NCBI RefSeq assembly: GCF_001746835.1
Contig: NZ_CP016094.1
Coordinates: 2,418,001 to 2,482,000 of the forward strand
Origin: Lacunisphaera limnophila
GTDB lineage: Bacteria; Verrucomicrobiota; Verrucomicrobiia; Opitutales; Opitutaceae
DNA length: 64,000 nucleotides
Reading direction: 5' to 3'
Shown: positions 1 through 64,000 of the stretch, in pieces
Numbering within the stretch: position 1 is the stretch's first letter
How the letters are laid out: each line of letters opens with the position of its first letter
Program-made: the position numbers and the translations under genes
Notes under the pieces: generated by a model
What the model saw: the letters and a program-made list of their open reading frames with translations, nothing else
Told to the model about the DNA's origin: nothing
The model's database searches: none

Positions 1-1260
1 GCGCCCCTGCGCGGGCTGCGGCTGCCGCCCGACCTGATGCTGAGCCTGGAACTGTTCGAGGGGACGCTGCCGGACCCGGACCCGCAGGGCCGGCGACCGG
101 TGTTTTATGGCGCCGGCTTGGAATTTGTGGACCGCTTCTACCCGGCGCGGGCGAGAAAAGGTGAGCCGCTGTGGTTCCATTGGGGGACGAGCTACGGTCC
201 GCCCGAGTTGGCGCGGCTGGGCCGGGAGCTGGCGCGGGATGATCTCTACGAGGCGGTGTTCATCCTGCAGGCCTATGATGTCTGGCCGCCGGAGCTGCGG
301 CCGGTGCTGGAGCAGCATTACGTCAAGGACCTGATCGGTCCGCGGGTGCGGCGCTGGAACCGCCAGTACGGCTACAAGGTGAACCTGGCCGACACGCTGG
401 AGACGCTGGCGCAGCTGGGGGGCAACGTGGATGGGCGCATGCTGCACCTGCAGCGCCAGCCGCTGGGGATCCGCCGGACAACGGATGGCCGGCTACTGCT
501 GGGCACCACGCGGGCGGCCGGGCACGTCCTGCTCCGCGCGCCGAGCTACCGCTTTGGAGGCAAGGCGGTCCTCGACCGGCTGCCCGGCGCGGGGGACGGC
601 CCGTTGAGCGCCGACGTGAAAGTCATCGTGCACGGCGCGATTCCGGAGGAGGTGCGTTGGTCGGGCCGGCTTGAGCTCCCGGCCGGGCAGCAATCGGTGA
701 CGGTGCCCTTCCTGGCGGACGGGCATGGCAAGCAACTGCTGGTGTGGATCACGCGGCCGGAGGAGATGGCGGGGCGGGTGCTGGCAGGGGTGCGTGATCT
801 GGAAATCACGCATGCCTTCGAGCAGCTGGGCGAGGCGCCGCGGTTGCGCGACGACGTGCCGGCGGACAGCCCAGCGGACCCGGAGTTAGGGACGAGTCTC
901 TTCGGCCCGATCGCCTGGCGGCCGCAACAACTCGTCGTGCGCGGCGGGTGGGCGACGGCCGGGGGCCTCGCGCTGCCGCCGGGCGGTGAGCTGTGGCTCC
1001 ACACCGAGGGTATGACCGGCGAGGTGAGCGGCCAGCTGGTGTGTGCGGACGTGGCCGGCACGCCGCCCGCGGTTCGGGTGCTCTGGTACAAGGGTGGTCG
1101 CGTACAAATCCTGCAGCAGGGTTGGCTGAGCCGGGATCAACCTTTTGCGTTCCGGGTCTGGACGGCGGAGCCTGGCGGATGGATCGGCGTGATGGTGGAG
1201 CCGACCGCCGGGGCGGCACCCGCGGTGGCGCGGGTGCTGAATTCCACGCTGATTCCCTGA
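1..1260 (+). CDS. C-terminal part of an unrecognised protein (5' end outside window)
   Basis: The reading frame is open from base 1, so the first ATG at 37 is probably internal and this is the last ~419 residues of a longer protein. I do not recognise the family. No membrane segment is visible in this part; it is soluble and beta-rich, with a tryptophan- and glycine-rich second half ending at residues STLIP. It converges on the giant glycosyltransferase at 1270-5148, leaving nine bases between the stop codons. The same plus/minus pairing occurs at 9517-13846 and 14040-18378, where the plus-strand partner is a membrane GT-C protein with a beta-rich C-terminal domain. By analogy this could be the extracytoplasmic tail of such a protein, but no GT-C signature lies inside the window, so that is only a guess. 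Confidence 0.6.
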   Translation, partial: APLRGLRLPPDLMLSLELFEGTLPDPDPQGRRPVFYGAGLEFVDRFYPARARKGEPLWFHWGTSYGPPELARLGRELARDDLYEAVFILQAYDVWPPELRPVLEQHYVKDLIGPRVRRWNRQYGYKVNLADTLETLAQLGGNVDGRMLHLQRQPLGIRRTTDGRLLLGTTRAAGHVLLRAPSYRFGGKAVLDRLPGAGDGPLSADVKVIVHGAIPEEVRWSGRLELPAGQQSVTVPFLADGHGKQLLVWITRPEEMAGRVLAGVRDLEITHAFEQLGEAPRLRDDVPADSPADPELGTSLFGPIAWRPQQLVVRGGWATAGGLALPPGGELWLHTEGMTGEVSGQLVCADVAGTPPAVRVLWYKGGRVQILQQGWLSRDQPFAFRVWTAEPGGWIGVMVEPTAGAAPAVARVLNSTLIP

Positions 1261-1269
1261 CCGGCCCGG

Positions 1270-4200
1270 CTAAGGGTGGGCGAGGCAGGCCTCGCGGGCG
1301 AGGGCGACGTGGAAGGGCAGGACCTTGCGGTGATCGTAGGTCCGCAGGGCCTTCGAGTAGGCGGTCGGGGTGAGCGACTTGCCGCTGCGCTCCTTGGCGA
1401 GACAGGTCCACATCATTCGGGAGAGACCGAGGTGATCGCCGGCGGAGACGAGGTAGCCGTGCTGGCGCTGGCCGATCATCTCGGCGATGCCGTGCACATC
1501 GGTCGTGACGATCGGCGTGCGGAAGGCCATCGCCTCCATCACCACGCGCGGGAACGATTCCTCGTAGCTGGTGCAGACGAACTGGTCGGCCGCGACGAAG
1601 AAGTCGAAGACCTCGCGGGTCTCCGGGATCAGCGTGAGGTTGGGCAGGCCCATCCGCGCGATGTCGCGTTTCAGCAGGTCGAGGTAGATGCCGGGCCGCG
1701 CCCCGACCAGGACGAAGCGGAACTTCCCGCGGTGGCCCTGGCGGTTGAAATGCTCGATGGCGCGGAGGAAGACGTGCTGGCCCTTGCGCTCGCAGACGGT
1801 GCCGATGTTGGCGATGATGGTCTCGTCGTCGGCGAACCCGTGTTTGCGGCGCATCGCGGCGCGGGTGTGCGCCGCGCGGAAGGTGTCGATGTCGTCGAGG
1901 TTGATCCAGCTGGGCACGATGCGGAAGTTGCCGCTGACGTTGTGGTCCTCGTAGTAGGCGCGGGTGGCGTCGCACAGGAAGAGCGCGCGGGTCGCGCCGT
2001 GGAAGGCCTCGGCGACCAGGCGGTGCAGACTGAGTTCCAGCTTGCGCTCGAAGAACCGGAAGACGGTGGAACTCTCGTGGATGTAGAAGAGGGAGGGTTT
2101 GCCCGCGCGGGCGGCCAGCAGCACGCCCCAGAAACTTACGAGGGTGTTGCAGACCACGAGGTCGATGTGGTCCCAGTCGAGCCGGTGCTTGATGTCCCCG
2201 AGCCGCTGGTGGAAGGTCTCCTCATCGGGCGACGCGTAGAGCGGCGCGGCGTCCACCACGGTGATGTGAGCGCCGAGGGCCTCGTAAGCGGCGCGGAGCG
2301 GACCGTCCTGGGAGGCGAGCACCTCCAGGGTGAAGCCGGCCTCGCACACCATCCAGGTGGCGTATTCCAGCAGGAAGAGCGGCGCGCCCTCGAGGTTGAG
2401 GTTGTGGGTCAGGAGCAGGAGGCGGAGTTTCCCGGCCCGCCCGGCGCGGACCGGGGTGGCGGGGGTGCAGACCAGGCGGTTGCCCGCCAGCGTGAGGTGC
2501 GGGCTGAGGTAGGGATCGGCGAACTGCGGGTAGCGGCGGACGAAGGCGATGTGCTCGCGATCGTCGAAGGTCACCCCGCGCGTGGCGCTGCCCCAGTGCA
2601 TGAGTTTCGCCTGCGGGGTGTAGATCACGCGGCGGCCGGCGGCGCGGACGCGCAGGCAGTAGTCGACATCGTTGTAGGCGACGCCGAAGTCGGGCTCGTC
2701 GAAGCCGCCGAGCTCCCGGTAGAGGTCGGTGCGGGTCAGCAGGCAGGCGCCGGTGACGGCGGAGACCTCGCGCGCCGCCTCGTGCCAGACCACGGGCACC
2801 TCGGCCGGGGGCAGCTTGGCAAACGGGGTGTCGGCGAGCCCGCCGTGCGGCCCGATGATGATGCCGGTGTGGTTGAGTGTCCGGTCGGGGTAGATGAGTT
2901 TCGCGCCGACGACGCCGATGTCCGGTTGCAGGAACCAGGTGGCCATTTCCTCGAGCCAGCCGGGCTCGAGCGCATTCACGTCGTTGTTGAGGTGCAGGAC
3001 CAGCGGCGTGTCGAGGTGGGGGCCGGCGAGGTTGACCAGGTGCGAGTAGTTGAACGGCGCCGCGCGGTCGGCGGGCCGCACCACGACGCAGCGGAGGTCG
3101 GTACGCTGCTGGATCAGTTCGAGGTAGCGGACGGCGTCGGCGTCGCGCGAGTGGTCGTCCACGATGACGAGCTTCACGTGGCGCCAGTCCACGGTTTCCT
3201 CGAGGAGCTCGACGCATTCCTGCAGCAGGTGCAGGCGGTCGCGGGTCGGGATCACGATGGTGACAGGCAGGCGGGCGAGGATGCCGGGCTCGGGACGGAA
3301 CTGGTGGAAGCGGACCTGCCGGTGATGGCCCGCCTCGGGCAGGAAGGGGGCGGTGGCGCGGCCCCGGCGGCGGGCGGCGTCGGCGAGGGCCCGGCGCGCC
3401 TCCTCGACCGTGGGGTCGGACGGCGGGGTTTGTTCCGGAATCCCGGCATCGGCGTGGGCGCAAACCAAGGGTACATGGGCCACGCGAGCGGCCTCGAGCC
3501 GGTCGGTGAGTCGCAGCAGGAGATCGAACCAAGGCCGGAGCGGATAGTCCTCCCGGAAGGAACCGAGTTCCAGGAACCGGTCCTGGCGCACCACGGTGAG
3601 GTGGCCGGGGAAAAGACCGGAGTCGGCGAGGGCGGGGCTCCAGGCGGGTTTGAACACCGGCGAGGAGCGCCGGCCCGCATCGTCCATGCGGTCCTCGTCG
3701 GTGTAGACCAGTTCCAGTTCCGGGGTGGCGGTCAGCGCCCCGGCGATCTCGCCCAAGGCATCCGGGCTCAGGCGGGCGTGGCCCGGGAGCAAGGTCAGGT
3801 GCGTGCCCTTCGCGGCGTGGGCGGCGGTGTTGCACGCGCGGATGAAATCGGCCGGCTGGGCGGCCGTCTGGCTGAGGATGCGCGAGTCGCCCGCAGGCGC
3901 GGGGGCGCCGACGAAGCAGGCCTGCCAGTGCGGGTAGATCTGGGCCGTGAGCGAGGCGCCGAGCCGCGCCAGCTGGGCGGGAGTGCAGCCGCGCGGATCG
4001 ACGAGCACGGTGAAGCGGGGGTGGTCCGGCGTGGCTGGCGTGGCGGCGGATTCCAACAACGAGCGCAGGCGCGGCGTGAGGGCGTGCGCGCGTTGCCAGG
4101 CCAGGTAGGGTTCGATCGGTCCGGCCTGCAGGTGGGCGAGCGAGGTCGGGGCGAATTGCCGGTAGAGGCGGTAGGCGACACCGCATTGCCGCCAGTAGTC

Positions 4201-5148
4201 GGAGAGACGGCCGAGGCGGATGTCCTCGGCCCGGCAGGCGGAGGCGAAGGCGAGAGCCGTCTCCAGGAAAGTGGCGCGGCTGAACTCGGGCAGCGGGCGT
4301 TCCTCCTGCGTGCAGCCGCGTTGATAAAAGCGGCGGACAAAAACCAGGTGGCGCGTGCCGTCCTCGAGGTCGGCGAACACCTTGAGGCACGCCGGGTCGT
4401 CGGCCTGCTCGTCGATGTCGACCATGCCGAAATACTGCGAATGGCGCGCGTAGGGGTGGCCGGGGAACATCTCGCCCGCGTCGAGGCGCTCGCGGTCGCC
4501 GTAGTCCATCTCGACCTCGACGAGCGGGTGGGTGGAGGCGACGAGCCGGCGGATGCGCTGCTCGCGGTGGATGATCCAGCCCTCGACGGAGACCTTGCCG
4601 AACTGCGAGCCGCCGGTGAGCAGCGGCTTCTCGAGGGCGCCGAAGAACGGCGGGTTGGGGAGGGAGTCCAGCGGGATGACGGCGGATTCGCGGGCCAGGC
4701 GTCGGGCCCGCGGGGCGAGGTCGGCGGCCGGGTCGGCGCGCCGGGCCTGGAGGAGTTTTCGCAGCTGGTCGGGCACGATGCCGGCGTTGAGGCGGCCGCC
4801 GGGCGCGGGGCCTTGCTTCACCCGGATGCCGGTGCGCCAGATCTCGACCCAGCGGCCGCCGGCGTCGAGCAACTCGAGCCGGAGATCCTTCGCGCCGAGC
4901 GGAGGCCGGACCTGGAGCACAAAACCGGCGTGGGGCAGGCCCGCGTGGCCGCGGTGCCGCTCTTCGACCTCCGGGCGCGGGATGCCGAGGATGCCAAGAT
5001 GGACCGCCCCGCCGGTGACCGCGCGGATGTCGCTGAAATAGGCGCTGGTCTTGGACAAAAACCAGCCGCTGATCCAGGTCGGCTCACCCGCAAAGGTCCA
5101 GTCGACGGGCAGCTCAACATCAAAGATATAGGAGTCGTTTTCGTTCAC
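1270..5148 (-). CDS. Giant glycosyltransferase: two beta modules, degenerate GT2, GT2, GT4
   Basis: This 1292-aa protein is predicted to build a cell-surface glycan at the cytoplasmic face. A beta module (about 10-110: GW, DIRA, LGILGIPRPE) is followed by a second (165-275), a GT2-like domain (375-600), a complete GT2 (628-870: VTIVIPTRDR, LHLNNDV, YNDVDYCLR) and a GT4 (908-1285: THNLNLEGAP, NIGTVCERKGQH, and the EX7E-type motif ESFPRVVME). In the first GT2 the usual DHDD metal-binding motif is replaced by PGHA near 455-458, so that domain is probably inactive. I chose the GTG at 5148 because the beta module starts right after it; the longer frame upstream is arginine/proline-rich shadow sequence. 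No good Shine-Dalgarno is visible. The upstream gene ends 47 bases away. Closest relative in the window: 20593-24648. Confidence 0.9.
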   Translation of the reverse strand: MNENDSYIFDVELPVDWTFAGEPTWISGWFLSKTSAYFSDIRAVTGGAVHLGILGIPRPEVEERHRGHAGLPHAGFVLQVRPPLGAKDLRLELLDAGGRWVEIWRTGIRVKQGPAPGGRLNAGIVPDQLRKLLQARRADPAADLAPRARRLARESAVIPLDSLPNPPFFGALEKPLLTGGSQFGKVSVEGWIIHREQRIRRLVASTHPLVEVEMDYGDRERLDAGEMFPGHPYARHSQYFGMVDIDEQADDPACLKVFADLEDGTRHLVFVRRFYQRGCTQEERPLPEFSRATFLETALAFASACRAEDIRLGRLSDYWRQCGVAYRLYRQFAPTSLAHLQAGPIEPYLAWQRAHALTPRLRSLLESAATPATPDHPRFTVLVDPRGCTPAQLARLGASLTAQIYPHWQACFVGAPAPAGDSRILSQTAAQPADFIRACNTAAHAAKGTHLTLLPGHARLSPDALGEIAGALTATPELELVYTDEDRMDDAGRRSSPVFKPAWSPALADSGLFPGHLTVVRQDRFLELGSFREDYPLRPWFDLLLRLTDRLEAARVAHVPLVCAHADAGIPEQTPPSDPTVEEARRALADAARRRGRATAPFLPEAGHHRQVRFHQFRPEPGILARLPVTIVIPTRDRLHLLQECVELLEETVDWRHVKLVIVDDHSRDADAVRYLELIQQRTDLRCVVVRPADRAAPFNYSHLVNLAGPHLDTPLVLHLNNDVNALEPGWLEEMATWFLQPDIGVVGAKLIYPDRTLNHTGIIIGPHGGLADTPFAKLPPAEVPVVWHEAAREVSAVTGACLLTRTDLYRELGGFDEPDFGVAYNDVDYCLRVRAAGRRVIYTPQAKLMHWGSATRGVTFDDREHIAFVRRYPQFADPYLSPHLTLAGNRLVCTPATPVRAGRAGKLRLLLLTHNLNLEGAPLFLLEYATWMVCEAGFTLEVLASQDGPLRAAYEALGAHITVVDAAPLYASPDEETFHQRLGDIKHRLDWDHIDLVVCNTLVSFWGVLLAARAGKPSLFYIHESSTVFRFFERKLELSLHRLVAEAFHGATRALFLCDATRAYYEDHNVSGNFRIVPSWINLDDIDTFRAAHTRAAMRRKHGFADDETIIANIGTVCERKGQHVFLRAIEHFNRQGHRGKFRFVLVGARPGIYLDLLKRDIARMGLPNLTLIPETREVFDFFVAADQFVCTSYEESFPRVVMEAMAFRTPIVTTDVHGIAEMIGQRQHGYLVSAGDHLGLSRMMWTCLAKERSGKSLTPTAYSKALRTYDHRKVLPFHVALAREACLAHP

Positions 5149-5195
5149 GCAGCAGTCGGGAAACCAAGGCAGAGCCCGTCCCGTGGCGCAAGCCC

Positions 5196-7094
5196 TCAGC
5201 CGCGGGTCGCGGCCACGCGGGCGAGCAGGCGTTCCCAGCGGGCCAGCAGCTGGGCGGGGTCGTGGCGGGCGCGGAAGAGCGGGGCGAAGGCGGCGGCTTC
5301 CGCCGCGAACGAGGCCGGCAGGGTTTCCCAGGCCAGCAGCGCGTGGGCGAGGGCCGGGGGATTGGCTTCGTCCACGAGCGGGAGGCGGGAGTCGCGGAAG
5401 AGTTCCGCCGTGAGCGGCAGACGCGGGGCCACGACGGGAATGCCGGCGGCGGCCGCGTCGATCAGCGGGCGCAAGGGGCCGCGGCCGAAGAGTGGACCGA
5501 GGCACAGCGCGACGCCGGCCACGGACCAGTCCGCTGTGCGCTCGACCCGGGTCGGCGGCAGGGCGTCGTCGAGGCGGGCGAGGCGCTCGTCATCCACGCG
5601 GCCGGCGGGGCCCTGGCGAAAAGTCCAGCACGCGGCGACCGCGGGATGGTACCGCGCGAGCCAGTCAACCGTGCGCAACGGGGCGAAGGCGACGCGCGAC
5701 GCCGGCGTCGGGACCGGGAGCTCCGGCGAATGCCAGGGCGTAATGATTTCCGCGGGCCGGTCCTTGAGCTGGCCGAGTTGGGCGCGGGCGGCGGTGACGG
5801 AACCAAAACAGAGCGCCGTGGCCGCGAGCCAGCTGGTGCGCAGCAGCGCCTGCACGGCGGGCAGGGCGGTGGGATCGGGGGCCAGCGGCTCGTCGGACTG
5901 GCAATCGAAGAGGACGGGGATGCCCTGTTGCCGGGCGAGCGTGATCGCCCAGCCGCAGACCGGATCAAAGACGGCGACGGCATCGAGATGGCCCCACCAG
6001 ATTTGGCGGTGCAAATCGTGCAGCGCGTTTTTCAGCGCGGTTTCATCGGCGGCGGCGAACAGCGGGGCGGGGCTGACGACGAGAGACTCGGCGCCGGCCT
6101 GTTCGAAATCCTGGCGGAGCGGCCCGTCCTCCGCGCTCACCACGCGGGCGGCCCACCGGTGGGAAGCGGTGAGATGACGCGCCAGGTCGAGGGCGCGGAG
6201 CGTCTCGTCGTTGGGCCAGAGGCTGCGGACGACCAGCAGGAGGCGCCGGGGACGGCCGGAGGGCAGCGGGAGCAGGGGCCGGTCGGGAAGCACAGGATAG
6301 GAGGGGCGGCTCACGTCGATCAACTTGTCTGGAGGCCGGGTACCAGCGGGGGAGAGTCGTTGCGCAAAACACAACGTGGCGGTGCCGTCGGGCGAAAGGG
6401 CGTAGACGCGCAGGCAGGCCGGGACCGTAAGCGTGGCGGGATAATCCACCGGCCCGCGCAGGCGGCCATGGCGCGCGGCCGGCAGGTGCGGCACCTTGGC
6501 GGCCAGGGCGTCATCGGTGAGGCTATGCTCGAGGTGATTGAAAACCAGGCCGTCGGTGGTCGCGAGCACGGCGGCGAGTGGCCGGGTCGCGTCGAGCAGC
6601 CACCCGAACACGGGGGCGCGGCCGTGCCGCAGCGCGGGAGTGCCGCCCGGTTCGTCGAGGTGGCCGTGGAACGGATGGTGGGCGTCGCGCACCGTCCAGG
6701 TGCCGTCAGGGGAGGTTTCGAGCCGGCCCTCGGTGCGGGGGGCGGGCAGGCCGTCGGGGGCGATCGTGAGATCGATCCGGTGCAGTTCGATCCAGGCGCC
6801 GAAGGCGTCCATTGCCTCGACCGTGAGGGTGACCGGACCGTCGCGGACGGGGACACCGACCACGTACTCAGCGGGCAGCCAGGCGCGCGGGGACGAGAAA
6901 TGGGCGGCGAGATCGGTGCGGGGCAGACCCAGGATGCCCAGGTGGGTGCCGCCGTCGTGGCGCACGCGCACGTCGGTGAAATCGTGGCCCGGCCGGCCGA
7001 CGACCCAGCCGCGGAGCCATACGACGGGACCGGCGAGGCGGCTGCCGGGGTGCGGCCACTCGAGCTGATGGAAGCAGCGGGCGGACGCTTGCAT
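5196..7094 (-). CDS. Degenerate GT4-like glycosyltransferase with two N-terminal beta modules
   Basis: This 632-aa protein has the shared beta modules (about 25-110: LRGWVVG, DVRV, LGILGLPRTDL; and about 140-250, FHGHLDEPGG) followed by a GT-B-like half from about 290. The GT4 hallmarks of its neighbours are lost: there is no HNLNxEGAP, no CERKGQH loop, and no EX7E-type motif; only a weak C-terminal stretch (IDAAAAGIPVVAP) recalls the donor-binding region. It may be a non-catalytic paralogue, a partner subunit, or a diverged enzyme. Only one base separates the stop of the upstream gene (7096-9342) from this ATG, so the two are probably translationally coupled. It lies between two intact family members. 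Confidence 0.85.
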   Translation of the reverse strand: MQASARCFHQLEWPHPGSRLAGPVVWLRGWVVGRPGHDFTDVRVRHDGGTHLGILGLPRTDLAAHFSSPRAWLPAEYVVGVPVRDGPVTLTVEAMDAFGAWIELHRIDLTIAPDGLPAPRTEGRLETSPDGTWTVRDAHHPFHGHLDEPGGTPALRHGRAPVFGWLLDATRPLAAVLATTDGLVFNHLEHSLTDDALAAKVPHLPAARHGRLRGPVDYPATLTVPACLRVYALSPDGTATLCFAQRLSPAGTRPPDKLIDVSRPSYPVLPDRPLLPLPSGRPRRLLLVVRSLWPNDETLRALDLARHLTASHRWAARVVSAEDGPLRQDFEQAGAESLVVSPAPLFAAADETALKNALHDLHRQIWWGHLDAVAVFDPVCGWAITLARQQGIPVLFDCQSDEPLAPDPTALPAVQALLRTSWLAATALCFGSVTAARAQLGQLKDRPAEIITPWHSPELPVPTPASRVAFAPLRTVDWLARYHPAVAACWTFRQGPAGRVDDERLARLDDALPPTRVERTADWSVAGVALCLGPLFGRGPLRPLIDAAAAGIPVVAPRLPLTAELFRDSRLPLVDEANPPALAHALLAWETLPASFAAEAAAFAPLFRARHDPAQLLARWERLLARVAATRG

Positions 7095-7095
7095 G

Positions 7096-9342
7096 TCAGG
7101 CGCGGGCGGCGGCGACGGCGCGGATGAGGCGGACGTGGCGCGGCAGGGAATTCGCCTCGTGGTATTTTTTCAGGACGGAGGCGCGGGCCTTTTCCGGCCG
7201 GCTCCGGTCGCCGGCGGCGTGGGCGGCGAGGGCCAGGGTGAGGGCCTCGGCGAGGCGATAGCGGTCGCCAGGCGGGGTCAACCAGGCCTCGTCGGGACCG
7301 ATCATTTCGGCGATGCCGTTCACGTTGGTCGAGACGATGAGGCGGCGGAACGCGGCGGATTCGAGCAGGACCCGGGGAAAGGATTCCTCGAAGCTCGTGC
7401 AGACGAAGATATCAGCGAGTTGGTAGAAGTCGAAGATCTCGCCGGTCTCGGGGATGAAGCGGGCCAGACCGCTGAGGCCCAGACGGGTGACTTCCTCCTC
7501 GAGGGTCTGGAGGAACAGGCCGGGCCGGGCGCCGACCATGAGAAACTCGACCTTTCGGCCGGGGTGCGTGCGGGCCAGTTCGTCCTTCAGCAGGGCGATG
7601 GCCTGGATGAAAATGTGCTGGCCCTTGCGCTCGCAGACCGAGCCGATGTTGACCACGAGCACGGCGGCGGGATCGAGCCCGTGCTTGCGCCGCAGGTCGG
7701 CGGGGGTGTGCGCGGCGGCGAAGGTGTCGACGCGCCCCGCGTCCACCCAACTCGGGAGCAGCGCGAAGTTGTCCCGGTCGCCGAGGGAGTCGAACACGTG
7801 GCGGGAGGAATCCGCGGTGAACACGACGCGATCCGCGGAGCGGAAGGCCGCCTCGATCACGGGGAAGAGGGCGGGGTCCAGGTCGGACTTGAAGAAGCGG
7901 CGGATGGGCGAGCTTTCATGGACATAGAGGAGGGAGGGCTTGCCGGCGGCCCGCGCGGCGTGGACGGCCCAGAAGGAGACCATGGTGTTGGCGATGACCA
8001 CGCCGGTGGTGGTCCAGGGTAGGCCGGCGGTGGCGGTGGCCAGGCGGGTGGAAAATTCCGGGGCGGATTTTGCGGCCAACACCGGCCCGAGATCCACGAG
8101 GTCAACAGCGAGGCCGGCCGCGGTGAAGACCGCCCGCATCGGGCCGTCCTGGGGCGAGACGATGCGCACGGTCACCCCCGGCTGGCAGGCAAGATGCCGG
8201 GCCAGCTCGAAGATGAACCAGGGGGCGCCCTCAAAGTTGAGGTTGTGGGTCACCACGAGCACATGGAGCGGTGCGGCGGAGGGGGGGACGGCGGCGGGTT
8301 CGGGCGCGAGGCGGGAGCGACCGGCGGGCGCCGGGGCTTCGGTGGCATAGGCGGCCCAAGCGGCGCGCAGCGCGGGGAGCGTGGCGGCCCAGCCGCCCGC
8401 GGGCAGGCCGTGGCGGCGGCAGGAGGCGCGCAGGGCCCACGCGGTGCGCGCAAAGGTGCGGCGGTCCAGGGCGGGTAGCGCGGCTTCGGCGCCGGCGATC
8501 ACGCGCGGGGTGAAGCGTTGGGCCCAGACCAGATGCTTGGTGCCATCGGCGAGGGTGGCGAAGAGCTTGAGCAGGGCGGGCACCGTGGTGTCCGCCGGCA
8601 GGTCCACGTGGCCGACAAAGGCGGAGGTCTCCCGTCCGGGCAGGTCAGCGAACTCGCCGCCGACGTCGGTGCGGGGCAGGCCGTAGAGCAGCGCGCCCTC
8701 CTGCAGCGGGTCCACGAGGGCGGTGAGGCGGGTGACGCGTTGGTCGCGGTGGGCGAGCCAGCCGGTGATCGAGAGGCGGCCGTAGCGCACCCAACCGACA
8801 TCACGCGGGGCCTCGAGCGCGCCGAAGAACGGGGGGCTGGGCAGGGCGTTGCGCGGCTCGGCGAGGGCGCCGGAGACGATCTCGTCGGCAAGGGCGGCGA
8901 GGGGGGTGGCTGGGCGGCGGCCGTGCAACCGGAGCAGCGGGTTGACCAAGCCGGGCAGCAGCGACGGGAAAGCGGGCGGCGGCGGGCAGCCGGGGGCGGC
9001 GGGGTCGACGGTGATGGCGGTCTGAAAAATCTCCGTCCATTGATTGGTCTGGTCGCGGACCTCGAGGCGGAGCAAGGCGGCACCGGCGTGCGGCTCGAGC
9101 AGGAGGGTGAAGCCGAGGTAGGGCGGGCCGGGGTGTTTGAGCCAGACCTCGTCGAGGCCGGGCTTGGGCAGGCCCCAGTTGGCGAGGAAGCAGCGCCCGT
9201 CGACCCAGGCGCGCAGGTCGGTGGTCACGCGGTTTTGGGGCGACCAAAGCCAGCCGGCGAGCCAGGTGATCCCGGCCGGAAAGCGCCAGTCCGCCGGGTG
9301 CACCTCGATCGCGAGCTTCCACTGGGGGCTGTCGATGATCAT
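7096..9342 (-). CDS. GT4 glycosyltransferase with two N-terminal beta modules
   Basis: This 748-aa protein has a first beta module at about 5-110 (LAGWLWS, DLRAWVDG, WGLPKPGL), a second at about 165-280 (FFGALEAPRDV, GWLAHRDQRVTRL, DGTKHLVWAQRF) and a C-terminal GT4 domain from about 370. The GT4 shows THNLNFEGAP, HESSPIRRFF, NIGSVCERKGQH, VGARPG and the EX7E-type ESFPRVLLE. The start MIIDSPQW at 9342 is preferred over the longer frame because it matches the start of the paralogue at 18395-20584 (MAPPDWQ) and the upstream stretch is arginine-rich shadow. It diverges from the GT-C gene at 9517 across a 174-bp spacer. It probably transfers a sugar from a nucleotide donor onto a lipid-linked glycan; donor and acceptor cannot be read from sequence. 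Confidence 0.9.
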   Translation of the reverse strand: MIIDSPQWKLAIEVHPADWRFPAGITWLAGWLWSPQNRVTTDLRAWVDGRCFLANWGLPKPGLDEVWLKHPGPPYLGFTLLLEPHAGAALLRLEVRDQTNQWTEIFQTAITVDPAAPGCPPPPAFPSLLPGLVNPLLRLHGRRPATPLAALADEIVSGALAEPRNALPSPPFFGALEAPRDVGWVRYGRLSITGWLAHRDQRVTRLTALVDPLQEGALLYGLPRTDVGGEFADLPGRETSAFVGHVDLPADTTVPALLKLFATLADGTKHLVWAQRFTPRVIAGAEAALPALDRRTFARTAWALRASCRRHGLPAGGWAATLPALRAAWAAYATEAPAPAGRSRLAPEPAAVPPSAAPLHVLVVTHNLNFEGAPWFIFELARHLACQPGVTVRIVSPQDGPMRAVFTAAGLAVDLVDLGPVLAAKSAPEFSTRLATATAGLPWTTTGVVIANTMVSFWAVHAARAAGKPSLLYVHESSPIRRFFKSDLDPALFPVIEAAFRSADRVVFTADSSRHVFDSLGDRDNFALLPSWVDAGRVDTFAAAHTPADLRRKHGLDPAAVLVVNIGSVCERKGQHIFIQAIALLKDELARTHPGRKVEFLMVGARPGLFLQTLEEEVTRLGLSGLARFIPETGEIFDFYQLADIFVCTSFEESFPRVLLESAAFRRLIVSTNVNGIAEMIGPDEAWLTPPGDRYRLAEALTLALAAHAAGDRSRPEKARASVLKKYHEANSLPRHVRLIRAVAAARA

Positions 9343-9516
9343 GGGCGGGCCGCGACAGATCCCACGGCAGCGCCGGAGCGGACGACGAAGGGCGAGGAGG
9401 CGGACATGCGGTGCGCAAGGGCACACGAAGCGGTGCGGTTTAGTCAACGTTAAGCTGGCCGCCGGCTGCGCGGATAAAGGTTGCCGCTGATGGGGTCGGT
9501 CCTTTTCTGGGGCGTC

Positions 9517-11604
9517 ATGTCCAGTCCAGCCGCCGACCGGCGGGAGAGCCGGTTCCTGATCGTCCTCTTCGTCCTCGCGTTAGGCTTCAACCTTTACGGG
9601 GTGACCTACCACTGGACCATGGGCTTCATGGCCGGCCATGAGTTCCGGCAGGCGCACACGGCGATCGTGGCGTACCACATCGACCAGCAGAACAATTTCT
9701 CGCTGCTCTATGAGACCCCGATCTTCGGGAAGCCCTGGGTCTCGCTCCTGCTCGAGGTGCCGATCTACGAGTGGGCGGTGGTCGGGTTGAGCCGGCTGAC
9801 CGGCCTGCCCCACGTGATCGCGGCGCGGACGATCACGGCGGCCTGCTTTTACCTGACGCTCCCCGCGCTCTGGCTGCTGCTGGGCCGGCTGGCGCTGCCG
9901 AAGCCGCGCCGGCTGCTGGTGCTGGCGCTGGTCCTGAGCGCCCCGGTGTATATTTTTTATTCGCGCGCCTTCCTGATGGACTCGATGGCGCTGATGGCCA
10001 GCGCCTGGTGGTTGGTGGCTTTTGTGCGCACGATGGACGAGCGGCGCTGGGGTTGGCTGGGGCTTGCCGTGGTGGCGGGCACCCTCGCCGCGCTGGTGAA
10101 GAGCGCGATCCTGGCCGTCTGGATGGTGCCCGGCGCGGCGTACGGCGCCTGGCTGCTCGGGCGGGATCTGCGCGCGGGCGCCGGCTGGCGGGCGCCGCTG
10201 CGGACGCTGCTCTGGGGGCTCGCCACGGTGGTGGTGGCGCTCGGTTGCCTGCGGGCCTGGGTCGCGTACACCGATCCCATCAAGGCCGCGCACGCCTCGG
10301 CGTGGATCTTCACCTCCAAGAATCTGTCGCAGGGCAACTGGGGGCTGTTTGATTTTGACGCCTTGTTCTCGGCCCAACTCTGGCGCTACCTGCTGGCCTG
10401 CTGGGAGCAGGCGATCATGTCGCGCTGGATGATCGCGGCGCTGCTGGTAGCGGGGTTGGCTTTGCCGACGGCACGCGGCCGCGTGGCCGGCGCGGCGGCA
10501 TGCTTCTTGGCCGCGCAGATTCTCTTCCCCTTCGCCTACGCCTATCAGGATTATTATTTCTATGCGTGCGCGGTCTTCCTGCACGGGGCCCTCGGCTGGG
10601 CCTTGCTCGCGTTGTGGGACTCGCGGCTGCCGCGCTGGGCGGCGGGGGTGGTCATGCTGGCGGTGCTCGGCGCGCAGGGCGCCACGTACTGGCGCGACTA
10701 CCGGGTGCAGCAGAGCGTGGTGCACCACGGCGGGTATCCCTTCACCGATGTCATCCGTGAGCTCACACCCAAGCAGACGGTGATCATTGTCGCCGGGGCG
10801 GATTGGGCGGCGATGTCCCCGCTCTATGCCCAGCGCAAGGCGCTGATGATCCGCAACGGGCTGGAACACGACCACGCCTACCTCGAGCGGGCGTTCAACG
10901 ACCTGGCCGGGGAGGAGGTATCGGCCCTCGTGGTCTACGGACCCCTGCGGCAGAACAAGGATTTCATCAACAAGGTCGCGGAGCGCTTCGACCTGGATGC
11001 GCGGGCTCCGACCTTTTCGTTTGTCACGACCGCGGACACCTACCTGGCCCGGCTATATGCGAAGGGCGCACAACTCCGCCTGAAGAACAGCCGGCGCTAT
11101 CCGGATCTCACGATCCCGCCGGAGGCCTTGGCGGAGATCCCGACGAAGGGCCGGGCCCAGATTTCACCGGCCATCGCGCGCGACGTTTTCATCAACATCC
11201 GGCCGGGTCCCTACCAGATGGACTTTGAATTCGGCCTGGACTGGCTGGGGGAGGGAGCCATGCCGGTGCTCTCGGCCCACCCCAACTCGGACCTGTGGGT
11301 GCGGCCGCCGCCCCACGCGAAACAGATCCGGTGGAGTTATGGCATTTTCGCCGGCGCCTACGAAAAGCCGGAGGCCCGGACCGACGGCGTCGAGTTCATC
11401 ATCCACGGGGAACTGCCCGATGGAACGTCGCGCGAGATCTACCACCGCTTGTTGGACCCGGCGCAGAATCCGGCGGACCGCCCCGACCAGCATGAGGTCA
11501 TCGCGTATGAGCCCCGGCCGGAAGAAAGCCTGCGTTTCTCGACCCGGCCCCACCAGAGCAGCGCCTACGACTGGGCCTACACGATCCGCATCGAGGTGAA
11601 GTGA
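9517..11604 (+). CDS. Integral membrane GT-C glycosyltransferase-like protein (EFRQ family)
   Basis: This 695-aa polytopic protein has about ten to twelve hydrophobic segments in its first ~430 residues (the first near 13-30), then a soluble, probably extracytoplasmic half ending in a beta-rich domain. The first loop carries GHEFRQ (41-45), followed by GKPWVS and EVPIYEW. This layout fits the GT39/ArnT/PMT-like GT-C superfamily, which uses polyprenyl-phosphate sugars on the outer face; family membership is inferred from topology and the acidic first-loop motif. A TTG at 9481 and an ATG at 9490 are possible starts, but ATG 9517 gives a polar N-terminus before the first membrane segment and a length equal to the paralogues (694 and 697 aa). 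It converges with the GT4 gene at 11621-13846, 16 bases away. Confidence 0.88.
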   Translation: MSSPAADRRESRFLIVLFVLALGFNLYGVTYHWTMGFMAGHEFRQAHTAIVAYHIDQQNNFSLLYETPIFGKPWVSLLLEVPIYEWAVVGLSRLTGLPHVIAARTITAACFYLTLPALWLLLGRLALPKPRRLLVLALVLSAPVYIFYSRAFLMDSMALMASAWWLVAFVRTMDERRWGWLGLAVVAGTLAALVKSAILAVWMVPGAAYGAWLLGRDLRAGAGWRAPLRTLLWGLATVVVALGCLRAWVAYTDPIKAAHASAWIFTSKNLSQGNWGLFDFDALFSAQLWRYLLACWEQAIMSRWMIAALLVAGLALPTARGRVAGAAACFLAAQILFPFAYAYQDYYFYACAVFLHGALGWALLALWDSRLPRWAAGVVMLAVLGAQGATYWRDYRVQQSVVHHGGYPFTDVIRELTPKQTVIIVAGADWAAMSPLYAQRKALMIRNGLEHDHAYLERAFNDLAGEEVSALVVYGPLRQNKDFINKVAERFDLDARAPTFSFVTTADTYLARLYAKGAQLRLKNSRRYPDLTIPPEALAEIPTKGRAQISPAIARDVFINIRPGPYQMDFEFGLDWLGEGAMPVLSAHPNSDLWVRPPPHAKQIRWSYGIFAGAYEKPEARTDGVEFIIHGELPDGTSREIYHRLLDPAQNPADRPDQHEVIAYEPRPEESLRFSTRPHQSSAYDWAYTIRIEVK

Positions 11605-11620
11605 ACGCGCCGCCGTTGCG

Positions 11621-13846
11621 TCACCCGGCGTTCAGTCCGAGGGAGCGGGCGAGGGTGAGGTGGCGGGGCAGCAGGACGGCGCTGTCGTATTCCGCCGCGA
11701 CGCGGGTGCGGGCGGCCGCGCCATAGTCCCGGCCCGTCGCGGGCGAGGCCAGCAACTGCTGCAGGCCGGCGGCGAGCGCGGCCGAATCCCCCGGCGGGAC
11801 CAGCAGAGCCTCGCGGTCGGGTCGGACGATCTCGGGGATTCCGTGGACTGCGGTGCTGAGGATGGGCAGGGAGAAGGCCATGGCCTCGAGCACGACACGG
11901 GGGAAGGACTCCTCGTAACTCGAGCAGACAAAGAGGTCGGCGGCACCGTAATAGGGGTAGACGTCGCCGGTCTCCGGCACGACGCGCAGGTTGGTCCGCC
12001 CGAGGGTCCGGATAAAGTCGGCCAGGTCCCGATCGTAGGGCGTGTCGCGGCCGCCAATCATGAGGAAGTCCGCGGTGGCGGCGAGTTCCGGGGCCATGCG
12101 CCAGAGTTGGGCGACCGCGCGGGCGAAGAGGTGCTGGCCCTTCCGTTCGCACACGGTGCCGACGTTGATGACCAGCCGTCGGTCCGCGGTCAGACCAAGC
12201 CGGGTGCGGAGTGCGTCGCGGTTCGCGGTGGCGCGGAACGCATCGATCCGCGCCAGGTCGATCCAGCCCGGATGGAGGCAGTAGTTGGAGCCGTCGGAGA
12301 GGGCGGTGTAATAGTGCCGGGTGGCCGGGGTGAGGAAGGACACGCGGTCGGCCAGGCGGAAGGTTTCCTCCACGACCGGCACGGCGGACGCGGGCAGGGC
12401 GACATGGAAAAAAGCGCGGGGCGGCGTGCTTTCGTGGATGTAGAGCAGCGCCGGGCGGCCGGCCAGACGGGCGAGGTGCACGCCCCACCAGCCGGAGAGG
12501 GTGTTGGCCACCACCAAGCTGGCCGGGGAAAGATCAACGTCGGCCGCCAGGGTGCGCAGGGCCGCGCGCAGACCGCCGGCGTCACGGCACTGGTAGAGAG
12601 GAGCCGGGTCGACCACGCGGACCGTCGCGCCCAAGGCCTCGAAGGCCGCGCGCAAAGGGCCTTCCTTGGCGCTGGTCACCTGCAGCGTGACCCCGGGCTG
12701 GGTCCGGAGATGACGGGCATATTCCAGGAGGAAGAGCGGGGCGCCCTCCTGGTTGAGGTTGTGCGAGATCAGGTGGACAACACCGGGCCGGGTGGGAGCT
12801 GCGGCGCGGGCCGGCGGGTGCGGGCGGATCGGGGTGGGGCGCGGGGCCCGGGTGCGGTAATCGCGCCAGGCGGTCAGGATCGTGGCGCGGTAGTCCGGGC
12901 CGGAAGGAACGGTCCAACCGCGCTGTTGGATCGCGCCGGCCAGGGCGCGCCAGGCGCACCAGAAGCGCAGCGGGGAATACGCGGCGTAGGCCTGCTTGGC
13001 GAATTCCTGGTCGGTGACCGTGAAGCGCGCGACGGAGCCGAGGTGCCAGCTGCCGTCCTCCAGTTCCGCGTAGACGCGGACGGTGGCGGGGCGCGGGAGC
13101 TGGGCGGGCAGGTCGAGAAAGCCGTCGTAGCCGGCGTGCGCCGCGTGGGGCGGGGTCCCGGGTCGTTCGAGCAGGAAGGGTGTCCCGCGACCGTGCTTGA
13201 GATCCTGCGTTGCGAGGAGGTCGGTGGTGGCGAACACGCGCTTGAGCGGCAGGCTCTCATGGAAAACCCAGCCGGTGAGCGGCAGGCGGCCGAAGAGCGA
13301 GAAGGCCCAGAGGTGGGGCTGGTCGAGGTGGCCGTGGAACGGGCGGGGGGGGTGCTGCAGGTGGTGGCGCGGCGGGGTTTCGCGGATGAGGGCGGTGGCG
13401 GCCGCGGCGGGGGTGAGGCCGGGCGCGGCGAGCCGGCGGAGCAGGATGCCCAGGGTTTCGCCGATCATCGGGGCGGACAGCGGCGCGTGCGCCTCCGGAT
13501 CCGGGGTCGCTTCCGCGGCGGTGACATCGCGTTCCACGGTGTCGATCGCCTCCCAGGCCCCGGCGAGGGTGCAGGCCTCCAGGGTGAGGCGGTAGCGGCC
13601 GGCCGGGAGGTTCAGGGTGACGCTGAAGCCGGCCAGGAGATAAGGCTGGTCGGACTTAAAGTACTCGGCCAGATCGCGGCGCGGGATACCGTAGACCCCG
13701 GGAAACAAGGCGTCGCCGGCGACGACGCGCACGTCGGTAAAATGGTGGCCGGTGCGGGGTACGAGCCAGCCGTGCAGGATCGAGCCGCCCACCAGCCCGG
13801 GGTAGGGTGGGTCGAAGTGCAAGGTGGCGTGGGCAAGCTCGTGCAT
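11621..13846 (-). CDS. GT4 glycosyltransferase with two N-terminal beta modules
   Basis: This 741-aa member of the local family has a beta module at about 20-110 (LHGWLVPRTGHHF, DVRV, YGIPRRDL), a second at about 165-290 (FHGHLDQP, GWVFHESLPLKRV, LEDGSWHLGSVARF) and a GT4 domain from about 365 with SHNLNQEGAP, HESTPPRAFF, NVGTVCERKGQH, GGRDTPYD and ESFPRVVLE. The GGRDTP motif is shared only with the protein at 16138-18378, which marks the two as closest paralogues. The start MHELAHATLHF at 13846 follows the family pattern; the frame continues upstream but resembles non-coding DNA. It is transcribed divergently from the GT-C gene at 14040 and convergently with the one at 9517. Confidence 0.9.
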   Translation of the reverse strand: MHELAHATLHFDPPYPGLVGGSILHGWLVPRTGHHFTDVRVVAGDALFPGVYGIPRRDLAEYFKSDQPYLLAGFSVTLNLPAGRYRLTLEACTLAGAWEAIDTVERDVTAAEATPDPEAHAPLSAPMIGETLGILLRRLAAPGLTPAAAATALIRETPPRHHLQHPPRPFHGHLDQPHLWAFSLFGRLPLTGWVFHESLPLKRVFATTDLLATQDLKHGRGTPFLLERPGTPPHAAHAGYDGFLDLPAQLPRPATVRVYAELEDGSWHLGSVARFTVTDQEFAKQAYAAYSPLRFWCAWRALAGAIQQRGWTVPSGPDYRATILTAWRDYRTRAPRPTPIRPHPPARAAAPTRPGVVHLISHNLNQEGAPLFLLEYARHLRTQPGVTLQVTSAKEGPLRAAFEALGATVRVVDPAPLYQCRDAGGLRAALRTLAADVDLSPASLVVANTLSGWWGVHLARLAGRPALLYIHESTPPRAFFHVALPASAVPVVEETFRLADRVSFLTPATRHYYTALSDGSNYCLHPGWIDLARIDAFRATANRDALRTRLGLTADRRLVINVGTVCERKGQHLFARAVAQLWRMAPELAATADFLMIGGRDTPYDRDLADFIRTLGRTNLRVVPETGDVYPYYGAADLFVCSSYEESFPRVVLEAMAFSLPILSTAVHGIPEIVRPDREALLVPPGDSAALAAGLQQLLASPATGRDYGAAARTRVAAEYDSAVLLPRHLTLARSLGLNAG

Positions 13847-14039
13847 ACGCGGCGCACGGTGAAAAACAATCCGGCACGGCACAACCCCGAATGCGGTGCC
13901 CGGCGGTTTCAAAAAAGCTGTGATACAATGGCGGATCGACGGGTTCGGATGGTCAGGATGGGGGAGGGATGTGATGCTCCCGCTCTCGTCCACAAATTTT
14001 TATTGCCGCCTGCGCCCGTCTTTATTTCCAGAATTCCCC
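13847..14039. promoter_or_regulatory. Divergent intergenic region with candidate rightward promoter
   Basis: This 193-bp spacer separates divergent genes and is visibly richer in A/T than its surroundings. A plausible extended -10 element (TGA-TACAAT, 13921-13929) faces the GT-C gene at 14040, leaving a leader of about 100 bases. No convincing -35 hexamer is seen 16-18 bases upstream. The leftward promoter for the GT4 gene could not be defined; a T-rich run lies just upstream of its start. Confidence 0.35.
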
Positions 14040-16124
14040 ATGACACCCCGGAACCCGGCCCAACGTGAACGCCTCGGGCTCCTGCTGTGCCTGGTGGTCG
14101 CGGCCCTGGTGCATGGCTGGCTGGCGACCCGGAACTGGACGGCGGGTTTCATGCCGGGGCATGAGTTCAGGCAGTCGCAGACCGCGTTCATCAGCCACTT
14201 TATCGACCGCGAGAATGATTTCTCGCTGCTCTACGAGGCGCCGATCGTGGGCAAGCCCTGGGTGTCGATCCTGCTGGAGGTGCCGGTCTACGAGTGGAGC
14301 GTGGTGCTGCTGAGCCGGGCCACGGGGTGGTCGCACGTGGTGGCGGCGCGGAGTATCTCGCTCGCCTGCTTCTACCTCACGTTGCCGGCGCTGTGGCTGT
14401 TGTTGGGCTGGATCGGGGTGGAGCGGATGCGCCGGGTCCTGCCGCTGGTGCTGATCCTGACCTGCCCGGTCTATATTTTTTATTCGCGGGCCTTTCTGAT
14501 GGAATCGATGGAGCTAATGGCCTGCGCGTGGTTCCTCGTGGGCTTCGTGGGGATGATGGAGCGGCGGCGCTGGCCGTGGTTCGTGCTTACAACCATCGCG
14601 GGCACGGCGGCGGCGTTGATCAAGAGTGCGACCTTCGCGGTCTGGCTGCTGCCGGCCGCGGCCTATGGGGCGTGGCAACTGGGTCGGGACCTGCGGGCGC
14701 GGGCCGGGTGGGGTCCGATCGTGGTGACGGTATTCTGGGGGCTGGCCGGGGCGATCGTGCCGTTGGGGGCGCTCCGCCTGTGGATCGAGCTGACGGATCC
14801 GATCAAGGCCAACCATGCCTCGGCGTGGATCTTCACCTCGGCGAATCTTTCGCTGGGCAACTGGGGGCTGAACGACCTGTCGGCCCGGTTCTCCGCGGCG
14901 ACCTGGGGGACGCTGCTGCAGCGCTGGCAGGAGGCGCTGATGGCGCCCGCGTTGATTGGGGTCGCCTTGCTGGCCGGGCTGGTCGCGTTCCCGGCCCAGC
15001 GGGTGCGGGTGGCCGGGCTGGCGGCCGTTTTCTTCCTGGCGCAGCTGCTGTTCCCCTTCGCCTATGCCTACCAGGAGTATTATTTCTATGCTTGCGCCGT
15101 GTTCCTGCTCGCGGCGCTGGGGGCGGTGCTCGGCGGCGTGCTCGACTCGCGCCTGCCGCGGTGGGCCGCCTGGTTAGTGGTGGCGGTGCTGCCGCTGGCG
15201 CAGCTGCATAATTATGGGCGGGTGTATTATCCCCAGCAGATCATCCCCTCGCCGGGCGGGCATCCTTTCACGCTGGCGTTGCGGGACCTGACGCCGCGGG
15301 AGTCGGTGATCGTCGTCAGCGGCGCCGACTGGGCGGCCATCATCCCGCTGTATGCGGAACGGCGCGCGCTCATGATCCGGAACGGCCTGGAGAACGACCG
15401 CGCGTACCTGCAACGGGCCTTTGCCGACCTGGCGGACGAGGAGGTGTCGGCCCTCGTGCTGCTGCGCGAGTACCGGTACAAGCCGCTGGTGCGCGAACTG
15501 GCGGTGGCGGCCTTCGGGCTGGAGAGCACGCCGACCTTCTCGTACGCCGATGTCGATATCTACTGTAGCCGGCGCCTCGGCCAACGGGTGCGGCAGGGGC
15601 TCAAGGAGCGAGGGAACTACAGTGCGCTGATCGTGCCGTCGACGGAGGCCGCGGCACCGGTCGAGACCGGTGTGTTCCGCCTCAATGCCGGGGTGGCACG
15701 CACGGAGCTGCGGGCGGTGACGCCGACCCCGTTCCAGGGTCGGTTTGACTATGGGCTGGGCACCTTCCCCTACGAGGGGCGGACGGTGATCAACGCCCAC
15801 CCGCACAGCGAGCTCTGGCTGCGTGCGCCCGGCGCTTCGTCGCGTATCGAGTGGGATTACGGCATGGTGGCCGCGGCCTGGGAGCGGGCGGGGGACAAGT
15901 CCGACGGGATCGACCTGGTCATCACGGGGCTCCGGCCGGGGCAGGGCGAAAGGGAGCTTTACCGGCGGCGGCTGGATCCGGTCGCGCGGCCCGCGGACCG
16001 GGGCTTGCAGCGCGAGGTCATACCTTACGCGCCCCTGCCGGGTGAGTTGTTGCACTTCAGCACCGGGCCGGGCGGGAGCCTCAGCTACGACTGGGCCTAC
16101 TGGGCGAGGATTGAGGTGAAATAG
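14040..16124 (+). CDS. Integral membrane GT-C glycosyltransferase-like protein (EFRQ family)
   Basis: This 694-aa protein is the closest paralogue of the one at 9517-11604. It shares length, GHEFRQ at 41-45, GKPWVS, the YIFYSRAFLM segment, and the stretch ALMIRNGLE in the soluble half. A 17-base DNA stretch in the YIFYSRA region (9949-9965 and 14472-14488) is identical in both genes, pointing to duplication. Many membrane segments in residues 10-430 are followed by an extracytoplasmic beta-rich domain ending SYDWAYWARIEVK. It probably transfers a sugar from a polyprenyl-phosphate donor on the outer side of the inner membrane, as GT-C enzymes do. Start: ATG 14040, just after a T-rich leader. 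It converges with 16138-18378; the 13-base gap contains the palindrome CCGGCGCCGG. Confidence 0.9.
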   Translation: MTPRNPAQRERLGLLLCLVVAALVHGWLATRNWTAGFMPGHEFRQSQTAFISHFIDRENDFSLLYEAPIVGKPWVSILLEVPVYEWSVVLLSRATGWSHVVAARSISLACFYLTLPALWLLLGWIGVERMRRVLPLVLILTCPVYIFYSRAFLMESMELMACAWFLVGFVGMMERRRWPWFVLTTIAGTAAALIKSATFAVWLLPAAAYGAWQLGRDLRARAGWGPIVVTVFWGLAGAIVPLGALRLWIELTDPIKANHASAWIFTSANLSLGNWGLNDLSARFSAATWGTLLQRWQEALMAPALIGVALLAGLVAFPAQRVRVAGLAAVFFLAQLLFPFAYAYQEYYFYACAVFLLAALGAVLGGVLDSRLPRWAAWLVVAVLPLAQLHNYGRVYYPQQIIPSPGGHPFTLALRDLTPRESVIVVSGADWAAIIPLYAERRALMIRNGLENDRAYLQRAFADLADEEVSALVLLREYRYKPLVRELAVAAFGLESTPTFSYADVDIYCSRRLGQRVRQGLKERGNYSALIVPSTEAAAPVETGVFRLNAGVARTELRAVTPTPFQGRFDYGLGTFPYEGRTVINAHPHSELWLRAPGASSRIEWDYGMVAAAWERAGDKSDGIDLVITGLRPGQGERELYRRRLDPVARPADRGLQREVIPYAPLPGELLHFSTGPGGSLSYDWAYWARIEVK

Positions 16125-16137
16125 GACCGGCGCCGGC

Positions 16138-18378
16138 TCAGCCGGGGCGCAGCGCCGCGGTGGCGGCCAGGGCGAGATGACGCGCCATCACCGCCGGGGC
16201 GGCAAATTGGTTTTCCGCCCGGGCGCGAGCACGGGCCGCGAGTTCACGGCCCACGGTGGGGGTCGCGAGCAGGCGGGCGAGGCCGTCGGCCCACGCGACG
16301 GTGTCGCCGGGTGGCAGCAGGCAGGCCTCGAGCCCATCGCGCACCAGTTCGGGCACGCCATGCACGGCGGAGGCGATGATCGGGACGCCGAGGGCCATGG
16401 CCTCGAAGACGACCCGCGGCGACGATTCCTCGTAGCTGGAGCAGGCGAACAGATCGGCGGCCAGGTAATAGCGCAGGTAGTCGGTGGTCTCGGGGTGGAC
16501 GAGCAAGTTGGCGTGGCCGAGATCGGCCAGGGTGTCGGCCAGCATCGTGTCGAACGGCGTGTCGCGTCCGCCCAGGAGCAGGAAGCGGGTGCGGGCCATG
16601 AGTTCCGGGTGACGCCGTCCGAGCAAGTCCACGGCGCGGGCGAAGGTGTGCTGGCCCTTGCGATCGGACACGGTGCCGATGTTGCAGACGAGTTGTTCGC
16701 CCGGTTGGACGCCGAGATCCCGGCGTAGCGCCGCGCGATCCTGCGTCGCGGCCCAGGTGTCCAGCGCGGCGACATCCACCCAGCCGGGCGTGAGCCGGTG
16801 CCGCTCCGGCCGCCCGTAGCCGAGGTGGCAATTCCGGGTGGAGGCGGTGGTGAAGGACACGAGGTCGGCCAGGGCGAAGGCTTCCTCGGTGAGCGAGATG
16901 ACCGGGGGCGGCACCCGCTGGCCGTAGAAGGAGGCCGGAGTCGTGCTTTCGTGGACGTAGAACAGCACCGGCCGGTCGGCGGCCTTGGCGGCGTGCACGG
17001 CCCAGAAGGTGGTGAAGCTGTTGGCAATCACGAGATCCGCGGCGGCCCAGTCGGGCTCGGCCGCCAAGTCGGCCAGAGCGCTGGTCGCGGCCGCGGGCGA
17101 GCCGGCCTGCATGACCGAGGTGCAATCGAGGATCCGCACCGTGGCGCCGAGCGACTCGAAGGCGGCGCGCAAGGGGCCGTCCTCAGCGCTGACCACCTGC
17201 AGGCGGGCACCGGCGGCGGCGAGCGCGCAGCCGAGCTCGAGGAGAAAGCGCGGCGCACCCTGCAGGCTCAGGCCGTGGGTGGCCAGCAATACGCGCGACG
17301 GGAGCGGGGCGGCGGCGCGGGCGGGAGCTGTTACCAGGGCAGGGACAGTGGGCGCGGGACGCAGACGGGCACTCGCCGCGTGCGCGGTACGCAGCTCGGA
17401 AACGATGCGATCGAGATCGGCGTCGCGGGCCACGGACATTTCGCGTTTTGCCAAGGCCTGTTCCCAGGCGGTCAGCGCGGAGTCAAAGGACGCGGTGGCC
17501 GGGCCGGGGTCCTTTTCCGCCTCCTGCGTGTGCAGCCGGGTCCGCACGACCGGGCCGAGGTGCAGGCTGCCGTCCTCCAGCTCGGCGTAGATCCTGAGGC
17601 TGACGGGATTCGGCAGTTGTGCGGGGACGTCCACGAGACCGATGAAACCGCAGGCCCGGGCGTGGGGGTATTGGGTGTAGAACGCGGCCGGGCCGGGCGA
17701 GGGTTGGTGGATGGCCAACAGTTGCCAGGATTGCAGATCGACGGTGGCGAGGATGCGGCGGATGCGCTGCGTCGGGTGGAAGAGATGGCCGAAGGCGGGG
17801 ATGCGCCCGAAGCGGCAGCAGCAGACGGAGGCTGGCTCATCCACGAAACCGATCAGCGGGGTCGGCGCATCGCGCAGGACGCGGGGCCACGGGAGTTCGT
17901 CGGCCAACTGGGCGGCCAGGCCGGCGAGGGACTCACCCGGGTGGCGGGCGGCGGCGCGCAGGAGCTGGCGCAAGCCGTGGCCATGATCGATCCAGCGCAG
18001 AGGGCCACGGGGAATGGCGAAGTCAACCGGCGCCGCACCGGCGGCAATGGTCCAATTCACAATCTGGAAGGGGATCCAGCGACCCTCGATCGTCAGCGCC
18101 TCGAGCACGGTCTCGCGGTCGCTTGCATTGAGTTCCACGGCGATGGCGAATTCCGCCAAGGCGACGGGGCGGCCGGTGTGGAAGTGGGTGGCAAGGTCGG
18201 GGCGAGGGAGGCCATGCACGCCGGCAAAGATGCGGTCGCCCACGCGGGCGCGCACATCGACGAAATGCCCGCCCGGTTTCGGCCACACCCAGCCGCGGAC
18301 CAGGTGGCGGCCCGGGGGCAGGGTGGCGCCCGGGGAGGGTGTTTCGAGATGGCTGAAGCTGAAGGCTGTTTCTGGCAT
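16138..18378 (-). CDS. GT4 glycosyltransferase with two N-terminal beta modules
   Basis: This 746-aa protein has a beta module at about 25-110 (VRGWVWPKPGGHF, DVRA, HGLPRPDLATHF), a second at about 170-290 and a GT4 domain from about 360: THGLSLQGAP, HESTTPASFY, NIGTVSDRKGQH, GGRDTPFD, and an EX7E-type ESSPRVVFE. It departs from its paralogues at two normally constant places (SDRKGQH for CERKGQH, ESSPR for ESFPR). Sixteen bases separate it from the upstream gene 18395-20584, so both probably belong to a minus-strand unit starting at 24648. It is the GT4 half of the second copy of a duplicated GT-C/GT4 convergent pair. Confidence 0.9.
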   Translation of the reverse strand: MPETAFSFSHLETPSPGATLPPGRHLVRGWVWPKPGGHFVDVRARVGDRIFAGVHGLPRPDLATHFHTGRPVALAEFAIAVELNASDRETVLEALTIEGRWIPFQIVNWTIAAGAAPVDFAIPRGPLRWIDHGHGLRQLLRAAARHPGESLAGLAAQLADELPWPRVLRDAPTPLIGFVDEPASVCCCRFGRIPAFGHLFHPTQRIRRILATVDLQSWQLLAIHQPSPGPAAFYTQYPHARACGFIGLVDVPAQLPNPVSLRIYAELEDGSLHLGPVVRTRLHTQEAEKDPGPATASFDSALTAWEQALAKREMSVARDADLDRIVSELRTAHAASARLRPAPTVPALVTAPARAAAPLPSRVLLATHGLSLQGAPRFLLELGCALAAAGARLQVVSAEDGPLRAAFESLGATVRILDCTSVMQAGSPAAATSALADLAAEPDWAAADLVIANSFTTFWAVHAAKAADRPVLFYVHESTTPASFYGQRVPPPVISLTEEAFALADLVSFTTASTRNCHLGYGRPERHRLTPGWVDVAALDTWAATQDRAALRRDLGVQPGEQLVCNIGTVSDRKGQHTFARAVDLLGRRHPELMARTRFLLLGGRDTPFDTMLADTLADLGHANLLVHPETTDYLRYYLAADLFACSSYEESSPRVVFEAMALGVPIIASAVHGVPELVRDGLEACLLPPGDTVAWADGLARLLATPTVGRELAARARARAENQFAAPAVMARHLALAATAALRPG

Positions 18379-18394
18379 CGGGCGCGGGACGGGT

Positions 18395-20584
18395 TCAATG
18401 GAACGGCACGGCCGCCACGGTGCGAATCAGATCGGCATGGAGCGGAAGCAGGCGGGTGGCGTCGAACCGGGCAGTGACCGTGGCCTGGGCTTTTTGCGCG
18501 CGGGTCCGATCCCCGCGCAGATGCGCCTGCAGCGCGGCGAACATCGCCTGGGCGAGTCGTTCCGCATCCCCGGGGGGCACAAGCCAGGCTTCGTCCTCCG
18601 CAAGGATCTCGGGAATGCCGTCGACCTGGGTCGACACGATGGACCGGCCGAAGGCGGCGGCCTCCAGCACCACCCGGGGGAAAGCCTCCTCCAGGCTGGA
18701 GCACACGCAGACGTCGGCGAGTTGGAAGAACGCGTACGCGTCCGGGGTCTGCGGGAAAAGCTGCACGCCCGGCAGCGATTGCGTGGCGAGGGTGTGTCGC
18801 AGGAGATCGGTGTAGGCGTCGGGCCCCTCCTTGGCGCCGACCAGCAGGAAGCGCAGGGGGGTGGTCTCCGGGACGAGTTGCCGGAGGCGGGCGATCGCGG
18901 CAAGGAAGACGTGCTGGCCCTTGCGGGGCAGCAGTGAGCCGATGTTGGCAAAGATGATGGCATCGGCCGGCAGGCCGTGGGCGTGGCGCAGTTCGCCCGG
19001 GGTATGGGCGGCGGCGTAGGCGCGAATATGGCTGACCTCGATCCAGCCGGGCAGGACCCGGAAATGGCCGCGGCCGGCGAGCGCGGCGTGGGCCCCTTGG
19101 GCCGCCCGGGCGGAAAAGGCCACCCGGGTGGCAAGGGTGAAGGCCTGTTCGATTCGCCTGATCGCGGCCGAGGGCAGCTGCAGGGCAAAAAAGCGCCGGG
19201 CGGCGACGCTTTCGTGCACATAAAGGAGGGAAGGCCGGCGCAGTCGCGCGGCCAGGTGTATCGCCCAAGCGGCGACCATCGTGTTGGCAATCACGACGTC
19301 GGCGCCGGCCCAGACCGGGTCGGCGGACATCCGGTCAAGCGCGCGGGCGTGGTGGACGTCGTCAGCGGCCGTCAGGAGCGGGGCGGCATCCACCAAGGTG
19401 ACCGGCAGGCCGGCGGCGGTCAGCGTGGTGCGCAGGGGGCCGTCCTCCGGGGAAACCACCCGCACGCTCCAACCGGGCAAGGCGGCGAGATACAGGGCGA
19501 GTTCGCAGGCGATGAGCGGAGCGCCCTCCCGATTGAGGTTGTGCGTAACGAGGACGACGCGGTGAGCAGCGCTCGGATTGGGGGCGGGGTCGGTAATCGG
19601 GCGGGGCAGCCGGTGCGCCGGTGCGCCGGTGCGGTATTCCTGCCAGGCGCTCCGCATGACGCTCCAGCCGCCGCTCCAGCCCGCCCGGCGGAGGTCCCAG
19701 GCGGCCCGGGCGAAGGTGACAGGAGAAAATTCGGGCAGATCCGTACCGCGTCCGCTGACGACCGCAGGCTGGAAACGGTGGAGGAACACCAGTTCCTGCC
19801 GTCCGTCGGCGAGGCGGGCGAAGATGCGGAGCGCGAGCGGGCGGGGCAGCTGGGCGGGAACCGGCAGGAAACCGGCAAAACGCGAGGAGGCGCCATCGAC
19901 CAGGCCGGGAAACACGGCATCCGCATCGGGCCGGGCGAGGCCGTGCACCAGGGGCAGCGGGGAGGCGGAGTCGAGGAAAGCGGTGAGACCTAAGATCCGC
20001 TGTTCGCGATGGGCGATCCAGCCGCTGACCAGCAGGTGGTCGTATTGCACCGCGGCGACCGCGGCGATTTGCTCGAGCGCCCCGTGGAACGGAGGGCTGG
20101 GCAGCACGGCGAAAGTGCCGATGTGCGCGGCGGTGGCGACCTCGCGGGCGAGGGCGGCCCCGTCCTCGTCGGGCCGGGCGTGCCGGGCCCGCAGCAGACC
20201 GAGCAACGCTTGCGAATCGGGCGGCGGGGGCGGGGCCGGCGCGCTGGTGCCGGAGGAAGTGACGGCGCGGTGGAAGATCTCCGTCCAGCGGCCATGCTGG
20301 TCGCAGACCTCGATGCGCAGCGTGCGGGCGCCGGACACCGGTTGGATCAGGAAGGTAAAACCGGCGTGCGGCGGCCCGGCTTGGCCGCGTGCGGCGGCCT
20401 CCCGGTCCGGTCGCGGCAAACCGCAGAGACCGAGGAATGGCCGGGGGCCGAGCCAGGCACGCACATCGACCGGTACGAGGTTGGCGGCCGAGGTGACCCA
20501 GCCCGCAAGCCAGAAGGGCCCGGTCGGGCAGACCCAGTCCACGGGATGAATCTCGATTGCGGACTGCCAGTCGGGCGGTGCCAT
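18395..20584 (-). CDS. GT4 glycosyltransferase with two N-terminal beta modules
   Basis: This 729-aa protein has a beta module at about 10-105 (LAGWVTSAANL, DVRAWLG, CGLPRPDREA), a second at about 150-265 (FHGALEQIAAV, GWIAHREQRILGL) and a GT4 from about 350: THNLNREGAP, HESVAARRFF, NIGSLLPRKGQH, VGAKEGPDAY and EX7E-type EAFPRVVLE. The start MAPPDWQSAIEI at 20584 is chosen because it lies eight bases after the stop of the upstream gene and matches the start of 7096-9342 (MIIDSPQW). The frame runs about 300 codons further upstream only as a shadow of the neighbouring gene. The glycine-rich loop has LLPRKGQH where siblings have CERKGQH. Confidence 0.9.
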   Translation of the reverse strand: MAPPDWQSAIEIHPVDWVCPTGPFWLAGWVTSAANLVPVDVRAWLGPRPFLGLCGLPRPDREAAARGQAGPPHAGFTFLIQPVSGARTLRIEVCDQHGRWTEIFHRAVTSSGTSAPAPPPPPDSQALLGLLRARHARPDEDGAALAREVATAAHIGTFAVLPSPPFHGALEQIAAVAAVQYDHLLVSGWIAHREQRILGLTAFLDSASPLPLVHGLARPDADAVFPGLVDGASSRFAGFLPVPAQLPRPLALRIFARLADGRQELVFLHRFQPAVVSGRGTDLPEFSPVTFARAAWDLRRAGWSGGWSVMRSAWQEYRTGAPAHRLPRPITDPAPNPSAAHRVVLVTHNLNREGAPLIACELALYLAALPGWSVRVVSPEDGPLRTTLTAAGLPVTLVDAAPLLTAADDVHHARALDRMSADPVWAGADVVIANTMVAAWAIHLAARLRRPSLLYVHESVAARRFFALQLPSAAIRRIEQAFTLATRVAFSARAAQGAHAALAGRGHFRVLPGWIEVSHIRAYAAAHTPGELRHAHGLPADAIIFANIGSLLPRKGQHVFLAAIARLRQLVPETTPLRFLLVGAKEGPDAYTDLLRHTLATQSLPGVQLFPQTPDAYAFFQLADVCVCSSLEEAFPRVVLEAAAFGRSIVSTQVDGIPEILAEDEAWLVPPGDAERLAQAMFAALQAHLRGDRTRAQKAQATVTARFDATRLLPLHADLIRTVAAVPFH

Positions 20585-20592
20585 GTGGGAGT

Positions 20593-23500
20593 TCAGCCCA
20601 GCCAGGCCTCGCGGATCACCTGCAGGTGGCGCGGCAGGGCGCGGCTGTGATGGTAGGCGCGGGCGGCGCGGGCGCGGGCCAGGGAGATCATCTTCCGGTC
20701 GCCGGCCAGATGGTCGGCGAGGGCGAGCTTCAGGGCGGCGGCGAGCTTGTGCTGGTCGCCGGCGGGCACGAGGTAGGCCTCGTCGGTGTTGGTGAGCATC
20801 TCGGCGATGCCGTTGACGTCGGTGCTGACGATGCGGTTGCCGAAGGTCATCGCCTCGAGAATGACGCGGGGGAAGGACTCCTCGAAGCTGGTGCACACGA
20901 GCAGGTCGGCGAGCCGGTAGAAATCGTAGATGTCGGGCGTCTCGGGGAAGACCTTCACGGTGTCCTGCAGCCCCATGAGCGCGATGTCCTCCTGCAGGGT
21001 CTCCATGTAGAGGCCGGGGCGCGCGCCGACCATGACCCACTGGATCTTTTTCCCAGGGTACAGGGCGGGCAGTTCCTTGCGGAGGAGGTCGATGCCGCGG
21101 ATGTAGATGTGCTGGCCCTTGCGCTCGCAGATGGAGCCGATGTTGACGACGACGACGGCGTCGGGGTCGAGGCCGTGCTTGCGGCGCAGGGCGGCGGGCT
21201 CGTGGGCGGCGGCGAAGGCGTCGATGCGGTCGAAGTCCACCCAGCTGGCGAGGAGGCGGAAGTTGTCGTTGACGTTGAATTCCTCGTGGAGGTCGCGGGT
21301 GGAGGTGGCGGTGAAGACGACGCGCGTGGCCAGCCGCAGGGCCTCCTCGGCGACCGGGTGCATCAGCGGGGGCAGGATAGATTCGAAGAAGCGTTTCACC
21401 GGCTTGCTCTCGTGGAGGTAGAACGCGGAGGTCTTGCCCAGATGCGCGGCGAGGTGCACGCCCCAGAAGGTGAGCAGGGTGTTGCAGAGGAACAGGTCGG
21501 CGTCGTCCCACGCGCGGGTGCCGGCAAACGTCTTCAGCGCGGCGGCGAACTGCTCCGGGGTCTTGGCGCCGGTCAGCGGGGTGGCGTCCCAGATCTCGAC
21601 CTTGAAGCCGGCGGCCTCGAAGCGGGCGCGGAGCGGGCCGTCCTGGGCGGAGGCGATGGTGAGCTGGACGCCCGGCTGGGCGGCGAGGTAGCGGGCCAGC
21701 TCGAAGAGGAAGATCGGCGCGCCCTCGAAATTCAGGTTCTGGGTCAGGGCGATCGCGCGGAAGGGCCGGGCGGTCTCGGCGTGGCGCCGGTGGTAGGGAT
21801 TGAGCGGCAGGTTGCGCGGCGGGAAGTGGAGCGCCTCGCTGTGGTAAGGGTCGCGGCGGGTGCCGTGTCGCGCGAGGTACTCGAGGTGCTCGCGCTCGGC
21901 GTAGACGGTGCCGCGGGAGGCGCTGCCGACGTGGCGCAGCACGGCCGACGGACTAACGACGGTGCGGAAACCGGCCGTGCCGGCGCGGAGACAGAAGTCG
22001 ACATCGTTGTAGGCGACCTGGAGTTTGGGTTCGTCGAAGCCGCCGAGCTGGCGGTACAGGTCGGTGCGGGTGAGGAGGCAGGCACCGGTGACGGCAGAGA
22101 CGTTGCGCGCGGCGTGGGGCAGGAACAGGTAACCGAGGTCCTCGGCGGGCTCGCGCTCAAAGAGCACGTGCGGCAGGCCGTCCTCGCGACCGAGCGAGAT
22201 GCCGGCGTGGTTGATCGTGCCGTCGGGGTACAGCAGCTTCGCGCCGACGATGCCGACGCCGGGCACGGTGAGCCAGCCGACCATGTCCTCGAGCCAGCCC
22301 GGGGTGAGCGCCTCGACGTCGTTGTTGAGGTGAAGGACGAGCGGGGTGTCGGCGCGGGCGGTGCCGAGGTTGACGAGGCGCGAGTAATTGAAGCCGGTGG
22401 TGGCCGGTGTGCCGGCCTGGCCGGCGGCGGCGAGGGCGGCGGACGCGGCCGTCTTGGGGATGGTGATGCCGGCATCCGGCGCGCGGTCGGCCGTGGCCGG
22501 GGCGCGGAGAACCTCAACGCGGAGGTCGGCGCGCGCGGGCAATTCCTGCAGATAGGCAAGGGTGGCGGGGTCGTCGGAGTTGTCGTCCACGATCACGACC
22601 TTGACGGACTCGCGCGGCGTGGTGCGGGCGAGCGAGTCGAGACAGGTGCGGAGGAGATCGGCGCGGTTCCGCGTGGGGATGACGATGGTGACGGGGTTTT
22701 CGCGCAGGAGGGCGGCGTCCCATTTCAGCTGGTGGAGGCAGAGCGCGTAGTGTTTGGCGAATTCCGGCAGGACCGGTTCCGCGCGGAGGCCGCGGCGGGT
22801 GACGGCCTCGGCGATGCCGTTGCGGGCGGCGGCGAAGAGGTAGCCCTTCTGGTCGCCGCGGGAGGCGGTGCTTTCGGCGTGGGCGCGCCAGTGGTAGCCG
22901 ACGAAGGGCACGTGCACGACGTCCTGGGCGTCGATCAGATCCCAGCAGCGGAGGAAAAGGTCGATGTCCTGGGCGCCGTTGAACTCGGGCCGGAGACGCC
23001 CCGCCTTTTCCACGATGTCGCGGCGGATGACGGTGAGGTGGTGCGTGTAGTTGTGCGTGATCGCCATCTCCGGGCTCCAGCCGCCCTTGAACTGCGGGTC
23101 GAAGCGGCGGCCGGTGTCGTCGATCTTGTCCTCGTCGGTGTAGAGATAGCCGGCGGTGGGGTGGCGGAGGATGGCCTCGGCGACATGGAGCAGGGCGTCG
23201 GCGGGCAGCAGGTCGTCGTGGTCGAGCAGGGCGACGAAGGTGCCGGTGGCAACGTCCAGGGCGGAGTTGGTGGCGCGGGAGATGTGGCCATTTTCCGGGC
23301 GGAAGACGGGCTTGATGCGGGCGTCGGTGCGGGCCGCCGCCTCAAGCAGGCGGCGGACGTGGGGTTGGGGCGAGGCGTCGTCAGCGATGCAGAGTTCCCA
23401 GCGCGGGTAGAGCTGATCCTTGAGGCAATCGAGGAGCTCGCGGAGGTATTTCTCGGGCGTGTTGTAGGCGGGGACGACCACGCTGATGAGCGGGCCGCCG

Positions 23501-24648
23501 GCCTGGACCGCGGTGGCGGCGTCCTGCTGCAGGACGGTGTGGAGGCGCGGGGTGAGGCGGTTGTGCCAGCACCAGCGGGTGTAGGGATCCTGGTCCTTGC
23601 GGCGGACGATGGCCGCGGGAATTTTGGCCTCCTCGCCATGGCTGAGCACCGAGGCCAGATGCGTCCGGAGGCGGGCGATCTCGGCGCGGGTCTCGGGCCA
23701 GCTGTCGAACTCGTAGCGGCCGAGGAGCCGGCCGCGGAGGAAGGCGGCGACGACGCGGTAGAAGAGGAAGGGCTTGAACACGGGCACCGGACCGGAGTGC
23801 TCGTCGCGACGGTCGAGGTGCAGGCGGCGGGCGAAGGCGAGGGAGCGCGTGCCGTCGGGCGCCTCGGCGAAGATCAGGAGGTTGGCCGGGCTGGGGGTGT
23901 CCTTGCGGATGTCGACCAGGCCGTAGAAGCCGGACTTGAGGGAATTGGCGTGGTCGGGGCGGTGGCTGGCGACGTCCGGCCGATCCTTGGGGTAGACGAG
24001 GCGGTTCTCGCTCAGGACGCCGGTCGTCGCGCCGAGGCGGGCGAGGTCGTGGCCGACGCCGAAGGCCCAGCCGGTGACGCGGAATTTCTCGTAGCCGACG
24101 TTGATCCAGTAACCAGGGTTCTCGATGCAGCCGAGGAGGCGGTCGGCGACCGGGACGTCACTGTTGGCGGTGAGCACGTCACGCAGCACGGCGTCGGTCT
24201 CGCGGCAGAGCTCGCCCCACGAGGCGCGATGGAAGTGGCGGTAGAGGTGATGGAGGGTCTGGTGGACGAGGCCCGCGCGGAGGATGCGCGGCGGTTTGGC
24301 GGCGTTGGCGGGCAGGGCCCAGCTGTCGAGCGCCGTGCGGAAGAACTCGCGCCACTGCGTACCATCGTGCCAGTCGAGGGCAATTTCCTTCGCCCCACGC
24401 CAGACCTGGACGCGCTGGATGAAGCCGGTGCGGAGGGCGGCCTCGGAGCCGCCGAAGATCCTCTGGGTGTCGGGCCGTTCCAGGCCGTAGAGGCCGAGGG
24501 TGGCGCGCTTGTCGACCCGCGCGCGCAGATCGACGCAGCGCGTGACATCACCCGCGTAGAGCCAGCCGACGATCTCCAGGTGGGCGGACTCGGGCCGCCA
24601 GGCCGTGGGCCGGTCGATGTGGAACTGGGGCGGGAGCGGGTCGGGCAT
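20593..24648 (-). CDS. Giant glycosyltransferase: two beta modules, GT2, GT2, GT4
   Basis: This 1351-aa protein has an N-terminal beta module (about 20-110: IVGWLYAGD, DLRARVD, YGLERPD), a second module (about 180-290), a complete GT2 (about 390-630: SVVVPAYNTPEKYL, LLDHDD, YTDEDKID), a second GT2 (about 660-930: VTIVIPTRNR, LHLNNDVEAL, YNDVDFCLR) and a GT4 (about 960-1345: LTQNLNFEGAP, NIGSICERKGQH, VGARPGLYME, ESFPRVILE). Three active-looking transferase domains could add successive sugars, as in O-antigen and rhamnan polymerases. Its order matches 1270-5148, but here both GT2 domains keep their acidic motifs. The start MPDPLPPQF at 24648 is the first ATG close to the conserved module. It is divergent from the GT-C gene at 24758 across 109 bp. 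Confidence 0.92.
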   Translation of the reverse strand: MPDPLPPQFHIDRPTAWRPESAHLEIVGWLYAGDVTRCVDLRARVDKRATLGLYGLERPDTQRIFGGSEAALRTGFIQRVQVWRGAKEIALDWHDGTQWREFFRTALDSWALPANAAKPPRILRAGLVHQTLHHLYRHFHRASWGELCRETDAVLRDVLTANSDVPVADRLLGCIENPGYWINVGYEKFRVTGWAFGVGHDLARLGATTGVLSENRLVYPKDRPDVASHRPDHANSLKSGFYGLVDIRKDTPSPANLLIFAEAPDGTRSLAFARRLHLDRRDEHSGPVPVFKPFLFYRVVAAFLRGRLLGRYEFDSWPETRAEIARLRTHLASVLSHGEEAKIPAAIVRRKDQDPYTRWCWHNRLTPRLHTVLQQDAATAVQAGGPLISVVVPAYNTPEKYLRELLDCLKDQLYPRWELCIADDASPQPHVRRLLEAAARTDARIKPVFRPENGHISRATNSALDVATGTFVALLDHDDLLPADALLHVAEAILRHPTAGYLYTDEDKIDDTGRRFDPQFKGGWSPEMAITHNYTHHLTVIRRDIVEKAGRLRPEFNGAQDIDLFLRCWDLIDAQDVVHVPFVGYHWRAHAESTASRGDQKGYLFAAARNGIAEAVTRRGLRAEPVLPEFAKHYALCLHQLKWDAALLRENPVTIVIPTRNRADLLRTCLDSLARTTPRESVKVVIVDDNSDDPATLAYLQELPARADLRVEVLRAPATADRAPDAGITIPKTAASAALAAAGQAGTPATTGFNYSRLVNLGTARADTPLVLHLNNDVEALTPGWLEDMVGWLTVPGVGIVGAKLLYPDGTINHAGISLGREDGLPHVLFEREPAEDLGYLFLPHAARNVSAVTGACLLTRTDLYRQLGGFDEPKLQVAYNDVDFCLRAGTAGFRTVVSPSAVLRHVGSASRGTVYAEREHLEYLARHGTRRDPYHSEALHFPPRNLPLNPYHRRHAETARPFRAIALTQNLNFEGAPIFLFELARYLAAQPGVQLTIASAQDGPLRARFEAAGFKVEIWDATPLTGAKTPEQFAAALKTFAGTRAWDDADLFLCNTLLTFWGVHLAAHLGKTSAFYLHESKPVKRFFESILPPLMHPVAEEALRLATRVVFTATSTRDLHEEFNVNDNFRLLASWVDFDRIDAFAAAHEPAALRRKHGLDPDAVVVVNIGSICERKGQHIYIRGIDLLRKELPALYPGKKIQWVMVGARPGLYMETLQEDIALMGLQDTVKVFPETPDIYDFYRLADLLVCTSFEESFPRVILEAMTFGNRIVSTDVNGIAEMLTNTDEAYLVPAGDQHKLAAALKLALADHLAGDRKMISLARARAARAYHHSRALPRHLQVIREAWLG

Positions 24649-24757
24649 GCGGGGCAAAATTAAGCGAGGGCGGTGGCGGGGGAGTAAAGCCTCTTCCGGC
24701 CGGGTGGGCGGCAACAATCAGGTTGGCATCGGGAGGGGGATTTCGTTGCCTCGCGCG

Positions 24758-26851
24758 ATGGATGTCGCCGCCCCCCGGGAGCCCTCACGCTTGGAAAGCC
24801 GCCTGGCGCTCGCGGTGTTCGTGGTGGGCCTGGTTTTTCATGCCTGGGGCATGACGGTGGGCTGGACGAGCCGGAACCTGCCGGGCGGGGAGTTCCGGCA
24901 GGCGCAAACGGCGCTATCGACGCACTGGATCAAGGCGGAGCAGAACTTCGCGCTGGCCTACCCGACCCCCGTGCTGGGCAAGCCGTGGTCGCTGCCGATG
25001 GAGTTTCCGCTCTACCAGTGGACGGTGGTGAAGGTGAGCGAGGTCACGCACTGGAGCCTGACGAAGGCCGGGCGGGCGGTGAGCATCGCGTGTTTCTACC
25101 TGCTGCTGCCGGCCGTGTTTCTGCTGCTGCGACGGTGGCAGGTGGCGCCCGCACACCGCTGGCTGGTGCTGGCGGTGGTGGTGACCTGTCCGCTCTATAT
25201 TTTCTACACGCGGGCGTTCCTGATCGAGACGATGGCGCTGATGGCCAGCCTGTGGTTCTGGGTGGCGTTCGAGCGGGCGGTGGGTGACCGGAGCAAGGTC
25301 TGGTTGGCGGTCGCCGTGATCGCGGGGACGGGGGCGGGGTTGGTGAAAGTCACCACGTTCATGCTTTATTTGCTGCCGGCGGGCGTCTGGGCGCTGGCGC
25401 GACTGTGGGCCGCGCGGCGGCAGGGGTGGAAAACCGAGCTGGCGTGGATGGCCGCCGCGGTGGCGGTCCCGTTTGGCGCGACCTTGTGGTGGCTGGATTT
25501 TGCCGACGCGACGAAGGCGTTGAACCCGCTCGGGACCTTCCTGACCTCGGCGAATCTGAAGGAATTCAATTTTGGCACGCTGGCGATCCGCCTGTCGCCC
25601 GAGGCTTGGGCCACGAAAGCGCGGATCGTGCGCGAGGCGCTGACGTGGCTGCCGGCGATGCTGGTGTGCTTGCTATTGCTGCCCTTCGCGGCGCGGGCGC
25701 GGTGGCGGCCGGTCGCGGCCTGCGGGCTGTGGTTTGCCTCGGTGCTGGTGATCTTCCCGGTGCTGTATGAGCACCACGAGTATTACTATGTGGCGAACAC
25801 GTTGCTGTTGTTGCTGGCAATGGGCCTCGTGTTGGTGGCGGTCCTGGAATCGCGGGTGGCGCGATGGGTGGCGTACGGCGCGGTCGCGGTGGTGCTCATC
25901 GGGCAGGGCGGGCGTTACCTGGCCTGGTATTATCCGGTGCAGCGGGCGATCAGCCCGGGCGGGGACGGGCTGACGACCTCGCTGCGCACGCTCACGAACC
26001 CCGGCGATGTGATCCTGGTGCTTGGGCAGGACTGGAACTCGATGACGGCCTACTACGCGCAGCGGCGGGCGATCATGTTCCGCAACGACGTGGCGCGGGA
26101 TGGGGCGAGGGTGGAACAGGCGCTGGCCGATCTCGGATCAGACAAGATTGGCGCGCTGATCATCGTGGGCGAGCCGGACGGCGCCCAGTGGCTCATCGAT
26201 CGGGCCGCGGCCCGCGGGCTCGGGCCGGAGCCGTTGTACGTGTGGCGGGATGCGCGCGTGTTCGTGCCGCAGGCGCGGCGGACGGAGCTGCTGCACTCGC
26301 TGCTCGAGAATGATTTTCACGAGGTGGCGCTGGCTCCGGGCGTCGAGCCGCCGCGGGCCAGTCTGGCCGGGAAGTGGTTCGAGATGGCGGCGATCCACCG
26401 CTGGCAGCGGAAGCCCTTCGTCGGCTTCCAGCCGGCGCCGGTGCGTTTCTTCGCCAGCTTCGGTCCGGCGATGGACGGGTCGAGCGGGCAGCCGATGTAC
26501 GGGGCGCATCCGGTCACCCGGCTGGTGTTTGCCTTGCCCGCGGGCCAGCACACGCTGCGCAGCGCGCTGCAGATGTCGGTCGACGCGTACCGGCTCGACC
26601 TGACGGACGCGGAAACCACCGATGGGGTGGAGGTGAGCCTGTTCCGCCTCGGGCCCGGGGAGGAACGCACGCAGATTGGCACACGGCATTTTGATCCGCG
26701 GCACAACCGCGAGGACCGGGGCAACTTGCGGCCGTTGGAATTCACCTTCACACTGGAGGCGGCGGGGGAAGTGGAGTTGTTCTTCGGACCCGGTCCGGCG
26801 GGCAAGGACACGCGGGATTGGATCGAGCTCGGGCCGGTGCGGATTGAGTGA
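24758..26851 (+). CDS. Integral membrane GT-C glycosyltransferase-like protein (EFRQ family)
   Basis: This 697-aa polytopic protein has GGEFRQAQTA (about 43-52), then GKPWSLPMEFP, YIFYTRAFLIETMALMA and about ten further hydrophobic segments to residue ~430. The soluble part ends in the same beta-rich domain (DWIELGPVRIE). It is more distant from the 9517 and 14040 copies than they are from each other. Two starts are possible: ATG 24758, or TTG 24746, which has the better purine-rich site (GGGAGGGGGA, 24731-24740, five bases away). I list the ATG because of the matching family length. It is convergent with the GT-C gene at 27009-29039 across a 157-bp repeat-bearing spacer. Confidence 0.88.
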   Translation: MDVAAPREPSRLESRLALAVFVVGLVFHAWGMTVGWTSRNLPGGEFRQAQTALSTHWIKAEQNFALAYPTPVLGKPWSLPMEFPLYQWTVVKVSEVTHWSLTKAGRAVSIACFYLLLPAVFLLLRRWQVAPAHRWLVLAVVVTCPLYIFYTRAFLIETMALMASLWFWVAFERAVGDRSKVWLAVAVIAGTGAGLVKVTTFMLYLLPAGVWALARLWAARRQGWKTELAWMAAAVAVPFGATLWWLDFADATKALNPLGTFLTSANLKEFNFGTLAIRLSPEAWATKARIVREALTWLPAMLVCLLLLPFAARARWRPVAACGLWFASVLVIFPVLYEHHEYYYVANTLLLLLAMGLVLVAVLESRVARWVAYGAVAVVLIGQGGRYLAWYYPVQRAISPGGDGLTTSLRTLTNPGDVILVLGQDWNSMTAYYAQRRAIMFRNDVARDGARVEQALADLGSDKIGALIIVGEPDGAQWLIDRAAARGLGPEPLYVWRDARVFVPQARRTELLHSLLENDFHEVALAPGVEPPRASLAGKWFEMAAIHRWQRKPFVGFQPAPVRFFASFGPAMDGSSGQPMYGAHPVTRLVFALPAGQHTLRSALQMSVDAYRLDLTDAETTDGVEVSLFRLGPGEERTQIGTRHFDPRHNREDRGNLRPLEFTFTLEAAGEVELFFGPGPAGKDTRDWIELGPVRIE

Positions 26852-26879
26852 AGGCGGGGTACCGACCGGGCGACGAGGT

Positions 26880-26996
26880 TGTAGGGAAGGGCCTCGCGCT
26901 AAGGGCGCGGAGTGCGCGGAGGGGAAGGTCGTGGGAAAGGCGGGGTTCAGCCGTCGCCATGGCTTTGGCTGACACAGTCGGCGACCCCGCCCTACA
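26880..26996. repeat. Inverted-repeat-bounded element between convergent genes, possibly a bidirectional terminator
   Basis: The element is bounded by TGTAGGG (26880-26886) and its inverted copy CCCTACA (26990-26996). Inside are a second inverted repeat, GGCGGGGT (26939-26946) with ACCCCGCC (26984-26991), and a third, TCAGCC (26947-26952) with GGCTGA (26967-26972). On the left is a nine-base direct repeat: GCGCTAAGG, GCGCGGAGT, GCGCGGAGG (26896-26922). It lies between two convergent stop codons, a typical place for REP/MITE-like sequences. It could act as a terminator in both directions, although no T-tract follows the stems. Confidence 0.55.
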
Positions 26997-27008
26997 GCAA
27001 ACCGAGGG

Positions 27009-29039
27009 TCAGCGGATCTCGACCTTGGCCACGTAGGCCCAGTCGTTGGTGGGGCTGCCGGCGGGGCCGTTGCCGAGGCGCAGGTGCAGGTCGCCGCTGA
27101 AGCCGGCGGGCAGGGTGAGGTCGATCGTCTGGGGACCGCGGTCGGCCGGTTGGCGCGCGGGATCCAGCTGCCGGCGGTAGAGCAGGCGGCGCGGACCGTC
27201 GGCCGGGACGGCGACCACCTCGAGGCTGATGCCGTCGGTCACCGCCTTGCCATCCGGCGCGAACGCGGCGTCGGGAAGTCCGGCGACGGCCTGGAAGCGG
27301 CGGGCGCCCGGGGCGGGTCGGAAGACGAGTTCGGCCGGCGCGTGGGCGTTGAGGATGAGGCGGCCGTCGAGTTCGGCGGAGCCGATGCCGTATTGGCTGT
27401 GCACCGCGTGGGGTGCGGGCTGGAAGAGCGCGAGGGCGGGGCCGGTGAGCAGGTTCGCGGGCAGGCCGGCGGGGAAGGTGTCGTCGGTGAGGACGGGTGC
27501 CAGATCGAGCAGGTTGGCCGGCGCGGTACCCGCCGGCAGGTAGAGGGCGTCGTCACCGTGGGTGGCGGCAGGGGCGGGGGAGAGGCCGAAGCGGGCGGCG
27601 CGTTCGCGGATGAAATCGGGGCGGTCGCGGAGCTTGTCGCCGTGGATCACCATCGCCGCGATGCGGCGGGGCGGGAGCTGGGCGATGATGTCGTCGAGCA
27701 CAGCCGTTTCGTTTTCCCGCTCGCCGGGCACCATCACGGCGCGGCGTTGAAAATAATAGGGCAGGAGCGGGTTCCAGTCGGCGCCGTAGATGAGCACCAC
27801 GCCGTCGGCGGGCACGGCGTCGCGGATGAGGGCGGCGAGCGGTGGGGGCGGCGGGGCGGGGTTCCGGTGGTGGGAGTAATAGCCGCGGTAGTAGGCGTGG
27901 AACTGGAAGAGCAGGATGAGGCCGAGGGCCAGCCAGTTGGTGCCGCGGGGGAGGCGCGCATCGTCCCAGGCCGCGGCCAGCATCAAGCCGGCGGCGGCGA
28001 GGAGTAGCAGCGAGTTGGCCGCGTAGTAATAATCGTGGATGTGGTAGAGGTTGGCGAAGACGAGCGGGCCGGAGAGGAAGCCGAGCACGGCCACCCCCGC
28101 GATCCAGCGGGTGCGGGCGGGGGCGAAGGGGGCGCACAGCAGGGCGATCGCGATCGCGCCCTCGGCGAGGTTGTGGTCAACGACGGTTTCCTGTAGGTGG
28201 ACCCAGAACGACCAGTCGAAGCGCAGGCCGAGCGCGCCGAAGTTCCAGTGGTGTAGTTCCCGGGCGGCGAGGAAGCCGGTGAAGGGGTTGGAGTCCTTGA
28301 CGGCGTCGCCATGGCGGACCCACCACCACGCGAGGCCGAGGGAGACCACGGCGGGGATGATGGCGGCGACGAGGTTGCGCCGGACGGCGGTCGTGGGCTG
28401 CCGTAGCGAGTTCAGCACCAGGGCCAGGGCGGGCAGGCCGAACACGAGGAAGGTGGTGATCTTGGTGAGACCGGCCAACACACCAGCCGCCGTCGTGGCG
28501 AGGATCCAGAGCGCGCGCGGATTTTCCAAGGAGCGACGGAGCAGGGCGAGGAACCAAACGCTGAAGCACAGGGCCGTGGTCTCGATCATGAAGGTCCGCG
28601 CATAAAACAGGTAGACCGGAGAGGAAAGCACCACGGCCAGGACCACGAGGCGGCGGGACGGCGGGAGGGAGGCAAAGCCGAGCAGATCGTAGAGCGCGGG
28701 CAGGCAGGCCAGCAGGAAGATGATGCCGGTCAGGCGTCCCGCCTGCTCCAGCGGCAGGCCGGTGGCCTGATGCAGGGTGGCGACGATGATCTGGTAAACG
28801 GGGAATTCCATCGGCACCGACCAGGGCGGGCCGAAGAGCGGGAAGAGGTAGTCCAGCTGCCAGCCGGCGCTGGCGATCCACCAGGTGCTGAGGGCGGTCT
28901 GGAGCTGGCGGAACTCGTAGCGGTCGAGGAGGGAGGCGTGCCAGGATCGGGTGAGCAGCGCGAGCGCCAGCAGGAGCACGAGGCCGAACATCACGGCCAG
29001 GGCGCGGGGGGAAGTCCGGGAATGGTCGGTTCCGATCAT
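27009..29039 (-). CDS. Integral membrane GT-C glycosyltransferase-like protein (EFRQ family)
   Basis: This 676-aa protein has the same plan as the three plus-strand GT-C proteins: a short polar N-terminus, a first membrane helix at about 12-31, RYEFRQLQTA (40-49), PPWSVPMEFPVYQ, YLFYARTFMIE, about ten more membrane segments, then a soluble half ending NDWAYVAKVEIR. It is the only one of the four on the minus strand and the last gene of the long minus-strand operon. Its ATG (29039) lies two bases after the stop of the epimerase-like gene, indicating coupled translation; the frame upstream of it is shadow sequence. The role inferred is addition of a side-branch or modifying sugar on the periplasmic face. 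Confidence 0.88.
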   Translation of the reverse strand: MIGTDHSRTSPRALAVMFGLVLLLALALLTRSWHASLLDRYEFRQLQTALSTWWIASAGWQLDYLFPLFGPPWSVPMEFPVYQIIVATLHQATGLPLEQAGRLTGIIFLLACLPALYDLLGFASLPPSRRLVVLAVVLSSPVYLFYARTFMIETTALCFSVWFLALLRRSLENPRALWILATTAAGVLAGLTKITTFLVFGLPALALVLNSLRQPTTAVRRNLVAAIIPAVVSLGLAWWWVRHGDAVKDSNPFTGFLAARELHHWNFGALGLRFDWSFWVHLQETVVDHNLAEGAIAIALLCAPFAPARTRWIAGVAVLGFLSGPLVFANLYHIHDYYYAANSLLLLAAAGLMLAAAWDDARLPRGTNWLALGLILLFQFHAYYRGYYSHHRNPAPPPPPLAALIRDAVPADGVVLIYGADWNPLLPYYFQRRAVMVPGERENETAVLDDIIAQLPPRRIAAMVIHGDKLRDRPDFIRERAARFGLSPAPAATHGDDALYLPAGTAPANLLDLAPVLTDDTFPAGLPANLLTGPALALFQPAPHAVHSQYGIGSAELDGRLILNAHAPAELVFRPAPGARRFQAVAGLPDAAFAPDGKAVTDGISLEVVAVPADGPRRLLYRRQLDPARQPADRGPQTIDLTLPAGFSGDLHLRLGNGPAGSPTNDWAYVAKVEIR

Positions 29040-29041
29040 GG

Positions 29042-29952
29042 TCAGTCGCCGGTCGAGGCGGTGGCGGCGCGGCGAATGCCCTCGTCGAGGGCCACTTGGG
29101 GCCGCCAGCCGGTGGCGGCCTGCAGGCGGGTGGGGTCGAGCCGGCTGTCCCGCACATCCCAGGCGGGGGCCGGGGTGGACGTGGTGAGGATCTTCCGGCC
29201 GGTGTGTTGCTCCACGAGGGTGATGATCTCGCGGACGCTGTGGGATTCGCCGGAGCCGAGGTTGTAGGTGCCGGGGGGCCGGCGGCTGACCACGGCGGCC
29301 AGGGCGGCGAGAAAGTCGGTGTGATGGATAAAATCCTTCCGTGCGCCGCCGTCGCCCCAGAGTGGGAGCGGCCGGCCCTCGAGCGCGCAACGGATGGCGT
29401 GGGGAATCACGCCCTGCACGCGGCCGGCGGGCACCGGATAGCCGTAGGGATTCGCGATGCGCAGGATGGTGCAGGGCAGGGAGTGGCGGGTCGCGGCTGC
29501 GTTGATTAGTCCCTCGGCGGCCAGCTTGGCGCGGCCATAACGGCCGATGGGCTCGCAGGGGTCGGTCTCGACATTCGGCCGGCCGGGGGCGTTGCCGTAG
29601 ACGGCGCCGCCGGAAGAAAAAAAGATGAGGTGCGGCCGCGCGCCGGCGGGGAGCGCGGCGAGGCCGGCCAGCAGCCGGGCCAGGCGGGGCAGGTCCTCGC
29701 GTTCCTCCGTGCCGGGCTGCTGCTCGGAGGTGGCGGGCAGCGTGCTCCAGGCGAGATCGAGGAGCACATCGGCCCGGGCCAGGTGCTCTGGCCGGTCAAG
29801 TTCCGCCAGGGGGTGGCAGCCGTCGCCGTCGCGGCGCGAATGCAGGATGACCTCGTGGCCCGGCGCGCGGAAATGGGCGGCGACGAGCGCAGCCAGGCGG
29901 CCGCGGCCCCGGTGACGAACAGACGTTGCGGCCGTGAAACGGGAAGGGACAT
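29042..29952 (-). CDS. NAD-dependent epimerase/dehydratase (SDR), apparent one-base frameshift
   Basis: The intact C-terminal part (ATG/GTG-initiated frame from 29767 down) has the SDR features FFSSGGAVYGN, YGRAKLAAE (YxxxK), NPYG and a GalE/RmlD-like tail (YNLGSGESHSV). The N-terminal Rossmann strand is in another frame: from ATG 29952 the sequence reads MSLPVSRPQRLFVTGA, then the glycine-rich motif continues as GRLAALVAAHF only after a shift. At 29901-29910 a two-base remnant sits between the GCC and GGC codons, so one base appears to be missing inside a G/C-only run. Restoring it would give a normal 303-aa protein. This is either a real disabling mutation or a sequencing/assembly error. 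It is spaced two bases from the genes on both sides, as expected for a working operon member. Confidence 0.75.
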
Positions 29953-29957
29953 CACGG

Positions 29958-31868
29958 TCAGGCTGTCAGGCCGGCGTAGAAACTGGCAAGCGCCTCCGCG
30001 CTGCGGCGCCAGCTGAAGTGCTGCGCGGCGAAGGCGGTGGCCCCGGTGCCAAGGCGTTTCCGCAGGGCCGGGTCACGCCAGAGCTCCGTGATCGCCGCGG
30101 CGATGCCCGCGGCGCCGGCCTGGTCGAGGACATAGGCGTCGACTCCGTGGCGGAGCTGCAGGCCGAGATTAGTGCGGGGGAGGATGACGGGGCGGCCGAG
30201 GGCGAAGAACTCGGGGAGCTTGGACGGGAAGCGGTAGTCGTTGAAGGCGTCGGCGCGGCCGGGTTGCACGAAAAAATCGGCCAGGGCCATGAGGGGCGGC
30301 AGGTGGTGGTGGTGCAGGATCTGGCCGAGGGACAGGACGTGCGGGGCGACCTCGCCGGCCAGCGGGCCGAGAAAATCCACGGCATCGAGGCCGGTGCGCA
30401 GGAGGAGGGTCGACGAGCCGGCGCGGTTGAGTTGCAAAACGGCGGCGTAGAGCTCGCGCACCTCGGCGGCGTTGGCGGCGTGCACGTTGCCGTGATAAAA
30501 CAGCACAGTGGTGCGGGGCGGGAGGCCAAGTTGCCGGCGGAAAGCACGCGGCACGGGGCGCGGGAAAAAGCAGCGGGCATCGGCGGCGGGCGTCAGGGTC
30601 AGGCGGGATTTCGCGGCGGGCACGAATTCCGCGAGGCGCTCCGTGATGTGGGTGACGCCGGTGGCGGCGGCGAGGAAGGCGCGGCTGTGGTGCGGGTGCG
30701 AGAGGTCCGGCGGCACGAGGGCGTCGAGTGTGGCATCGTCGAGGGCGTCGAGCTCGGCGAAGGACCGGCGGAGGGTGAGGGCGAGGATCTCCTGCTCGTT
30801 GTCCTCGAGGTGCACCACGAGGCGCGCCTGGTGCCGGGCGGCGAGCGGGAGGGCGAGGCGGCGGACATTTTCGCGGGTCGTCCAGGCGTGGATGACATCG
30901 GGTCCGCGGCCGTCGGGAAAGGTCACGCCCGCGGCGGCCTGCGCGTGGGTGAGCGCGGTGAAGGAGGGGCGGAGGTGGTGGGCGAGGGTGGAGGGATCGT
31001 GGGCCACGGCCACCGCGCAGCGATGGCCGGCGGCGGCGAGCTCGTTGGCGAGGCCGGCAACGTGGAGCGCGCTGTTGGCGGCGAAGCTGCCGGGCAGGAT
31101 GAAGAGCAGGTTGAGCGGACGAGTCTGGATGGGCTGGGCGAAAACGGGTTGGAGCGGCGCGACCGGGAGCGGGATGCGCGGCGCGGCGAGCTCCAGGCTG
31201 GCGGCGTGATTTTCGTCGGTGGCCACGTCAACCTGCAGCAAGGACCGCGCGATCTCGACGGAGCCGTCCGCAAACCGGGCCTTGAGGCGCACCGGACCGC
31301 GGCCGGCGGAGAGGATGGTACGGCTCTTGAAACCGGCGCGGGCGGCGTGGGCTACGCCGGGATGTGCGGCGGGCAGGTCGGGCCGGCGGCGACCGACCAC
31401 GCAGGAAATTTCCTGATGCCCGTAGCGGACGGACAGTGCCTGGACGGGTTGATCGTGGCGGAGGGCCCAGCCCTCGACGTGGAGGCGCCGGGTGATCGTG
31501 CCCGTGGCGGCGGGCAGCTCGATGCCGGCGCGGAAATGCGGGGGTTCGACGGCGAGGCTAAGCGCGCGAAAGCAGCGCCAGCTGCCGTCAGGCAGACAGG
31601 CCTCGAGGCGGGCCTCATAAACCCCGGCGGGCAGGCGGCCGGTGATGGTGAAGCCGCAGTGCGCGGCGGCGGGTTCGCGGGGGCGCTGCGCCGCCACATC
31701 GCGGCGGGGGTGGCGGGCGGTGAGCGGGAGGGCACCGGCGGAGGTGGCGAGGCGCACGGCGGGCGGCTCGGCGTGGCCGGCCAGCAGACACCAGCCGGTG
31801 ACCGAGACGAGTCCGTCGCGGGCGTGCAGCGGGCGCGGGGACTCGATCTCGCCGTGCAGACGGCTCAT
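29958..31868 (-). CDS. GT4-like glycosyltransferase with N-terminal beta modules
   Basis: This 636-aa protein begins with two beta modules (about 15-105: VSVTGWCLLAG, ARHPRRDVAA; and about 125-220: HVEGWALRHDQPV, GRRRPDLPAAHPG), followed by a GT-B domain from about 245 (LNLLFILPGSFAANSAL). The C-terminal donor region has VQPGRADAFNDYRFPSKLPE and FALGRPVI, typical of GT4 enzymes, but not the ESFPRVVxE motif of the region A proteins, so it is a separate branch. Its start overlaps the stop of the coiled-coil gene by four bases (ATGA), which points to translational coupling. Confidence 0.88.
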   Translation of the reverse strand: MSRLHGEIESPRPLHARDGLVSVTGWCLLAGHAEPPAVRLATSAGALPLTARHPRRDVAAQRPREPAAAHCGFTITGRLPAGVYEARLEACLPDGSWRCFRALSLAVEPPHFRAGIELPAATGTITRRLHVEGWALRHDQPVQALSVRYGHQEISCVVGRRRPDLPAAHPGVAHAARAGFKSRTILSAGRGPVRLKARFADGSVEIARSLLQVDVATDENHAASLELAAPRIPLPVAPLQPVFAQPIQTRPLNLLFILPGSFAANSALHVAGLANELAAAGHRCAVAVAHDPSTLAHHLRPSFTALTHAQAAAGVTFPDGRGPDVIHAWTTRENVRRLALPLAARHQARLVVHLEDNEQEILALTLRRSFAELDALDDATLDALVPPDLSHPHHSRAFLAAATGVTHITERLAEFVPAAKSRLTLTPAADARCFFPRPVPRAFRRQLGLPPRTTVLFYHGNVHAANAAEVRELYAAVLQLNRAGSSTLLLRTGLDAVDFLGPLAGEVAPHVLSLGQILHHHHLPPLMALADFFVQPGRADAFNDYRFPSKLPEFFALGRPVILPRTNLGLQLRHGVDAYVLDQAGAAGIAAAITELWRDPALRKRLGTGATAFAAQHFSWRRSAEALASFYAGLTA

Positions 31869-32425
31869 GGCTGGTGGCGGCCGAGCGTGCGTTCCAATGA
31901 GCGCAGCCAGGCGGTCCAGCGCCAGCTGCGCGAGGCCTTCATGGCGCGTTGCTCGGCGTCGAGCTGATTGATCCGTTCCAGCCGGCTGGCGGATTCCGCG
32001 AGGGCGGTGGCGAGCCGGGCGGCCAGGTCGGCGGCCCGGGCCTGCTCCGCGCGGGCGAGCTCGGCCTGGGCGGCGATGAGTTGCTGGAGCTGTTCGGTCT
32101 CACCGAGGAGGTCCTGTTCGCGGCCCGTCGTGGCGGTGAGGGCGGCGCGGGTTTCCTCGAGGGCCTGGTTGGTCACGTGTTGCACGTGGCGCAGGTGGTC
32201 GAATTGCTGCTGCAGGCTGGTGCGGACGCGCTCCAAGTGCGCGGCCTCGTCGGATTTCCGGTCGGCGAGGGTCTGGGCCTGGGCAAGAAGTTGCTCGAGG
32301 GAGGCGAGACGGGGCGAGAGTTCGTCGCGGGTATCCTCCAATTCCATGATGCGGACCTGGGCCAGGATGAGCTGCTGGCGGAGCAGGTTCGTCGGATCGG
32401 CCGGCGCGGCGGGGTCGGGGTTCAT
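31865..32425 (-). CDS. Small coiled-coil protein of unknown function
   Basis: This 186-aa protein is rich in Leu, Gln, Glu and Ala with heptad-like spacing from about residue 15 to 160, predicted as one long coiled coil. It ends in a basic, tryptophan-rich tail (SRSWRWTAWLRSLERTLGR) that may bind the membrane or a partner; similar tails end many glycan-assembly proteins. It has no signal peptide and no catalytic motif. It sits between a methyltransferase-GT2 fusion and a GT4, downstream of Wzt, a methyltransferase and a kinase-like domain. By analogy with the coiled-coil ruler of WbdD it might set spacing in a chain-terminating complex, but this is a hypothesis. A conserved 19-base element lies 33 bases upstream of its ATG. 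Confidence 0.8.
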   Translation of the reverse strand: MNPDPAAPADPTNLLRQQLILAQVRIMELEDTRDELSPRLASLEQLLAQAQTLADRKSDEAAHLERVRTSLQQQFDHLRHVQHVTNQALEETRAALTATTGREQDLLGETEQLQQLIAAQAELARAEQARAADLAARLATALAESASRLERINQLDAEQRAMKASRSWRWTAWLRSLERTLGRHQP

Positions 32426-32458
32426 GGGACGGGGGAACTCAACGTACCGGGGGTCGGA

Positions 32459-32477
32459 ATGTGAAGCCTATAGTCGG
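32459..32477 (-). promoter_or_regulatory. Conserved leader element, copy 1
   Basis: On the minus strand this reads CCGACTATAGGCTTCACAT. It is identical at 18 of 19 positions to the element at 34118-34136 and lies 33 bases from the ATG of the coiled-coil gene; the other copy is 32 bases from the next ATG upstream. The fixed distance suggests a leader, operator or promoter part rather than chance. The rest of the 145-bp spacer (32426-32570) shows nothing else I can name. Confidence 0.5.
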
Positions 32478-32570
32478 ACGCCAGGGAACGGCGGCCCTCG
32501 CGACCAGCGGCAAAGGGCGAGACCAGGGCCGCGCCCACGGGCTGGCCTGGTCGGTCGGCGGGAGTGCCGC

Positions 32571-34085
32571 TCAGACGAACTTCAATTTCCGCGCGGCGAA
32601 GAGGACCATGCGGAGCAGGAGCCAGCCGTGTTTCCAGCGCTGGATGTTGGTGGTGCCGTAGGTGCGCTCCTTGTAGCGGATGGGGACGTCGGCGATCTTG
32701 AGGTTCAGCCGGGCGGCGCCGAAGAGCAGGTCGAAGTCGCCGAAGGGGTCGAAGTCGCCGAAGTAAGCGCGGTTGGCGGCGACGCGGTCGTAATGCGCGC
32801 GGCGGAGGACCTTGGTGCCGCAGAGGGTGTCCTTGACGGGCTGGCCGAGCAGCCAGGTGAAGATGATGCCGAAAGCCTTGTTCGCGCAGAGATTGAGGAA
32901 CTGCATGGCCTTGTCGTCCATCGGATAGACGAGGCGGCAGCCGTTGGCGAATTCCGCCTGACCGCTGGCGAGGATGGCGTAGAACTTCGGCAGCTCCTCG
33001 GGGGGCATGGTGAGGTCGGCGTCGAGGATCATGAGGATGTCGCCAGTGGCGGCGGCGAAGCCGCAGCGCACGGCGTCGCCCTTGCCCTTGCCGGGTTGCT
33101 GCATGATCTTGATTTTCAGTTCCGGGTGCTCGCGGGCGACGCGCTGGATCTCGGCCCAGGTGTTGTCCTTGGAGTGGCCCTCGACAAAGATGAGCTCGGT
33201 GCCGCCGCCCATCTGGGGGGTGCGGCGGATGGCGGCCTCGATGTTGCCGGCCTCGTTGCGGGCGGGGATGACGACCGAGACGGTGGGAAGCACCGTGCCG
33301 GCCTCCCGGTTGCCGGCTGCTGCCGGCCCCGGGCCAGTCGCCGAACCTTCGTTCTGGCTGGGCTGGCCGGCCGGTGTTTGTCCGGGCCGGTCGCCCGGCA
33401 AACGGCTGGGTCGGGCCACGATGAAGACGGTGAGGCAGAACCACTGGAGGAGCGGGGCGAGCCAGCGGTTGAAGACCAGGTCCAGCCCGGGCACCGGCAC
33501 GGGCAGCAGGATGCGCGATTGGGAGGCGAGGGGGGTCCAGCCGCCGAGGTGGAGCAGGTTGACGACGTCGGCGGAGGCCAGCCAGCTGCTGCGCGGTTGC
33601 GGGCCGCGGAGGCCGACGAGCTCGGCGAGCGAGAAGAGCGGGCGCCAGAGGGAATTCTGGAAGTTCACGGCGAGCCGCGTGCCCGGGTGGGAGCAGGGGA
33701 GCAGGCGGGCGAACAAGGCCTGGACGTCGGCGGCGAGGTTTAGCGTGTCGGAGACGATGATGTAGTCGAAGGTGCCGGCGAGCTCGAGGGCCTCGCCGGC
33801 CTGGACGTGGAACTCGGCGCCGGGCACGCGGGCGCGCGCCGCCTCGATCTGGCGCGGCGAGAGGTCGACGCCCACACGGCGGGCGGCATGGAGCTGCCCC
33901 AGGAGTTCGCCGGCGCCACAGCCGATCTCGAGCACCGAAGCCTCGGCGGGGATGAGGAGGTTGTAGTAATGAGCGAGCAACCGACGGTAACCGCGGGAGG
34001 CCCACCGGCTGGCGGCCGGCGCGGCATCGTAGAAGCCCTGGATCTCATCCAGGTGCTGGCGGGTGATCTCGGGCAGGGCGGTCAT
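32571..34085 (-). CDS. SAM-dependent methyltransferase fused to a GT2 (DPM1-like) glycosyltransferase
   Basis: This 504-aa two-domain protein has a class I methyltransferase at residues 1-225 (motif I VLEIGCGAGE at 51-60, VGVDLS at 71-76) and a GT2 at about 265-500 (TVSVVIPARNEAGNI, DADLTMP at 355-361, then GTKVLRRAHYD). The linker (228-263) is proline/glycine-rich. The GT2 half resembles dolichyl/polyprenyl-phosphate sugar synthases, which make the lipid-linked donors used by GT-C enzymes; several GT-C proteins are encoded in this window, so a donor-supply role is reasonable. The C-terminus has no membrane anchor. It is spaced 51 bases from the upstream gene, a stretch carrying the second copy of the conserved leader element. 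Confidence 0.88.
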   Translation of the reverse strand: MTALPEITRQHLDEIQGFYDAAPAASRWASRGYRRLLAHYYNLLIPAEASVLEIGCGAGELLGQLHAARRVGVDLSPRQIEAARARVPGAEFHVQAGEALELAGTFDYIIVSDTLNLAADVQALFARLLPCSHPGTRLAVNFQNSLWRPLFSLAELVGLRGPQPRSSWLASADVVNLLHLGGWTPLASQSRILLPVPVPGLDLVFNRWLAPLLQWFCLTVFIVARPSRLPGDRPGQTPAGQPSQNEGSATGPGPAAAGNREAGTVLPTVSVVIPARNEAGNIEAAIRRTPQMGGGTELIFVEGHSKDNTWAEIQRVAREHPELKIKIMQQPGKGKGDAVRCGFAAATGDILMILDADLTMPPEELPKFYAILASGQAEFANGCRLVYPMDDKAMQFLNLCANKAFGIIFTWLLGQPVKDTLCGTKVLRRAHYDRVAANRAYFGDFDPFGDFDLLFGAARLNLKIADVPIRYKERTYGTTNIQRWKHGWLLLRMVLFAARKLKFV

Positions 34086-34117
34086 GGCAGGCCTCCACTC
34101 AAGATGGCCGGTGCGGG

Positions 34118-34136
34118 ATGTGAAGCCAATAGTCGG
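34118..34136 (-). promoter_or_regulatory. Conserved leader element, copy 2
   Basis: On the minus strand this reads CCGACTATTGGCTTCACAT, one base different from the copy at 32459-32477, and it stands 32 bases upstream of the methyltransferase-GT2 start. It directly follows the stop codon of the 1308-aa gene at 34137. The similarity extends weakly toward the start codon: both copies have TTGAGT at nearly the same distance. Confidence 0.5.
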
Positions 34137-37100
34137 TCACGGCGCGCGGAGGCCGCATTTCCATAAAAACTCGATGAAAGCGCTGCGGCGAAGGTAGCGG
34201 AGCAGGGTGGGATTCCGTTCCAGTTCCTCGGGCGGGAAGGGGCGGCCGAAGGTGCGTTCGCGCAGGCGGGTGATTTCCTCCTGGCCGGTGCTGTGCATGA
34301 CGGCGGAGGTTTTCTGGGCGGCATGCACGCGGAAGCAGGCGAGGAAATACGGGACGCGCACGATCTTCGCCCCCGCGGCCTGGAAGCGGAGTAGGAGGTC
34401 CCAATCCATGGCGAACTTGAAGGTAGGATCGATGCCGCCGACCCGGTCCCAGATCCGGCGCCGCCAGAACATCGTTTCCTGCGGGACGAAGTCATTGAGG
34501 CGGAGAACGACGGGGTCGTGCTGCGGCAGGAACCAGCGGGCGATCTCCTGCGAATCCTCGTTCACGACGATGCGGTGTCCATAGATCACATCGACGTCTG
34601 GATGCCGGGCGAAATAATCGGCGACATACGCGAGGGCGCCGGGCTGGTAGAAATCATCGGAGTTGATCCAGGCCATCACGTCATCGGCCGTGCCGGTGGT
34701 TTGCGCGAAGCCCCGGGCGATGGCGTCGGCCTGGCCCTGGTCGCGTTCGCTGGACCAGGCCGTGAGGCGGGCGGCGTGGGTTTTGATGTGTTCCGCGCTA
34801 CCGTCGGTGGAGCCGCCGTCCCGGACGACGTAGTCACAGGCGACGCCGGATTGCTCCAGCACGCTGCGCATCGTCTCGGGGAGGAAGCGGGCCTGTTGGT
34901 AGGACGGCGTGACAATCGTCAGCTTGGGCCGGGAAGCCGACGGCTTGGTCCGAGGAAATTTATCGGGCCGCACCGGGCGGGCGGGGTAGGCCATGTGGGC
35001 CGGCATCTGGAAGAACATCAGATCCGTCCACGCGCCGCCGCCGAGCCAGAGCGGGAGGATCTGCCGTGGCACCGTGACGGTGTGCGCCGCCAGCTTGTGC
35101 CAGGTTTCACCCGCGAACCGGGCCTCGATCACGAGCGAAACCCGGCCGGTGGGCAAAGTGCCCCGAATTTCAAACCCAGAGTTGTCGTCGGGAGCCTCGG
35201 GCAGGGCGGCCCGCACATCGGGCCGGGGCAGGCCGACGACGCCATGGAGGGTGAGCTCTCCGCCCGCGCGCAGGCGGATGGCGGTGGCCGGTTGGTGGGA
35301 TCCGGCGAAACACCACCCGCGGATGATCAGGGAGCGCGGCAGCACGCGCCAATCGGCCGGCTGCTCCAGGTTGAATTGGAGGCGAGCGGTGGCGGCGGAT
35401 TGAACCGGCGCGACGTAACCGAGGGTGTAGTCCCCGCGGTCGGCGTCGAAGTGGGGGTTGTAGAATTCGTGGGAGACCGGCCCCGGGCCGGACGCGGCTG
35501 GTTCGTCGACGCCCGCGGCTGGGGCCACCAGGCGGGCCGTGGCGCAGACGCGGTGAAAGAGACCGCGCTCGCGCAGCAACCGGCAGAGACCGGGCCAGTC
35601 CTCGGGCTGGTCGGGCGGCAGAGACAGGATGACGGAGCGGCGGACGGCGAAGCAGTGGGGGGAGACGAGGTCCACCTCGCGGTTGCAGCGCAATGAACCG
35701 TTGTAGCCGTCGCTCTCCGCATGGAAGCCGCGCAGGACCGGCCCGCCGCCGTGGCGGCCGGATTCGCGCACGCGACCGGTGGCATCCAGCAGAACGGGGG
35801 CGACGCAGGCGGAATCGGGGAGATTGGCCAGCGTCGCCAGATCCTGAATCCAAGCGGCGCCGGCGGCCTCGGCGCCGGGCGGCAGGACGACCAACACTGC
35901 CGCGGTGCTGGCGGCGGCAGCCTGCCGGAGTTGGGCAACCACTGGCGTATCGGCCGCGGCGGGAATGAGCACGAAGCTAGGGGCCAACGGGCATTCCAGC
36001 CTCACGCGATGGCCGCCGGAGGCAACGGCCCGGCGGGGGTCGCCGGTGCGTTGCAGGTGGGCCTTTACGGCAGCGGCCTGACGGGCGTCCATATCGCCCT
36101 TCGCGTTGCCATGCAGGGCGCTGGAAGTTTCGGTGCGGCGCCAGTGATAGAGGATGCGGGGGACGTGGCCGATCCGGCCGGTGCGTTCGGACACGCGCAG
36201 CAGAAATTCAAAATCCTGCACGCCGTCGAAGGCGGGATCGAAACCCACGGCCCGGGCCACGGTCGTTCGCACGCACAGCACGTGCCCGGCATACATCACG
36301 CCGCGCAGGAATTCCGGGGAGAAGGCGGGCTTGAGGAAGGGGACGAGCCGCGCGCCGTCCTCGGTGATCTTGTCCTCGTCGGAATAGAGCGCGTCCCAGG
36401 CGGGATGCCGCTCCAGGGCGGCGGCCAGTTCGGCCAGGGCGTGGGGCCGCAGCAGGTCATCGTGATCCAGGAATACGACGAATTCCCCTTGGGCCAGCGC
36501 GAGGGCGTCGTTGGTGGCGCGGCTGATGCCGCCATTCTGGGCGCGCGTGGCCACCCGGATGCGCGGTTCGGCTTGGGCGTGGCGTTGCAGGGCCGCGGTG
36601 AGTTCGGCGGAGCCCGAGCCGTCGTCCACGATGCACAGCTCCCAGGTGCGGTGGTGTTGAGCGAGCACGGACTGGAGGCAGGCCTGCAGGAGTTTGGCGG
36701 GGGTGCGGTAGACGGGCAGCAGGATGGAAAACAGCGGACCACGGGCGGGGGCGCCGGCGGGGGGCGGGGCGGGATCCGGATCCTGTTTTTCGGCCCAAGC
36801 CGGATAGTGGGTCCAGCTGAGGCCAGCGGGTATCTCGGCCGGGGCAAGAACCCGCCAGGGTAGCAGGGTGCCCTGATCGAGGACGGCGCAAAGGGTGACG
36901 GGGGCGGCCAGCTGGTGCCGGTCCAGCTCGAACCTGAAACCCGCGCAACCCGCGCCAGACCGGTCGGCGAAATGCTGTTCCACATCGGGTCGCCGCCGCG
37001 GCTGGGCGCGGCCGAGCACGCGGCCGTCCGAAGCCAACGCCACGAACTCGCGCAGCAAGGCCGGGTCCGGGGCGCAGCACCACCCGGTGACCAGCAGGGT

Positions 37101-38063
37101 TGCCGGCTCCGCGTCGGACCAGCGGATATCCTCCACGTGATGGTCGGCGGGCAAGGCGGGCACAGACCAACCGGTGAGATCCAAATCGAGGAGATGTTCG
37201 GCAAGCCGGCGGATCAGGCCGAGGCGGTGGCTGCGGTAGCGGGCGAGATAGGCGGGAGAGTTCTGCTCGCACTCGAGCTGAAGCTGCCGCAACCAGAAAT
37301 ACAGGTGCCACGCCAAACCGGGTGAACGGGGCAGCACCGGCTCCAGCTCCGGATGATCCCGTACCACGGAAGACAAGACGCGAAAGCGGACGGCATCCTC
37401 GTGGAAGAAGTGAGTGCGGTGCGCGAATTCGGCGTCGATCAGCCCGGCCTCACCGCCTGCGGACAGCAGGATGTTGCCCGGTAGAAAATCCCCGTTGGTC
37501 CAGCGGGTGGTTGGGGGCGCGGAGGCGAGCAGGCGGTAGAGGGCGGGCAGCAGGGTGCGGCCCAGGATTTCGTTTTCGGCCGGCTGCCAGACCGGGAGCG
37601 CACGCAACACCCCGACCCAAGACTCCCATTCCTGGGTACGGGCGGATTCGGTGGAAGGTTGCGCGGTGGCCGCGAGCGTCTGGTGAATCTTTTCGACCGC
37701 GGTGCGGATCGCCAGCGGGGACAACGATCCCTCCCGCACGACGGTTTCGAGGCTGGCGCCGTCGAAGTAAGCCTCGGCCATCGCCTCGCCCGCGGACCAC
37801 GGCGTATGAAAAAGCAGGGCGGGGACGATTGCGGGGCAGGCGCTGGCAAACGCTGCGTGCCGGTCGGGGAGCGGGCCCAGCTGGCGGGCTACAACGAGCT
37901 TGGCCTGCGAGCCATCGGGCAGAGTCACGACCCACGCGCTGCGTGCCGCGGGGTCCCGGCGATCGACATTGCCGCCGGTCAGGGCGCGCGGGGGCGGCTG
38001 GGCGGCGATCAAGCCGCGGGCGATGAGTTCCGGAAAGGCATCGGCTGGACGCAGGTCGGTCAT
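34137..38063 (-). CDS. Giant protein: APH/kinase-like domain, beta module, GT2, beta module, GT2
   Basis: This is a 1308-aa protein. Residues ~25-225 resemble aminoglycoside-phosphotransferase/kinase folds: TNGDFLPGNILL (189-200) matches the catalytic loop (HGDxxxxN, with Asn for His) and LIDAEFA (208-214) the metal-binding Asp. A beta module (~310-390) leads to a GT2 (~444-670: SILLPVYRTPAKLL, LDHDD at 532-536), a long linker, a second beta module (~945-1040: IRGWCFAGS, VGLPRPDVRA) and a second GT2 (1047-1270: TIVTPSYQQARFL, WINSDD). It lies 13 bases after a methyltransferase gene and near Wzt. Methyltransferase plus kinase next to Wzt is the make-up of WbdD, which caps O-antigen chain ends with methyl phosphate. 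The start MTDLRPADAF (38063) is the last ATG before conserved sequence. Confidence 0.88.
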   Translation of the reverse strand: MTDLRPADAFPELIARGLIAAQPPPRALTGGNVDRRDPAARSAWVVTLPDGSQAKLVVARQLGPLPDRHAAFASACPAIVPALLFHTPWSAGEAMAEAYFDGASLETVVREGSLSPLAIRTAVEKIHQTLAATAQPSTESARTQEWESWVGVLRALPVWQPAENEILGRTLLPALYRLLASAPPTTRWTNGDFLPGNILLSAGGEAGLIDAEFAHRTHFFHEDAVRFRVLSSVVRDHPELEPVLPRSPGLAWHLYFWLRQLQLECEQNSPAYLARYRSHRLGLIRRLAEHLLDLDLTGWSVPALPADHHVEDIRWSDAEPATLLVTGWCCAPDPALLREFVALASDGRVLGRAQPRRRPDVEQHFADRSGAGCAGFRFELDRHQLAAPVTLCAVLDQGTLLPWRVLAPAEIPAGLSWTHYPAWAEKQDPDPAPPPAGAPARGPLFSILLPVYRTPAKLLQACLQSVLAQHHRTWELCIVDDGSGSAELTAALQRHAQAEPRIRVATRAQNGGISRATNDALALAQGEFVVFLDHDDLLRPHALAELAAALERHPAWDALYSDEDKITEDGARLVPFLKPAFSPEFLRGVMYAGHVLCVRTTVARAVGFDPAFDGVQDFEFLLRVSERTGRIGHVPRILYHWRRTETSSALHGNAKGDMDARQAAAVKAHLQRTGDPRRAVASGGHRVRLECPLAPSFVLIPAAADTPVVAQLRQAAAASTAAVLVVLPPGAEAAGAAWIQDLATLANLPDSACVAPVLLDATGRVRESGRHGGGPVLRGFHAESDGYNGSLRCNREVDLVSPHCFAVRRSVILSLPPDQPEDWPGLCRLLRERGLFHRVCATARLVAPAAGVDEPAASGPGPVSHEFYNPHFDADRGDYTLGYVAPVQSAATARLQFNLEQPADWRVLPRSLIIRGWCFAGSHQPATAIRLRAGGELTLHGVVGLPRPDVRAALPEAPDDNSGFEIRGTLPTGRVSLVIEARFAGETWHKLAAHTVTVPRQILPLWLGGGAWTDLMFFQMPAHMAYPARPVRPDKFPRTKPSASRPKLTIVTPSYQQARFLPETMRSVLEQSGVACDYVVRDGGSTDGSAEHIKTHAARLTAWSSERDQGQADAIARGFAQTTGTADDVMAWINSDDFYQPGALAYVADYFARHPDVDVIYGHRIVVNEDSQEIARWFLPQHDPVVLRLNDFVPQETMFWRRRIWDRVGGIDPTFKFAMDWDLLLRFQAAGAKIVRVPYFLACFRVHAAQKTSAVMHSTGQEEITRLRERTFGRPFPPEELERNPTLLRYLRRSAFIEFLWKCGLRAP

Positions 38064-38076
38064 CGCTGGTGGCGCG

Positions 38077-39093
38077 TCAACCCGCCCGGACGAAAAAGCT
38101 GGGCACAAAATGCTGGGCTGTGCCCCGCGCCGCGAGTTCCCGGTAGTGGCGCTGGAGGTCGAGTTGAAATCCGGGAGGCAGCAGAGTGCCGTCGTAACCG
38201 TTGTGCTCCGCCGGCACCGGTTGGGTGGTGAGCCAGGCATTCAGCTCCCGGCCCTCGTCGTCGAGCGGGATGATCGCTGCGGGCAGCTTGTAGTCAGGGA
38301 AGGCGCCGAAGAACTCGATCCGGGTGAAGCCCGTGTCGAGGAGCAGGCGGCGCAACTCAATCAGCGAGTAGGTGAAGGACTGCAGTCGGCCTTGGCCGGC
38401 CTCGTCCCACCGCCGGCGGGCCAGCGGCGCGGGGAGGCTGGCGACGTGCGGGACGCCCACGTGGTCGTCGGGGCAGCCGAGCAGATATTTGAGACCAAGG
38501 CGGTTTTCGATGCCGAGGATGAGGCAGCCGTCGGGGGCGAGTTCCGTGCGCGCCTTGCGCAGGAAGGCCCGTTGCCGCTGCTGAGGATCCGTGTGGTCCT
38601 GGAAAGCGCCGGCCCATTCGAGCACGCCGATCGCGCAGATGGCGGCGAAGGGGGTGCGGAACTGCACGTCGAAGTAGTCCGTCTCCATGAACGCCATCCG
38701 GTCGGAAACGCCATCCTGGCGCGCGGCGGCGCGGATGAAGGCGAGGCGTTCCGCGACCGGCTCCAGGGCGACCACCGGGCGTTCGCGGGCCAGCGGCCGG
38801 GCGACCTGGCCCCAGCCGGAGCCGATGTCGAGTACCGGTCCCGCGCCGGGCGGGAGGACGGGACCGACGAAAGCGGTCCGGGATTCGGCGGTGATGATGC
38901 GGTAGAGCCAGTTTTTGGAAGTCTGGTATCGGGCGGCCACGGCCTCGCGCCAGGGGCGGCCCGCGTCGATCTCGGCGACGAGCGCGTGCAGGTCGGTCGA
39001 AGGTGTGTCGCGGAAACCATGCTCGCCGGGCCGAGCGTAGTGGCCGCCCGGTGGGAGCGTCTGTTCCCGTCCGTCGCTGGTGAAGCCGATCAT
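38077..39093 (-). CDS. Class I SAM-dependent methyltransferase
   Basis: This 338-aa protein has a central methyltransferase fold: motif I VLDIGSGWGQVA (87-98), the acidic end of strand 2 (VVALEP), and a post-motif region GVLEWAG. The C-terminal third, with NRLGLKYLLG and FPDYKLPAAII, is typical of methyltransferases in glycan clusters. It starts within the stop codon of wzt (ATGA overlap at 39090-39093), so the two are translationally coupled, and it is followed by the kinase-like giant protein. In that setting, methylation of a chain-terminal phosphate or sugar hydroxyl is the leading idea; a simple O-methyltransferase for an internal sugar is the alternative. Confidence 0.88.
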   Translation of the reverse strand: MIGFTSDGREQTLPPGGHYARPGEHGFRDTPSTDLHALVAEIDAGRPWREAVAARYQTSKNWLYRIITAESRTAFVGPVLPPGAGPVLDIGSGWGQVARPLARERPVVALEPVAERLAFIRAAARQDGVSDRMAFMETDYFDVQFRTPFAAICAIGVLEWAGAFQDHTDPQQRQRAFLRKARTELAPDGCLILGIENRLGLKYLLGCPDDHVGVPHVASLPAPLARRRWDEAGQGRLQSFTYSLIELRRLLLDTGFTRIEFFGAFPDYKLPAAIIPLDDEGRELNAWLTTQPVPAEHNGYDGTLLPPGFQLDLQRHYRELAARGTAQHFVPSFFVRAG

Positions 39094-40502
39094 CCGGAAG
39101 TGGTGGCCGTATGCACCTCGATGGTGGCCGGGCACCAGGCCAGGCCGAAGGATTTGTCGCGGGGCATCACGTCAAAGCGCAGCACGTCGTAGCGCCGGTG
39201 GATGACCACGACCTCGCCGTTGACGAGGCGCACCCAGCCCAGCGAGATGAAAAAGACCCCGGGCAGGATGTTGAGCGGGAGGGTGAAGGTCACCGTGGCG
39301 CGGCCACCGGCGGGAACGTCGGGCGGGTTTTGATTCTGGAAGTAGGTGTTGGTACCGTAGATTTCCTGGCCGCGGACATCCTTGAGGGTCAGCGCGTAGA
39401 TCGGGGCCGTCACCGTCTGCCGGGCCGCGCAGGTGATGCGGACCTGGATGGTCTGGCCGGTGACGAAACTCAGGCGGGGGGCCCCGGTGTGGTCGGCGAG
39501 GACGACGGACGTGATTTCACCGAACTCGCCGCCGTAGGCATACTCCTTGTCCGAGATCTGCTGGTGGGTGCGTTCCTCGGCGAGGAGGCGGGTGCCGGGG
39601 TTCTCGGCGGAGAGGGAGGAGGAGAGGAGCTGCGGGGCGGGGGTGGGGGTCGGAGCGGGGTTGGCCTCGTCGGATTCCGGCGGCTTGTTTTGCAGGGCGG
39701 CCAGGTCCTCGCGGATGGATTCCAGGCCGTGGGGGCTGGTGATCAGCTTGGTGTAGATGTTGGTGACGTCGTTGGGCGAGCCCTTGAGGAGCATCTCGCC
39801 GCGCTCGAGCAGGACGGCGGTGCGGCACATGCGCTTCACGGCGTTGGTGTCGTGGGAGACGAAGATGATGGTGCGGCCCTCCTTGAGCATCTGTTCCAGC
39901 GTAGCGTGGCACTTGAACTGGAAGCGCGCGTCGCCGACGGCGAGGGCCTCGTCGATGATGAGGATGTCGGCGTCGACGTGGGCGCAGACGGCGAAGGCCA
40001 GGCGCAGGGTCATGCCGCTGGAGTAGGTGCGGACGGGCTGGTCGATGAATTCCGCGATGCCGGAGTATTCCACGATGGAATCGTAGCGCGCGGCAATCTC
40101 CTCCCGGCCCAGGCCGAGGATGGAGGCGTTCATCAGGATGTTCTCGCGACCGGTGAAATCGGGATTGAAGCCGCTGCCCAGTTCGAGGAGGGCGGCCACG
40201 CGGCCGTTGATCTGCACGGTGCCTGAGGTGGGCTGGACGGTGCCGGCGATCATCTGGAGCAGAGTGCTCTTGCCGGCGCCATTGCGGCCGATGATGCCGA
40301 GGCACTCGCCGCGGGCGATCTCGAGGGAGAAGGCCTTGACGGCGGTGAACTGCCGGCCTTCGGTCCCGCGGGCCGACTTGGACCAGAGCCGGCGGAAAGG
40401 CGCCATCAGCCGGGCCGTCGGATCGTCCCAGATGGTGTAGGTCTTGGTGACGCCCCGCAGGGTGATGAGCGGCGGGGATTCACTGGGGGAGGGAGGCGAC
40501 AT
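39090..40502 (-). CDS. wzt: Polysaccharide ABC transporter ATP-binding protein, Wzt type
   Basis: This 470-aa protein is the ATPase of a polysaccharide/O-antigen exporter. Walker A GRNGAGKST (72-80), signature YSSGM (160-164), Walker B ILIIDE (180-185) and H-loop SHD (216-218) are intact. After a proline-rich linker (about 270-295) there is a C-terminal beta-sandwich (about 320-465; YGTNTYFQNQ, LPGVFFISLGWV) like the Wzt domain that recognises modified chain ends in the O8/O9a and O12-type systems. No Wzm permease gene is adjacent or anywhere in the window, which is unusual because wzm normally precedes wzt. It is coupled by ATGA overlap to the methyltransferase downstream. Confidence 0.95.
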   Translation of the reverse strand: MSPPSPSESPPLITLRGVTKTYTIWDDPTARLMAPFRRLWSKSARGTEGRQFTAVKAFSLEIARGECLGIIGRNGAGKSTLLQMIAGTVQPTSGTVQINGRVAALLELGSGFNPDFTGRENILMNASILGLGREEIAARYDSIVEYSGIAEFIDQPVRTYSSGMTLRLAFAVCAHVDADILIIDEALAVGDARFQFKCHATLEQMLKEGRTIIFVSHDTNAVKRMCRTAVLLERGEMLLKGSPNDVTNIYTKLITSPHGLESIREDLAALQNKPPESDEANPAPTPTPAPQLLSSSLSAENPGTRLLAEERTHQQISDKEYAYGGEFGEITSVVLADHTGAPRLSFVTGQTIQVRITCAARQTVTAPIYALTLKDVRGQEIYGTNTYFQNQNPPDVPAGGRATVTFTLPLNILPGVFFISLGWVRLVNGEVVVIHRRYDVLRFDVMPRDKSFGLAWCPATIEVHTATTSG

Positions 40503-40550
40503 GGTCGAAACCAGAGAAAGCGACCCGGCCTTGCCGGGCCAGCCGGAAGT

Positions 40551-41753
40551 TCAGGGCGAGGGTGGCGACAGCCGGGCCAGATTGATGCGTTCCACGGCCG
40601 CCGGGGTGAAGACCGTGACCGCGTCGCGGCCCGTCGGGGTGGTTTGCAGGCGGAGGGAATCCGGGGTGGTTTCCCAGCGGGCGATATCGCGTTCCGTCCG
40701 CAGCGAGTCCAAGGGGAGAACGGCCCGGGTGCGTTGGCCGGCATCGACGAGGCGGATGCCGCGGATCTCGACGCCGCCGGGATTGTCGCGCGGGTCGAAG
40801 CGCAGGGCCCGCAGCGGACCCTCGGGGAGGGTAAAGCGGAGGGTCTGCAAACCGCGGTGGGGTTCGTGGTTCTGGCGGGCGCTGTCCGCCTCGCGAAGGC
40901 CCTGACCGGAGTCCCAGAACACCTGGGCGACGGAAGGGGCGTCGCTGGTGACGTCGAATTCCAGGCTCAGCGTGGAGGGGAAGACCGGAGCAACGAAGCG
41001 GGCGTAGTGCAGGGAATTGCGGATGAGGCCGCGGTTGCCGACGAGGGCGAAGCAGAGGGCGATCGCCGCGAGGAAGCCGGCGTGCCGGAAGAAGTCGCGC
41101 CAACCGCGGGGGCGGGAGGTGGCGAAGAAGACGGCCAGCAGCAAAATGAGCAGCATCATGGCCAGGTAGCCGCTGGAGAGGAGGCAGCGCAGGAGGTTGC
41201 GGTGGTCCATGCCCACGGGGACGATGGGGGAGAACAGTTCGAGGCGGGCCGAGGGCGCGGCGGCGCCCGGCGCGGCGACCAGTTTCCACCCGCCGGGATC
41301 CGGGGCGATGGTCACGTCGCGCTCAGCGCGGAACAGGTCGGGGGGGAACCGGCGGATCTCCTCGTTCCGGCGGTTGATGATCCGCATCTGGCGGACGGTG
41401 AGCTCACCGTCTTGCGGCGGGAGGACGCGCAACTCGACGAGGGGCGCGTCGGGGAGGGGGAAGGTATAGGTGAGCGTTTGCGCCGTGGGGGTGACGGGCC
41501 AGCGGATGGTGTCAATCGGCCGGTGGCCGAGCCGCCCGACATCGTAGCGGAGTTCCAGGTCGCCCGCGACGTTTGACGAGCACGAAATCTCGAGATAGTT
41601 GATGTCCGTGCCTGGCTCGTTGAGCGGGTACCACTCGAGCGGGACTTCCTGGGGCAGGAGAAAGCCGCCGAGAGCGACTGCGGCCGCGAGGCCAAGCTTC
41701 CCCCAGGTTGGTTGCAGCCAGCTCGGGGATGGTTCGGCGACGGGATCACTCAT
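40551..41753 (-). CDS. Membrane protein of unknown function between wzz-like and wzt
   Basis: This 400-aa protein has one membrane helix near the N-terminus (about 17-35), a beta-rich domain (about 45-190; LELRYDVGRLGH, VELRVLPPQDGE), two closely spaced helices (about 205-255, YLAMMLLILLLAVFF and FLAAIALCFALVG) and a second beta-rich domain (about 270-390; LRALRFDPRDNPGG, VEIRGIRLVD). The beta domains resemble the extracytoplasmic domains at the ends of the GT-C proteins in this window. It is not a Wzm permease: helices are too few and the loops too large. The start MSDPVAEPS (41753) is preferred over a TTG overlapping the upstream gene. I do not recognise a named family. Confidence 0.8.
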   Translation of the reverse strand: MSDPVAEPSPSWLQPTWGKLGLAAAVALGGFLLPQEVPLEWYPLNEPGTDINYLEISCSSNVAGDLELRYDVGRLGHRPIDTIRWPVTPTAQTLTYTFPLPDAPLVELRVLPPQDGELTVRQMRIINRRNEEIRRFPPDLFRAERDVTIAPDPGGWKLVAAPGAAAPSARLELFSPIVPVGMDHRNLLRCLLSSGYLAMMLLILLLAVFFATSRPRGWRDFFRHAGFLAAIALCFALVGNRGLIRNSLHYARFVAPVFPSTLSLEFDVTSDAPSVAQVFWDSGQGLREADSARQNHEPHRGLQTLRFTLPEGPLRALRFDPRDNPGGVEIRGIRLVDAGQRTRAVLPLDSLRTERDIARWETTPDSLRLQTTPTGRDAVTVFTPAAVERINLARLSPPSP

Positions 41754-41784
41754 GACGGGACCCGTCGGGACGGTGAGGGGGCAG

Positions 41785-43194
41785 TCAGGCGGCAACCCGG
41801 CCGGCAGGTTTCAGCAGGCTGAGGCCCATGCCGAGGGCTGAGCCGGCGACCAGGCCGATGATCGCACCCAAAACCACGTTGCGCAGCATGGATGCGGTTC
41901 TGGCCTGCATGGAGACGCGGATGGCGTCGGCAAATTCCTGACGGGAATAGTCGTCGAGGGCGATGCGCACCTTGGAGAGGAGCTCCTGGTAAGAGGCTTC
42001 GAGTTCGACGAGGGCCTTTTGGGTGCTGGCAATCGCGGCCGCCTGGTCCTTGCTCTCCCCTTTGGTGAAGGACTCCATGCGTTGGCGGCGATCTTCCAGC
42101 TGGGCGATGTCCGACTGGACCCGCTTCACGGCCAGGCCGGTCTTGAGGGCTTCGCGTACCAGGAAATTATAGGCATCATTGGCCAGCAGGGTGTCGATGA
42201 AACCCTGGTCGAGCAGGGGTTGCGTGCCCTGCGGTTGCTGAGCCCGCGTGGCCAGCACGTAGTTTTGTGCGCGCTCCTGGGTCTTGGTCAGCAGGTTGGT
42301 GACCACCTCGGCTTCCTGGGTCAGGCGCTGCTCCTGATCGGCAAGGGTGCGCATGTAGTAATCCATTTTGACCAGCGCATATCCCCGGTCCTTGGACAAG
42401 CCGTTGATATAGATCAAGCCGAGCACGTCATTGAGACGGATTTGGGTGAAGAGCTCGGTTTGCTTGAGCAGGTCCTGAAAGGAAAGCTGATTGCTCGGCG
42501 AGCGGAACTGTTTGGCCTTCTCGATTTGCTGCTGCAGGAAGGCGCTCAAGGACAGGGTTTCCTTGGTGAGAATGAGTTCGTATTCCACAAAATCGGCATT
42601 GCGGAGGGAGGTGAAGGCGTTGCCAAACTCCGGCGGCAGCTCCACGTAGGTCCGGCGGAATTTCTCGAGGTAAACATTGATGATTTCGGCCAAAAGCAGT
42701 TCGCGCTGGCGCACATCCACCGGGAAATCGCGCGGCAGGCTGAGGGTGATTTCATATTCGTCCGGAATGTAGGCCGGCAGGCTTTGGCCGGAGGCGCGGA
42801 GCAGGTCGCGTTCCTTGATGATATTGGGCGAGACCAGGCCGCTGATGCTGATGGCGCCGCGAATCTTGCTGGCGAGATCCGTGTCCTCCAAACGGAGGCC
42901 CAGCCGCTTGATGGCCTCGTTGACCACGTCGGGAGCCCGCACGTCATCGGGTTGAAATTTCGCCCCGTTGGGGTAGGCGCCGGCCTCAAACCCCGGAAAA
43001 CCAAAGGTAACCCGCAGGGTGGTTATCGCGGATTGCCGGCTTGCGGTCAGGACGGTGACGATGATGCCCAAGGCCAGCCCCAGCAGGGTCAGGCCGAATA
43101 TCTGGATCAGGCCGCGGCGAAGGCGCGCAAATAGCTCCGCGAAATTTATCGAGTCGTCGTCGGCGTAGGGGCGGGATTCAGGGGAATTCGTCAT
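41785..43194 (-). CDS. Wzz/GumC-type polysaccharide chain-length determinant
   Basis: This 469-aa inner-membrane protein has a Wzz-like layout: cytoplasmic N-terminus, first helix at about 30-50 (IFGLTLLGLALGIIVTVL), a long periplasmic region with coiled-coil segments (about 200-400, QQIEKAKQF to QKALVELEASYQELL) and a second helix near 435-460 (VLGAIIGLVAGSALGMGLSLL). It lacks the C-terminal tyrosine kinase domain of BY-kinase fusions. These proteins control polymer length with Wzy and can help export. It is the first gene of the minus-strand operon, starting 540 bp from the divergent O-antigen cluster, so it may serve the Wzy product encoded there. ATG 43194 is preferred to a TTG nine bases upstream. 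Confidence 0.9.
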   Translation of the reverse strand: MTNSPESRPYADDDSINFAELFARLRRGLIQIFGLTLLGLALGIIVTVLTASRQSAITTLRVTFGFPGFEAGAYPNGAKFQPDDVRAPDVVNEAIKRLGLRLEDTDLASKIRGAISISGLVSPNIIKERDLLRASGQSLPAYIPDEYEITLSLPRDFPVDVRQRELLLAEIINVYLEKFRRTYVELPPEFGNAFTSLRNADFVEYELILTKETLSLSAFLQQQIEKAKQFRSPSNQLSFQDLLKQTELFTQIRLNDVLGLIYINGLSKDRGYALVKMDYYMRTLADQEQRLTQEAEVVTNLLTKTQERAQNYVLATRAQQPQGTQPLLDQGFIDTLLANDAYNFLVREALKTGLAVKRVQSDIAQLEDRRQRMESFTKGESKDQAAAIASTQKALVELEASYQELLSKVRIALDDYSRQEFADAIRVSMQARTASMLRNVVLGAIIGLVAGSALGMGLSLLKPAGRVAA

Positions 43195-43502
43195 GATGGG
43201 CAAAAAGAAGCGACCGGATGATGCGGGCTGTGAAGCACTTCAGTGACAGCAAGGCAACCGTGAAACGGGTCGTAAGCCAATCGGCCCGATGGTTGCGACA
43301 ACCCTCACGGCAGCGCAAAACGGATTCGTGCCCCGGCCCGGAATCACTGGCGGCGGCGGAGCTTTACCCGAAAACAAGATCGGTCGGATGGATCGCGCCC
43401 CCCGTCGCAAACGTTGGCGGGAGCATGACGCAAGGGGGCGCGGCGGGACGATGCCACGGACAGGCCAGCCAGGCTGAAGCCAAACCAACTGTACGGCGTC
43501 AT

Positions 43503-43533
43503 CACCCGGCAGCGGCAGCGGCGTTGCCGGGTG
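43503..43533. repeat. Perfect 9-bp inverted repeat in the divergent spacer
   Basis: CACCCGGCA and TGCCGGGTG flank a 13-base loop. The stem is strong and GC-only in its core. There is no T-tract, so it may be an operator or a leader hairpin rather than a classical terminator. Confidence 0.5.
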
Positions 43534-43691
43534 TGGTCGAGAGGTCTCTGGATGGATAACCGATCAAGCCTGGCGGCAGACGCGGCCGGGCGCTGGCCGT
43601 GCCACCGGACAGCGCCGTCGTCGCGGGGTCGGGCAGGTTCGGGAGCGGGGCGCAGAACATGTGGTCCGAACCGGCCGGGCAAGCTTACCAC

Positions 43692-43721
43692 TGGACAAGG
43701 GGTGAAATCATTACGGATACT
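43692..43721 (+). promoter_or_regulatory. Candidate sigma-70-type promoter for the plus-strand cluster
   Basis: TGGACA (43692-43697) and GATACT (43716-43721) are 18 bases apart and match five and four of six consensus bases. Transcription would start only about seven bases before the ATG at 43735, leaving little room for a ribosome site, so an upstream promoter is equally possible. Confidence 0.25.
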
Positions 43722-43734
43722 GGCGGGGTAAAAC

Positions 43735-44751
43735 ATGCATCCCCCAAGCCCCAACTCGAAGATTCTTGTCACCGGAGCCGACGGTTTTATCGGCTCTCAC
43801 CTTACGGAGGAACTGGTGCGCCAAGGGCGCAAAGTGAAGGCCTTCGTGCTCTACAACTCATTCAATTCCTGGGGTTGGTTGGATCGTTGCCCGAGCGAGA
43901 TCAGGAAAAACCTGGAGGTGTTTGCCGGTGACATCCGCGACCCGCATGGGGTCAAGGCGGCCATGGCGGGCTGTGATGCCGTGCTGCATCTGGCTGCGCT
44001 GATCGCCATCCCGTATTCCTACCATTCACCGCACACCTATGTGGACACCAACGTGAACGGCACGCTGAACGTGCTGCAGGCGGCGCGCGAGCTGGGCGTC
44101 AAGCGCTTGGTGCACACGTCGACCAGCGAGGTTTACGGCACCGCCCGGTTTGTCCCCATCACCGAGGAGCATCCGCTGCAGGGCCAGTCGCCGTATTCCG
44201 CATCCAAGATCGGGGCGGATCAGCTGGCCTTTTCCTACTATGCCTCCTTCGGGTTGCCCGTGATCACCGTGCGCCCCTTCAACACCTATGGCCCGCGGCA
44301 ATCGGCCCGCGCCGTGATCCCCACCATCATCACGCAGATTGCCCGGGGCAGCCGGGTGATCAAGCTGGGTGCCGTGTCGCCGACGCGGGACTTCAATTAT
44401 GTGCAGGACACGGTGCGCGGATTCATCGCGGCGCTGGATGCCAGCCAGGGCGTCGGCGAAGTGGTGAACATCGGGAGCAATTTCGAGGTTTCGATCGGCG
44501 AAACCGCGACGCTCATCGCCGAGGCCATGAACGCGCCGATAACCATTGAGACTGATGAGGTGCGCCTGCGGCCGGAAAACTCCGAGGTAAACCGCCTCTG
44601 GGCGGACAACGCCAAGGCGGCGAGGCTGCTCAACTGGAGCCCGCGTTATGGCGGACGCGATGGATTCAAGCGTGGGCTCGCGGAAACGGTCGCCTGGTTC
44701 ACCCAGGAAGACAACCTGCGGCAATACAAAGCGGATATCTACAACCTCTGA
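43735..44751 (+). CDS. legB: LegB-like nucleotide-sugar 4,6-dehydratase (SDR)
   Basis: This 338-aa extended SDR binds NAD through TGADGFIG (13-20) and has the catalytic TSTSEVYG (128-135) and YSASK (154-158). It resembles LegB-type dehydratases, which form the 4-keto-6-deoxy intermediate from GDP- or UDP-GlcNAc at the start of the legionaminic acid pathway. The context agrees: NeuB, NeuC, NeuA and a PtmE-like nucleotidyltransferase follow in the same direction. A dTDP- or GDP-hexose dehydratase of another pathway is the alternative, but no rml or gmd companion is present. First gene of the plus-strand cluster; the next gene begins 14 bases after its stop. Confidence 0.88.
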   Translation: MHPPSPNSKILVTGADGFIGSHLTEELVRQGRKVKAFVLYNSFNSWGWLDRCPSEIRKNLEVFAGDIRDPHGVKAAMAGCDAVLHLAALIAIPYSYHSPHTYVDTNVNGTLNVLQAARELGVKRLVHTSTSEVYGTARFVPITEEHPLQGQSPYSASKIGADQLAFSYYASFGLPVITVRPFNTYGPRQSARAVIPTIITQIARGSRVIKLGAVSPTRDFNYVQDTVRGFIAALDASQGVGEVVNIGSNFEVSIGETATLIAEAMNAPITIETDEVRLRPENSEVNRLWADNAKAARLLNWSPRYGGRDGFKRGLAETVAWFTQEDNLRQYKADIYNL

Positions 44752-44765
44752 ACCCTGTTTTCAGC

Positions 44766-45818
44766 ATGAACACTCCCAGCAGCGCCGAGTTCAAGATCGC
44801 GGGCCGGCCGATCGGCTACAATCATCCCCCGGTGGTGATCGCCGAGATCGGCATCAATCACGCGGGGTCGCTCGACCTGGCCATCACGATGGCGGATGCG
44901 GCCATCGATGCCGGGGCGGAAATAGTCAAACACCAGACCCATATCATCGAGGACGAAATGTCGGAAGAGGCGAAGTCGGTGATTCCGGGCAATGCGAGCA
45001 TTTCGATCTACGACATCATGCAGAGTTGCGCGCTGCCCGAGGCGGAGGAGTACCGGTTGATGCAGCACGTGCAGTCACGGAAGGCCATATTCATCAGCAC
45101 GCCCTTTTCCCGGGCGGCTGCGGTCCGGCTGGCCAAATTTGACGTGCCGGCCATCAAGGTCGGATCAGGGGAATGCAACAATTATCCCCTGATCCAGATG
45201 ATCGCCGGACTGGGCAAGCCGGTCATTCTCAGCACCGGCATGAACTCGATCGAGACCGTGCGCCCGTCGGTGGACATATTGCGGAAGGCCAAGGTGCCCT
45301 TCGCCCTGCTGCATTGCACCAATGTCTACCCGACGCCGCCGCACCTGGTGCGGCTCGGGGCCATGCAGACTTTGCAGGCCTCGTTTCCCGATGCGGTCGT
45401 CGGGTTGTCGGACCATACCACCGGCAACTACCCCTGCCTGGGTGCGGTGGCCCTCGGCGGAAGCATCCTGGAGCGCCATTTCACCGACCGCATGGACCGG
45501 CCGGGGCCGGACATTGTGTGCTCGATGGATCCGGGTGCGCTGCGTGAACTGATCGAGGGATCCCGCATCCTGTTTGAGGCACGTGGTGGGGACAAGGCGC
45601 CGGTGGCGGCGGAAGCCCCGACCATCGCCTTCGCGTTTGCGTCGGTCGTGGTGATCCGCGATATCGCGGCCGGGGAGACATTCTCCGAAGCCAACATCTG
45701 GCTCAAGCGACCCGGGGGCGGGGACTTTGGCGTCGGTGATTACCCCGGACTCATCGGCCGGACGGCCAAGCGGCCCGTGCGCGCGGGGGTCCAGTTGCGG
45801 CGGGATGATTTGGCCTAA
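44766..45818 (+). CDS. neuB: NeuB/LegI-family nonulosonic acid synthase
   Basis: This 350-aa protein condenses phosphoenolpyruvate with an N-acetyl-hexosamine-type six-carbon sugar to give a nine-carbon nonulosonic acid. The TIM-barrel NeuB domain (about 15-280) shows AEIGINHAGS, VKHQTHI, IKVGSGECNNYPLI, STGMN, LLHCTNVYPTP and GLSDHT. A C-terminal SAF/antifreeze-like domain (about 290-350; RDIAAGETF, GLIGRTAKRPVRAG) closes the active site, as in known NeuB. Whether it makes sialic, legionaminic or another acid cannot be told from the sequence alone; the neighbouring LegB and PtmE-like genes favour a legionaminic-type product. It is spaced 14 bases from legB and 21 from the next gene. Confidence 0.93.
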   Translation: MNTPSSAEFKIAGRPIGYNHPPVVIAEIGINHAGSLDLAITMADAAIDAGAEIVKHQTHIIEDEMSEEAKSVIPGNASISIYDIMQSCALPEAEEYRLMQHVQSRKAIFISTPFSRAAAVRLAKFDVPAIKVGSGECNNYPLIQMIAGLGKPVILSTGMNSIETVRPSVDILRKAKVPFALLHCTNVYPTPPHLVRLGAMQTLQASFPDAVVGLSDHTTGNYPCLGAVALGGSILERHFTDRMDRPGPDIVCSMDPGALRELIEGSRILFEARGGDKAPVAAEAPTIAFAFASVVVIRDIAAGETFSEANIWLKRPGGGDFGVGDYPGLIGRTAKRPVRAGVQLRRDDLA

Positions 45819-45839
45819 CCGGAAGCAGGGGCCCAACCC

Positions 45840-46676
45840 ATGAAGCATAGCGTAGTCGTGACCGGGGCTTCGGGATTTGTTGGGGGCGCCTTGGCGAGAG
45901 CCTTGCGGTCGGCCGGTATCGCGGTGGTGCCGGTGGCCCGCAGCCCCGGGGCCGGGTGGCGGCAGTTGGCGGATTATCGCGAGGCCCCGCCGGCCGATGT
46001 CTTGGTGCATCTGGCCGAGGACAATAATCGTGGCCGGGTTAACGCCGGCGGTGCGGCGGCCAGCGGCGCGGCGATCCGTACCATGGAGCAGTTGCTCGCC
46101 AAACCCTACCGGCGGGTGATCTATGCGTCGTCCGCGGTTTTGTACGGCGATGAGGAATCGCAACCGCGCGGCCGCGGGGATGCGGTGCAATTAGCCGACA
46201 CCTACGCCACGACCAAGTGGGAATGCGAGCGCCGGGTGTTGCAGGCCAAGGGTAATCTCGTGGTCCGGCTGGCCAACATCTACGGCCCGGCGATGAGCGC
46301 GAACAATGTCATCAGCACCATTTTGGGCCAGATACCGGGGAAGGGCCCCCTCTGCGTGTGGGATGCCGGTCCGGTCCGGGATTTTCTTTGGATCGACGAT
46401 GCGGTCACCGCCCTCTGTGCCGCCATCACGAGTGAGGTGGACGGCGTCCTCAACCTGGGCAGTGGCGTGGGCCATTCCATCGGTGAAGTCGCACGCATCG
46501 CGCTGGCCATCAGCGGCGAGGCGGATCGCCCGGTCCAGTCCACCCAGCCGGCGGGCCGGTCGTCCCGGCTGGTCCTGGACATCCAGGAAACCACGCGGGC
46601 GCTCGGATGGCGCCCGACTACGCACTTGAAGACGGGGGTGGAAAGACTCATGAACGGCCGCTTATCATCCGAATGA
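45840..46676 (+). CDS. SDR-family NAD(P)-dependent sugar-nucleotide reductase/epimerase
   Basis: This 278-aa protein has TGASGFVG (8-15), YASSAVLYG, YxxxK as YATTK (122-126), RLANIYGP and VRDFLWIDD, placing it with short extended SDRs such as RmlD and GalE-like reductases. All catalytic residues are present. It lies inside the nonulosonic-acid block, exactly where a LegC aminotransferase would be expected, and overlaps the next gene (neuC-like) by four bases. I infer that it reduces or epimerises the 4-keto sugar made by the LegB-like enzyme, giving a hydroxyl where legionaminic acid has an amino group. The substrate is unproven. Confidence 0.85.
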   Translation: MKHSVVVTGASGFVGGALARALRSAGIAVVPVARSPGAGWRQLADYREAPPADVLVHLAEDNNRGRVNAGGAAASGAAIRTMEQLLAKPYRRVIYASSAVLYGDEESQPRGRGDAVQLADTYATTKWECERRVLQAKGNLVVRLANIYGPAMSANNVISTILGQIPGKGPLCVWDAGPVRDFLWIDDAVTALCAAITSEVDGVLNLGSGVGHSIGEVARIALAISGEADRPVQSTQPAGRSSRLVLDIQETTRALGWRPTTHLKTGVERLMNGRLSSE

Positions 46677-47893
46677 AAAAACGAGTCATCGCCATCTTTA
46701 CCGGCAACCGGGCGGAATACGGCCTGCAATATCCGATCATCCGGGCGGTGGATAAGCATCCCGATATGGAGTACCGGCTGCTGGTATCCGGGGCCCATCT
46801 TGATCCGAACTTCGGCAGCACCCTGCAGGAGATCCACGCGGATGGGTTTCGGGTCGATGCCGAGATCAAGATCGCGATGGATGCCGGCTCCCTGTTTGCC
46901 ACGGCCCAGGCCATCGGTTCGGGGGTGCTGGCCATCAGCCAGGCCTTTGCCGAGATGAAGCCGGATCTGGCGGTCATCTATGCCGACCGGTTCGAGGGCC
47001 TGGCCGCGGTCATCGCCGCAAGCCAGATGAACATCCCGACCGCGCATGTGGAGGGCGGGGATCTCACCGAAGGCGGCGCGCTGGATGATTCCGTCAGGCA
47101 TGCCATGACCAAGCTGGCGCATCTTCATTTCACCACGAATCAGCAGGCGACCAACCGGATCCTGGCCATGGGGGAGGAGCCCTGGCGGGTGCACACCGTC
47201 GGCTTTCCGGCGATCGATCTGATTTCAGAGGGCCGGTATGCCAAACCGGACGAAGTGCGGGAGCGCCTGGGATTGGATCTGGCCCGGCCGGTGGTGCTGT
47301 TCACGCAGCACTCAGTCACGACCGAGTTTGATCAAGCCACGGCCCAGCTCATGCCGTCCTTGCAGGCGATCGAGGAACTGGCGGGCGAAGGGGTCCAGGT
47401 GGTGTTGACCTATCCGAACAACGATGCGGGCGGGCGGGCGATCATCCAGGCGCTTGATGCCTTCGGCGCCCGGAAGATCAAGGGCACGAGCGTGCACCGG
47501 TCACTCGGCCGGTCGCTGTATCACGGGGTGCTGGCCCTGGCCCGGGGGGCGGGCCTGCGGGTGGCCTGTGTGGGCAATTCCTCCTCGGGGCTCAAGGAAA
47601 CGCCGGCTTTTGGCTGTCCCACGGTGAATATCGGATCCCGGCAAGAGGGGCGTCTGCGCGGCCAGAACGTCATTGATGTCGCCTACCAGGCCGGGGCCAT
47701 CCGGGATGGAGTCCGGCGCTGTCTTTTCGACGAGGCCTTCCGCGAGGTCTGCCGCACGGCGCCGAATCCTTATTGGCTGGGGGACGCCGGGCCGAAGATT
47801 GCCGAGGTCCTGGCGACGGTGGCCTTGGATCAGAACCTGCTGCGCAAACGGATGACGTTGCGGGGCGAGGTGCGGGATGGCTGGTTCAGATGA
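46673..47893 (+). CDS. neuC: NeuC/LegG-type hydrolysing nucleotide-sugar 2-epimerase
   Basis: This 406-aa protein belongs to the WecB/NeuC family; it releases the nucleotide and inverts C2 to give a ManNAc-type sugar for NeuB. Visible motifs are FTGNRAEYGL (9-18), IYADRFEGL, AHVEGGDLTEGG, FTQHSVTTE, and NSSSGLKE. The GNRAEYG N-terminus is typical of NeuC/LegG rather than WecB (GTRPE). The start ATG 46673 overlaps the upstream stop (ATGA), and its own stop overlaps the next start in the same manner, so this block is tightly coupled. GDP-linked substrates are likely if the next gene is a true PtmE. Confidence 0.93.
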   Translation: MKKRVIAIFTGNRAEYGLQYPIIRAVDKHPDMEYRLLVSGAHLDPNFGSTLQEIHADGFRVDAEIKIAMDAGSLFATAQAIGSGVLAISQAFAEMKPDLAVIYADRFEGLAAVIAASQMNIPTAHVEGGDLTEGGALDDSVRHAMTKLAHLHFTTNQQATNRILAMGEEPWRVHTVGFPAIDLISEGRYAKPDEVRERLGLDLARPVVLFTQHSVTTEFDQATAQLMPSLQAIEELAGEGVQVVLTYPNNDAGGRAIIQALDAFGARKIKGTSVHRSLGRSLYHGVLALARGAGLRVACVGNSSSGLKETPAFGCPTVNIGSRQEGRLRGQNVIDVAYQAGAIRDGVRRCLFDEAFREVCRTAPNPYWLGDAGPKIAEVLATVALDQNLLRKRMTLRGEVRDGWFR

Positions 47894-48954
47894 GCGAAAC
47901 ACCCTTACTTCCCGAGGCCCTGTTGATCGAGGCGGTGCGCGCCATCGAGGTGAATCGCCGGCGGATGGCGGTCGTCGTGTCGGCAGACGGCAGGCTGCGT
48001 GGCACGCTGACCGACGGGGACATCCGGCGCCATTTGCTGGCGGGTGGAAGCTTGGATTCCCCGGTGGCGAAGGCGATGAATCCGAACCCCGTGGTGGCAG
48101 AAGACGGAGCGGGGGCCGGATACCTCAAAGACATCATGCGCCGAGGCAATATCCTGGCGGTCCCCTTGCTCGACAAAGAGGGAAGGTTTGTGCGCATGGT
48201 CCACCTGTTGGACCTGGAGGAAGGTGAGCCCCGGCAGGTCCCGATCGCGAATTTTGCCTTTGCCGTGATCATGGCGGGAGGGGAAGGCACCCGGTTGCGA
48301 CCGCTCACGGCTTCCATTCCCAAACCGATGGTGGAGATTGGCGGGGTTCCGCTCCTGGAGCGACAGATCGGCCGGCTCGCCCAAGCGGGACTCAAGCGCG
48401 TTTATCTGTCGGTCAATTATCTGAGTCACGTCATCGAGGACTATTTCAAAGACGGCCAGGGTTTCGGTCTCGAGGTGAGGTACCTGCGCGAAACCGTGAA
48501 AATGGGCACGGCCGGGGCGCTGACCCTCCTGCCGGAGGTGCCGAGCGGGCCGATCATCGTGATGAACGGGGACATCCTCACCACGTCCGATTTTGCCAGC
48601 CTGCACGCCTTCCATGTCGCCCATGGCGCGACCATCACGATTGCCGCGATCGACCACAAGGTGGACATACCCTATGGTGTCATCCGGGCCGACGGGCACG
48701 TGGTGCGGGGCTTGGTGGAGAAGCCATCGGAGCGCTTCCTCTGCAATGCGGGCATCTATGCCGTTTCCGCGGCGGCCCTGCGCCAGCTGGCGAGCGGCAA
48801 GCATGTCAACATGACGGACCTGATCGACGCCTGTCTCCGGGACGGACTGCCGGTCGCGGTGTTCCCGGTGCATGAGTACTGGAATGACATTGGCACGGTG
48901 GCGGACCTGCAGAATGCGCGGGCGCACTTTGCCAAGCTGGAGGTGGTCAAATGA
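47890..48954 (+). CDS. CBS-pair nucleotidyltransferase, PtmE/LegX-like
   Basis: This 354-aa protein has two CBS repeats at about 1-118 (GTLTDGDIRRHLL, PVAKAMNPNP, ILAVPLLDKEG) and a sugar-phosphate nucleotidyltransferase at about 122-350 (VIMAGGEGTRLRPLT, PKPMVEIGG, NGDILT, VEKP, EYWNDIGT). PtmE of Campylobacter jejuni has this layout and makes GDP-GlcN for legionaminic acid; that comparison suggests GDP-linked intermediates here. The start ATG 47890 overlaps the neuC-like stop. It is followed by a 129-bp spacer (48955-49083) in which I see no gene or clear signal. Confidence 0.88.
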   Translation: MSETPLLPEALLIEAVRAIEVNRRRMAVVVSADGRLRGTLTDGDIRRHLLAGGSLDSPVAKAMNPNPVVAEDGAGAGYLKDIMRRGNILAVPLLDKEGRFVRMVHLLDLEEGEPRQVPIANFAFAVIMAGGEGTRLRPLTASIPKPMVEIGGVPLLERQIGRLAQAGLKRVYLSVNYLSHVIEDYFKDGQGFGLEVRYLRETVKMGTAGALTLLPEVPSGPIIVMNGDILTTSDFASLHAFHVAHGATITIAAIDHKVDIPYGVIRADGHVVRGLVEKPSERFLCNAGIYAVSAAALRQLASGKHVNMTDLIDACLRDGLPVAVFPVHEYWNDIGTVADLQNARAHFAKLEVVK

Positions 48955-49083
48955 TGCCCGCCCCGGGTTATCCGTTGTTGCCACCGGCGGGCCCTTGCGT
49001 GTGCATGACGGGTTGCCTCCGGTCCGGCCGGGGCCCCACCATCCCGACTTTCCTGATTACTCCATCCAACCTCCGTTCCCTCC

Positions 49084-50313
49084 ATGACTAAAGCGTACTT
49101 TGGCCTCCCTGAGGAGGTGCTATTCTGCAAACGCTGCGTGATCTCAAACCAACGGCCGAGTTCCTCGGTCGAGTTCAAGCACCGCCCCGATGAGAAGAAG
49201 GCGACCATCGGATTCGGGGACGACGGGGTGTGCGACGCCTGTCGTTATCATGACGTGAAGGAAGCCGAGATTGACTGGGGCCAGCGGGAGCAAGCGCTGA
49301 TGAAGATGCTGGATCAGCACCGGCGGAGCGATGGGGGCTACGATGTGATCGTCCCGGGCAGCGGCGGAAAGGACAGCGCCTACACGTCGCATATCCTCAA
49401 ATACAAATATGGGATGAATCCGCTGACCGTGACCTGGTCACCGCACAAATACACCGAGATCGGCTGGGAGAATTTCGAAAGTTGGATCCATGTGGGCGGG
49501 CTCGACAACATCCTGTTCACCCCGAACGGCCGGTTGCACCGCTACCTGACGCAACAGGCGTTCCTGAACCTGCTGCACCCGTTCCAGCCTTTCATTGTCG
49601 GCCAGCGGATCATCGGTCCGCTCATGGCCGCCAAGTTCGGGGTGAAGCTGGTGATGTACGGCGAGAACCAGGCCGAGTACGGGAATGCCGTGGCGGAGAA
49701 CCGCAAGCCGACGATGGACCGCAAGTTCTTCTCGGTCGGCAATCCCGAGGACATGATCCTGGGCGGGCGGGTGGTCAAAGATATCGTCGCGGAGAAGCGC
49801 TTCACGTTGAATGATTTCGCGCCCTATATCGCGCCCGATGCGAGCTATCTCGAGGGGCGCGGCGTCGAGGTGCACTACCTGGGTTACTATCTGAAATGGG
49901 ACCCCCAGGAGTGCTACTATTATGCAGTCGAGAATACGGGATTCCAGGCGAATTCCGAACGCACGGAAGGCACCTACTCGAAATACAGCAGCATCGATGA
50001 TCAGATCGACATGTTCCATTACTTCACGACCCTGATAAAATTCGGGATCGGACGGGCCACCTACGATGCCGCGCAGGAGATTCGAAACCACAAGATCACG
50101 CGGGAGGAAGGCGTGAATCTCGTGAAAAAATACGACCAGGAGTTCCCGATGAAGTACTACAAGGAATTTCTCGCGTATCTCGACATCACGGAGGACCAAT
50201 TCTGGGCGGCCGTGGACAAATTCCGCTCGCCCCACCTCTGGGTCAAGGAGGCGGGCGAGTGGAAGTTGAAGCATGCGGTCTGGCACGAGGCTAGCTCCGG
50301 GCAACGGCCGTGA
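49084..50313 (+). CDS. wbuX: N-acetyl sugar amidotransferase (WbuX/PseA family)
   Basis: This 409-aa ATP-pyrophosphatase-fold protein carries the PP-loop SGGKDS (93-98) and two CxxC pairs (C15/C18 and C50/C53) likely to bind zinc. The family turns an N-acetyl group of a sugar into an acetamidino group, using ammonia made by a HisH-like glutaminase and channelled through a HisF-like partner; both follow at once (GTGA overlap with the next gene). Known examples are PseA (acetamidino-pseudaminic acid) and WbpG (Pseudomonas O5). Here it lies between nonulosonic acid genes and neuA, so the substrate is probably the nonulosonic acid or its precursor. The leader is pyrimidine-rich and has no Shine-Dalgarno. 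Confidence 0.93.
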   Translation: MTKAYFGLPEEVLFCKRCVISNQRPSSSVEFKHRPDEKKATIGFGDDGVCDACRYHDVKEAEIDWGQREQALMKMLDQHRRSDGGYDVIVPGSGGKDSAYTSHILKYKYGMNPLTVTWSPHKYTEIGWENFESWIHVGGLDNILFTPNGRLHRYLTQQAFLNLLHPFQPFIVGQRIIGPLMAAKFGVKLVMYGENQAEYGNAVAENRKPTMDRKFFSVGNPEDMILGGRVVKDIVAEKRFTLNDFAPYIAPDASYLEGRGVEVHYLGYYLKWDPQECYYYAVENTGFQANSERTEGTYSKYSSIDDQIDMFHYFTTLIKFGIGRATYDAAQEIRNHKITREEGVNLVKKYDQEFPMKYYKEFLAYLDITEDQFWAAVDKFRSPHLWVKEAGEWKLKHAVWHEASSGQRP

Positions 50314-51080
50314 GAAACCTCCGTTTAATCGCCCGGCTCGATATCAAGGGCCCCAACCTGATCAAGGGCATCCATCTGGAAGGGCTGCGGGTCATCGGGG
50401 TGCCCAACGTGTACGCCCTGAAATATTACGCCCAGGGAGTCGATGAGCTGATCTACATGGACTGCGTGGCCAGCCTCTATGGGCGCAATCACCTGGGGGA
50501 GATCGTGCGCGCGGCCGCCCAGGACATTTTTGTGCCGATGACGGTGGGTGGCGGGATCCGCTCGATCGCCGATGCGACGGAAATCCTGCGCTGCGGCGCG
50601 GACAAGGTGGCGATCAACACGGCGGCGGTGGCCAATCCGCAGTTGATCACCGACATCGCCCGTCGGTTTGGCAGCCAATGCATGGTGCTCTCCATCGAGG
50701 CGAAGCAGATCGGCCCGGACCGGTGGGAGGTGTACACCGCCAACGGCCGCGAGCGGACCGGCCTGGATGTCATTGAATGGGTCAAGCGCGGGGTGCGCAT
50801 GGGGGCGGGGGAGATCCTGCTGACTTCGATCGACCGGGAAGGTACCCGCAAGGGATTCGACACCGCGCTGGTCAAGGCGGTGACCTCCGAAATTAACGTG
50901 CCGGTGATCGCCAGCGGTGGCATGGGTAAGCCGGAAGACTTGGTGAAAGTCGCCCGCGAAGGGGACGTTGATGCGGTCGCGATGGCGGACATCCTGCATT
51001 ATAACCGTTCGGATCTGGTCAAAATCCGCGCCACGGCGCAGTCCGCCGGACTGGCTGTCCGACCCTATGAAATCGCCTGA
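50310..51080 (+). CDS. hisF: HisF-like acetamidino-modification protein (WbuZ type)
   Basis: This 256-aa (beta/alpha)8 barrel has HisF features: LDIKG with Asp11, GGGIRS (80-85) and GGMG. The second catalytic Asp of histidine-pathway HisF (Asp130) is Glu130 here (SIEAK), and the Asp11 surroundings (RLIARLDIKGPNLIKG) differ from true HisF. With wbuX before it and a HisH-like gene after it, it should accept ammonia from the glutaminase and pass it to the amidotransferase, rather than make imidazole glycerol phosphate. It starts with GTG inside the upstream stop codon (GTGA). No other his gene is near. Confidence 0.93.
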   Translation: MRNLRLIARLDIKGPNLIKGIHLEGLRVIGVPNVYALKYYAQGVDELIYMDCVASLYGRNHLGEIVRAAAQDIFVPMTVGGGIRSIADATEILRCGADKVAINTAAVANPQLITDIARRFGSQCMVLSIEAKQIGPDRWEVYTANGRERTGLDVIEWVKRGVRMGAGEILLTSIDREGTRKGFDTALVKAVTSEINVPVIASGGMGKPEDLVKVAREGDVDAVAMADILHYNRSDLVKIRATAQSAGLAVRPYEIA

Positions 51081-51714
51081 AGTCACGATTATCGATTACG
51101 GCGTCGGCAATCTGCTGAGTGTGCAGCGCGGCTTCGAGCATTGCGGGGCGACGACCCGCATAACCGCCGAGGCGAGTCTCATTCTCGCGGCCGACCGGGT
51201 GGTCCTGCCCGGAGTGGGAGCCTTTGGCGACGCGATGATGGCGCTGGAGCAGCGTGGGTTGGTGGCCGTGGTCAAGGAGGTGGTCGCGCGGGGTATCCCG
51301 CTGCTGGGCATCTGCCTCGGGATGCAGATGCTCTTGGATGAGAGCGAGGAGTTCGGCCTGAGCACGGGGTTGGGGGTGATTCCCGGGCGCGTGGTCCCCG
51401 TGCCGGACCGGACGGTGGCGGGCGCAGCGCAAAAGATCCCGCATATTGGCTGGAACTCGCTGGTCACCGCGCCGGGTGGGGGCGGGTGGGGCGGCACCGT
51501 GCTGCAGGACATACGCGCCGGGGAAGCGACTTATTTTGTACACTCCTTCATGGCCGTGCCGCGTGATCCCGCGCATCGCTTGGCCGACTGTCTCTACGGC
51601 GGGCACGCCCTGCCGGCGGTCATCCGGCGTGATCGGATCACCGGTTGCCAATTTCATCCGGAGAAAAGCGGGCCGGTGGGCTTGAGAATTCTGCGGAATT
51701 TCATCGCCCAATGA
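51067..51714 (+). CDS. hisH: HisH-like glutamine amidotransferase subunit (WbuY type)
   Basis: This 215-aa class I glutaminase has the complete triad: Cys83 in GICLGMQ, His197 and Glu199 in CQFHPEKSG. It supplies ammonia to the HisF-like and WbuX-like partners for acetamidino formation. The start MKSPEVTIIDYG (51067) overlaps the hisF-like gene by 14 bases, and its stop overlaps neuA by four, so all are probably read and translated together. The oxyanion-loop region (PGVGAFGDAM) is also conserved. A role in histidine synthesis is unlikely given the setting. Confidence 0.93.
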   Translation: MKSPEVTIIDYGVGNLLSVQRGFEHCGATTRITAEASLILAADRVVLPGVGAFGDAMMALEQRGLVAVVKEVVARGIPLLGICLGMQMLLDESEEFGLSTGLGVIPGRVVPVPDRTVAGAAQKIPHIGWNSLVTAPGGGGWGGTVLQDIRAGEATYFVHSFMAVPRDPAHRLADCLYGGHALPAVIRRDRITGCQFHPEKSGPVGLRILRNFIAQ

Positions 51715-52403
51715 GGATCCTGGCCTTGATTCCGGCGCGGGGGGGGTCGAAACGCCTGCCGGGAAAAAACCTGAAGCCCCTGGGCGGGAAGCCGATGATT
51801 GCCTGGTCGATTGACGCGGCCAAGGACATCGCCGAGGTCTGCGACATCTTAGTTTCCACCGATGATTCCGAAATTGCCGCGGTCAGCCGGCAGGCCGGCG
51901 CCATGGTGCCTTGGTTGCGGCCAGCGGAACTGGCAACGGACACGGCCACCTCGGTCGATGTGGCCCTGCACGCGCTGGACTGGTATGAGGCAAGTTGCGG
52001 GCCGGTGGGAGGATTGCTGCTGTTGCAGCCGACCTCGCCGTTCCGGACCGCGCGGACGATCCGCCAGGGCATCGAACTTTTCCGGCAGCGATCCGCGGAG
52101 CCGGTTTTGGCGGTGGCCAAGCCGCATCTGCACCCGCTCTGGGCGCTAAAAAGGGATGGTGATTATCTCCGGCGGTACTTGGCGGGTGACGGTCTGGAAA
52201 CCCGGTCGCAGGACCTGCCGGAAGCTTTCTTCCCGACCGGCAGTCTCTATCTCATCGCGCCGGCGGTGCTGCGTGCGACGCGATCCTTTGTTGGCGCGCG
52301 GGTGGTGCCCTTGCTGATCGAGGCCCCTCATGAGGCCCTGGATGTCGATACCGAATGGGACTTCAAGATCGCCCAAATGGTGGCCGAGGAACTGCCCAAA
52401 TGA
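51711..52403 (+). CDS. neuA: CMP-nonulosonic acid synthetase (NeuA/LegF family)
   Basis: This 230-aa protein activates a nonulosonic acid with CTP. The N-terminal nucleotide-binding motif IPARGGSKRLPGKN (8-21), LLLQPTSPFRT, and DVDTEWDF (a metal-binding DxD region) are all present. Its length equals that of stand-alone NeuA/LegF/PseF enzymes. It begins at ATG 51711 in the HisH stop codon and closes the nonulosonic acid/amidination block, so the amidinated sugar is probably the one activated. A KDO cytidylyltransferase (KdsB) is less likely because of the ARGGSKR(L)PGKN form and the neighbours. Confidence 0.93.
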   Translation: MRILALIPARGGSKRLPGKNLKPLGGKPMIAWSIDAAKDIAEVCDILVSTDDSEIAAVSRQAGAMVPWLRPAELATDTATSVDVALHALDWYEASCGPVGGLLLLQPTSPFRTARTIRQGIELFRQRSAEPVLAVAKPHLHPLWALKRDGDYLRRYLAGDGLETRSQDLPEAFFPTGSLYLIAPAVLRATRSFVGARVVPLLIEAPHEALDVDTEWDFKIAQMVAEELPK

Positions 52404-52520
52404 GGCAGGCGGTGCATGGTTTCCCCTGGGGCCACCCGCGGGGCTGGGCCTTGGCCCACCGCCCGATGGGACGGTTGGGAGGGCCCAAGCCCCATTAAGG
52501 TTGTGCAAAGGCTCCGGCAT
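52404..52520. other. Spacer with imperfect inverted repeat upstream of wzx
   Basis: GGGGCTGGGCC (52440-52450) and GGGCCCAAGCCCC (52481-52493) can pair with one bulge. A nested palindrome, TGGGCC-TT-GGCCCA, lies at 52445-52458. This may be an internal hairpin that lowers wzx expression, or relic repeat DNA. An in-frame ATG at 52416 would make this stretch coding, but its translation does not look like a Wzx N-terminus. Confidence 0.4.
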
Positions 52521-53804
52521 ATGATCGCGGGCAGCGGCTTGCTGAAACTGCTCAGCAGTGCGGGCCTTTATGGTATCGCCAACCTGGTGGGCGCACTCAC
52601 CCCCCTGATCGTGCTGCCCGTGCTCAGCCGTTCGCTGTCGGCCGGCGACCTGGGCCGCTTTGCGCTGTACCAGTCCGCGTTGGCCCTGGCCCTGCCGGGA
52701 ATTTCCATGGGGGTGCATGGCGCGGTGTCGCGCCAGTATCTCAATCGGGACACGATCGATTTCGCGCGTTATGTCAGCAGCCTGCTGGCCATTTCCCTCG
52801 CCGCCGGCACCGGCACGCTTGTGGTGCTCTGGATGATCGGGTTGTTCGCCCCGGGGGTGCTGGGCGGCAACGGGGTGGTTTTCCAGTATGCCGTGGTCTC
52901 CGCCATCGGCCTGTCGTTGCTGCAGGTGTTCCTGGCCATTGTGCAGATGAGGCAGAAGCATCTGCTTTACGCGGCGATCCAATGTTTGGTCACCGGCCTG
53001 TTGATCGCGGCGAGCATGGGTGCGGTGGCGGTCCGGCCCGACTGGCAATCCGTCCTGCGGGCGAACATGGCGGCCTACGGGGCCATCGGCCTGGTCGTGG
53101 CCGGCATCCTCTTCACCCAGAAGCTGGCGGCATGGCGGATTTCGAAAGAATACGCGGTGCACGCCTTGCGCTTCGGGGCGCCCCTCGTGCCGCATCTGCT
53201 GGCCGCGTCCGTCATCACCATGCTCGATCGCTTTTTCATCGCCCATTTCCACGGGGTTGAAGCGGTGGCGGCGTACGCCGTGGCCTATCAGGTGGCGGTG
53301 GCCTTGAATCTGGCTTGCTCTTCATTTGGCAATGCGTGGGCTCCGTGGCTGATGCACCAGCTACACGTCAGATCGGCCGGCACCGGTGCGAGGATCACCC
53401 GCTACCTGCTGGTCTATTTCGCGGGGGTCGTTGCCTTGGGCGGGGTGTTGTGGGCGGTCAGTCCGTGGATCATCGCCCTCGTGGGCGGGGATCGGTACAG
53501 CGCCGCGTATCACTGGATGCCGTGGCTCATCGCCGGCTTTGTCTTCAACGGGGTTTCCCGGGCCCTCGGCGTCATTCCCTTCTATCACGGACGCACGCTG
53601 GCCCTGGCGCTCGCGACGGTGGGTGGAGCCGGGACAAGCGTGGGCCTGAATGTGGTGCTGGTGCCCTCCCTGGGTGCGGCCGGCGCCGCGGTCGCCCAAT
53701 GCCTGGGTTTTCTCGTCACGGCGGTGCTGACGGCCCGCCTGGCCGTGAGCCTGGAAAGTTTGCCGTGGGTCGCGGTGATCAAGTCAACCTTCACCCGCCC
53801 CTAG
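52521..53804 (+). CDS. wzx: Wzx-type polysaccharide flippase (MATE/MOP superfamily)
   Basis: This 427-aa protein is predicted to have about 12 membrane helices, starting with GLLKLLSSAGLYGIANLVGA, which is the usual first helix of RfbX/Wzx proteins, followed by LPVLSRSLSAGDLG. It flips undecaprenyl-linked repeat units across the inner membrane. Possible starts are ATG 52416, GTG 52503 (TTAAGG just before it) and ATG 52521 (AAAGG nine bases upstream); the last fits family N-termini best and is used here. One base separates its stop from the wzy-like gene. Confidence 0.9.
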   Translation: MIAGSGLLKLLSSAGLYGIANLVGALTPLIVLPVLSRSLSAGDLGRFALYQSALALALPGISMGVHGAVSRQYLNRDTIDFARYVSSLLAISLAAGTGTLVVLWMIGLFAPGVLGGNGVVFQYAVVSAIGLSLLQVFLAIVQMRQKHLLYAAIQCLVTGLLIAASMGAVAVRPDWQSVLRANMAAYGAIGLVVAGILFTQKLAAWRISKEYAVHALRFGAPLVPHLLAASVITMLDRFFIAHFHGVEAVAAYAVAYQVAVALNLACSSFGNAWAPWLMHQLHVRSAGTGARITRYLLVYFAGVVALGGVLWAVSPWIIALVGGDRYSAAYHWMPWLIAGFVFNGVSRALGVIPFYHGRTLALALATVGGAGTSVGLNVVLVPSLGAAGAAVAQCLGFLVTAVLTARLAVSLESLPWVAVIKSTFTRP

Positions 53805-53805
53805 C

Positions 53806-54963
53806 ATGTACCGGTACCTGGCTGCACTCAGCGGAATCCTGCTCGCGCTGCCGTTTAGTTTCCCGGCCCCGCCGGCGTATCTGCTGGCGCTCCTGGTCTT
53901 TCTTTGCGCGGTCGCCCTGCAGCCTGACACCCGGATACATGCTCCCGTCATTGCGGTCGTTTTCGGGCTGATTGCGACCGCGCTCCTGTCGAATGTGGAG
54001 GCGGTCCTGGCCGGACGCGCGGATCCGGTTCGCGCGCTTTACACGTCGGGTTATTTCATCCTGTTTCTCTACGGCTATTACGCCCGCCGGGTCCAGGTGC
54101 TGCTGCGGTATTACGCCTACGCGGTAACTCTGATCTCGCTCGCCATTGTCGGAGCATTTGTTGCCTCCGAGGCCTATCGGTATGGGACGTTGCTGTTCGT
54201 GGTGCCCACGATGCGGCTTTGGGGGGCGGAATTTTTCCCGGACTGGCCCAACTTCTTTGCTCTGGAACTGCTCCTGGGGGTTTACCTCAACTGGTTTTGG
54301 CGCCGACAGGTGGGGAGTACGGCGGTTTGCGTGGTGGGCGCGGTTTTGACCACGTCGCGTTTTGTGTGGCTGGCCCTGGCAATCATGGCGCTCATCGAGT
54401 TGCTGCGCCGGCGGGCCGTGGTTTTCTATTTCCTTCCTTTCGTCATCGCGGCGTACGGGGTGGCGGTCGCCGCCCCCCACTATCTGCCCGCCGCGGTGCA
54501 GGAGCGCTTGCAGGTGGTTTCTGACCGTACGGAAATCGCCTCGTCGGTGTTCCGGCTCTTTGCCCAAGCTCCCCTGCTGGGCAACGGCAGCGTGTTGCTG
54601 GATGCTTCAGTGGGGCACATGGGTTTCGAGTCATTTCACAACAGCTATTTCGACGTGCTGGTGAGGCACGGCTTGGTTGGATTGTTCTTCCTGGTCCTGC
54701 TGCTCTGCCCGTGGCGCGTCCGGTGGCGACACCTTCGCCATGGGGCCTGCCTGCCGGTGTTGGGTTTGTTTGTGATCGGGGCGTGCTTCCAGAATTTCCT
54801 GAAACACCCCCACCTGTTCATGTTGCTGGCGCTCATCATCAGCCGGCCGGATGCCACGCTGCCCCGTCGGGTCGCCCGGAAAAAACCCAAGCCACGGCCG
54901 GAAGGCGAGCCCCTGCCCGCCGGTTACCCTGACCTGGCAACAAGCGGGCGTGGCCATGGGTGA
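53806..54963 (+). CDS. wzy: Wzy-type O-antigen polymerase
   Basis: This 385-aa protein has about ten hydrophobic segments and a large loop before the last helices with GNGSVLLD and HNSYFDVLVRHG, the pattern of Wzy/O-antigen ligase proteins. It probably joins repeat units on the periplasmic face. Wzy sequences diverge strongly, so the call rests on topology, the HNxxxxxxxxxG motif, length, and position one base after wzx. A WaaL ligase is the alternative, but the place in the cluster favours a polymerase. The last ~30 residues are charged and cytoplasmic (ARKKPKPRP) and overlap the next gene by eight bases. Confidence 0.87.
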   Translation: MYRYLAALSGILLALPFSFPAPPAYLLALLVFLCAVALQPDTRIHAPVIAVVFGLIATALLSNVEAVLAGRADPVRALYTSGYFILFLYGYYARRVQVLLRYYAYAVTLISLAIVGAFVASEAYRYGTLLFVVPTMRLWGAEFFPDWPNFFALELLLGVYLNWFWRRQVGSTAVCVVGAVLTTSRFVWLALAIMALIELLRRRAVVFYFLPFVIAAYGVAVAAPHYLPAAVQERLQVVSDRTEIASSVFRLFAQAPLLGNGSVLLDASVGHMGFESFHNSYFDVLVRHGLVGLFFLVLLLCPWRVRWRHLRHGACLPVLGLFVIGACFQNFLKHPHLFMLLALIISRPDATLPRRVARKKPKPRPEGEPLPAGYPDLATSGRGHG

Positions 54964-56401
54964 TCCCTCCAGTTTGGGGCACCTGGTTGCGCCGTCCGGA
55001 GCCCGGCGGTCGCTGGGGGGGCTCGTCATGGACCATTCGGCCGATCTGTTTCAAGGGGAGCTCCACAAGAAGGTTTGTGGTGTGATTGCCTCCGCCTGTG
55101 TGCCCGACCCCATGGAGCGGTGCATCTACGAGAACCTCCTGTTCTTGAAATCAACCGAGGCCCGGGGGGCGACTGCGGCGATCAGCCAACTGCTCGCCGG
55201 CGGCGGGGCAACGGAGAGGCTCGAGCTGACGGCGATTCTCCAGCCGGCCGTGCCTGCGGAATTGCACGCGGGCATCGGCTGGCTGCCCACCGTGCCGACC
55301 CGACTCGTCGATCCCGGCGTGGTCAGGACTTTCGCGGTGAAGGCACTGGTGCACTGGGTTTTCCGGTGCTTCCGGCGAAAGCTCAGGCCGGGAGCCATGC
55401 TGCGGGCCTGGGTGGAGGTGAGTTTGAAAATGTATGGCCAGGAAATGGATCGGTCGGCGCCGGATATTCGCGTCTACCCGTTTCCGATCAGTCTCATGCG
55501 GCAGGTGCGTTTTCTGGCCAGCCTCCGTGGGCGGCGACTAACCTGGTCCTTCGAGGGCGTGCCTTATCGGCTGGCTGACTTCATCCGGGCGCTGCGCGGC
55601 AGGCTCACGGACCGCGGCCTGGCGCAGGCGGAGGCCTTCGGCTACCTCGCGCACGCCGACGAACTGGTCCGCGCCGGCATCACGACACTCTATACCAGTG
55701 ATGAGTTTGAGGTGGGCGCGGTGGTCATGCATCAGCGACTGGGCGGGAGCGGGGTTCGCTCAGTGAACACCGCCCATGGCGTCGGCGGGTACTGTCCGCG
55801 CATTGCCTACACGGAATTCCGGGTAATCAGCCGGTCGCAGGCCGCCTTCTATCAAAGGGACAACCCGGCGATACGCTACACGCTCCGGGCCAATGCAAAT
55901 CGGGCCCTCGTTCGCTTGCCGCCGGTGCCGGCCGGCCAGACGGGCCGGTCGGTCGTCTATATCCATCAGAATTGGGAGGAGCTCGGCTTCACCTTTGAAG
56001 CCGGCATCCAGCAGCGCATCTGTTCCGCATTGACGGAGGTCGCAAAAATCCCGGGGATTCGAATCTCCCTGAAGGTGCACCCGAATTCATCCAAGAAAAC
56101 CTTGGCCGCCCTGCGGCGAGACTGGCCGGGGGCAATCCTGCGTGATTTTGCGGACCTGCCGGCGATCAAGCCGATTTTCATCATCATGAACTCGACCACT
56201 TACTTTGAGCTGGGTGAAGCGGGGCCCGTGTTGGCTTGCAAGGACCACACCCTTGCGCCGGAACTCTATTTCGGCGAAGGGCTCGACGCATTCACCCTTG
56301 ATGCACTGCGCTCCCGGATAGCCGAACTGATGGATGACGAGGCCTGGGCCGGCGCCCTTGCCCGGCAAAAATTGCAACGCGCCGCGGAGCTGTGCCTATG
56401 A
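54956..56401 (+). CDS. Probable GT-B-type transferase of unknown specificity
   Basis: This 481-aa soluble protein has no membrane helix. The C-terminal half has VVYIHQNWEELGF, ISLKVHPNSSKKTL and FIIMNSTTYFELGE, which recall the KxHP and downstream Ser/Thr-rich motifs of capsule GT-B enzymes (CDP-glycerol and sialic-acid/KDO-type transferases). The N-terminal half is not recognisable. Coupled to wzy (eight-base overlap) and to the acetyltransferase (ATGA), and close to neuA, it is a candidate for the transferase that uses the CMP-nonulosonic acid. The start ATG 54956 is chosen for this coupling; ATG 55028 is possible. Confidence 0.75.
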   Translation: MGDPSSLGHLVAPSGARRSLGGLVMDHSADLFQGELHKKVCGVIASACVPDPMERCIYENLLFLKSTEARGATAAISQLLAGGGATERLELTAILQPAVPAELHAGIGWLPTVPTRLVDPGVVRTFAVKALVHWVFRCFRRKLRPGAMLRAWVEVSLKMYGQEMDRSAPDIRVYPFPISLMRQVRFLASLRGRRLTWSFEGVPYRLADFIRALRGRLTDRGLAQAEAFGYLAHADELVRAGITTLYTSDEFEVGAVVMHQRLGGSGVRSVNTAHGVGGYCPRIAYTEFRVISRSQAAFYQRDNPAIRYTLRANANRALVRLPPVPAGQTGRSVVYIHQNWEELGFTFEAGIQQRICSALTEVAKIPGIRISLKVHPNSSKKTLAALRRDWPGAILRDFADLPAIKPIFIIMNSTTYFELGEAGPVLACKDHTLAPELYFGEGLDAFTLDALRSRIAELMDDEAWAGALARQKLQRAAELCL

Positions 56402-56964
56402 AAACCCTGCTCATCCGCCTCTACACTTGGTTTCAGCTGACCTTCTGCCACCGTTTTGCGGCCGTCGGCAAACAGCCCCGCATCGGGCCGCGCGTCTATG
56501 TGGCGCCGGACTCGGTCAGGCTGGGCGATTATTGCTTCGTGGGTCATGGCGGCTACCTGGCCGGGGCGATTGAAATCGGCCACTTCGTGATGCTGGCCGG
56601 ACAGGTCGCGATTGTTGGGGGCGATCACCGGATTGATCGACCCACCGTGCCGATGATTTTCTCCGGACGCGAGGCGCCCCGGCGCACCATCATCGAGGAT
56701 GATGTGTGGATCGGCCACGGGGCCACGGTGATGAGCGGGATCCGGATCGGGGAGGGATCTGTCATCGCCGCGGGCGCGGTGGTGACCAAGGATGTGGCCC
56801 CGTACTCGATCATGGCAGGGGTGCCGGCCCGGTTCATCCGGGCCCGTTTTGATCCGGCCGCGCAGACACAACATGCGGATCGTTTGCGCCAGTATCGGCT
56901 TGATGGGCTCCGCCCCGCTGCATGGCAGGGGGCGCCGACGCTGAAAAACCTACTGAAGGAGTAA
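56398..56964 (+). CDS. Hexapeptide-repeat acyltransferase (WbbJ-like O-acetyltransferase)
   Basis: This 188-aa left-handed beta-helix protein has repeating [LIV]GxxxxI/V hexapeptides from about 33 to 160, GGDHRID (with the likely catalytic His) and the closing IIEDDVWIGHGATV and AGVPARFIR segments. It resembles sugar O-acetyltransferases of the WbbJ/NodL/maltose acetyltransferase type. It is not the LegH/PglD type, which has an N-terminal Rossmann-like domain, so it probably does not replace LegH. It starts in the stop codon of the previous gene. Next comes an 87-bp spacer (56965-57051) in front of the fnl genes, where a new promoter could lie. Confidence 0.88.
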   Translation: MKTLLIRLYTWFQLTFCHRFAAVGKQPRIGPRVYVAPDSVRLGDYCFVGHGGYLAGAIEIGHFVMLAGQVAIVGGDHRIDRPTVPMIFSGREAPRRTIIEDDVWIGHGATVMSGIRIGEGSVIAAGAVVTKDVAPYSIMAGVPARFIRARFDPAAQTQHADRLRQYRLDGLRPAAWQGAPTLKNLLKE

Positions 56965-57051
56965 ATGCCGCCGCGGCAAAATCACGGTTCCGGCAACATA
57001 AAAGCTTGCGGCAACCACCGGCGCATCCAGTTCTAGGCACGGCGCTAACAT

Positions 57052-58080
57052 ATGTTTGAAAAACATGTACTCCTGATCACCGGCGGGACCGGATCCTTCG
57101 GCAATGCGGTTTTGCGCCGGTTCATCGAGACCAACGTGGCTGAAATCCGGGTGTTTTCCCGCGATGAGAAAAAACAGGACGACATGCGGCACCAGTACGG
57201 GTCGAAAAAGGTTAAGTTTTATATCGGTGATGTCCGCGAGCGAACGAGCCTGGACGATGCGATGGAAGGCGTGGACTACCTCTTTCACGCCGCTGCCCTG
57301 AAACAGGTGCCGTCGTGCGAGTTTTATCCGATGGAGGCCGTGCGCACCAACGTCAACGGGACCGACAACGTACTGCGTGCCGCGGTGGACCATGGGGTAA
57401 AAAAGGTCGTGGTCCTGAGCACCGACAAGGCCGCGTATCCGATCAACGCGATGGGCATCTCCAAGGCGATGATGGAAAAGGTGACCGCGGCCGCCTCCCG
57501 GGTGGCCAGCGCGCGGGGCGCCACCATCTGCCTGACCAGGTACGGCAACGTCATGGCCTCGCGCGGGTCCGTGATCCCGTTGTTTCTCGACCAGATTGCC
57601 CGGGGGCAACCGATGTCGATCACCGACCCGGAGATGACACGCTTCATGATGACCCTGGACGATGCCGTCGACCTGGTCATCCATGCGTTCACCCAGGCGC
57701 GTCCCGGCGATCTCTTCGTGCAGAAGGCGCCGGCGGCGACCATCGGCACGCTGGCGCAGGCGCTGAAGGAGCTGCTGGGCGCGACCAACCCCATCAGGGT
57801 GATCGGCACCCGGCATGGCGAGAAGCTGTACGAAACGCTGCTGACCCGGGAGGAACGCGCCAACGCGGAGGACCAAGGCGGTTATTTCCGCGTCGCCTCG
57901 GACAATCGGGATCTCAACTACAACCTCTATTTCTCGGAGGGCGACCGGCGGGTGCAGGCGCAGGAAGACTATCATTCGCACAACGCCGAACGTCTCGATG
58001 TCGCCGGCATGAAGGCCCTGCTGCTCAAGCTGCCCGAGGTGCGCGCGGCCATCGCGGCGCGCCAGGCCGGTGGCGCCTGA
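57052..58080 (+). CDS. fnlA: UDP-GlcNAc 4,6-dehydratase/5-epimerase, FnlA/CapE type
   Basis: This 342-aa SDR performs the first step of UDP-L-FucNAc synthesis. It has TGGTGSFG (10-17), FHAAALKQVPSCE (79-91), STDKAAYP (123-130) and the unusual catalytic segment NAMGISKAMMEK, in which the SDR tyrosine is replaced by Met134 ahead of Lys138. This MxxxK pattern is characteristic of CapE/FnlA/WbjB. The order fnlA-fnlB-fnlC that follows confirms the pathway. PseB also has this fold, but no other Pse-specific enzyme is present. Confidence 0.93.
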   Translation: MFEKHVLLITGGTGSFGNAVLRRFIETNVAEIRVFSRDEKKQDDMRHQYGSKKVKFYIGDVRERTSLDDAMEGVDYLFHAAALKQVPSCEFYPMEAVRTNVNGTDNVLRAAVDHGVKKVVVLSTDKAAYPINAMGISKAMMEKVTAAASRVASARGATICLTRYGNVMASRGSVIPLFLDQIARGQPMSITDPEMTRFMMTLDDAVDLVIHAFTQARPGDLFVQKAPAATIGTLAQALKELLGATNPIRVIGTRHGEKLYETLLTREERANAEDQGGYFRVASDNRDLNYNLYFSEGDRRVQAQEDYHSHNAERLDVAGMKALLLKLPEVRAAIAARQAGGA

Positions 58081-58096
58081 AGCGAAGGCATTCCGC

Positions 58097-59230
58097 GTGA
58101 AAACCGTCCTCGTCACCGGTGCGCAGGGATTCCTGGGCAAACATCTGGTTGAGGCCTTGCGGCGCAATCCCGACACGGAGGTGCTTGAGTTTCACCGGGG
58201 GATGGAGCTGGCCGCGCTGGCGGACGTGCTGCCGCGGGTCTCGGTCATCCATCATCTGGCGGGCGTGAACCGCCCGGCGGATCCGGGGGATTTCGCCACC
58301 GGCAACCACGGTCTGACGGCGGAGCTGTGTCGCCTGCTCACCAGCCTGAAGCACCGCCCGCTCATTGTTTACGCTTCCACCATCCAGGCCTTGCTGGACA
58401 ACCCCTATGGGCGCAGCAAGCGGCAGGCGGAGGTGGAACTGGAGCGCTGGGCGGCCGACGAGGGCGGCCGGGCGGTTGTTTTTCGTCTGCCGAACGTCTT
58501 TGGCAAATGGTGCCGGCCGAACTACAATTCCGCGGTGGCCACCTTCTGCCACAACATCGCGCGGGATCTGCCGATCACCATCAGCGACCGGGCCCGTGAG
58601 CTCGAACTGGTGTATGTGGACGACGTGGTGGCGGCTTTCCTCGGGGCCCAGAGCCAGGCCATCGCACCCGGGCAGCATGCCGCCGGCTCGGTCCCGCGCA
58701 CTTTCCGGGTCACCCTCGGCCGCATCGCGGATGCGCTGCAGGCCTTCCGCGCCATGCGCAGCACGCTGGTGGTACCCCGCATGGATGACGAATTTGACCG
58801 CCGCCTGTACGCGACCTATCTCAGTTACTTGGAGCAGGACGATTTTGCCTACGGCTTGCTGCCGCGCAGCGATCAGCGCGGCACGCTGGCTGAATTCGTC
58901 AAACAAGGCGGATTCGGGCAGATATTCGTCTCCCGCACCTTGCCCGGGGTCACCCGCGGCAACCACTACCACCACACGAAAACCGAGAAGTTTCTCGTCC
59001 TGGAAGGGGACGCCATCGTGCGCTTCCGGTCGCTGCTGGGAGGCGGCGTGATCGAGTATCCGGTCCATGGCCGGGACCTGCGGGTGGTGGACATACCCCC
59101 GGGGTACACCCATTCGATCGAGAATGTCGGCCGGACCGAACTGATCACCCTTTTCTGGGCCAGCGAGGTGTTTGATCCGGCCGCGCCCGACACCATTGCC
59201 TGCAACGTCCTGACCCCCTCCTCCCCATGA
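58097..59230 (+). CDS. fnlB: CapF/FnlB bifunctional 4-reductase with C-terminal cupin epimerase
   Basis: This 377-aa two-domain enzyme of UDP-L-FucNAc synthesis has an SDR domain (1-250) with TGAQGFLG (7-14), YGRSK (104-108) and [17 protein letters not shown], and a cupin (about 265-375) with [16 protein letters not shown] (metal-binding histidines) and [13 protein letters not shown]. In CapF the cupin epimerises C3 and the SDR reduces C4. GTG 58097 is taken as the start because the nucleotide-binding strand begins there; an upstream GTG at 58070 would overlap fnlA. It overlaps fnlC by four bases. Confidence 0.93.
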
Positions 59231-60354
59231 AAGTAATGACCGTCATCGGCACCCGCCCCGAAATCATCCGCCTGTCGCGCGTGATGGCGGCCTTGGACCG
59301 GTATTTCGACCATCAGGTCGTGCACACCGGCCAGAACTACGACTACGAGCTCAACCAGGTCTTTTTCGATGACATGGAAATCCGCAAGCCGGATCACTTC
59401 CTCGAGGCGGCGGGGGAGACCGCCGCCGTGACGATTGGCAACATCATTGCGCGCATGGACGGTCTGCTGGCGACCGCAAAGCCGGACGCGTTGCTCGTGC
59501 TGGGAGACACCAACAGCTGCCTCGCGGCCTATGCGGCAAAGCGCCGCAAGGTGCCCGTTTTCCACATGGAGGCCGGGAACCGCTGCTTCGACCAACGGGT
59601 GCCGGAAGAGATCAACCGTCGGGTGGTGGATCACATCTCGGACATCAATCTTTGCTACAGTGACATCGCCCGGGAATACCTGCTGCGGGAGGGCCTACCG
59701 CCGGACCGCGTGATCAAGACCGGCAGTCCGATGTGTGAGGTGCTGCACTTTTATCGCCCGAAGATTGAGGCTTCCTCCGTGCTAACACGTCTGAACCTGA
59801 GCGCGGGCGGGTACTATGTCGTCAGCGCCCACCGTGAGGAAAACGTGGACGTGCCGCGGCAGCTGGCCGCGCTCGCCGAAATCCTGAATGAACTGGCCGC
59901 CGCCGGTTCGCGCGTGATTGTCTCCGCCCATCCTCGCACCCGCAAGCGGCTCGACGAGGGCAAGGTGGTGCTGCACGAGCGGGTCGAGCTCTTGAAGCCG
60001 CTTGGGTTTACCGATTATGTGCAGCTGCAGCGCCATGCCATCGCGGTGCTCTCCGACAGCGGCACGATCAGCGAGGAGTCGTCGATCCTGAATTTTCCCG
60101 CCGTCAATATCCGCGAGGCTCACGAGCGGCCCGAGGCCATGGAAGAGGGCTCGGTCATGCTGACGGGGCTTTCGCCGGGGCGTGTGCGGGAGGCGCTGGT
60201 CATGCTCAAGGCCCAGCCACGGGGTGAGCCGCGCCTGCTGCGCCCGGTCGCCGACTACAGCATGCCGAATGTCTCGGAAAAGGTGGCGCGCATCATCCTG
60301 AGCTACACCGATTACGTGAACCGGAATGTCTGGAGAATCGACGCCAAACCATGA
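59227..60354 (+). CDS. fnlC: UDP-N-acetyl-sugar 2-epimerase, FnlC/CapG (WecB family)
   Basis: This 375-aa protein is the last enzyme of UDP-L-FucNAc synthesis, inverting C2. It has [12 protein letters not shown] (7-18), [48 protein letters not shown] and [12 protein letters not shown], all typical of WecB-family epimerases. The N-terminus GTRPE separates it from the NeuC-type protein at 46673 (GNRAEYG), so the two epimerases have different jobs. ATGA overlaps on both sides tie it to fnlB and to the cupin gene. Confidence 0.93.
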
Positions 60355-60791
60355 ATCCGGGTGGCGTCCAGGTGATCCCCGGCGGCCTGCATCGCGACGC
60401 CAGGGGCGCAGTCCAGCATGTGAACGGGTTTTCGTTCAGCCAGGTGGACCGGTTTTATTGCATCGCGCCGGCGGTTTGCGGCGAGATCCGGGGTTGGGTC
60501 GGACACCAGCGGGATTGGAAATGGTTCTTTGTGGCGCGGGGTCGTTTCGACCTCGGCTACGTCAAGCCGCGCGTATGGCACGAGCCGGCGGAGGAGGACC
60601 GTCCCGTGGTTCTGGCGCTGGCGGATAACATGCCCCAGGTCGTGGCGGTGCCGCCGGGGCACTACACGGCCAGCCGGGCCTTGGAACCAGGTTCGGTTCT
60701 GCTGGTATTTTCCTCCGGCCGCATCGAAACGGCGTCCGAGGATGACCACCGCCAACCGCCCGGGGCTTGGCCATTGGCGTCCGGTTCGTGA
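60351..60791 (+). CDS. RmlC-like cupin, probable sugar epimerase/isomerase
   Basis: This 146-aa single cupin domain has [39 protein letters not shown] and a C-terminal LVFSSG then DDHRQPP. This pattern is shared by small dTDP-4-dehydrorhamnose 3,5-epimerase-like proteins found beside fnlC-like and WecA-like genes. FnlB already carries an epimerase cupin, so this one may act on another sugar or tune the pathway; it holds the place that wbuC-type cupins have in fnl clusters of E. coli. Substrate unknown. A 67-bp spacer follows, containing the small palindrome TGCAT-G-ATGCA (60803-60813). Confidence 0.82.
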
Positions 60792-60858
60792 CAAAAAACA
60801 CGTGCATGATGCATTGTCACCGCGTTGAATCGGCTCTCTCCCCTCTGGGAATGGAAAC

Positions 60859-62097
60859 ATGCAGCAAGCCGCCCACCCCCTCCGGATATTAATCATCACG
60901 CAGTGGTTCGATCCCGAACCGGCCGACGTCAAGGGTCTGCCCTTGGCGCGGGAACTGGCCAAGCGGGGGCATCAGGTGTCCGTCATCACCGGGTTTCCCA
61001 ATTACCCGGGCGGAAAGGTCTATCCGGGATATCGGATTCGCGCCTGGCAGATCGAGCACCGGGACAATGTGCGGATCGTGCGCGTGCCCCTCTACCCCAG
61101 CCATGGGCAGAGCAAGCTCGGCCGGATCCTCAATTATGTGAGCTTCGCCGTTGCAGCCAGCACGCTCGGTCTGGTGCATGTCGACAGGCCAGACGTGGTC
61201 TATGTCTATCACCCGCCCGCGACGGTCGGAATTCCGGCCCTCATTGCGCGGGCCCTGTGGGGGGTCCGCTGGGTGATTGATATCCAGGACATGTGGCCCG
61301 AGGCGATCAGCGCCAGCGGCATGATCGGAAACCCGGGGATTCTGCGGGTGATAGGCGCCTTTGCCGGGTACATGAATCGCCAGGCGGATCGGGTCGTCGT
61401 TTTGTCGCCGGGATACAAGCGGCGGTTGGTGGAGCAGGGGATGCCGCCGGGGAAAATCGATGTGATACTTAATTGGAGCCGGCTGGATGGCGCGCCGCGC
61501 GCGACTGGCGGTCTTAAGCCCGAGGAAGCCGAGCAGATGGCCGGTAAGTTTGTGGTCTTGTTTGCGGGGAACATGGGGCCGGCCCAGGCGCTGGAAAGCG
61601 TGGTCGCCGCGGCACAGCTGTGCCGGGATGATCGGTCAATCGTGTTTGCCTTCGTTGGTTCCGGCATCGAGCTGCCTAAGCTGCGCGCCGCCGCGGCCGG
61701 CCTGCCCAATGTCCTCCTCCTTCCGCCGCGGCCTCCCCGCGAGATGCCGGCGCTGATGGCGAGGGCGGACTTGTTGCTGGTCCATCTGCGGGACAACGAA
61801 CACTACGCCAGAACGATCCCCTCGAAGACGCAGGACTATCTGGCCGCGGGCCGGCCGATTCTCATGGCGGTAAGGGGCGATGCCGCCGATCTGATCACCC
61901 GGGCCGGCGCAGGTACGGTCTGTGCGCCCGAGAACCCGCAAGAGCTGGCGGCGGGGGTGCGCCAGATCGCGGCCCTGTCGGTCGCCGCGCGGGAAGAAAT
62001 GGGCCGGGCCGCGCGGGCTTTCTACGAACAGCATTTGTCGTTGCATACGGGCGCGAACGCTTTCGAGTCGGTTTTCCACTCGATCCGGCGGCATTGA
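60859..62097 (+). CDS. wbuB: GT4 glycosyltransferase, WbuB-like (probable L-FucNAc transferase)
   Basis: This 412-aa GT-B protein has ITQWFDPEPADVKGLPLA (15-32), VITGFPNYPGGKVYPGY (about 45-61), DIQDMWPEAI, FAGNMGPAQALES and the donor region RTIPSKTQDYLAAGRPIL. This signature set is typical of WbuB, which transfers L-FucNAc in E. coli O26-type clusters, and the gene follows fnlABC as wbuB does. Unlike the region A GT4 proteins it has no beta modules, and its length is normal for the family. The start ATG 60859 is preceded by GGGAATGGA, a weak ribosome site. Confidence 0.88.
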   Translation: MQQAAHPLRILIITQWFDPEPADVKGLPLARELAKRGHQVSVITGFPNYPGGKVYPGYRIRAWQIEHRDNVRIVRVPLYPSHGQSKLGRILNYVSFAVAASTLGLVHVDRPDVVYVYHPPATVGIPALIARALWGVRWVIDIQDMWPEAISASGMIGNPGILRVIGAFAGYMNRQADRVVVLSPGYKRRLVEQGMPPGKIDVILNWSRLDGAPRATGGLKPEEAEQMAGKFVVLFAGNMGPAQALESVVAAAQLCRDDRSIVFAFVGSGIELPKLRAAAAGLPNVLLLPPRPPREMPALMARADLLLVHLRDNEHYARTIPSKTQDYLAAGRPILMAVRGDAADLITRAGAGTVCAPENPQELAAGVRQIAALSVAAREEMGRAARAFYEQHLSLHTGANAFESVFHSIRRH

Positions 62098-62102
62098 AAG
62101 TG

Positions 62103-63140
62103 ATGCATGACACAATGATCTCCCCGCTCCCGACGGCCGCCGCGATGCTGGCGGTTTGGGCCACGTCCGCGGCCCTGACCTATGCCTATTATCGGGTGGC
62201 CTTGAAGGTAGGTCCCCTGGCGCTGCCGAATCATCGCAGCCTCCATCAAGTCCCTGTGCCCCGGGGCGGCGGGCTGGCGATCGCCACCACGGCGCTGCTG
62301 GCCTACGCGGTGTTGCTGGGCACCGGGGGTCTGGATGGCGCGCGGGCGATGATATACATCGGCGGGGGCTTGATCTTCGGCCTATTGGGCGCGATCGATG
62401 ACCGGCTGGAGCTGTCGCAGAAGCTGCGTCTGGGGGTCCAGCTGATCATGGGGCTTTGGATCTACTCCTGGCTCGGTGGATTCGCCGGCTGGGCGGGCTC
62501 TGGCATGCCCCACGTGCTGGGCTGGATGGGGTACGGGCTGCTGCTCGTCGTGTGGGTCTGGCTCTTCAACGCCTTCAACTTTGTGGACGGGACCGATGGC
62601 ATGGCGGCGGCGGCCACGGTTTATATCGCCGCCGTGATGGCGGCTGTGCTGGCGTTTGCCGGCCTGCACTCGACCGCCCTGGTTTTGTTTGTGCTCGCTG
62701 CGGCCAGTGGCGGATTTTTGCTCTTCAATGCGCCGCCCGCCCGGCTGTTCATGGGGGACGCAGGGAGTGCCTTCATCGGATACATCCTGGTTGCCGCCAT
62801 GGTGGACTCGTGCCGCCAGAACGGGGACCTGGTCTGGATTTGGCTGATCTGCACCGGCTTTTACCTGTGCGACACCACCATCACGACTTCGACCCGCGCC
62901 TTGCGCACCCCGCGCTTTTGGGAAGGGCACCGCAGTCATGCCTACCAGAATCTCGCCCGCGTCTGGCACAGCCACGCCAAGGTGCTGGGTCTGGCCCAGA
63001 TCATCAACTTGCTGTGGCTTTTGCCGTGGGTGGTCGTGGCGATGAAGCTGCCCGGATCCGGCCCGCTGATCACCCTCGTGGCCCTGCTGCCGCTGGCCGT
63101 TTTCAGCCTGAAGTTTGGCCCGCTTTACCAGGACAAATAA
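62103..63140 (+). CDS. WecA/MraY-family UDP-N-acetylhexosamine:undecaprenyl-phosphate transferase
   Basis: This 345-aa polytopic protein has about ten helices. Catalytic motifs are present: IDD (98-100), FNFVDGTDG (158-166), FMGDAGS (217-222) and the HRSHAY motif (276-281). It transfers a sugar phosphate to undecaprenyl phosphate and so starts the repeat unit. WbpL/WbcO-type members use FucNAc or QuiNAc; with fnlABC upstream, UDP-FucNAc or UDP-GlcNAc are the likely donors. Possible starts are TTG 62094, GTG 62100, ATG 62103 and ATG 62115; the choice does not change the first helix. It is spaced five bases from the GT4 gene. Confidence 0.92.
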   Translation: MHDTMISPLPTAAAMLAVWATSAALTYAYYRVALKVGPLALPNHRSLHQVPVPRGGGLAIATTALLAYAVLLGTGGLDGARAMIYIGGGLIFGLLGAIDDRLELSQKLRLGVQLIMGLWIYSWLGGFAGWAGSGMPHVLGWMGYGLLLVVWVWLFNAFNFVDGTDGMAAAATVYIAAVMAAVLAFAGLHSTALVLFVLAAASGGFLLFNAPPARLFMGDAGSAFIGYILVAAMVDSCRQNGDLVWIWLICTGFYLCDTTITTSTRALRTPRFWEGHRSHAYQNLARVWHSHAKVLGLAQIINLLWLLPWVVVAMKLPGSGPLITLVALLPLAVFSLKFGPLYQDK

Positions 63141-63141
63141 C

Positions 63142-64000
63142 ATGCCAAGACACCAGCACGGCATCGCGGTTTGGGGGCTCGGCCGGCATGCGATAAACAA
63201 TGTCCTGCCGGCCGTTGCCGCCGGTCCGGGATTCCAGCTGGCGGGGGTTTGTTCGCGCAATCAGGCCGTCGGCGCGGAAGTGGCGCAGCGTTTTCATTGC
63301 GCTGCTTGGAACGACGCGGCGGCGATGTTGGCCGACCCGAGGGTGGAGGTCGTGTATATCTGCACGCCGGTGGGGGTGCATCTGACGCATGCGTTGCAAG
63401 CGCTCGAGGCGGGCAAGCACGTGATTTGTGAAAAATCCCTGGTCTGCGCTCCCGCCGACGCGGAGCGGCTCATCCGGGCGGCCGATGAGCGAGGGCTGGT
63501 CCTTTGCGAAGCGCTCATGTTTTTGCATCACCCCCGCACCGTCGAGTTGCTTGCCTTCCTGGCTCAAAACATGGGCGGCACCGTCCGCTCAATTTCCGCT
63601 GACTTTCTGCTGCCTCGGTTGGAATCGCCCGGTTATCGCGCTTCGAAGGCCTTGGGTGGGGGCGCCTTTTGGGACGTGGCCTGTTATCCTGTGGCGCTGG
63701 CGACCGCGGTCATGCAGGCTGCCGGCGCCGTGGCCCACGCGTCGTTTGCCGTGGACGTGGACACGGGGGTGGATTGCTCGGGTTCGGCGCGGCTGACCTG
63801 GTCCTCGGGTGCGTCCGCCCAGTTGAACTGGGGCTACGGGTTTGCGTACCGCAACCATGCCGTGATCGTGGGGGTCTCGCATGTGGTCGAAATTGGGCGG
63901 GTGTTCACCAAAGGAAACGAGGCATTGGATTTCGCGATATATGACTCCCGGGGGCAATTGCTGGAGCGCCGGGTGTCCCCCAGCGCCAACAGCTTTGCCT
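63142..64000 (+). CDS. Gfo/Idh/MocA-family NAD(P)-dependent sugar dehydrogenase, 3' end cut by window
   Basis: The first 286 residues are seen. The N-terminal Rossmann domain starts GIAVWGLGRHAINNVLPA, followed by VCSRN, VYICTPVGVHLTHALQALEAGKHVICEKSL (catalytic EK, here EKS instead of the common EKP) and EALMFLHHPRT. The second domain begins near 135 (IRSISADF-like strand) with GGGAFWDVACYPV, typical of this family. It should oxidise or reduce a sugar or nucleotide sugar at C3 or a similar carbon. It begins one base after the transferase gene and is read in the same unit. The frame is open to the last base. Confidence 0.9.
   Translation, partial: MPRHQHGIAVWGLGRHAINNVLPAVAAGPGFQLAGVCSRNQAVGAEVAQRFHCAAWNDAAAMLADPRVEVVYICTPVGVHLTHALQALEAGKHVICEKSLVCAPADAERLIRAADERGLVLCEALMFLHHPRTVELLAFLAQNMGGTVRSISADFLLPRLESPGYRASKALGGGAFWDVACYPVALATAVMQAAGAVAHASFAVDVDTGVDCSGSARLTWSSGASAQLNWGYGFAYRNHAVIVGVSHVVEIGRVFTKGNEALDFAIYDSRGQLLERRVSPSANSFA

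Follow-up and report, generated by a model that had tools for sequence, protein, structure and literature searches.

A hybrid legionaminic/sialic acid operon in Lacunisphaera limnophila predicted to make a 9-deoxy-neuraminic acid by reduction instead of amination

Which nonulosonic acid is made by an operon that combines a LegB-type dehydratase with a sialic-type synthase, and from which both LegC and LegH are absent? Such an operon occupies positions 43735-52403 of the window, the 64,000-nucleotide stretch of contig NZ_CP016094.1 of Lacunisphaera limnophila analysed here. Its nine genes are tightly packed in the order LegB-NeuB-SDR-NeuC-PtmE-WbuX-HisF-HisH-NeuA (Table 1); all nine reading frames are open, with intergenic gaps of -14 to +21 bases, the exception being 129 bases upstream of WbuX. 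This agrees with the gene inventory of the original prediction, including its SDR with an intact YxxxK. Gene overlaps make 46673 a more likely start for NeuC than 46607, and likewise favor 51067 as the more likely start of HisH. Judging from the sequences, we think it fairly likely that this legionaminic/sialic hybrid has GDP-4-keto-6-deoxy-GlcNAc reduced, not aminated, leading to a 9-deoxy-neuraminic acid that is probably N5-amidinated.

Table 1. Genes of the operon and its 3' neighborhood (window coordinates; profile scores in bits)
Feature	Position	Strand	Family evidence
LegB-type NAD-dependent 4,6-dehydratase, 338 aa	43735..44751	+	TIGR04180 522.6 (cut-off 475)
NeuB, nonulosonic acid synthase, Neu (sialic) type, 350 aa	44766..45818	+	PF03102/SAF; TIGR03569 358.1, under 399.65 cut-off
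Extended SDR, proposed GDP-4-keto-6-deoxy-HexNAc 4-reductase, 278 aa	45840..46676	+	PF01370
NeuC/LegG-type hydrolysing 2-epimerase	46673..47893	+	TIGR03568 369.0 (cut-off 235.9)
PtmE-like nucleotidyltransferase, proposed GlcN(Ac)-1-P guanylyltransferase	47890..48954	+	CBS PF00571 + NTP_transferase PF00483
WbuX N-acetyl sugar amidotransferase	49084..50313	+	TIGR03573 361.8 (cut-off 203.2)
HisF paralogue of amidation trio	50310..51080	+	TIGR00735 262.9 (cut-off 294.55); TIGR03572 278.0 (cut-off 299.7)
HisH-type glutaminase, GICLG motif	51067..51714	+	TIGR01855 197.7 (cut-off 105.4)
NeuA-type CMP-nonulosonate cytidylyltransferase	51711..52403	+	PF02348/CTP_transf_3; PseF 165.0, under 205.7 cut-off
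Wzx-type flippase, directly 3' of operon	52416..53804	+	PF01943
Hexapeptide acetyltransferase, possible O-acetylase, not LegH by score	56392..56964	+	PF00132; NeuD_NnaD 66.5 (cut-off 160.8)
FnlA-FnlB-FnlC-like genes (UDP-L-FucNAc type)	57052..60354	+	best NCBIfam matches FnlA 539.0 (cut-off 730), WbcJ 401.2 (cut-off 500), WecB 232.9 (cut-off 210.15)

In the proposed route PtmE, judged by its family, would supply a GDP-GlcNAc-type sugar nucleotide, which LegB would dehydrate to GDP-4-keto-6-deoxy-GlcNAc. Where LegC would aminate and LegH acetylate in the legionaminic route, the SDR would here use NAD(P)H to reduce the 4-keto group; the LegG-type NeuC would release free 6-deoxy-ManNAc by hydrolysis and C2 inversion, from which the Neu-type NeuB would form, with PEP, 9-deoxy-Neu5Ac (5-acetamido-3,5,9-trideoxy-D-glycero-D-galacto-non-2-ulosonic acid) or its 7-epimer. 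The 5-acetamido group would then become 5-acetamidino through WbuX/HisF/HisH, and CMP activation by NeuA would prepare the acid for a surface polysaccharide whose export might use the neighboring Wzx.

Two known pathways bracket this operon. With the legionaminic cluster annotated on a plasmid of Rhizobium sp. WL3 (L105) it shares LegB (79% identity), PtmE, a LegG-type NeuC, WbuX/HisF/HisH and a CMP-transferase; L105 however has LegC, NeuD-type LegH, Gfo/Idh and classical SDR genes, in place of which the window operon has a single extended SDR, and its NeuB belongs to another clade. With the Neu5Ac pathway (NeuC, NeuB, NeuA) it shares a very close NeuB (498.3 bits to the N-acetylneuraminate synthase SiaC, 1xuu, versus 129.8 to pseudaminic synthase), but PtmE, LegB and the SDR are added and NeuC falls outside the Neu-type clade. 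The window LegB has the motifs YSASK and STSEV and is the only match in the genome at E <= 1e-60, and the PtmE-like protein is 67-68% identical to its counterparts in three related loci (L025, L032, L111).

The operon is thus of hybrid ancestry, with a NeuB from the Neu5Ac-synthase clade and a NeuC from the legionaminic (LegG) clade. The window NeuB is 35-38% identical to 6 Leg rows and 52-76% to 71 Neu rows. Trees were quick ones (SH-aLRT only, with program warnings on some long branches; L005, of 3.4 kb and lacking NeuB, L106, L111 and L112 left out, and L024 missing for NeuB), and in the NeuB tree all nine SDR-cluster rows fell inside an 80-row Neu side (SH-aLRT 100), opposite a 9-row side of the 6 Leg rows with L010, L019 and L020. 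Both identity and tree thus make the window NeuB a Neu-type and not a Leg-type synthase. In the NeuC tree the same nine clusters grouped with 7 Leg rows and L010 in a 17-row side (SH-aLRT 100), and the 68 Neu-type rows made up the other. The window NeuC is accordingly of LegG type, its best PDB match being the GDP/UDP-diNAcBac 2-epimerase 5xvs (236.8 bits), and the operon does not have the Neu5Ac-route combination of a Neu-clade NeuC with no LegB.

Two separate products are conceivable: NeuC and NeuB might make ordinary Neu5Ac from UDP-GlcNAc, and an unrelated GDP-6-deoxy-HexNAc, made by PtmE, LegB and the SDR, might go directly into the polysaccharide as a residue. Nucleotide sugars of the 4-keto-6-deoxy kind are commonly reduced to free-standing residues, and the window NeuB, near a true Neu5Ac synthase, keeps the active-site loop. 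We nonetheless hold this to be quite unlikely, as NeuC type tracks LegB and not NeuB type (the 17 NeuC come from LegB clusters, the 68 from clusters without it), and the SDR sits between NeuB and NeuC in 6/6 A-type clusters seen.

The SDR carries GASGFVG at residues 9-15 and YATTK at 122-126, and G9-F13, R34, S97/S98, D120, Y122 and K126 are invariant in all five aligned A-type SDRs. Because 9/9 aligned A- and C-type SDRs lack the Glu found in the TSE motif of LegB, a role as second dehydratase is unlikely. Its predicted model (pLDDT 87.1) is about as close to 4-epimerases (4ZRM, Z 30.4) as to the RMD-type reductase 2PK3 (Z 30.3; rmsd 2.6 over 273), so that fold comparison does not tell the two activities apart. 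Should the SDR set the 4-OH axial, the product would be 7-epi-9-deoxy-neuraminic acid, which we consider rather unlikely here. In favor of that epimer is the altered NeuB loop of C-type clusters, HTKES, seen at this position only in L038 and four C-type clusters; the window NeuB, however, has PGNASISIY, the loop of ManNAc-using enzymes, and the 4-OH of ManNAc is equatorial. This PGNA loop of ordinary Neu5Ac synthases is also kept in L025, L032 and L067, so that no NeuB residue shows a preference for 6-deoxy substrates; none was found to mark all SDR clusters (residue counts without L010, L019, L020 and L024).

How regularly does such an SDR accompany this gene mixture? Contigs were scanned with a three-row NeuB alignment, keeping the best 80 of 553 relatives, and the comparison table comprises, among the matches listed, 103 stretches, 83 of them with Neu-type NeuB. 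NeuB was typed by whichever of the window and L105 NeuB scored higher; thresholds were identity of at least 45% for LegB, 30% over 80% of the query for the SDR, and 33% for LegC. Among the matches listed, an A- or C-type SDR occurs in 8/8 Neu-type NeuB loci with LegB and 0/75 without, where the SDR queries included the L025, L038, L057 and L060 proteins, self-matching in four of the eight; the four non-query loci (L032, L067, L074, L086) match at 40-61%. L026 has only an SDR piece of 144 residues, at 32%. LegC is present in one of the eight among the matches listed, and the exceptional contig (L038, overlapped by L106) also bears a Leg-type NeuB (498.2 bits), NeuC (407.7) and a NeuD over cut-off (199.9). 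A DegT protein with at least 33% identity to LegC occurs in three of the 75 LegB-less loci (L036, L039, L046; again among the matches listed). A contig-wide scan of genomes with the SDR as sole query gave no relatives. SDR-only searches out of sample yielded L111 and L112; each has PtmE, LegB, NeuC and a Neu-type NeuB, and neither has LegC in the cluster. The closest plasmid matches to the SDR, in Rhizobium and Neorhizobium (~30%), belong to a different LegC-less cluster type with Leg-type NeuB and were excluded from the system. L019 clears the 30% SDR threshold and is not counted as the same system. By their sequences, similar operons appear to occur rarely and in distant bacteria. The proposal in the original prediction, that the SDR stands in for LegC and LegH to give a 9-deoxy, 7-hydroxy acid, thus has strong comparative support from the trees, the co-occurrence and L111/L112, while the chemical step itself is a prediction.

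That LegC and LegH are missing from the cluster, as first described, extends to the whole single-contig genome: within the families searched we found no legC/legH pair elsewhere, the presence of which would have spoken against the prediction, and no LegC, PseC or NeuD protein over cut-off. The best LegC scores are 197.5-199.9 bits against 420 (197.5 with TIGR04181), and the best NeuD-type LegH scores ~65.1-66.5 against 160.8, in a search that covered the NeuD type of LegH. PF01041 has three matches in the genome: two DegT proteins and an aspartate-aminotransferase-like protein (L003), rejected as a LegC candidate.

An ordinary legionaminic route, with aminotransferase and acetyltransferase acting in trans, could draw on the two DegT proteins and perhaps on a GNAT-type acetyltransferase, the LegH search having covered the NeuD family, but the DegT proteins reach only 199.9 and 160.5 bits for LegC (246.4 and 214.6 for PseC, cut-off 423.5), the stronger is best matched in the PDB by scyllo-inositol transaminase and QdtB, and NeuB is not Leg type by tree. 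Among the genomes behind related loci (a set without that of L074), that of L032 has no LegC match at E <= 1e-60, and the best LegC scores are 205.4 bits for that of L025 and 229.0 for that of L067. In favor of an in-trans supply are sub-cut-off LegC-like genes in three genomes with C-type clusters (G292, 399.8 bits; G293, 402.8; G294, 382.3 and 377.3) and in those of the out-of-sample loci (G972, 396.5; G598, 333.9). These five genomes are the weaker evidence, because LegC matches of 387-389 bits adjoin LegB in G162 and G250. Three of the four G292-G294 genes sit ~1-2 kb from an FnlA-like dehydratase (L107, L108, L109), and no NeuB or NeuC was seen in any of the four 15-kb stretches around these genes. 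We consider the in-trans route very improbable for the window.

The original prediction also had WbuX/HisF/HisH amidinating the nonulosonic acid. WbuX has an SGGKDS PP-loop and two CxxC motifs and scores 521.7 bits to the Legionella pneumophila enzyme 8wex; like that acetamidino system, WbuX and HisH exceed their family cut-offs, but the HisF-like protein is under both of its own, and the substrate here is predicted. The genome encodes another HisF at 1.39 Mb, over cut-off with 346.8 bits, so that the operon copy is separate from the histidine-pathway HisF. This nonulosonic acid is a likely but not certain target, because FnlABC-like genes share the locus. The 9-deoxy acid might be made and the trio instead amidate L-FucNAc to L-FucNAm, which we find somewhat unlikely. 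The sugar concerned in E. coli O118, O145 and O151 is FucNAm. Acetimidoyl groups are reported for the O-antigens of these three serotypes (PMC9912281). Against this, the genes of the trio are flanked by PtmE and NeuA within the nonulosonic operon, and the trio is kept in L025, L032, L067 and L111, in whose stretches no FnlA match was seen; its WbuX is moreover close to the enzyme of L. pneumophila, whose LPS contains an N-methylated N5-acetimidoyl nonulosonic acid (PMC9912281). The stretches of L038, L112 and the C-type clusters showed no WbuX, so amidation lies outside the core system.

As chemistry, the combination of 9-deoxy and amidinated, first put forward as new, is not, because a 3,5,9-trideoxy nonulosonic acid that bears a 5-acetimidoylamino group and a 7-OH is known from Fusobacterium nucleatum ATCC 25586 as fusaminic acid (PMC13014188). 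The predicted window product would share these features but probably differs in configuration, that of fusaminic acid being tentatively L-glycero-L-gluco. The neu locus of F. nucleatum ssp. nucleatum encodes NeuB (FN1684), the dTDP-4-dehydrorhamnose-reductase-like FN1685 and NeuB/NeuA FN1686; unlike the window operon, it has a GNAT acetyltransferase (FN1683), with no obvious neuC and no LegB in Table 4 of PMC4045943. In the portions of the literature searched we met neither 9-deoxy-neuraminic acid (D-glycero-D-galacto) as a natural product nor an assigned pathway to fusaminic acid or other 9-deoxy, 7-hydroxy acids. What is new here is the proposed gene-level route, and a stereoisomer probably different from fusaminic acid.

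The chances seem evenly balanced that these loci form a separate reductive nonulosonic branch in several phyla, in which a dedicated SDR, a LegG-type hydrolase and a Neu-type synthase would make 9-deoxy-neuraminic acid (D-glycero-D-galacto), here N5-amidinated; if so, both branches would share just one LegB in a Bdellovibrionota genome. The sialic-acid-like sugar of a bacterium is predicted from gene content, and here LegB would point to legionaminic acid and NeuB to Neu5Ac, two assignments that are probably wrong. If the reading is true, 9-deoxy acids could be recognized in genomes simply from the SDR together with the NeuC and NeuB clades, and the operon would offer a testable model for the origin of fusaminic acid and other acids that are 9-deoxy with a 7-hydroxyl.

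The nine genes of the operon (LegB-NeuB-SDR-NeuC-PtmE-WbuX-HisF-HisH-NeuA) run in the same direction; neighbours overlap or lie close together, the widest spacing being 129 bases ahead of WbuX. Profile scores for LegB, NeuC, WbuX and HisH exceed curated family cut-offs; NeuB, HisF and NeuA clearly belong to their families, yet score under the cut-offs of single equivalog models. G+C is 0.63 in the operon stretch versus 0.68 in the window, which would fit later acquisition of the operon. Downstream (3') are genes for a Wzx flippase and a Wzy_C protein, for a hexapeptide acetyltransferase and for one protein that matches no family, as well as FnlA-FnlB-FnlC-like genes.

Coordinates of the operon and of accompanying features in the window and in two compared loci (L-numbers denote DNA stretches compared with the window)
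Stretch	Positions	Strand	Feature
Window	43735-52403		Nine-gene operon
Window	54851-56401		516-aa protein adjoining Wzx/Wzy, no Pfam/NCBIfam match; candidate glycosyltransferase
Window	39090-40502	opposite	ABC transporter ATPase with Wzt_C domain; possible second export system besides Wzx
L032	17586-18701		Second, distant NeuB-like gene after the cluster (27% to window), then a 343-349 aa protein
L067	18456-19514		Second, distant NeuB-like gene after the cluster (21% to window), then a 343-349 aa protein

The original prediction built on the lack of LegC and LegH from the cluster, and within the families searched (LegC/PseC-type aminotransferases and NeuD-type LegH) this lack extends to the whole genome, a single contig of 4,199,284 bases, 99.99% complete. 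The LegC profile TIGR04181 reached at best 197.5 bits genome-wide, under its cut-off, and the best NeuD-type LegH score was 65.1 (cut-off 160.8). Three proteins match PF01041, one aspartate-aminotransferase-like and two of the DegT family; the latter score at most 199.9 bits against LegC (cut-off 420) and 246.4 against PseC (cut-off 423.5). The best PDB matches of the stronger DegT protein are scyllo-inositol transaminase and QdtB, with WbpE lower. The TIGR04181 search is able to detect LegC, since it exceeded its cut-off in 8 of 16 genomes matching LegB at E <= 1e-60.

The window SDR is of the A-type, one of two kinds of extended SDR (A and C) in these clusters, and is 36-46% identical to the four other A-type proteins aligned. 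Conserved throughout these five are the glycine motif, Arg34 (which we take to be a mark of NADPH use), Ser97/98, Asp120, Tyr122 and Lys126. The Glu following Thr-Ser in LegB, catalytic in 4,6-dehydratases, is present in none of the nine aligned A- and C-type SDRs. In fold comparison, UDP-glucose 4-epimerases tie with GDP-4-keto-6-deoxy-D-mannose reductase as the closest matches of the predicted model (pLDDT 87.1). With no LegC-type aminotransferase to act on the 4-keto group that LegB produces, we infer by elimination that the SDR reduces this group.

Co-occurrence was tabulated for 103 stretches (the best 80 of 553 NeuB relatives from a genome scan, plus other loci), 83 of them with NeuB of the Neu (Neu5Ac) type; several are MAG contigs cut short. 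LegB is found in 8 of the 83, and all eight carry an A- or C-type SDR, four of them having themselves supplied SDR queries; with thresholds of 30% identity and 80% query coverage, neither type occurs in the 75 LegB-less loci, counts that describe NeuB relatives chosen by similarity rather than all bacteria. The A-type loci are L025 (Polynucleobacter), L032 (Propionivibrio MAG), L067 (Proteobacteria MAG) and L038 (Bdellovibrionota MAG); the C-type loci are L057, L074 and L086 (Algoriphagus) and L060 (Ignavibacteriales MAG). LegC is present in one of these eight, L038, whose contig bears on its other strand a second set with Leg-type (legionaminic) NeuB, NeuC, and NeuD over its cut-off; this LegC is thus attributable to a legionaminic branch using the same LegB. 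The reductive and legionaminic-type sets of that contig (L038 and overlapping L106) surround a single LegB and LegC, with a class III aminotransferase and a PtmA-like gene between them. Among Leg-type NeuB loci with LegB, LegC occurs in 7 of 10, the exceptions being L010, L019 and L020.

We note some peculiar loci: (i) L019 and L020, on Rhizobium and Neorhizobium plasmids, encode LegB, a nucleotidyltransferase, an extended SDR and Leg-type NeuB with no LegC in the stretch, and a protein with a putative radical-SAM-like cysteine motif (read by eye), possibly another variant. (ii) L010 has LegB-NeuB-NeuC-NeuA-PtmE without LegC or an A/C-type SDR within its 20-kb stretch; a LegC-like gene (374 bits) lies elsewhere in its genome (G117). 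(iii) L007, L009 and L011 are lone LegB genes, with no nonulosonic matches within the stretches taken.

Searching with the SDR alone found two further loci, L111, in the sole other genome among 369 of the L025 genome's class (E <= 1e-45), and L112, likewise among 345 of the L057 genome's class (E <= 1e-35). Both have LegB, NeuC, PtmE and Neu-type NeuB (75% and 59%) and no LegC in the cluster; LegC-like genes elsewhere in their genomes score 333.9 and 396.5 bits, under cut-off. Among 288 sampled genomes of the window's phylum, only the window's own has an A-type SDR (E <= 1e-35). The SDR system is therefore rare and scattered.

NeuB and NeuC of the operon differ in ancestry. In PDB comparison, NeuB matches the N-acetylneuraminate synthase SiaC (1xuu, from N. 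meningitidis; PMC7371886) at 498.3 bits versus 129.8 for pseudaminic synthase, while NeuC best matches 5xvs, a GDP/UDP-diacetylbacillosamine hydrolysing 2-epimerase (236.8 bits), followed by 4zht, a bifunctional UDP-GlcNAc 2-epimerase/ManNAc kinase (163.7 bits). Quick trees of the best 80 of 553 NeuB relatives and others, with SH-aLRT support only, place all nine SDR-cluster NeuB proteins, including the window's, within the 80-row Neu side (89 rows in total), and NeuC of the same nine clusters in a 17-row side with seven Leg clusters and L010, separate from 68 Neu-type NeuC (85 rows in total). A synthase expecting a C4 hydroxyl on its hexosamine, paired with a hydrolase of 6-deoxy GDP-sugar lineage, would suggest a 6-deoxy, 4-hydroxy intermediate, probably 6-deoxy-ManNAc.

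NeuB active-site residues have been argued to track the pathway (PMC7371886). Across the loop at window-equivalent residues 74-82, Asn at residue 76 is present in all 71 LegB-less rows. The window, L025, L032 and L067 have the loop of ordinary Neu5Ac synthases, and L038 and the four C-type clusters (L057, L060, L074, L086) have P-x-HTKESI(Y/F). Given this division, the isomer produced may differ between the two types.

A 9-deoxy amidinated acid had been proposed as new; it is not new as chemistry, because fusaminic acid of Fusobacterium nucleatum is already known as a 5-acetimidoylamino-3,5,9-trideoxy nonulosonic acid, set apart from pseudaminic acid by the C7 hydroxyl and by a difference at C4. 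For F. nucleatum ssp. nucleatum, PMC4045943 lists in the neu locus, which it interprets as a sialic acid locus, NeuB, NeuB/NeuA, a GNAT acetyltransferase and a gene resembling dTDP-4-dehydrorhamnose reductase, with no obvious neuC. The reductase gene hints independently that a 4-keto reductase accompanies 7-hydroxy acids, but the GNAT gene points the opposite way. As the window route begins at LegB, a D-glycero isomer is expected, whereas fusaminic acid is, tentatively, L-glycero. A literature search, thin on subscription papers, found no assignment of a LegB-plus-reductase route.

Against 8wex, the N-acetyl sugar amidotransferase of Legionella pneumophila (PMC10607449), WbuX scores 521.7 bits, and L. 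pneumophila LPS bears N-methylated N5-acetimidoyl forms (PMC9912281). A separate HisF, over cut-off, lies at 1.39 Mb of the genome, leaving the operon HisF free for the amidation trio. The trio could instead amidate L-FucNAc, a reading kept alive by the FnlABC-like genes within the window; WbuX/HisF/HisH is kept in L025, L032, L067 and L111, in whose stretches FnlA has no match. Amidation of the nonulosonic acid would be an addition rather than part of the core, since WbuX was not seen in the stretches of L038, the C-type clusters or L112.

WbuX also occurs in 12 of the 75 LegB-less Neu-type clusters (L022, L026, L027, L029, L030, L033-L036, L059, L064, L092; L102, with WbuX in two pieces, was excluded), accompanied by HisF and HisH matches in all except L022. 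The latter, on an Alistipes indistinctus plasmid, has NeuA-NeuB-NeuC-WbuX and the closest plasmid NeuB (59%). The presence of WbuX in such clusters suggests that 5-acetamidino-neuraminic acid may be made by diverse bacteria.
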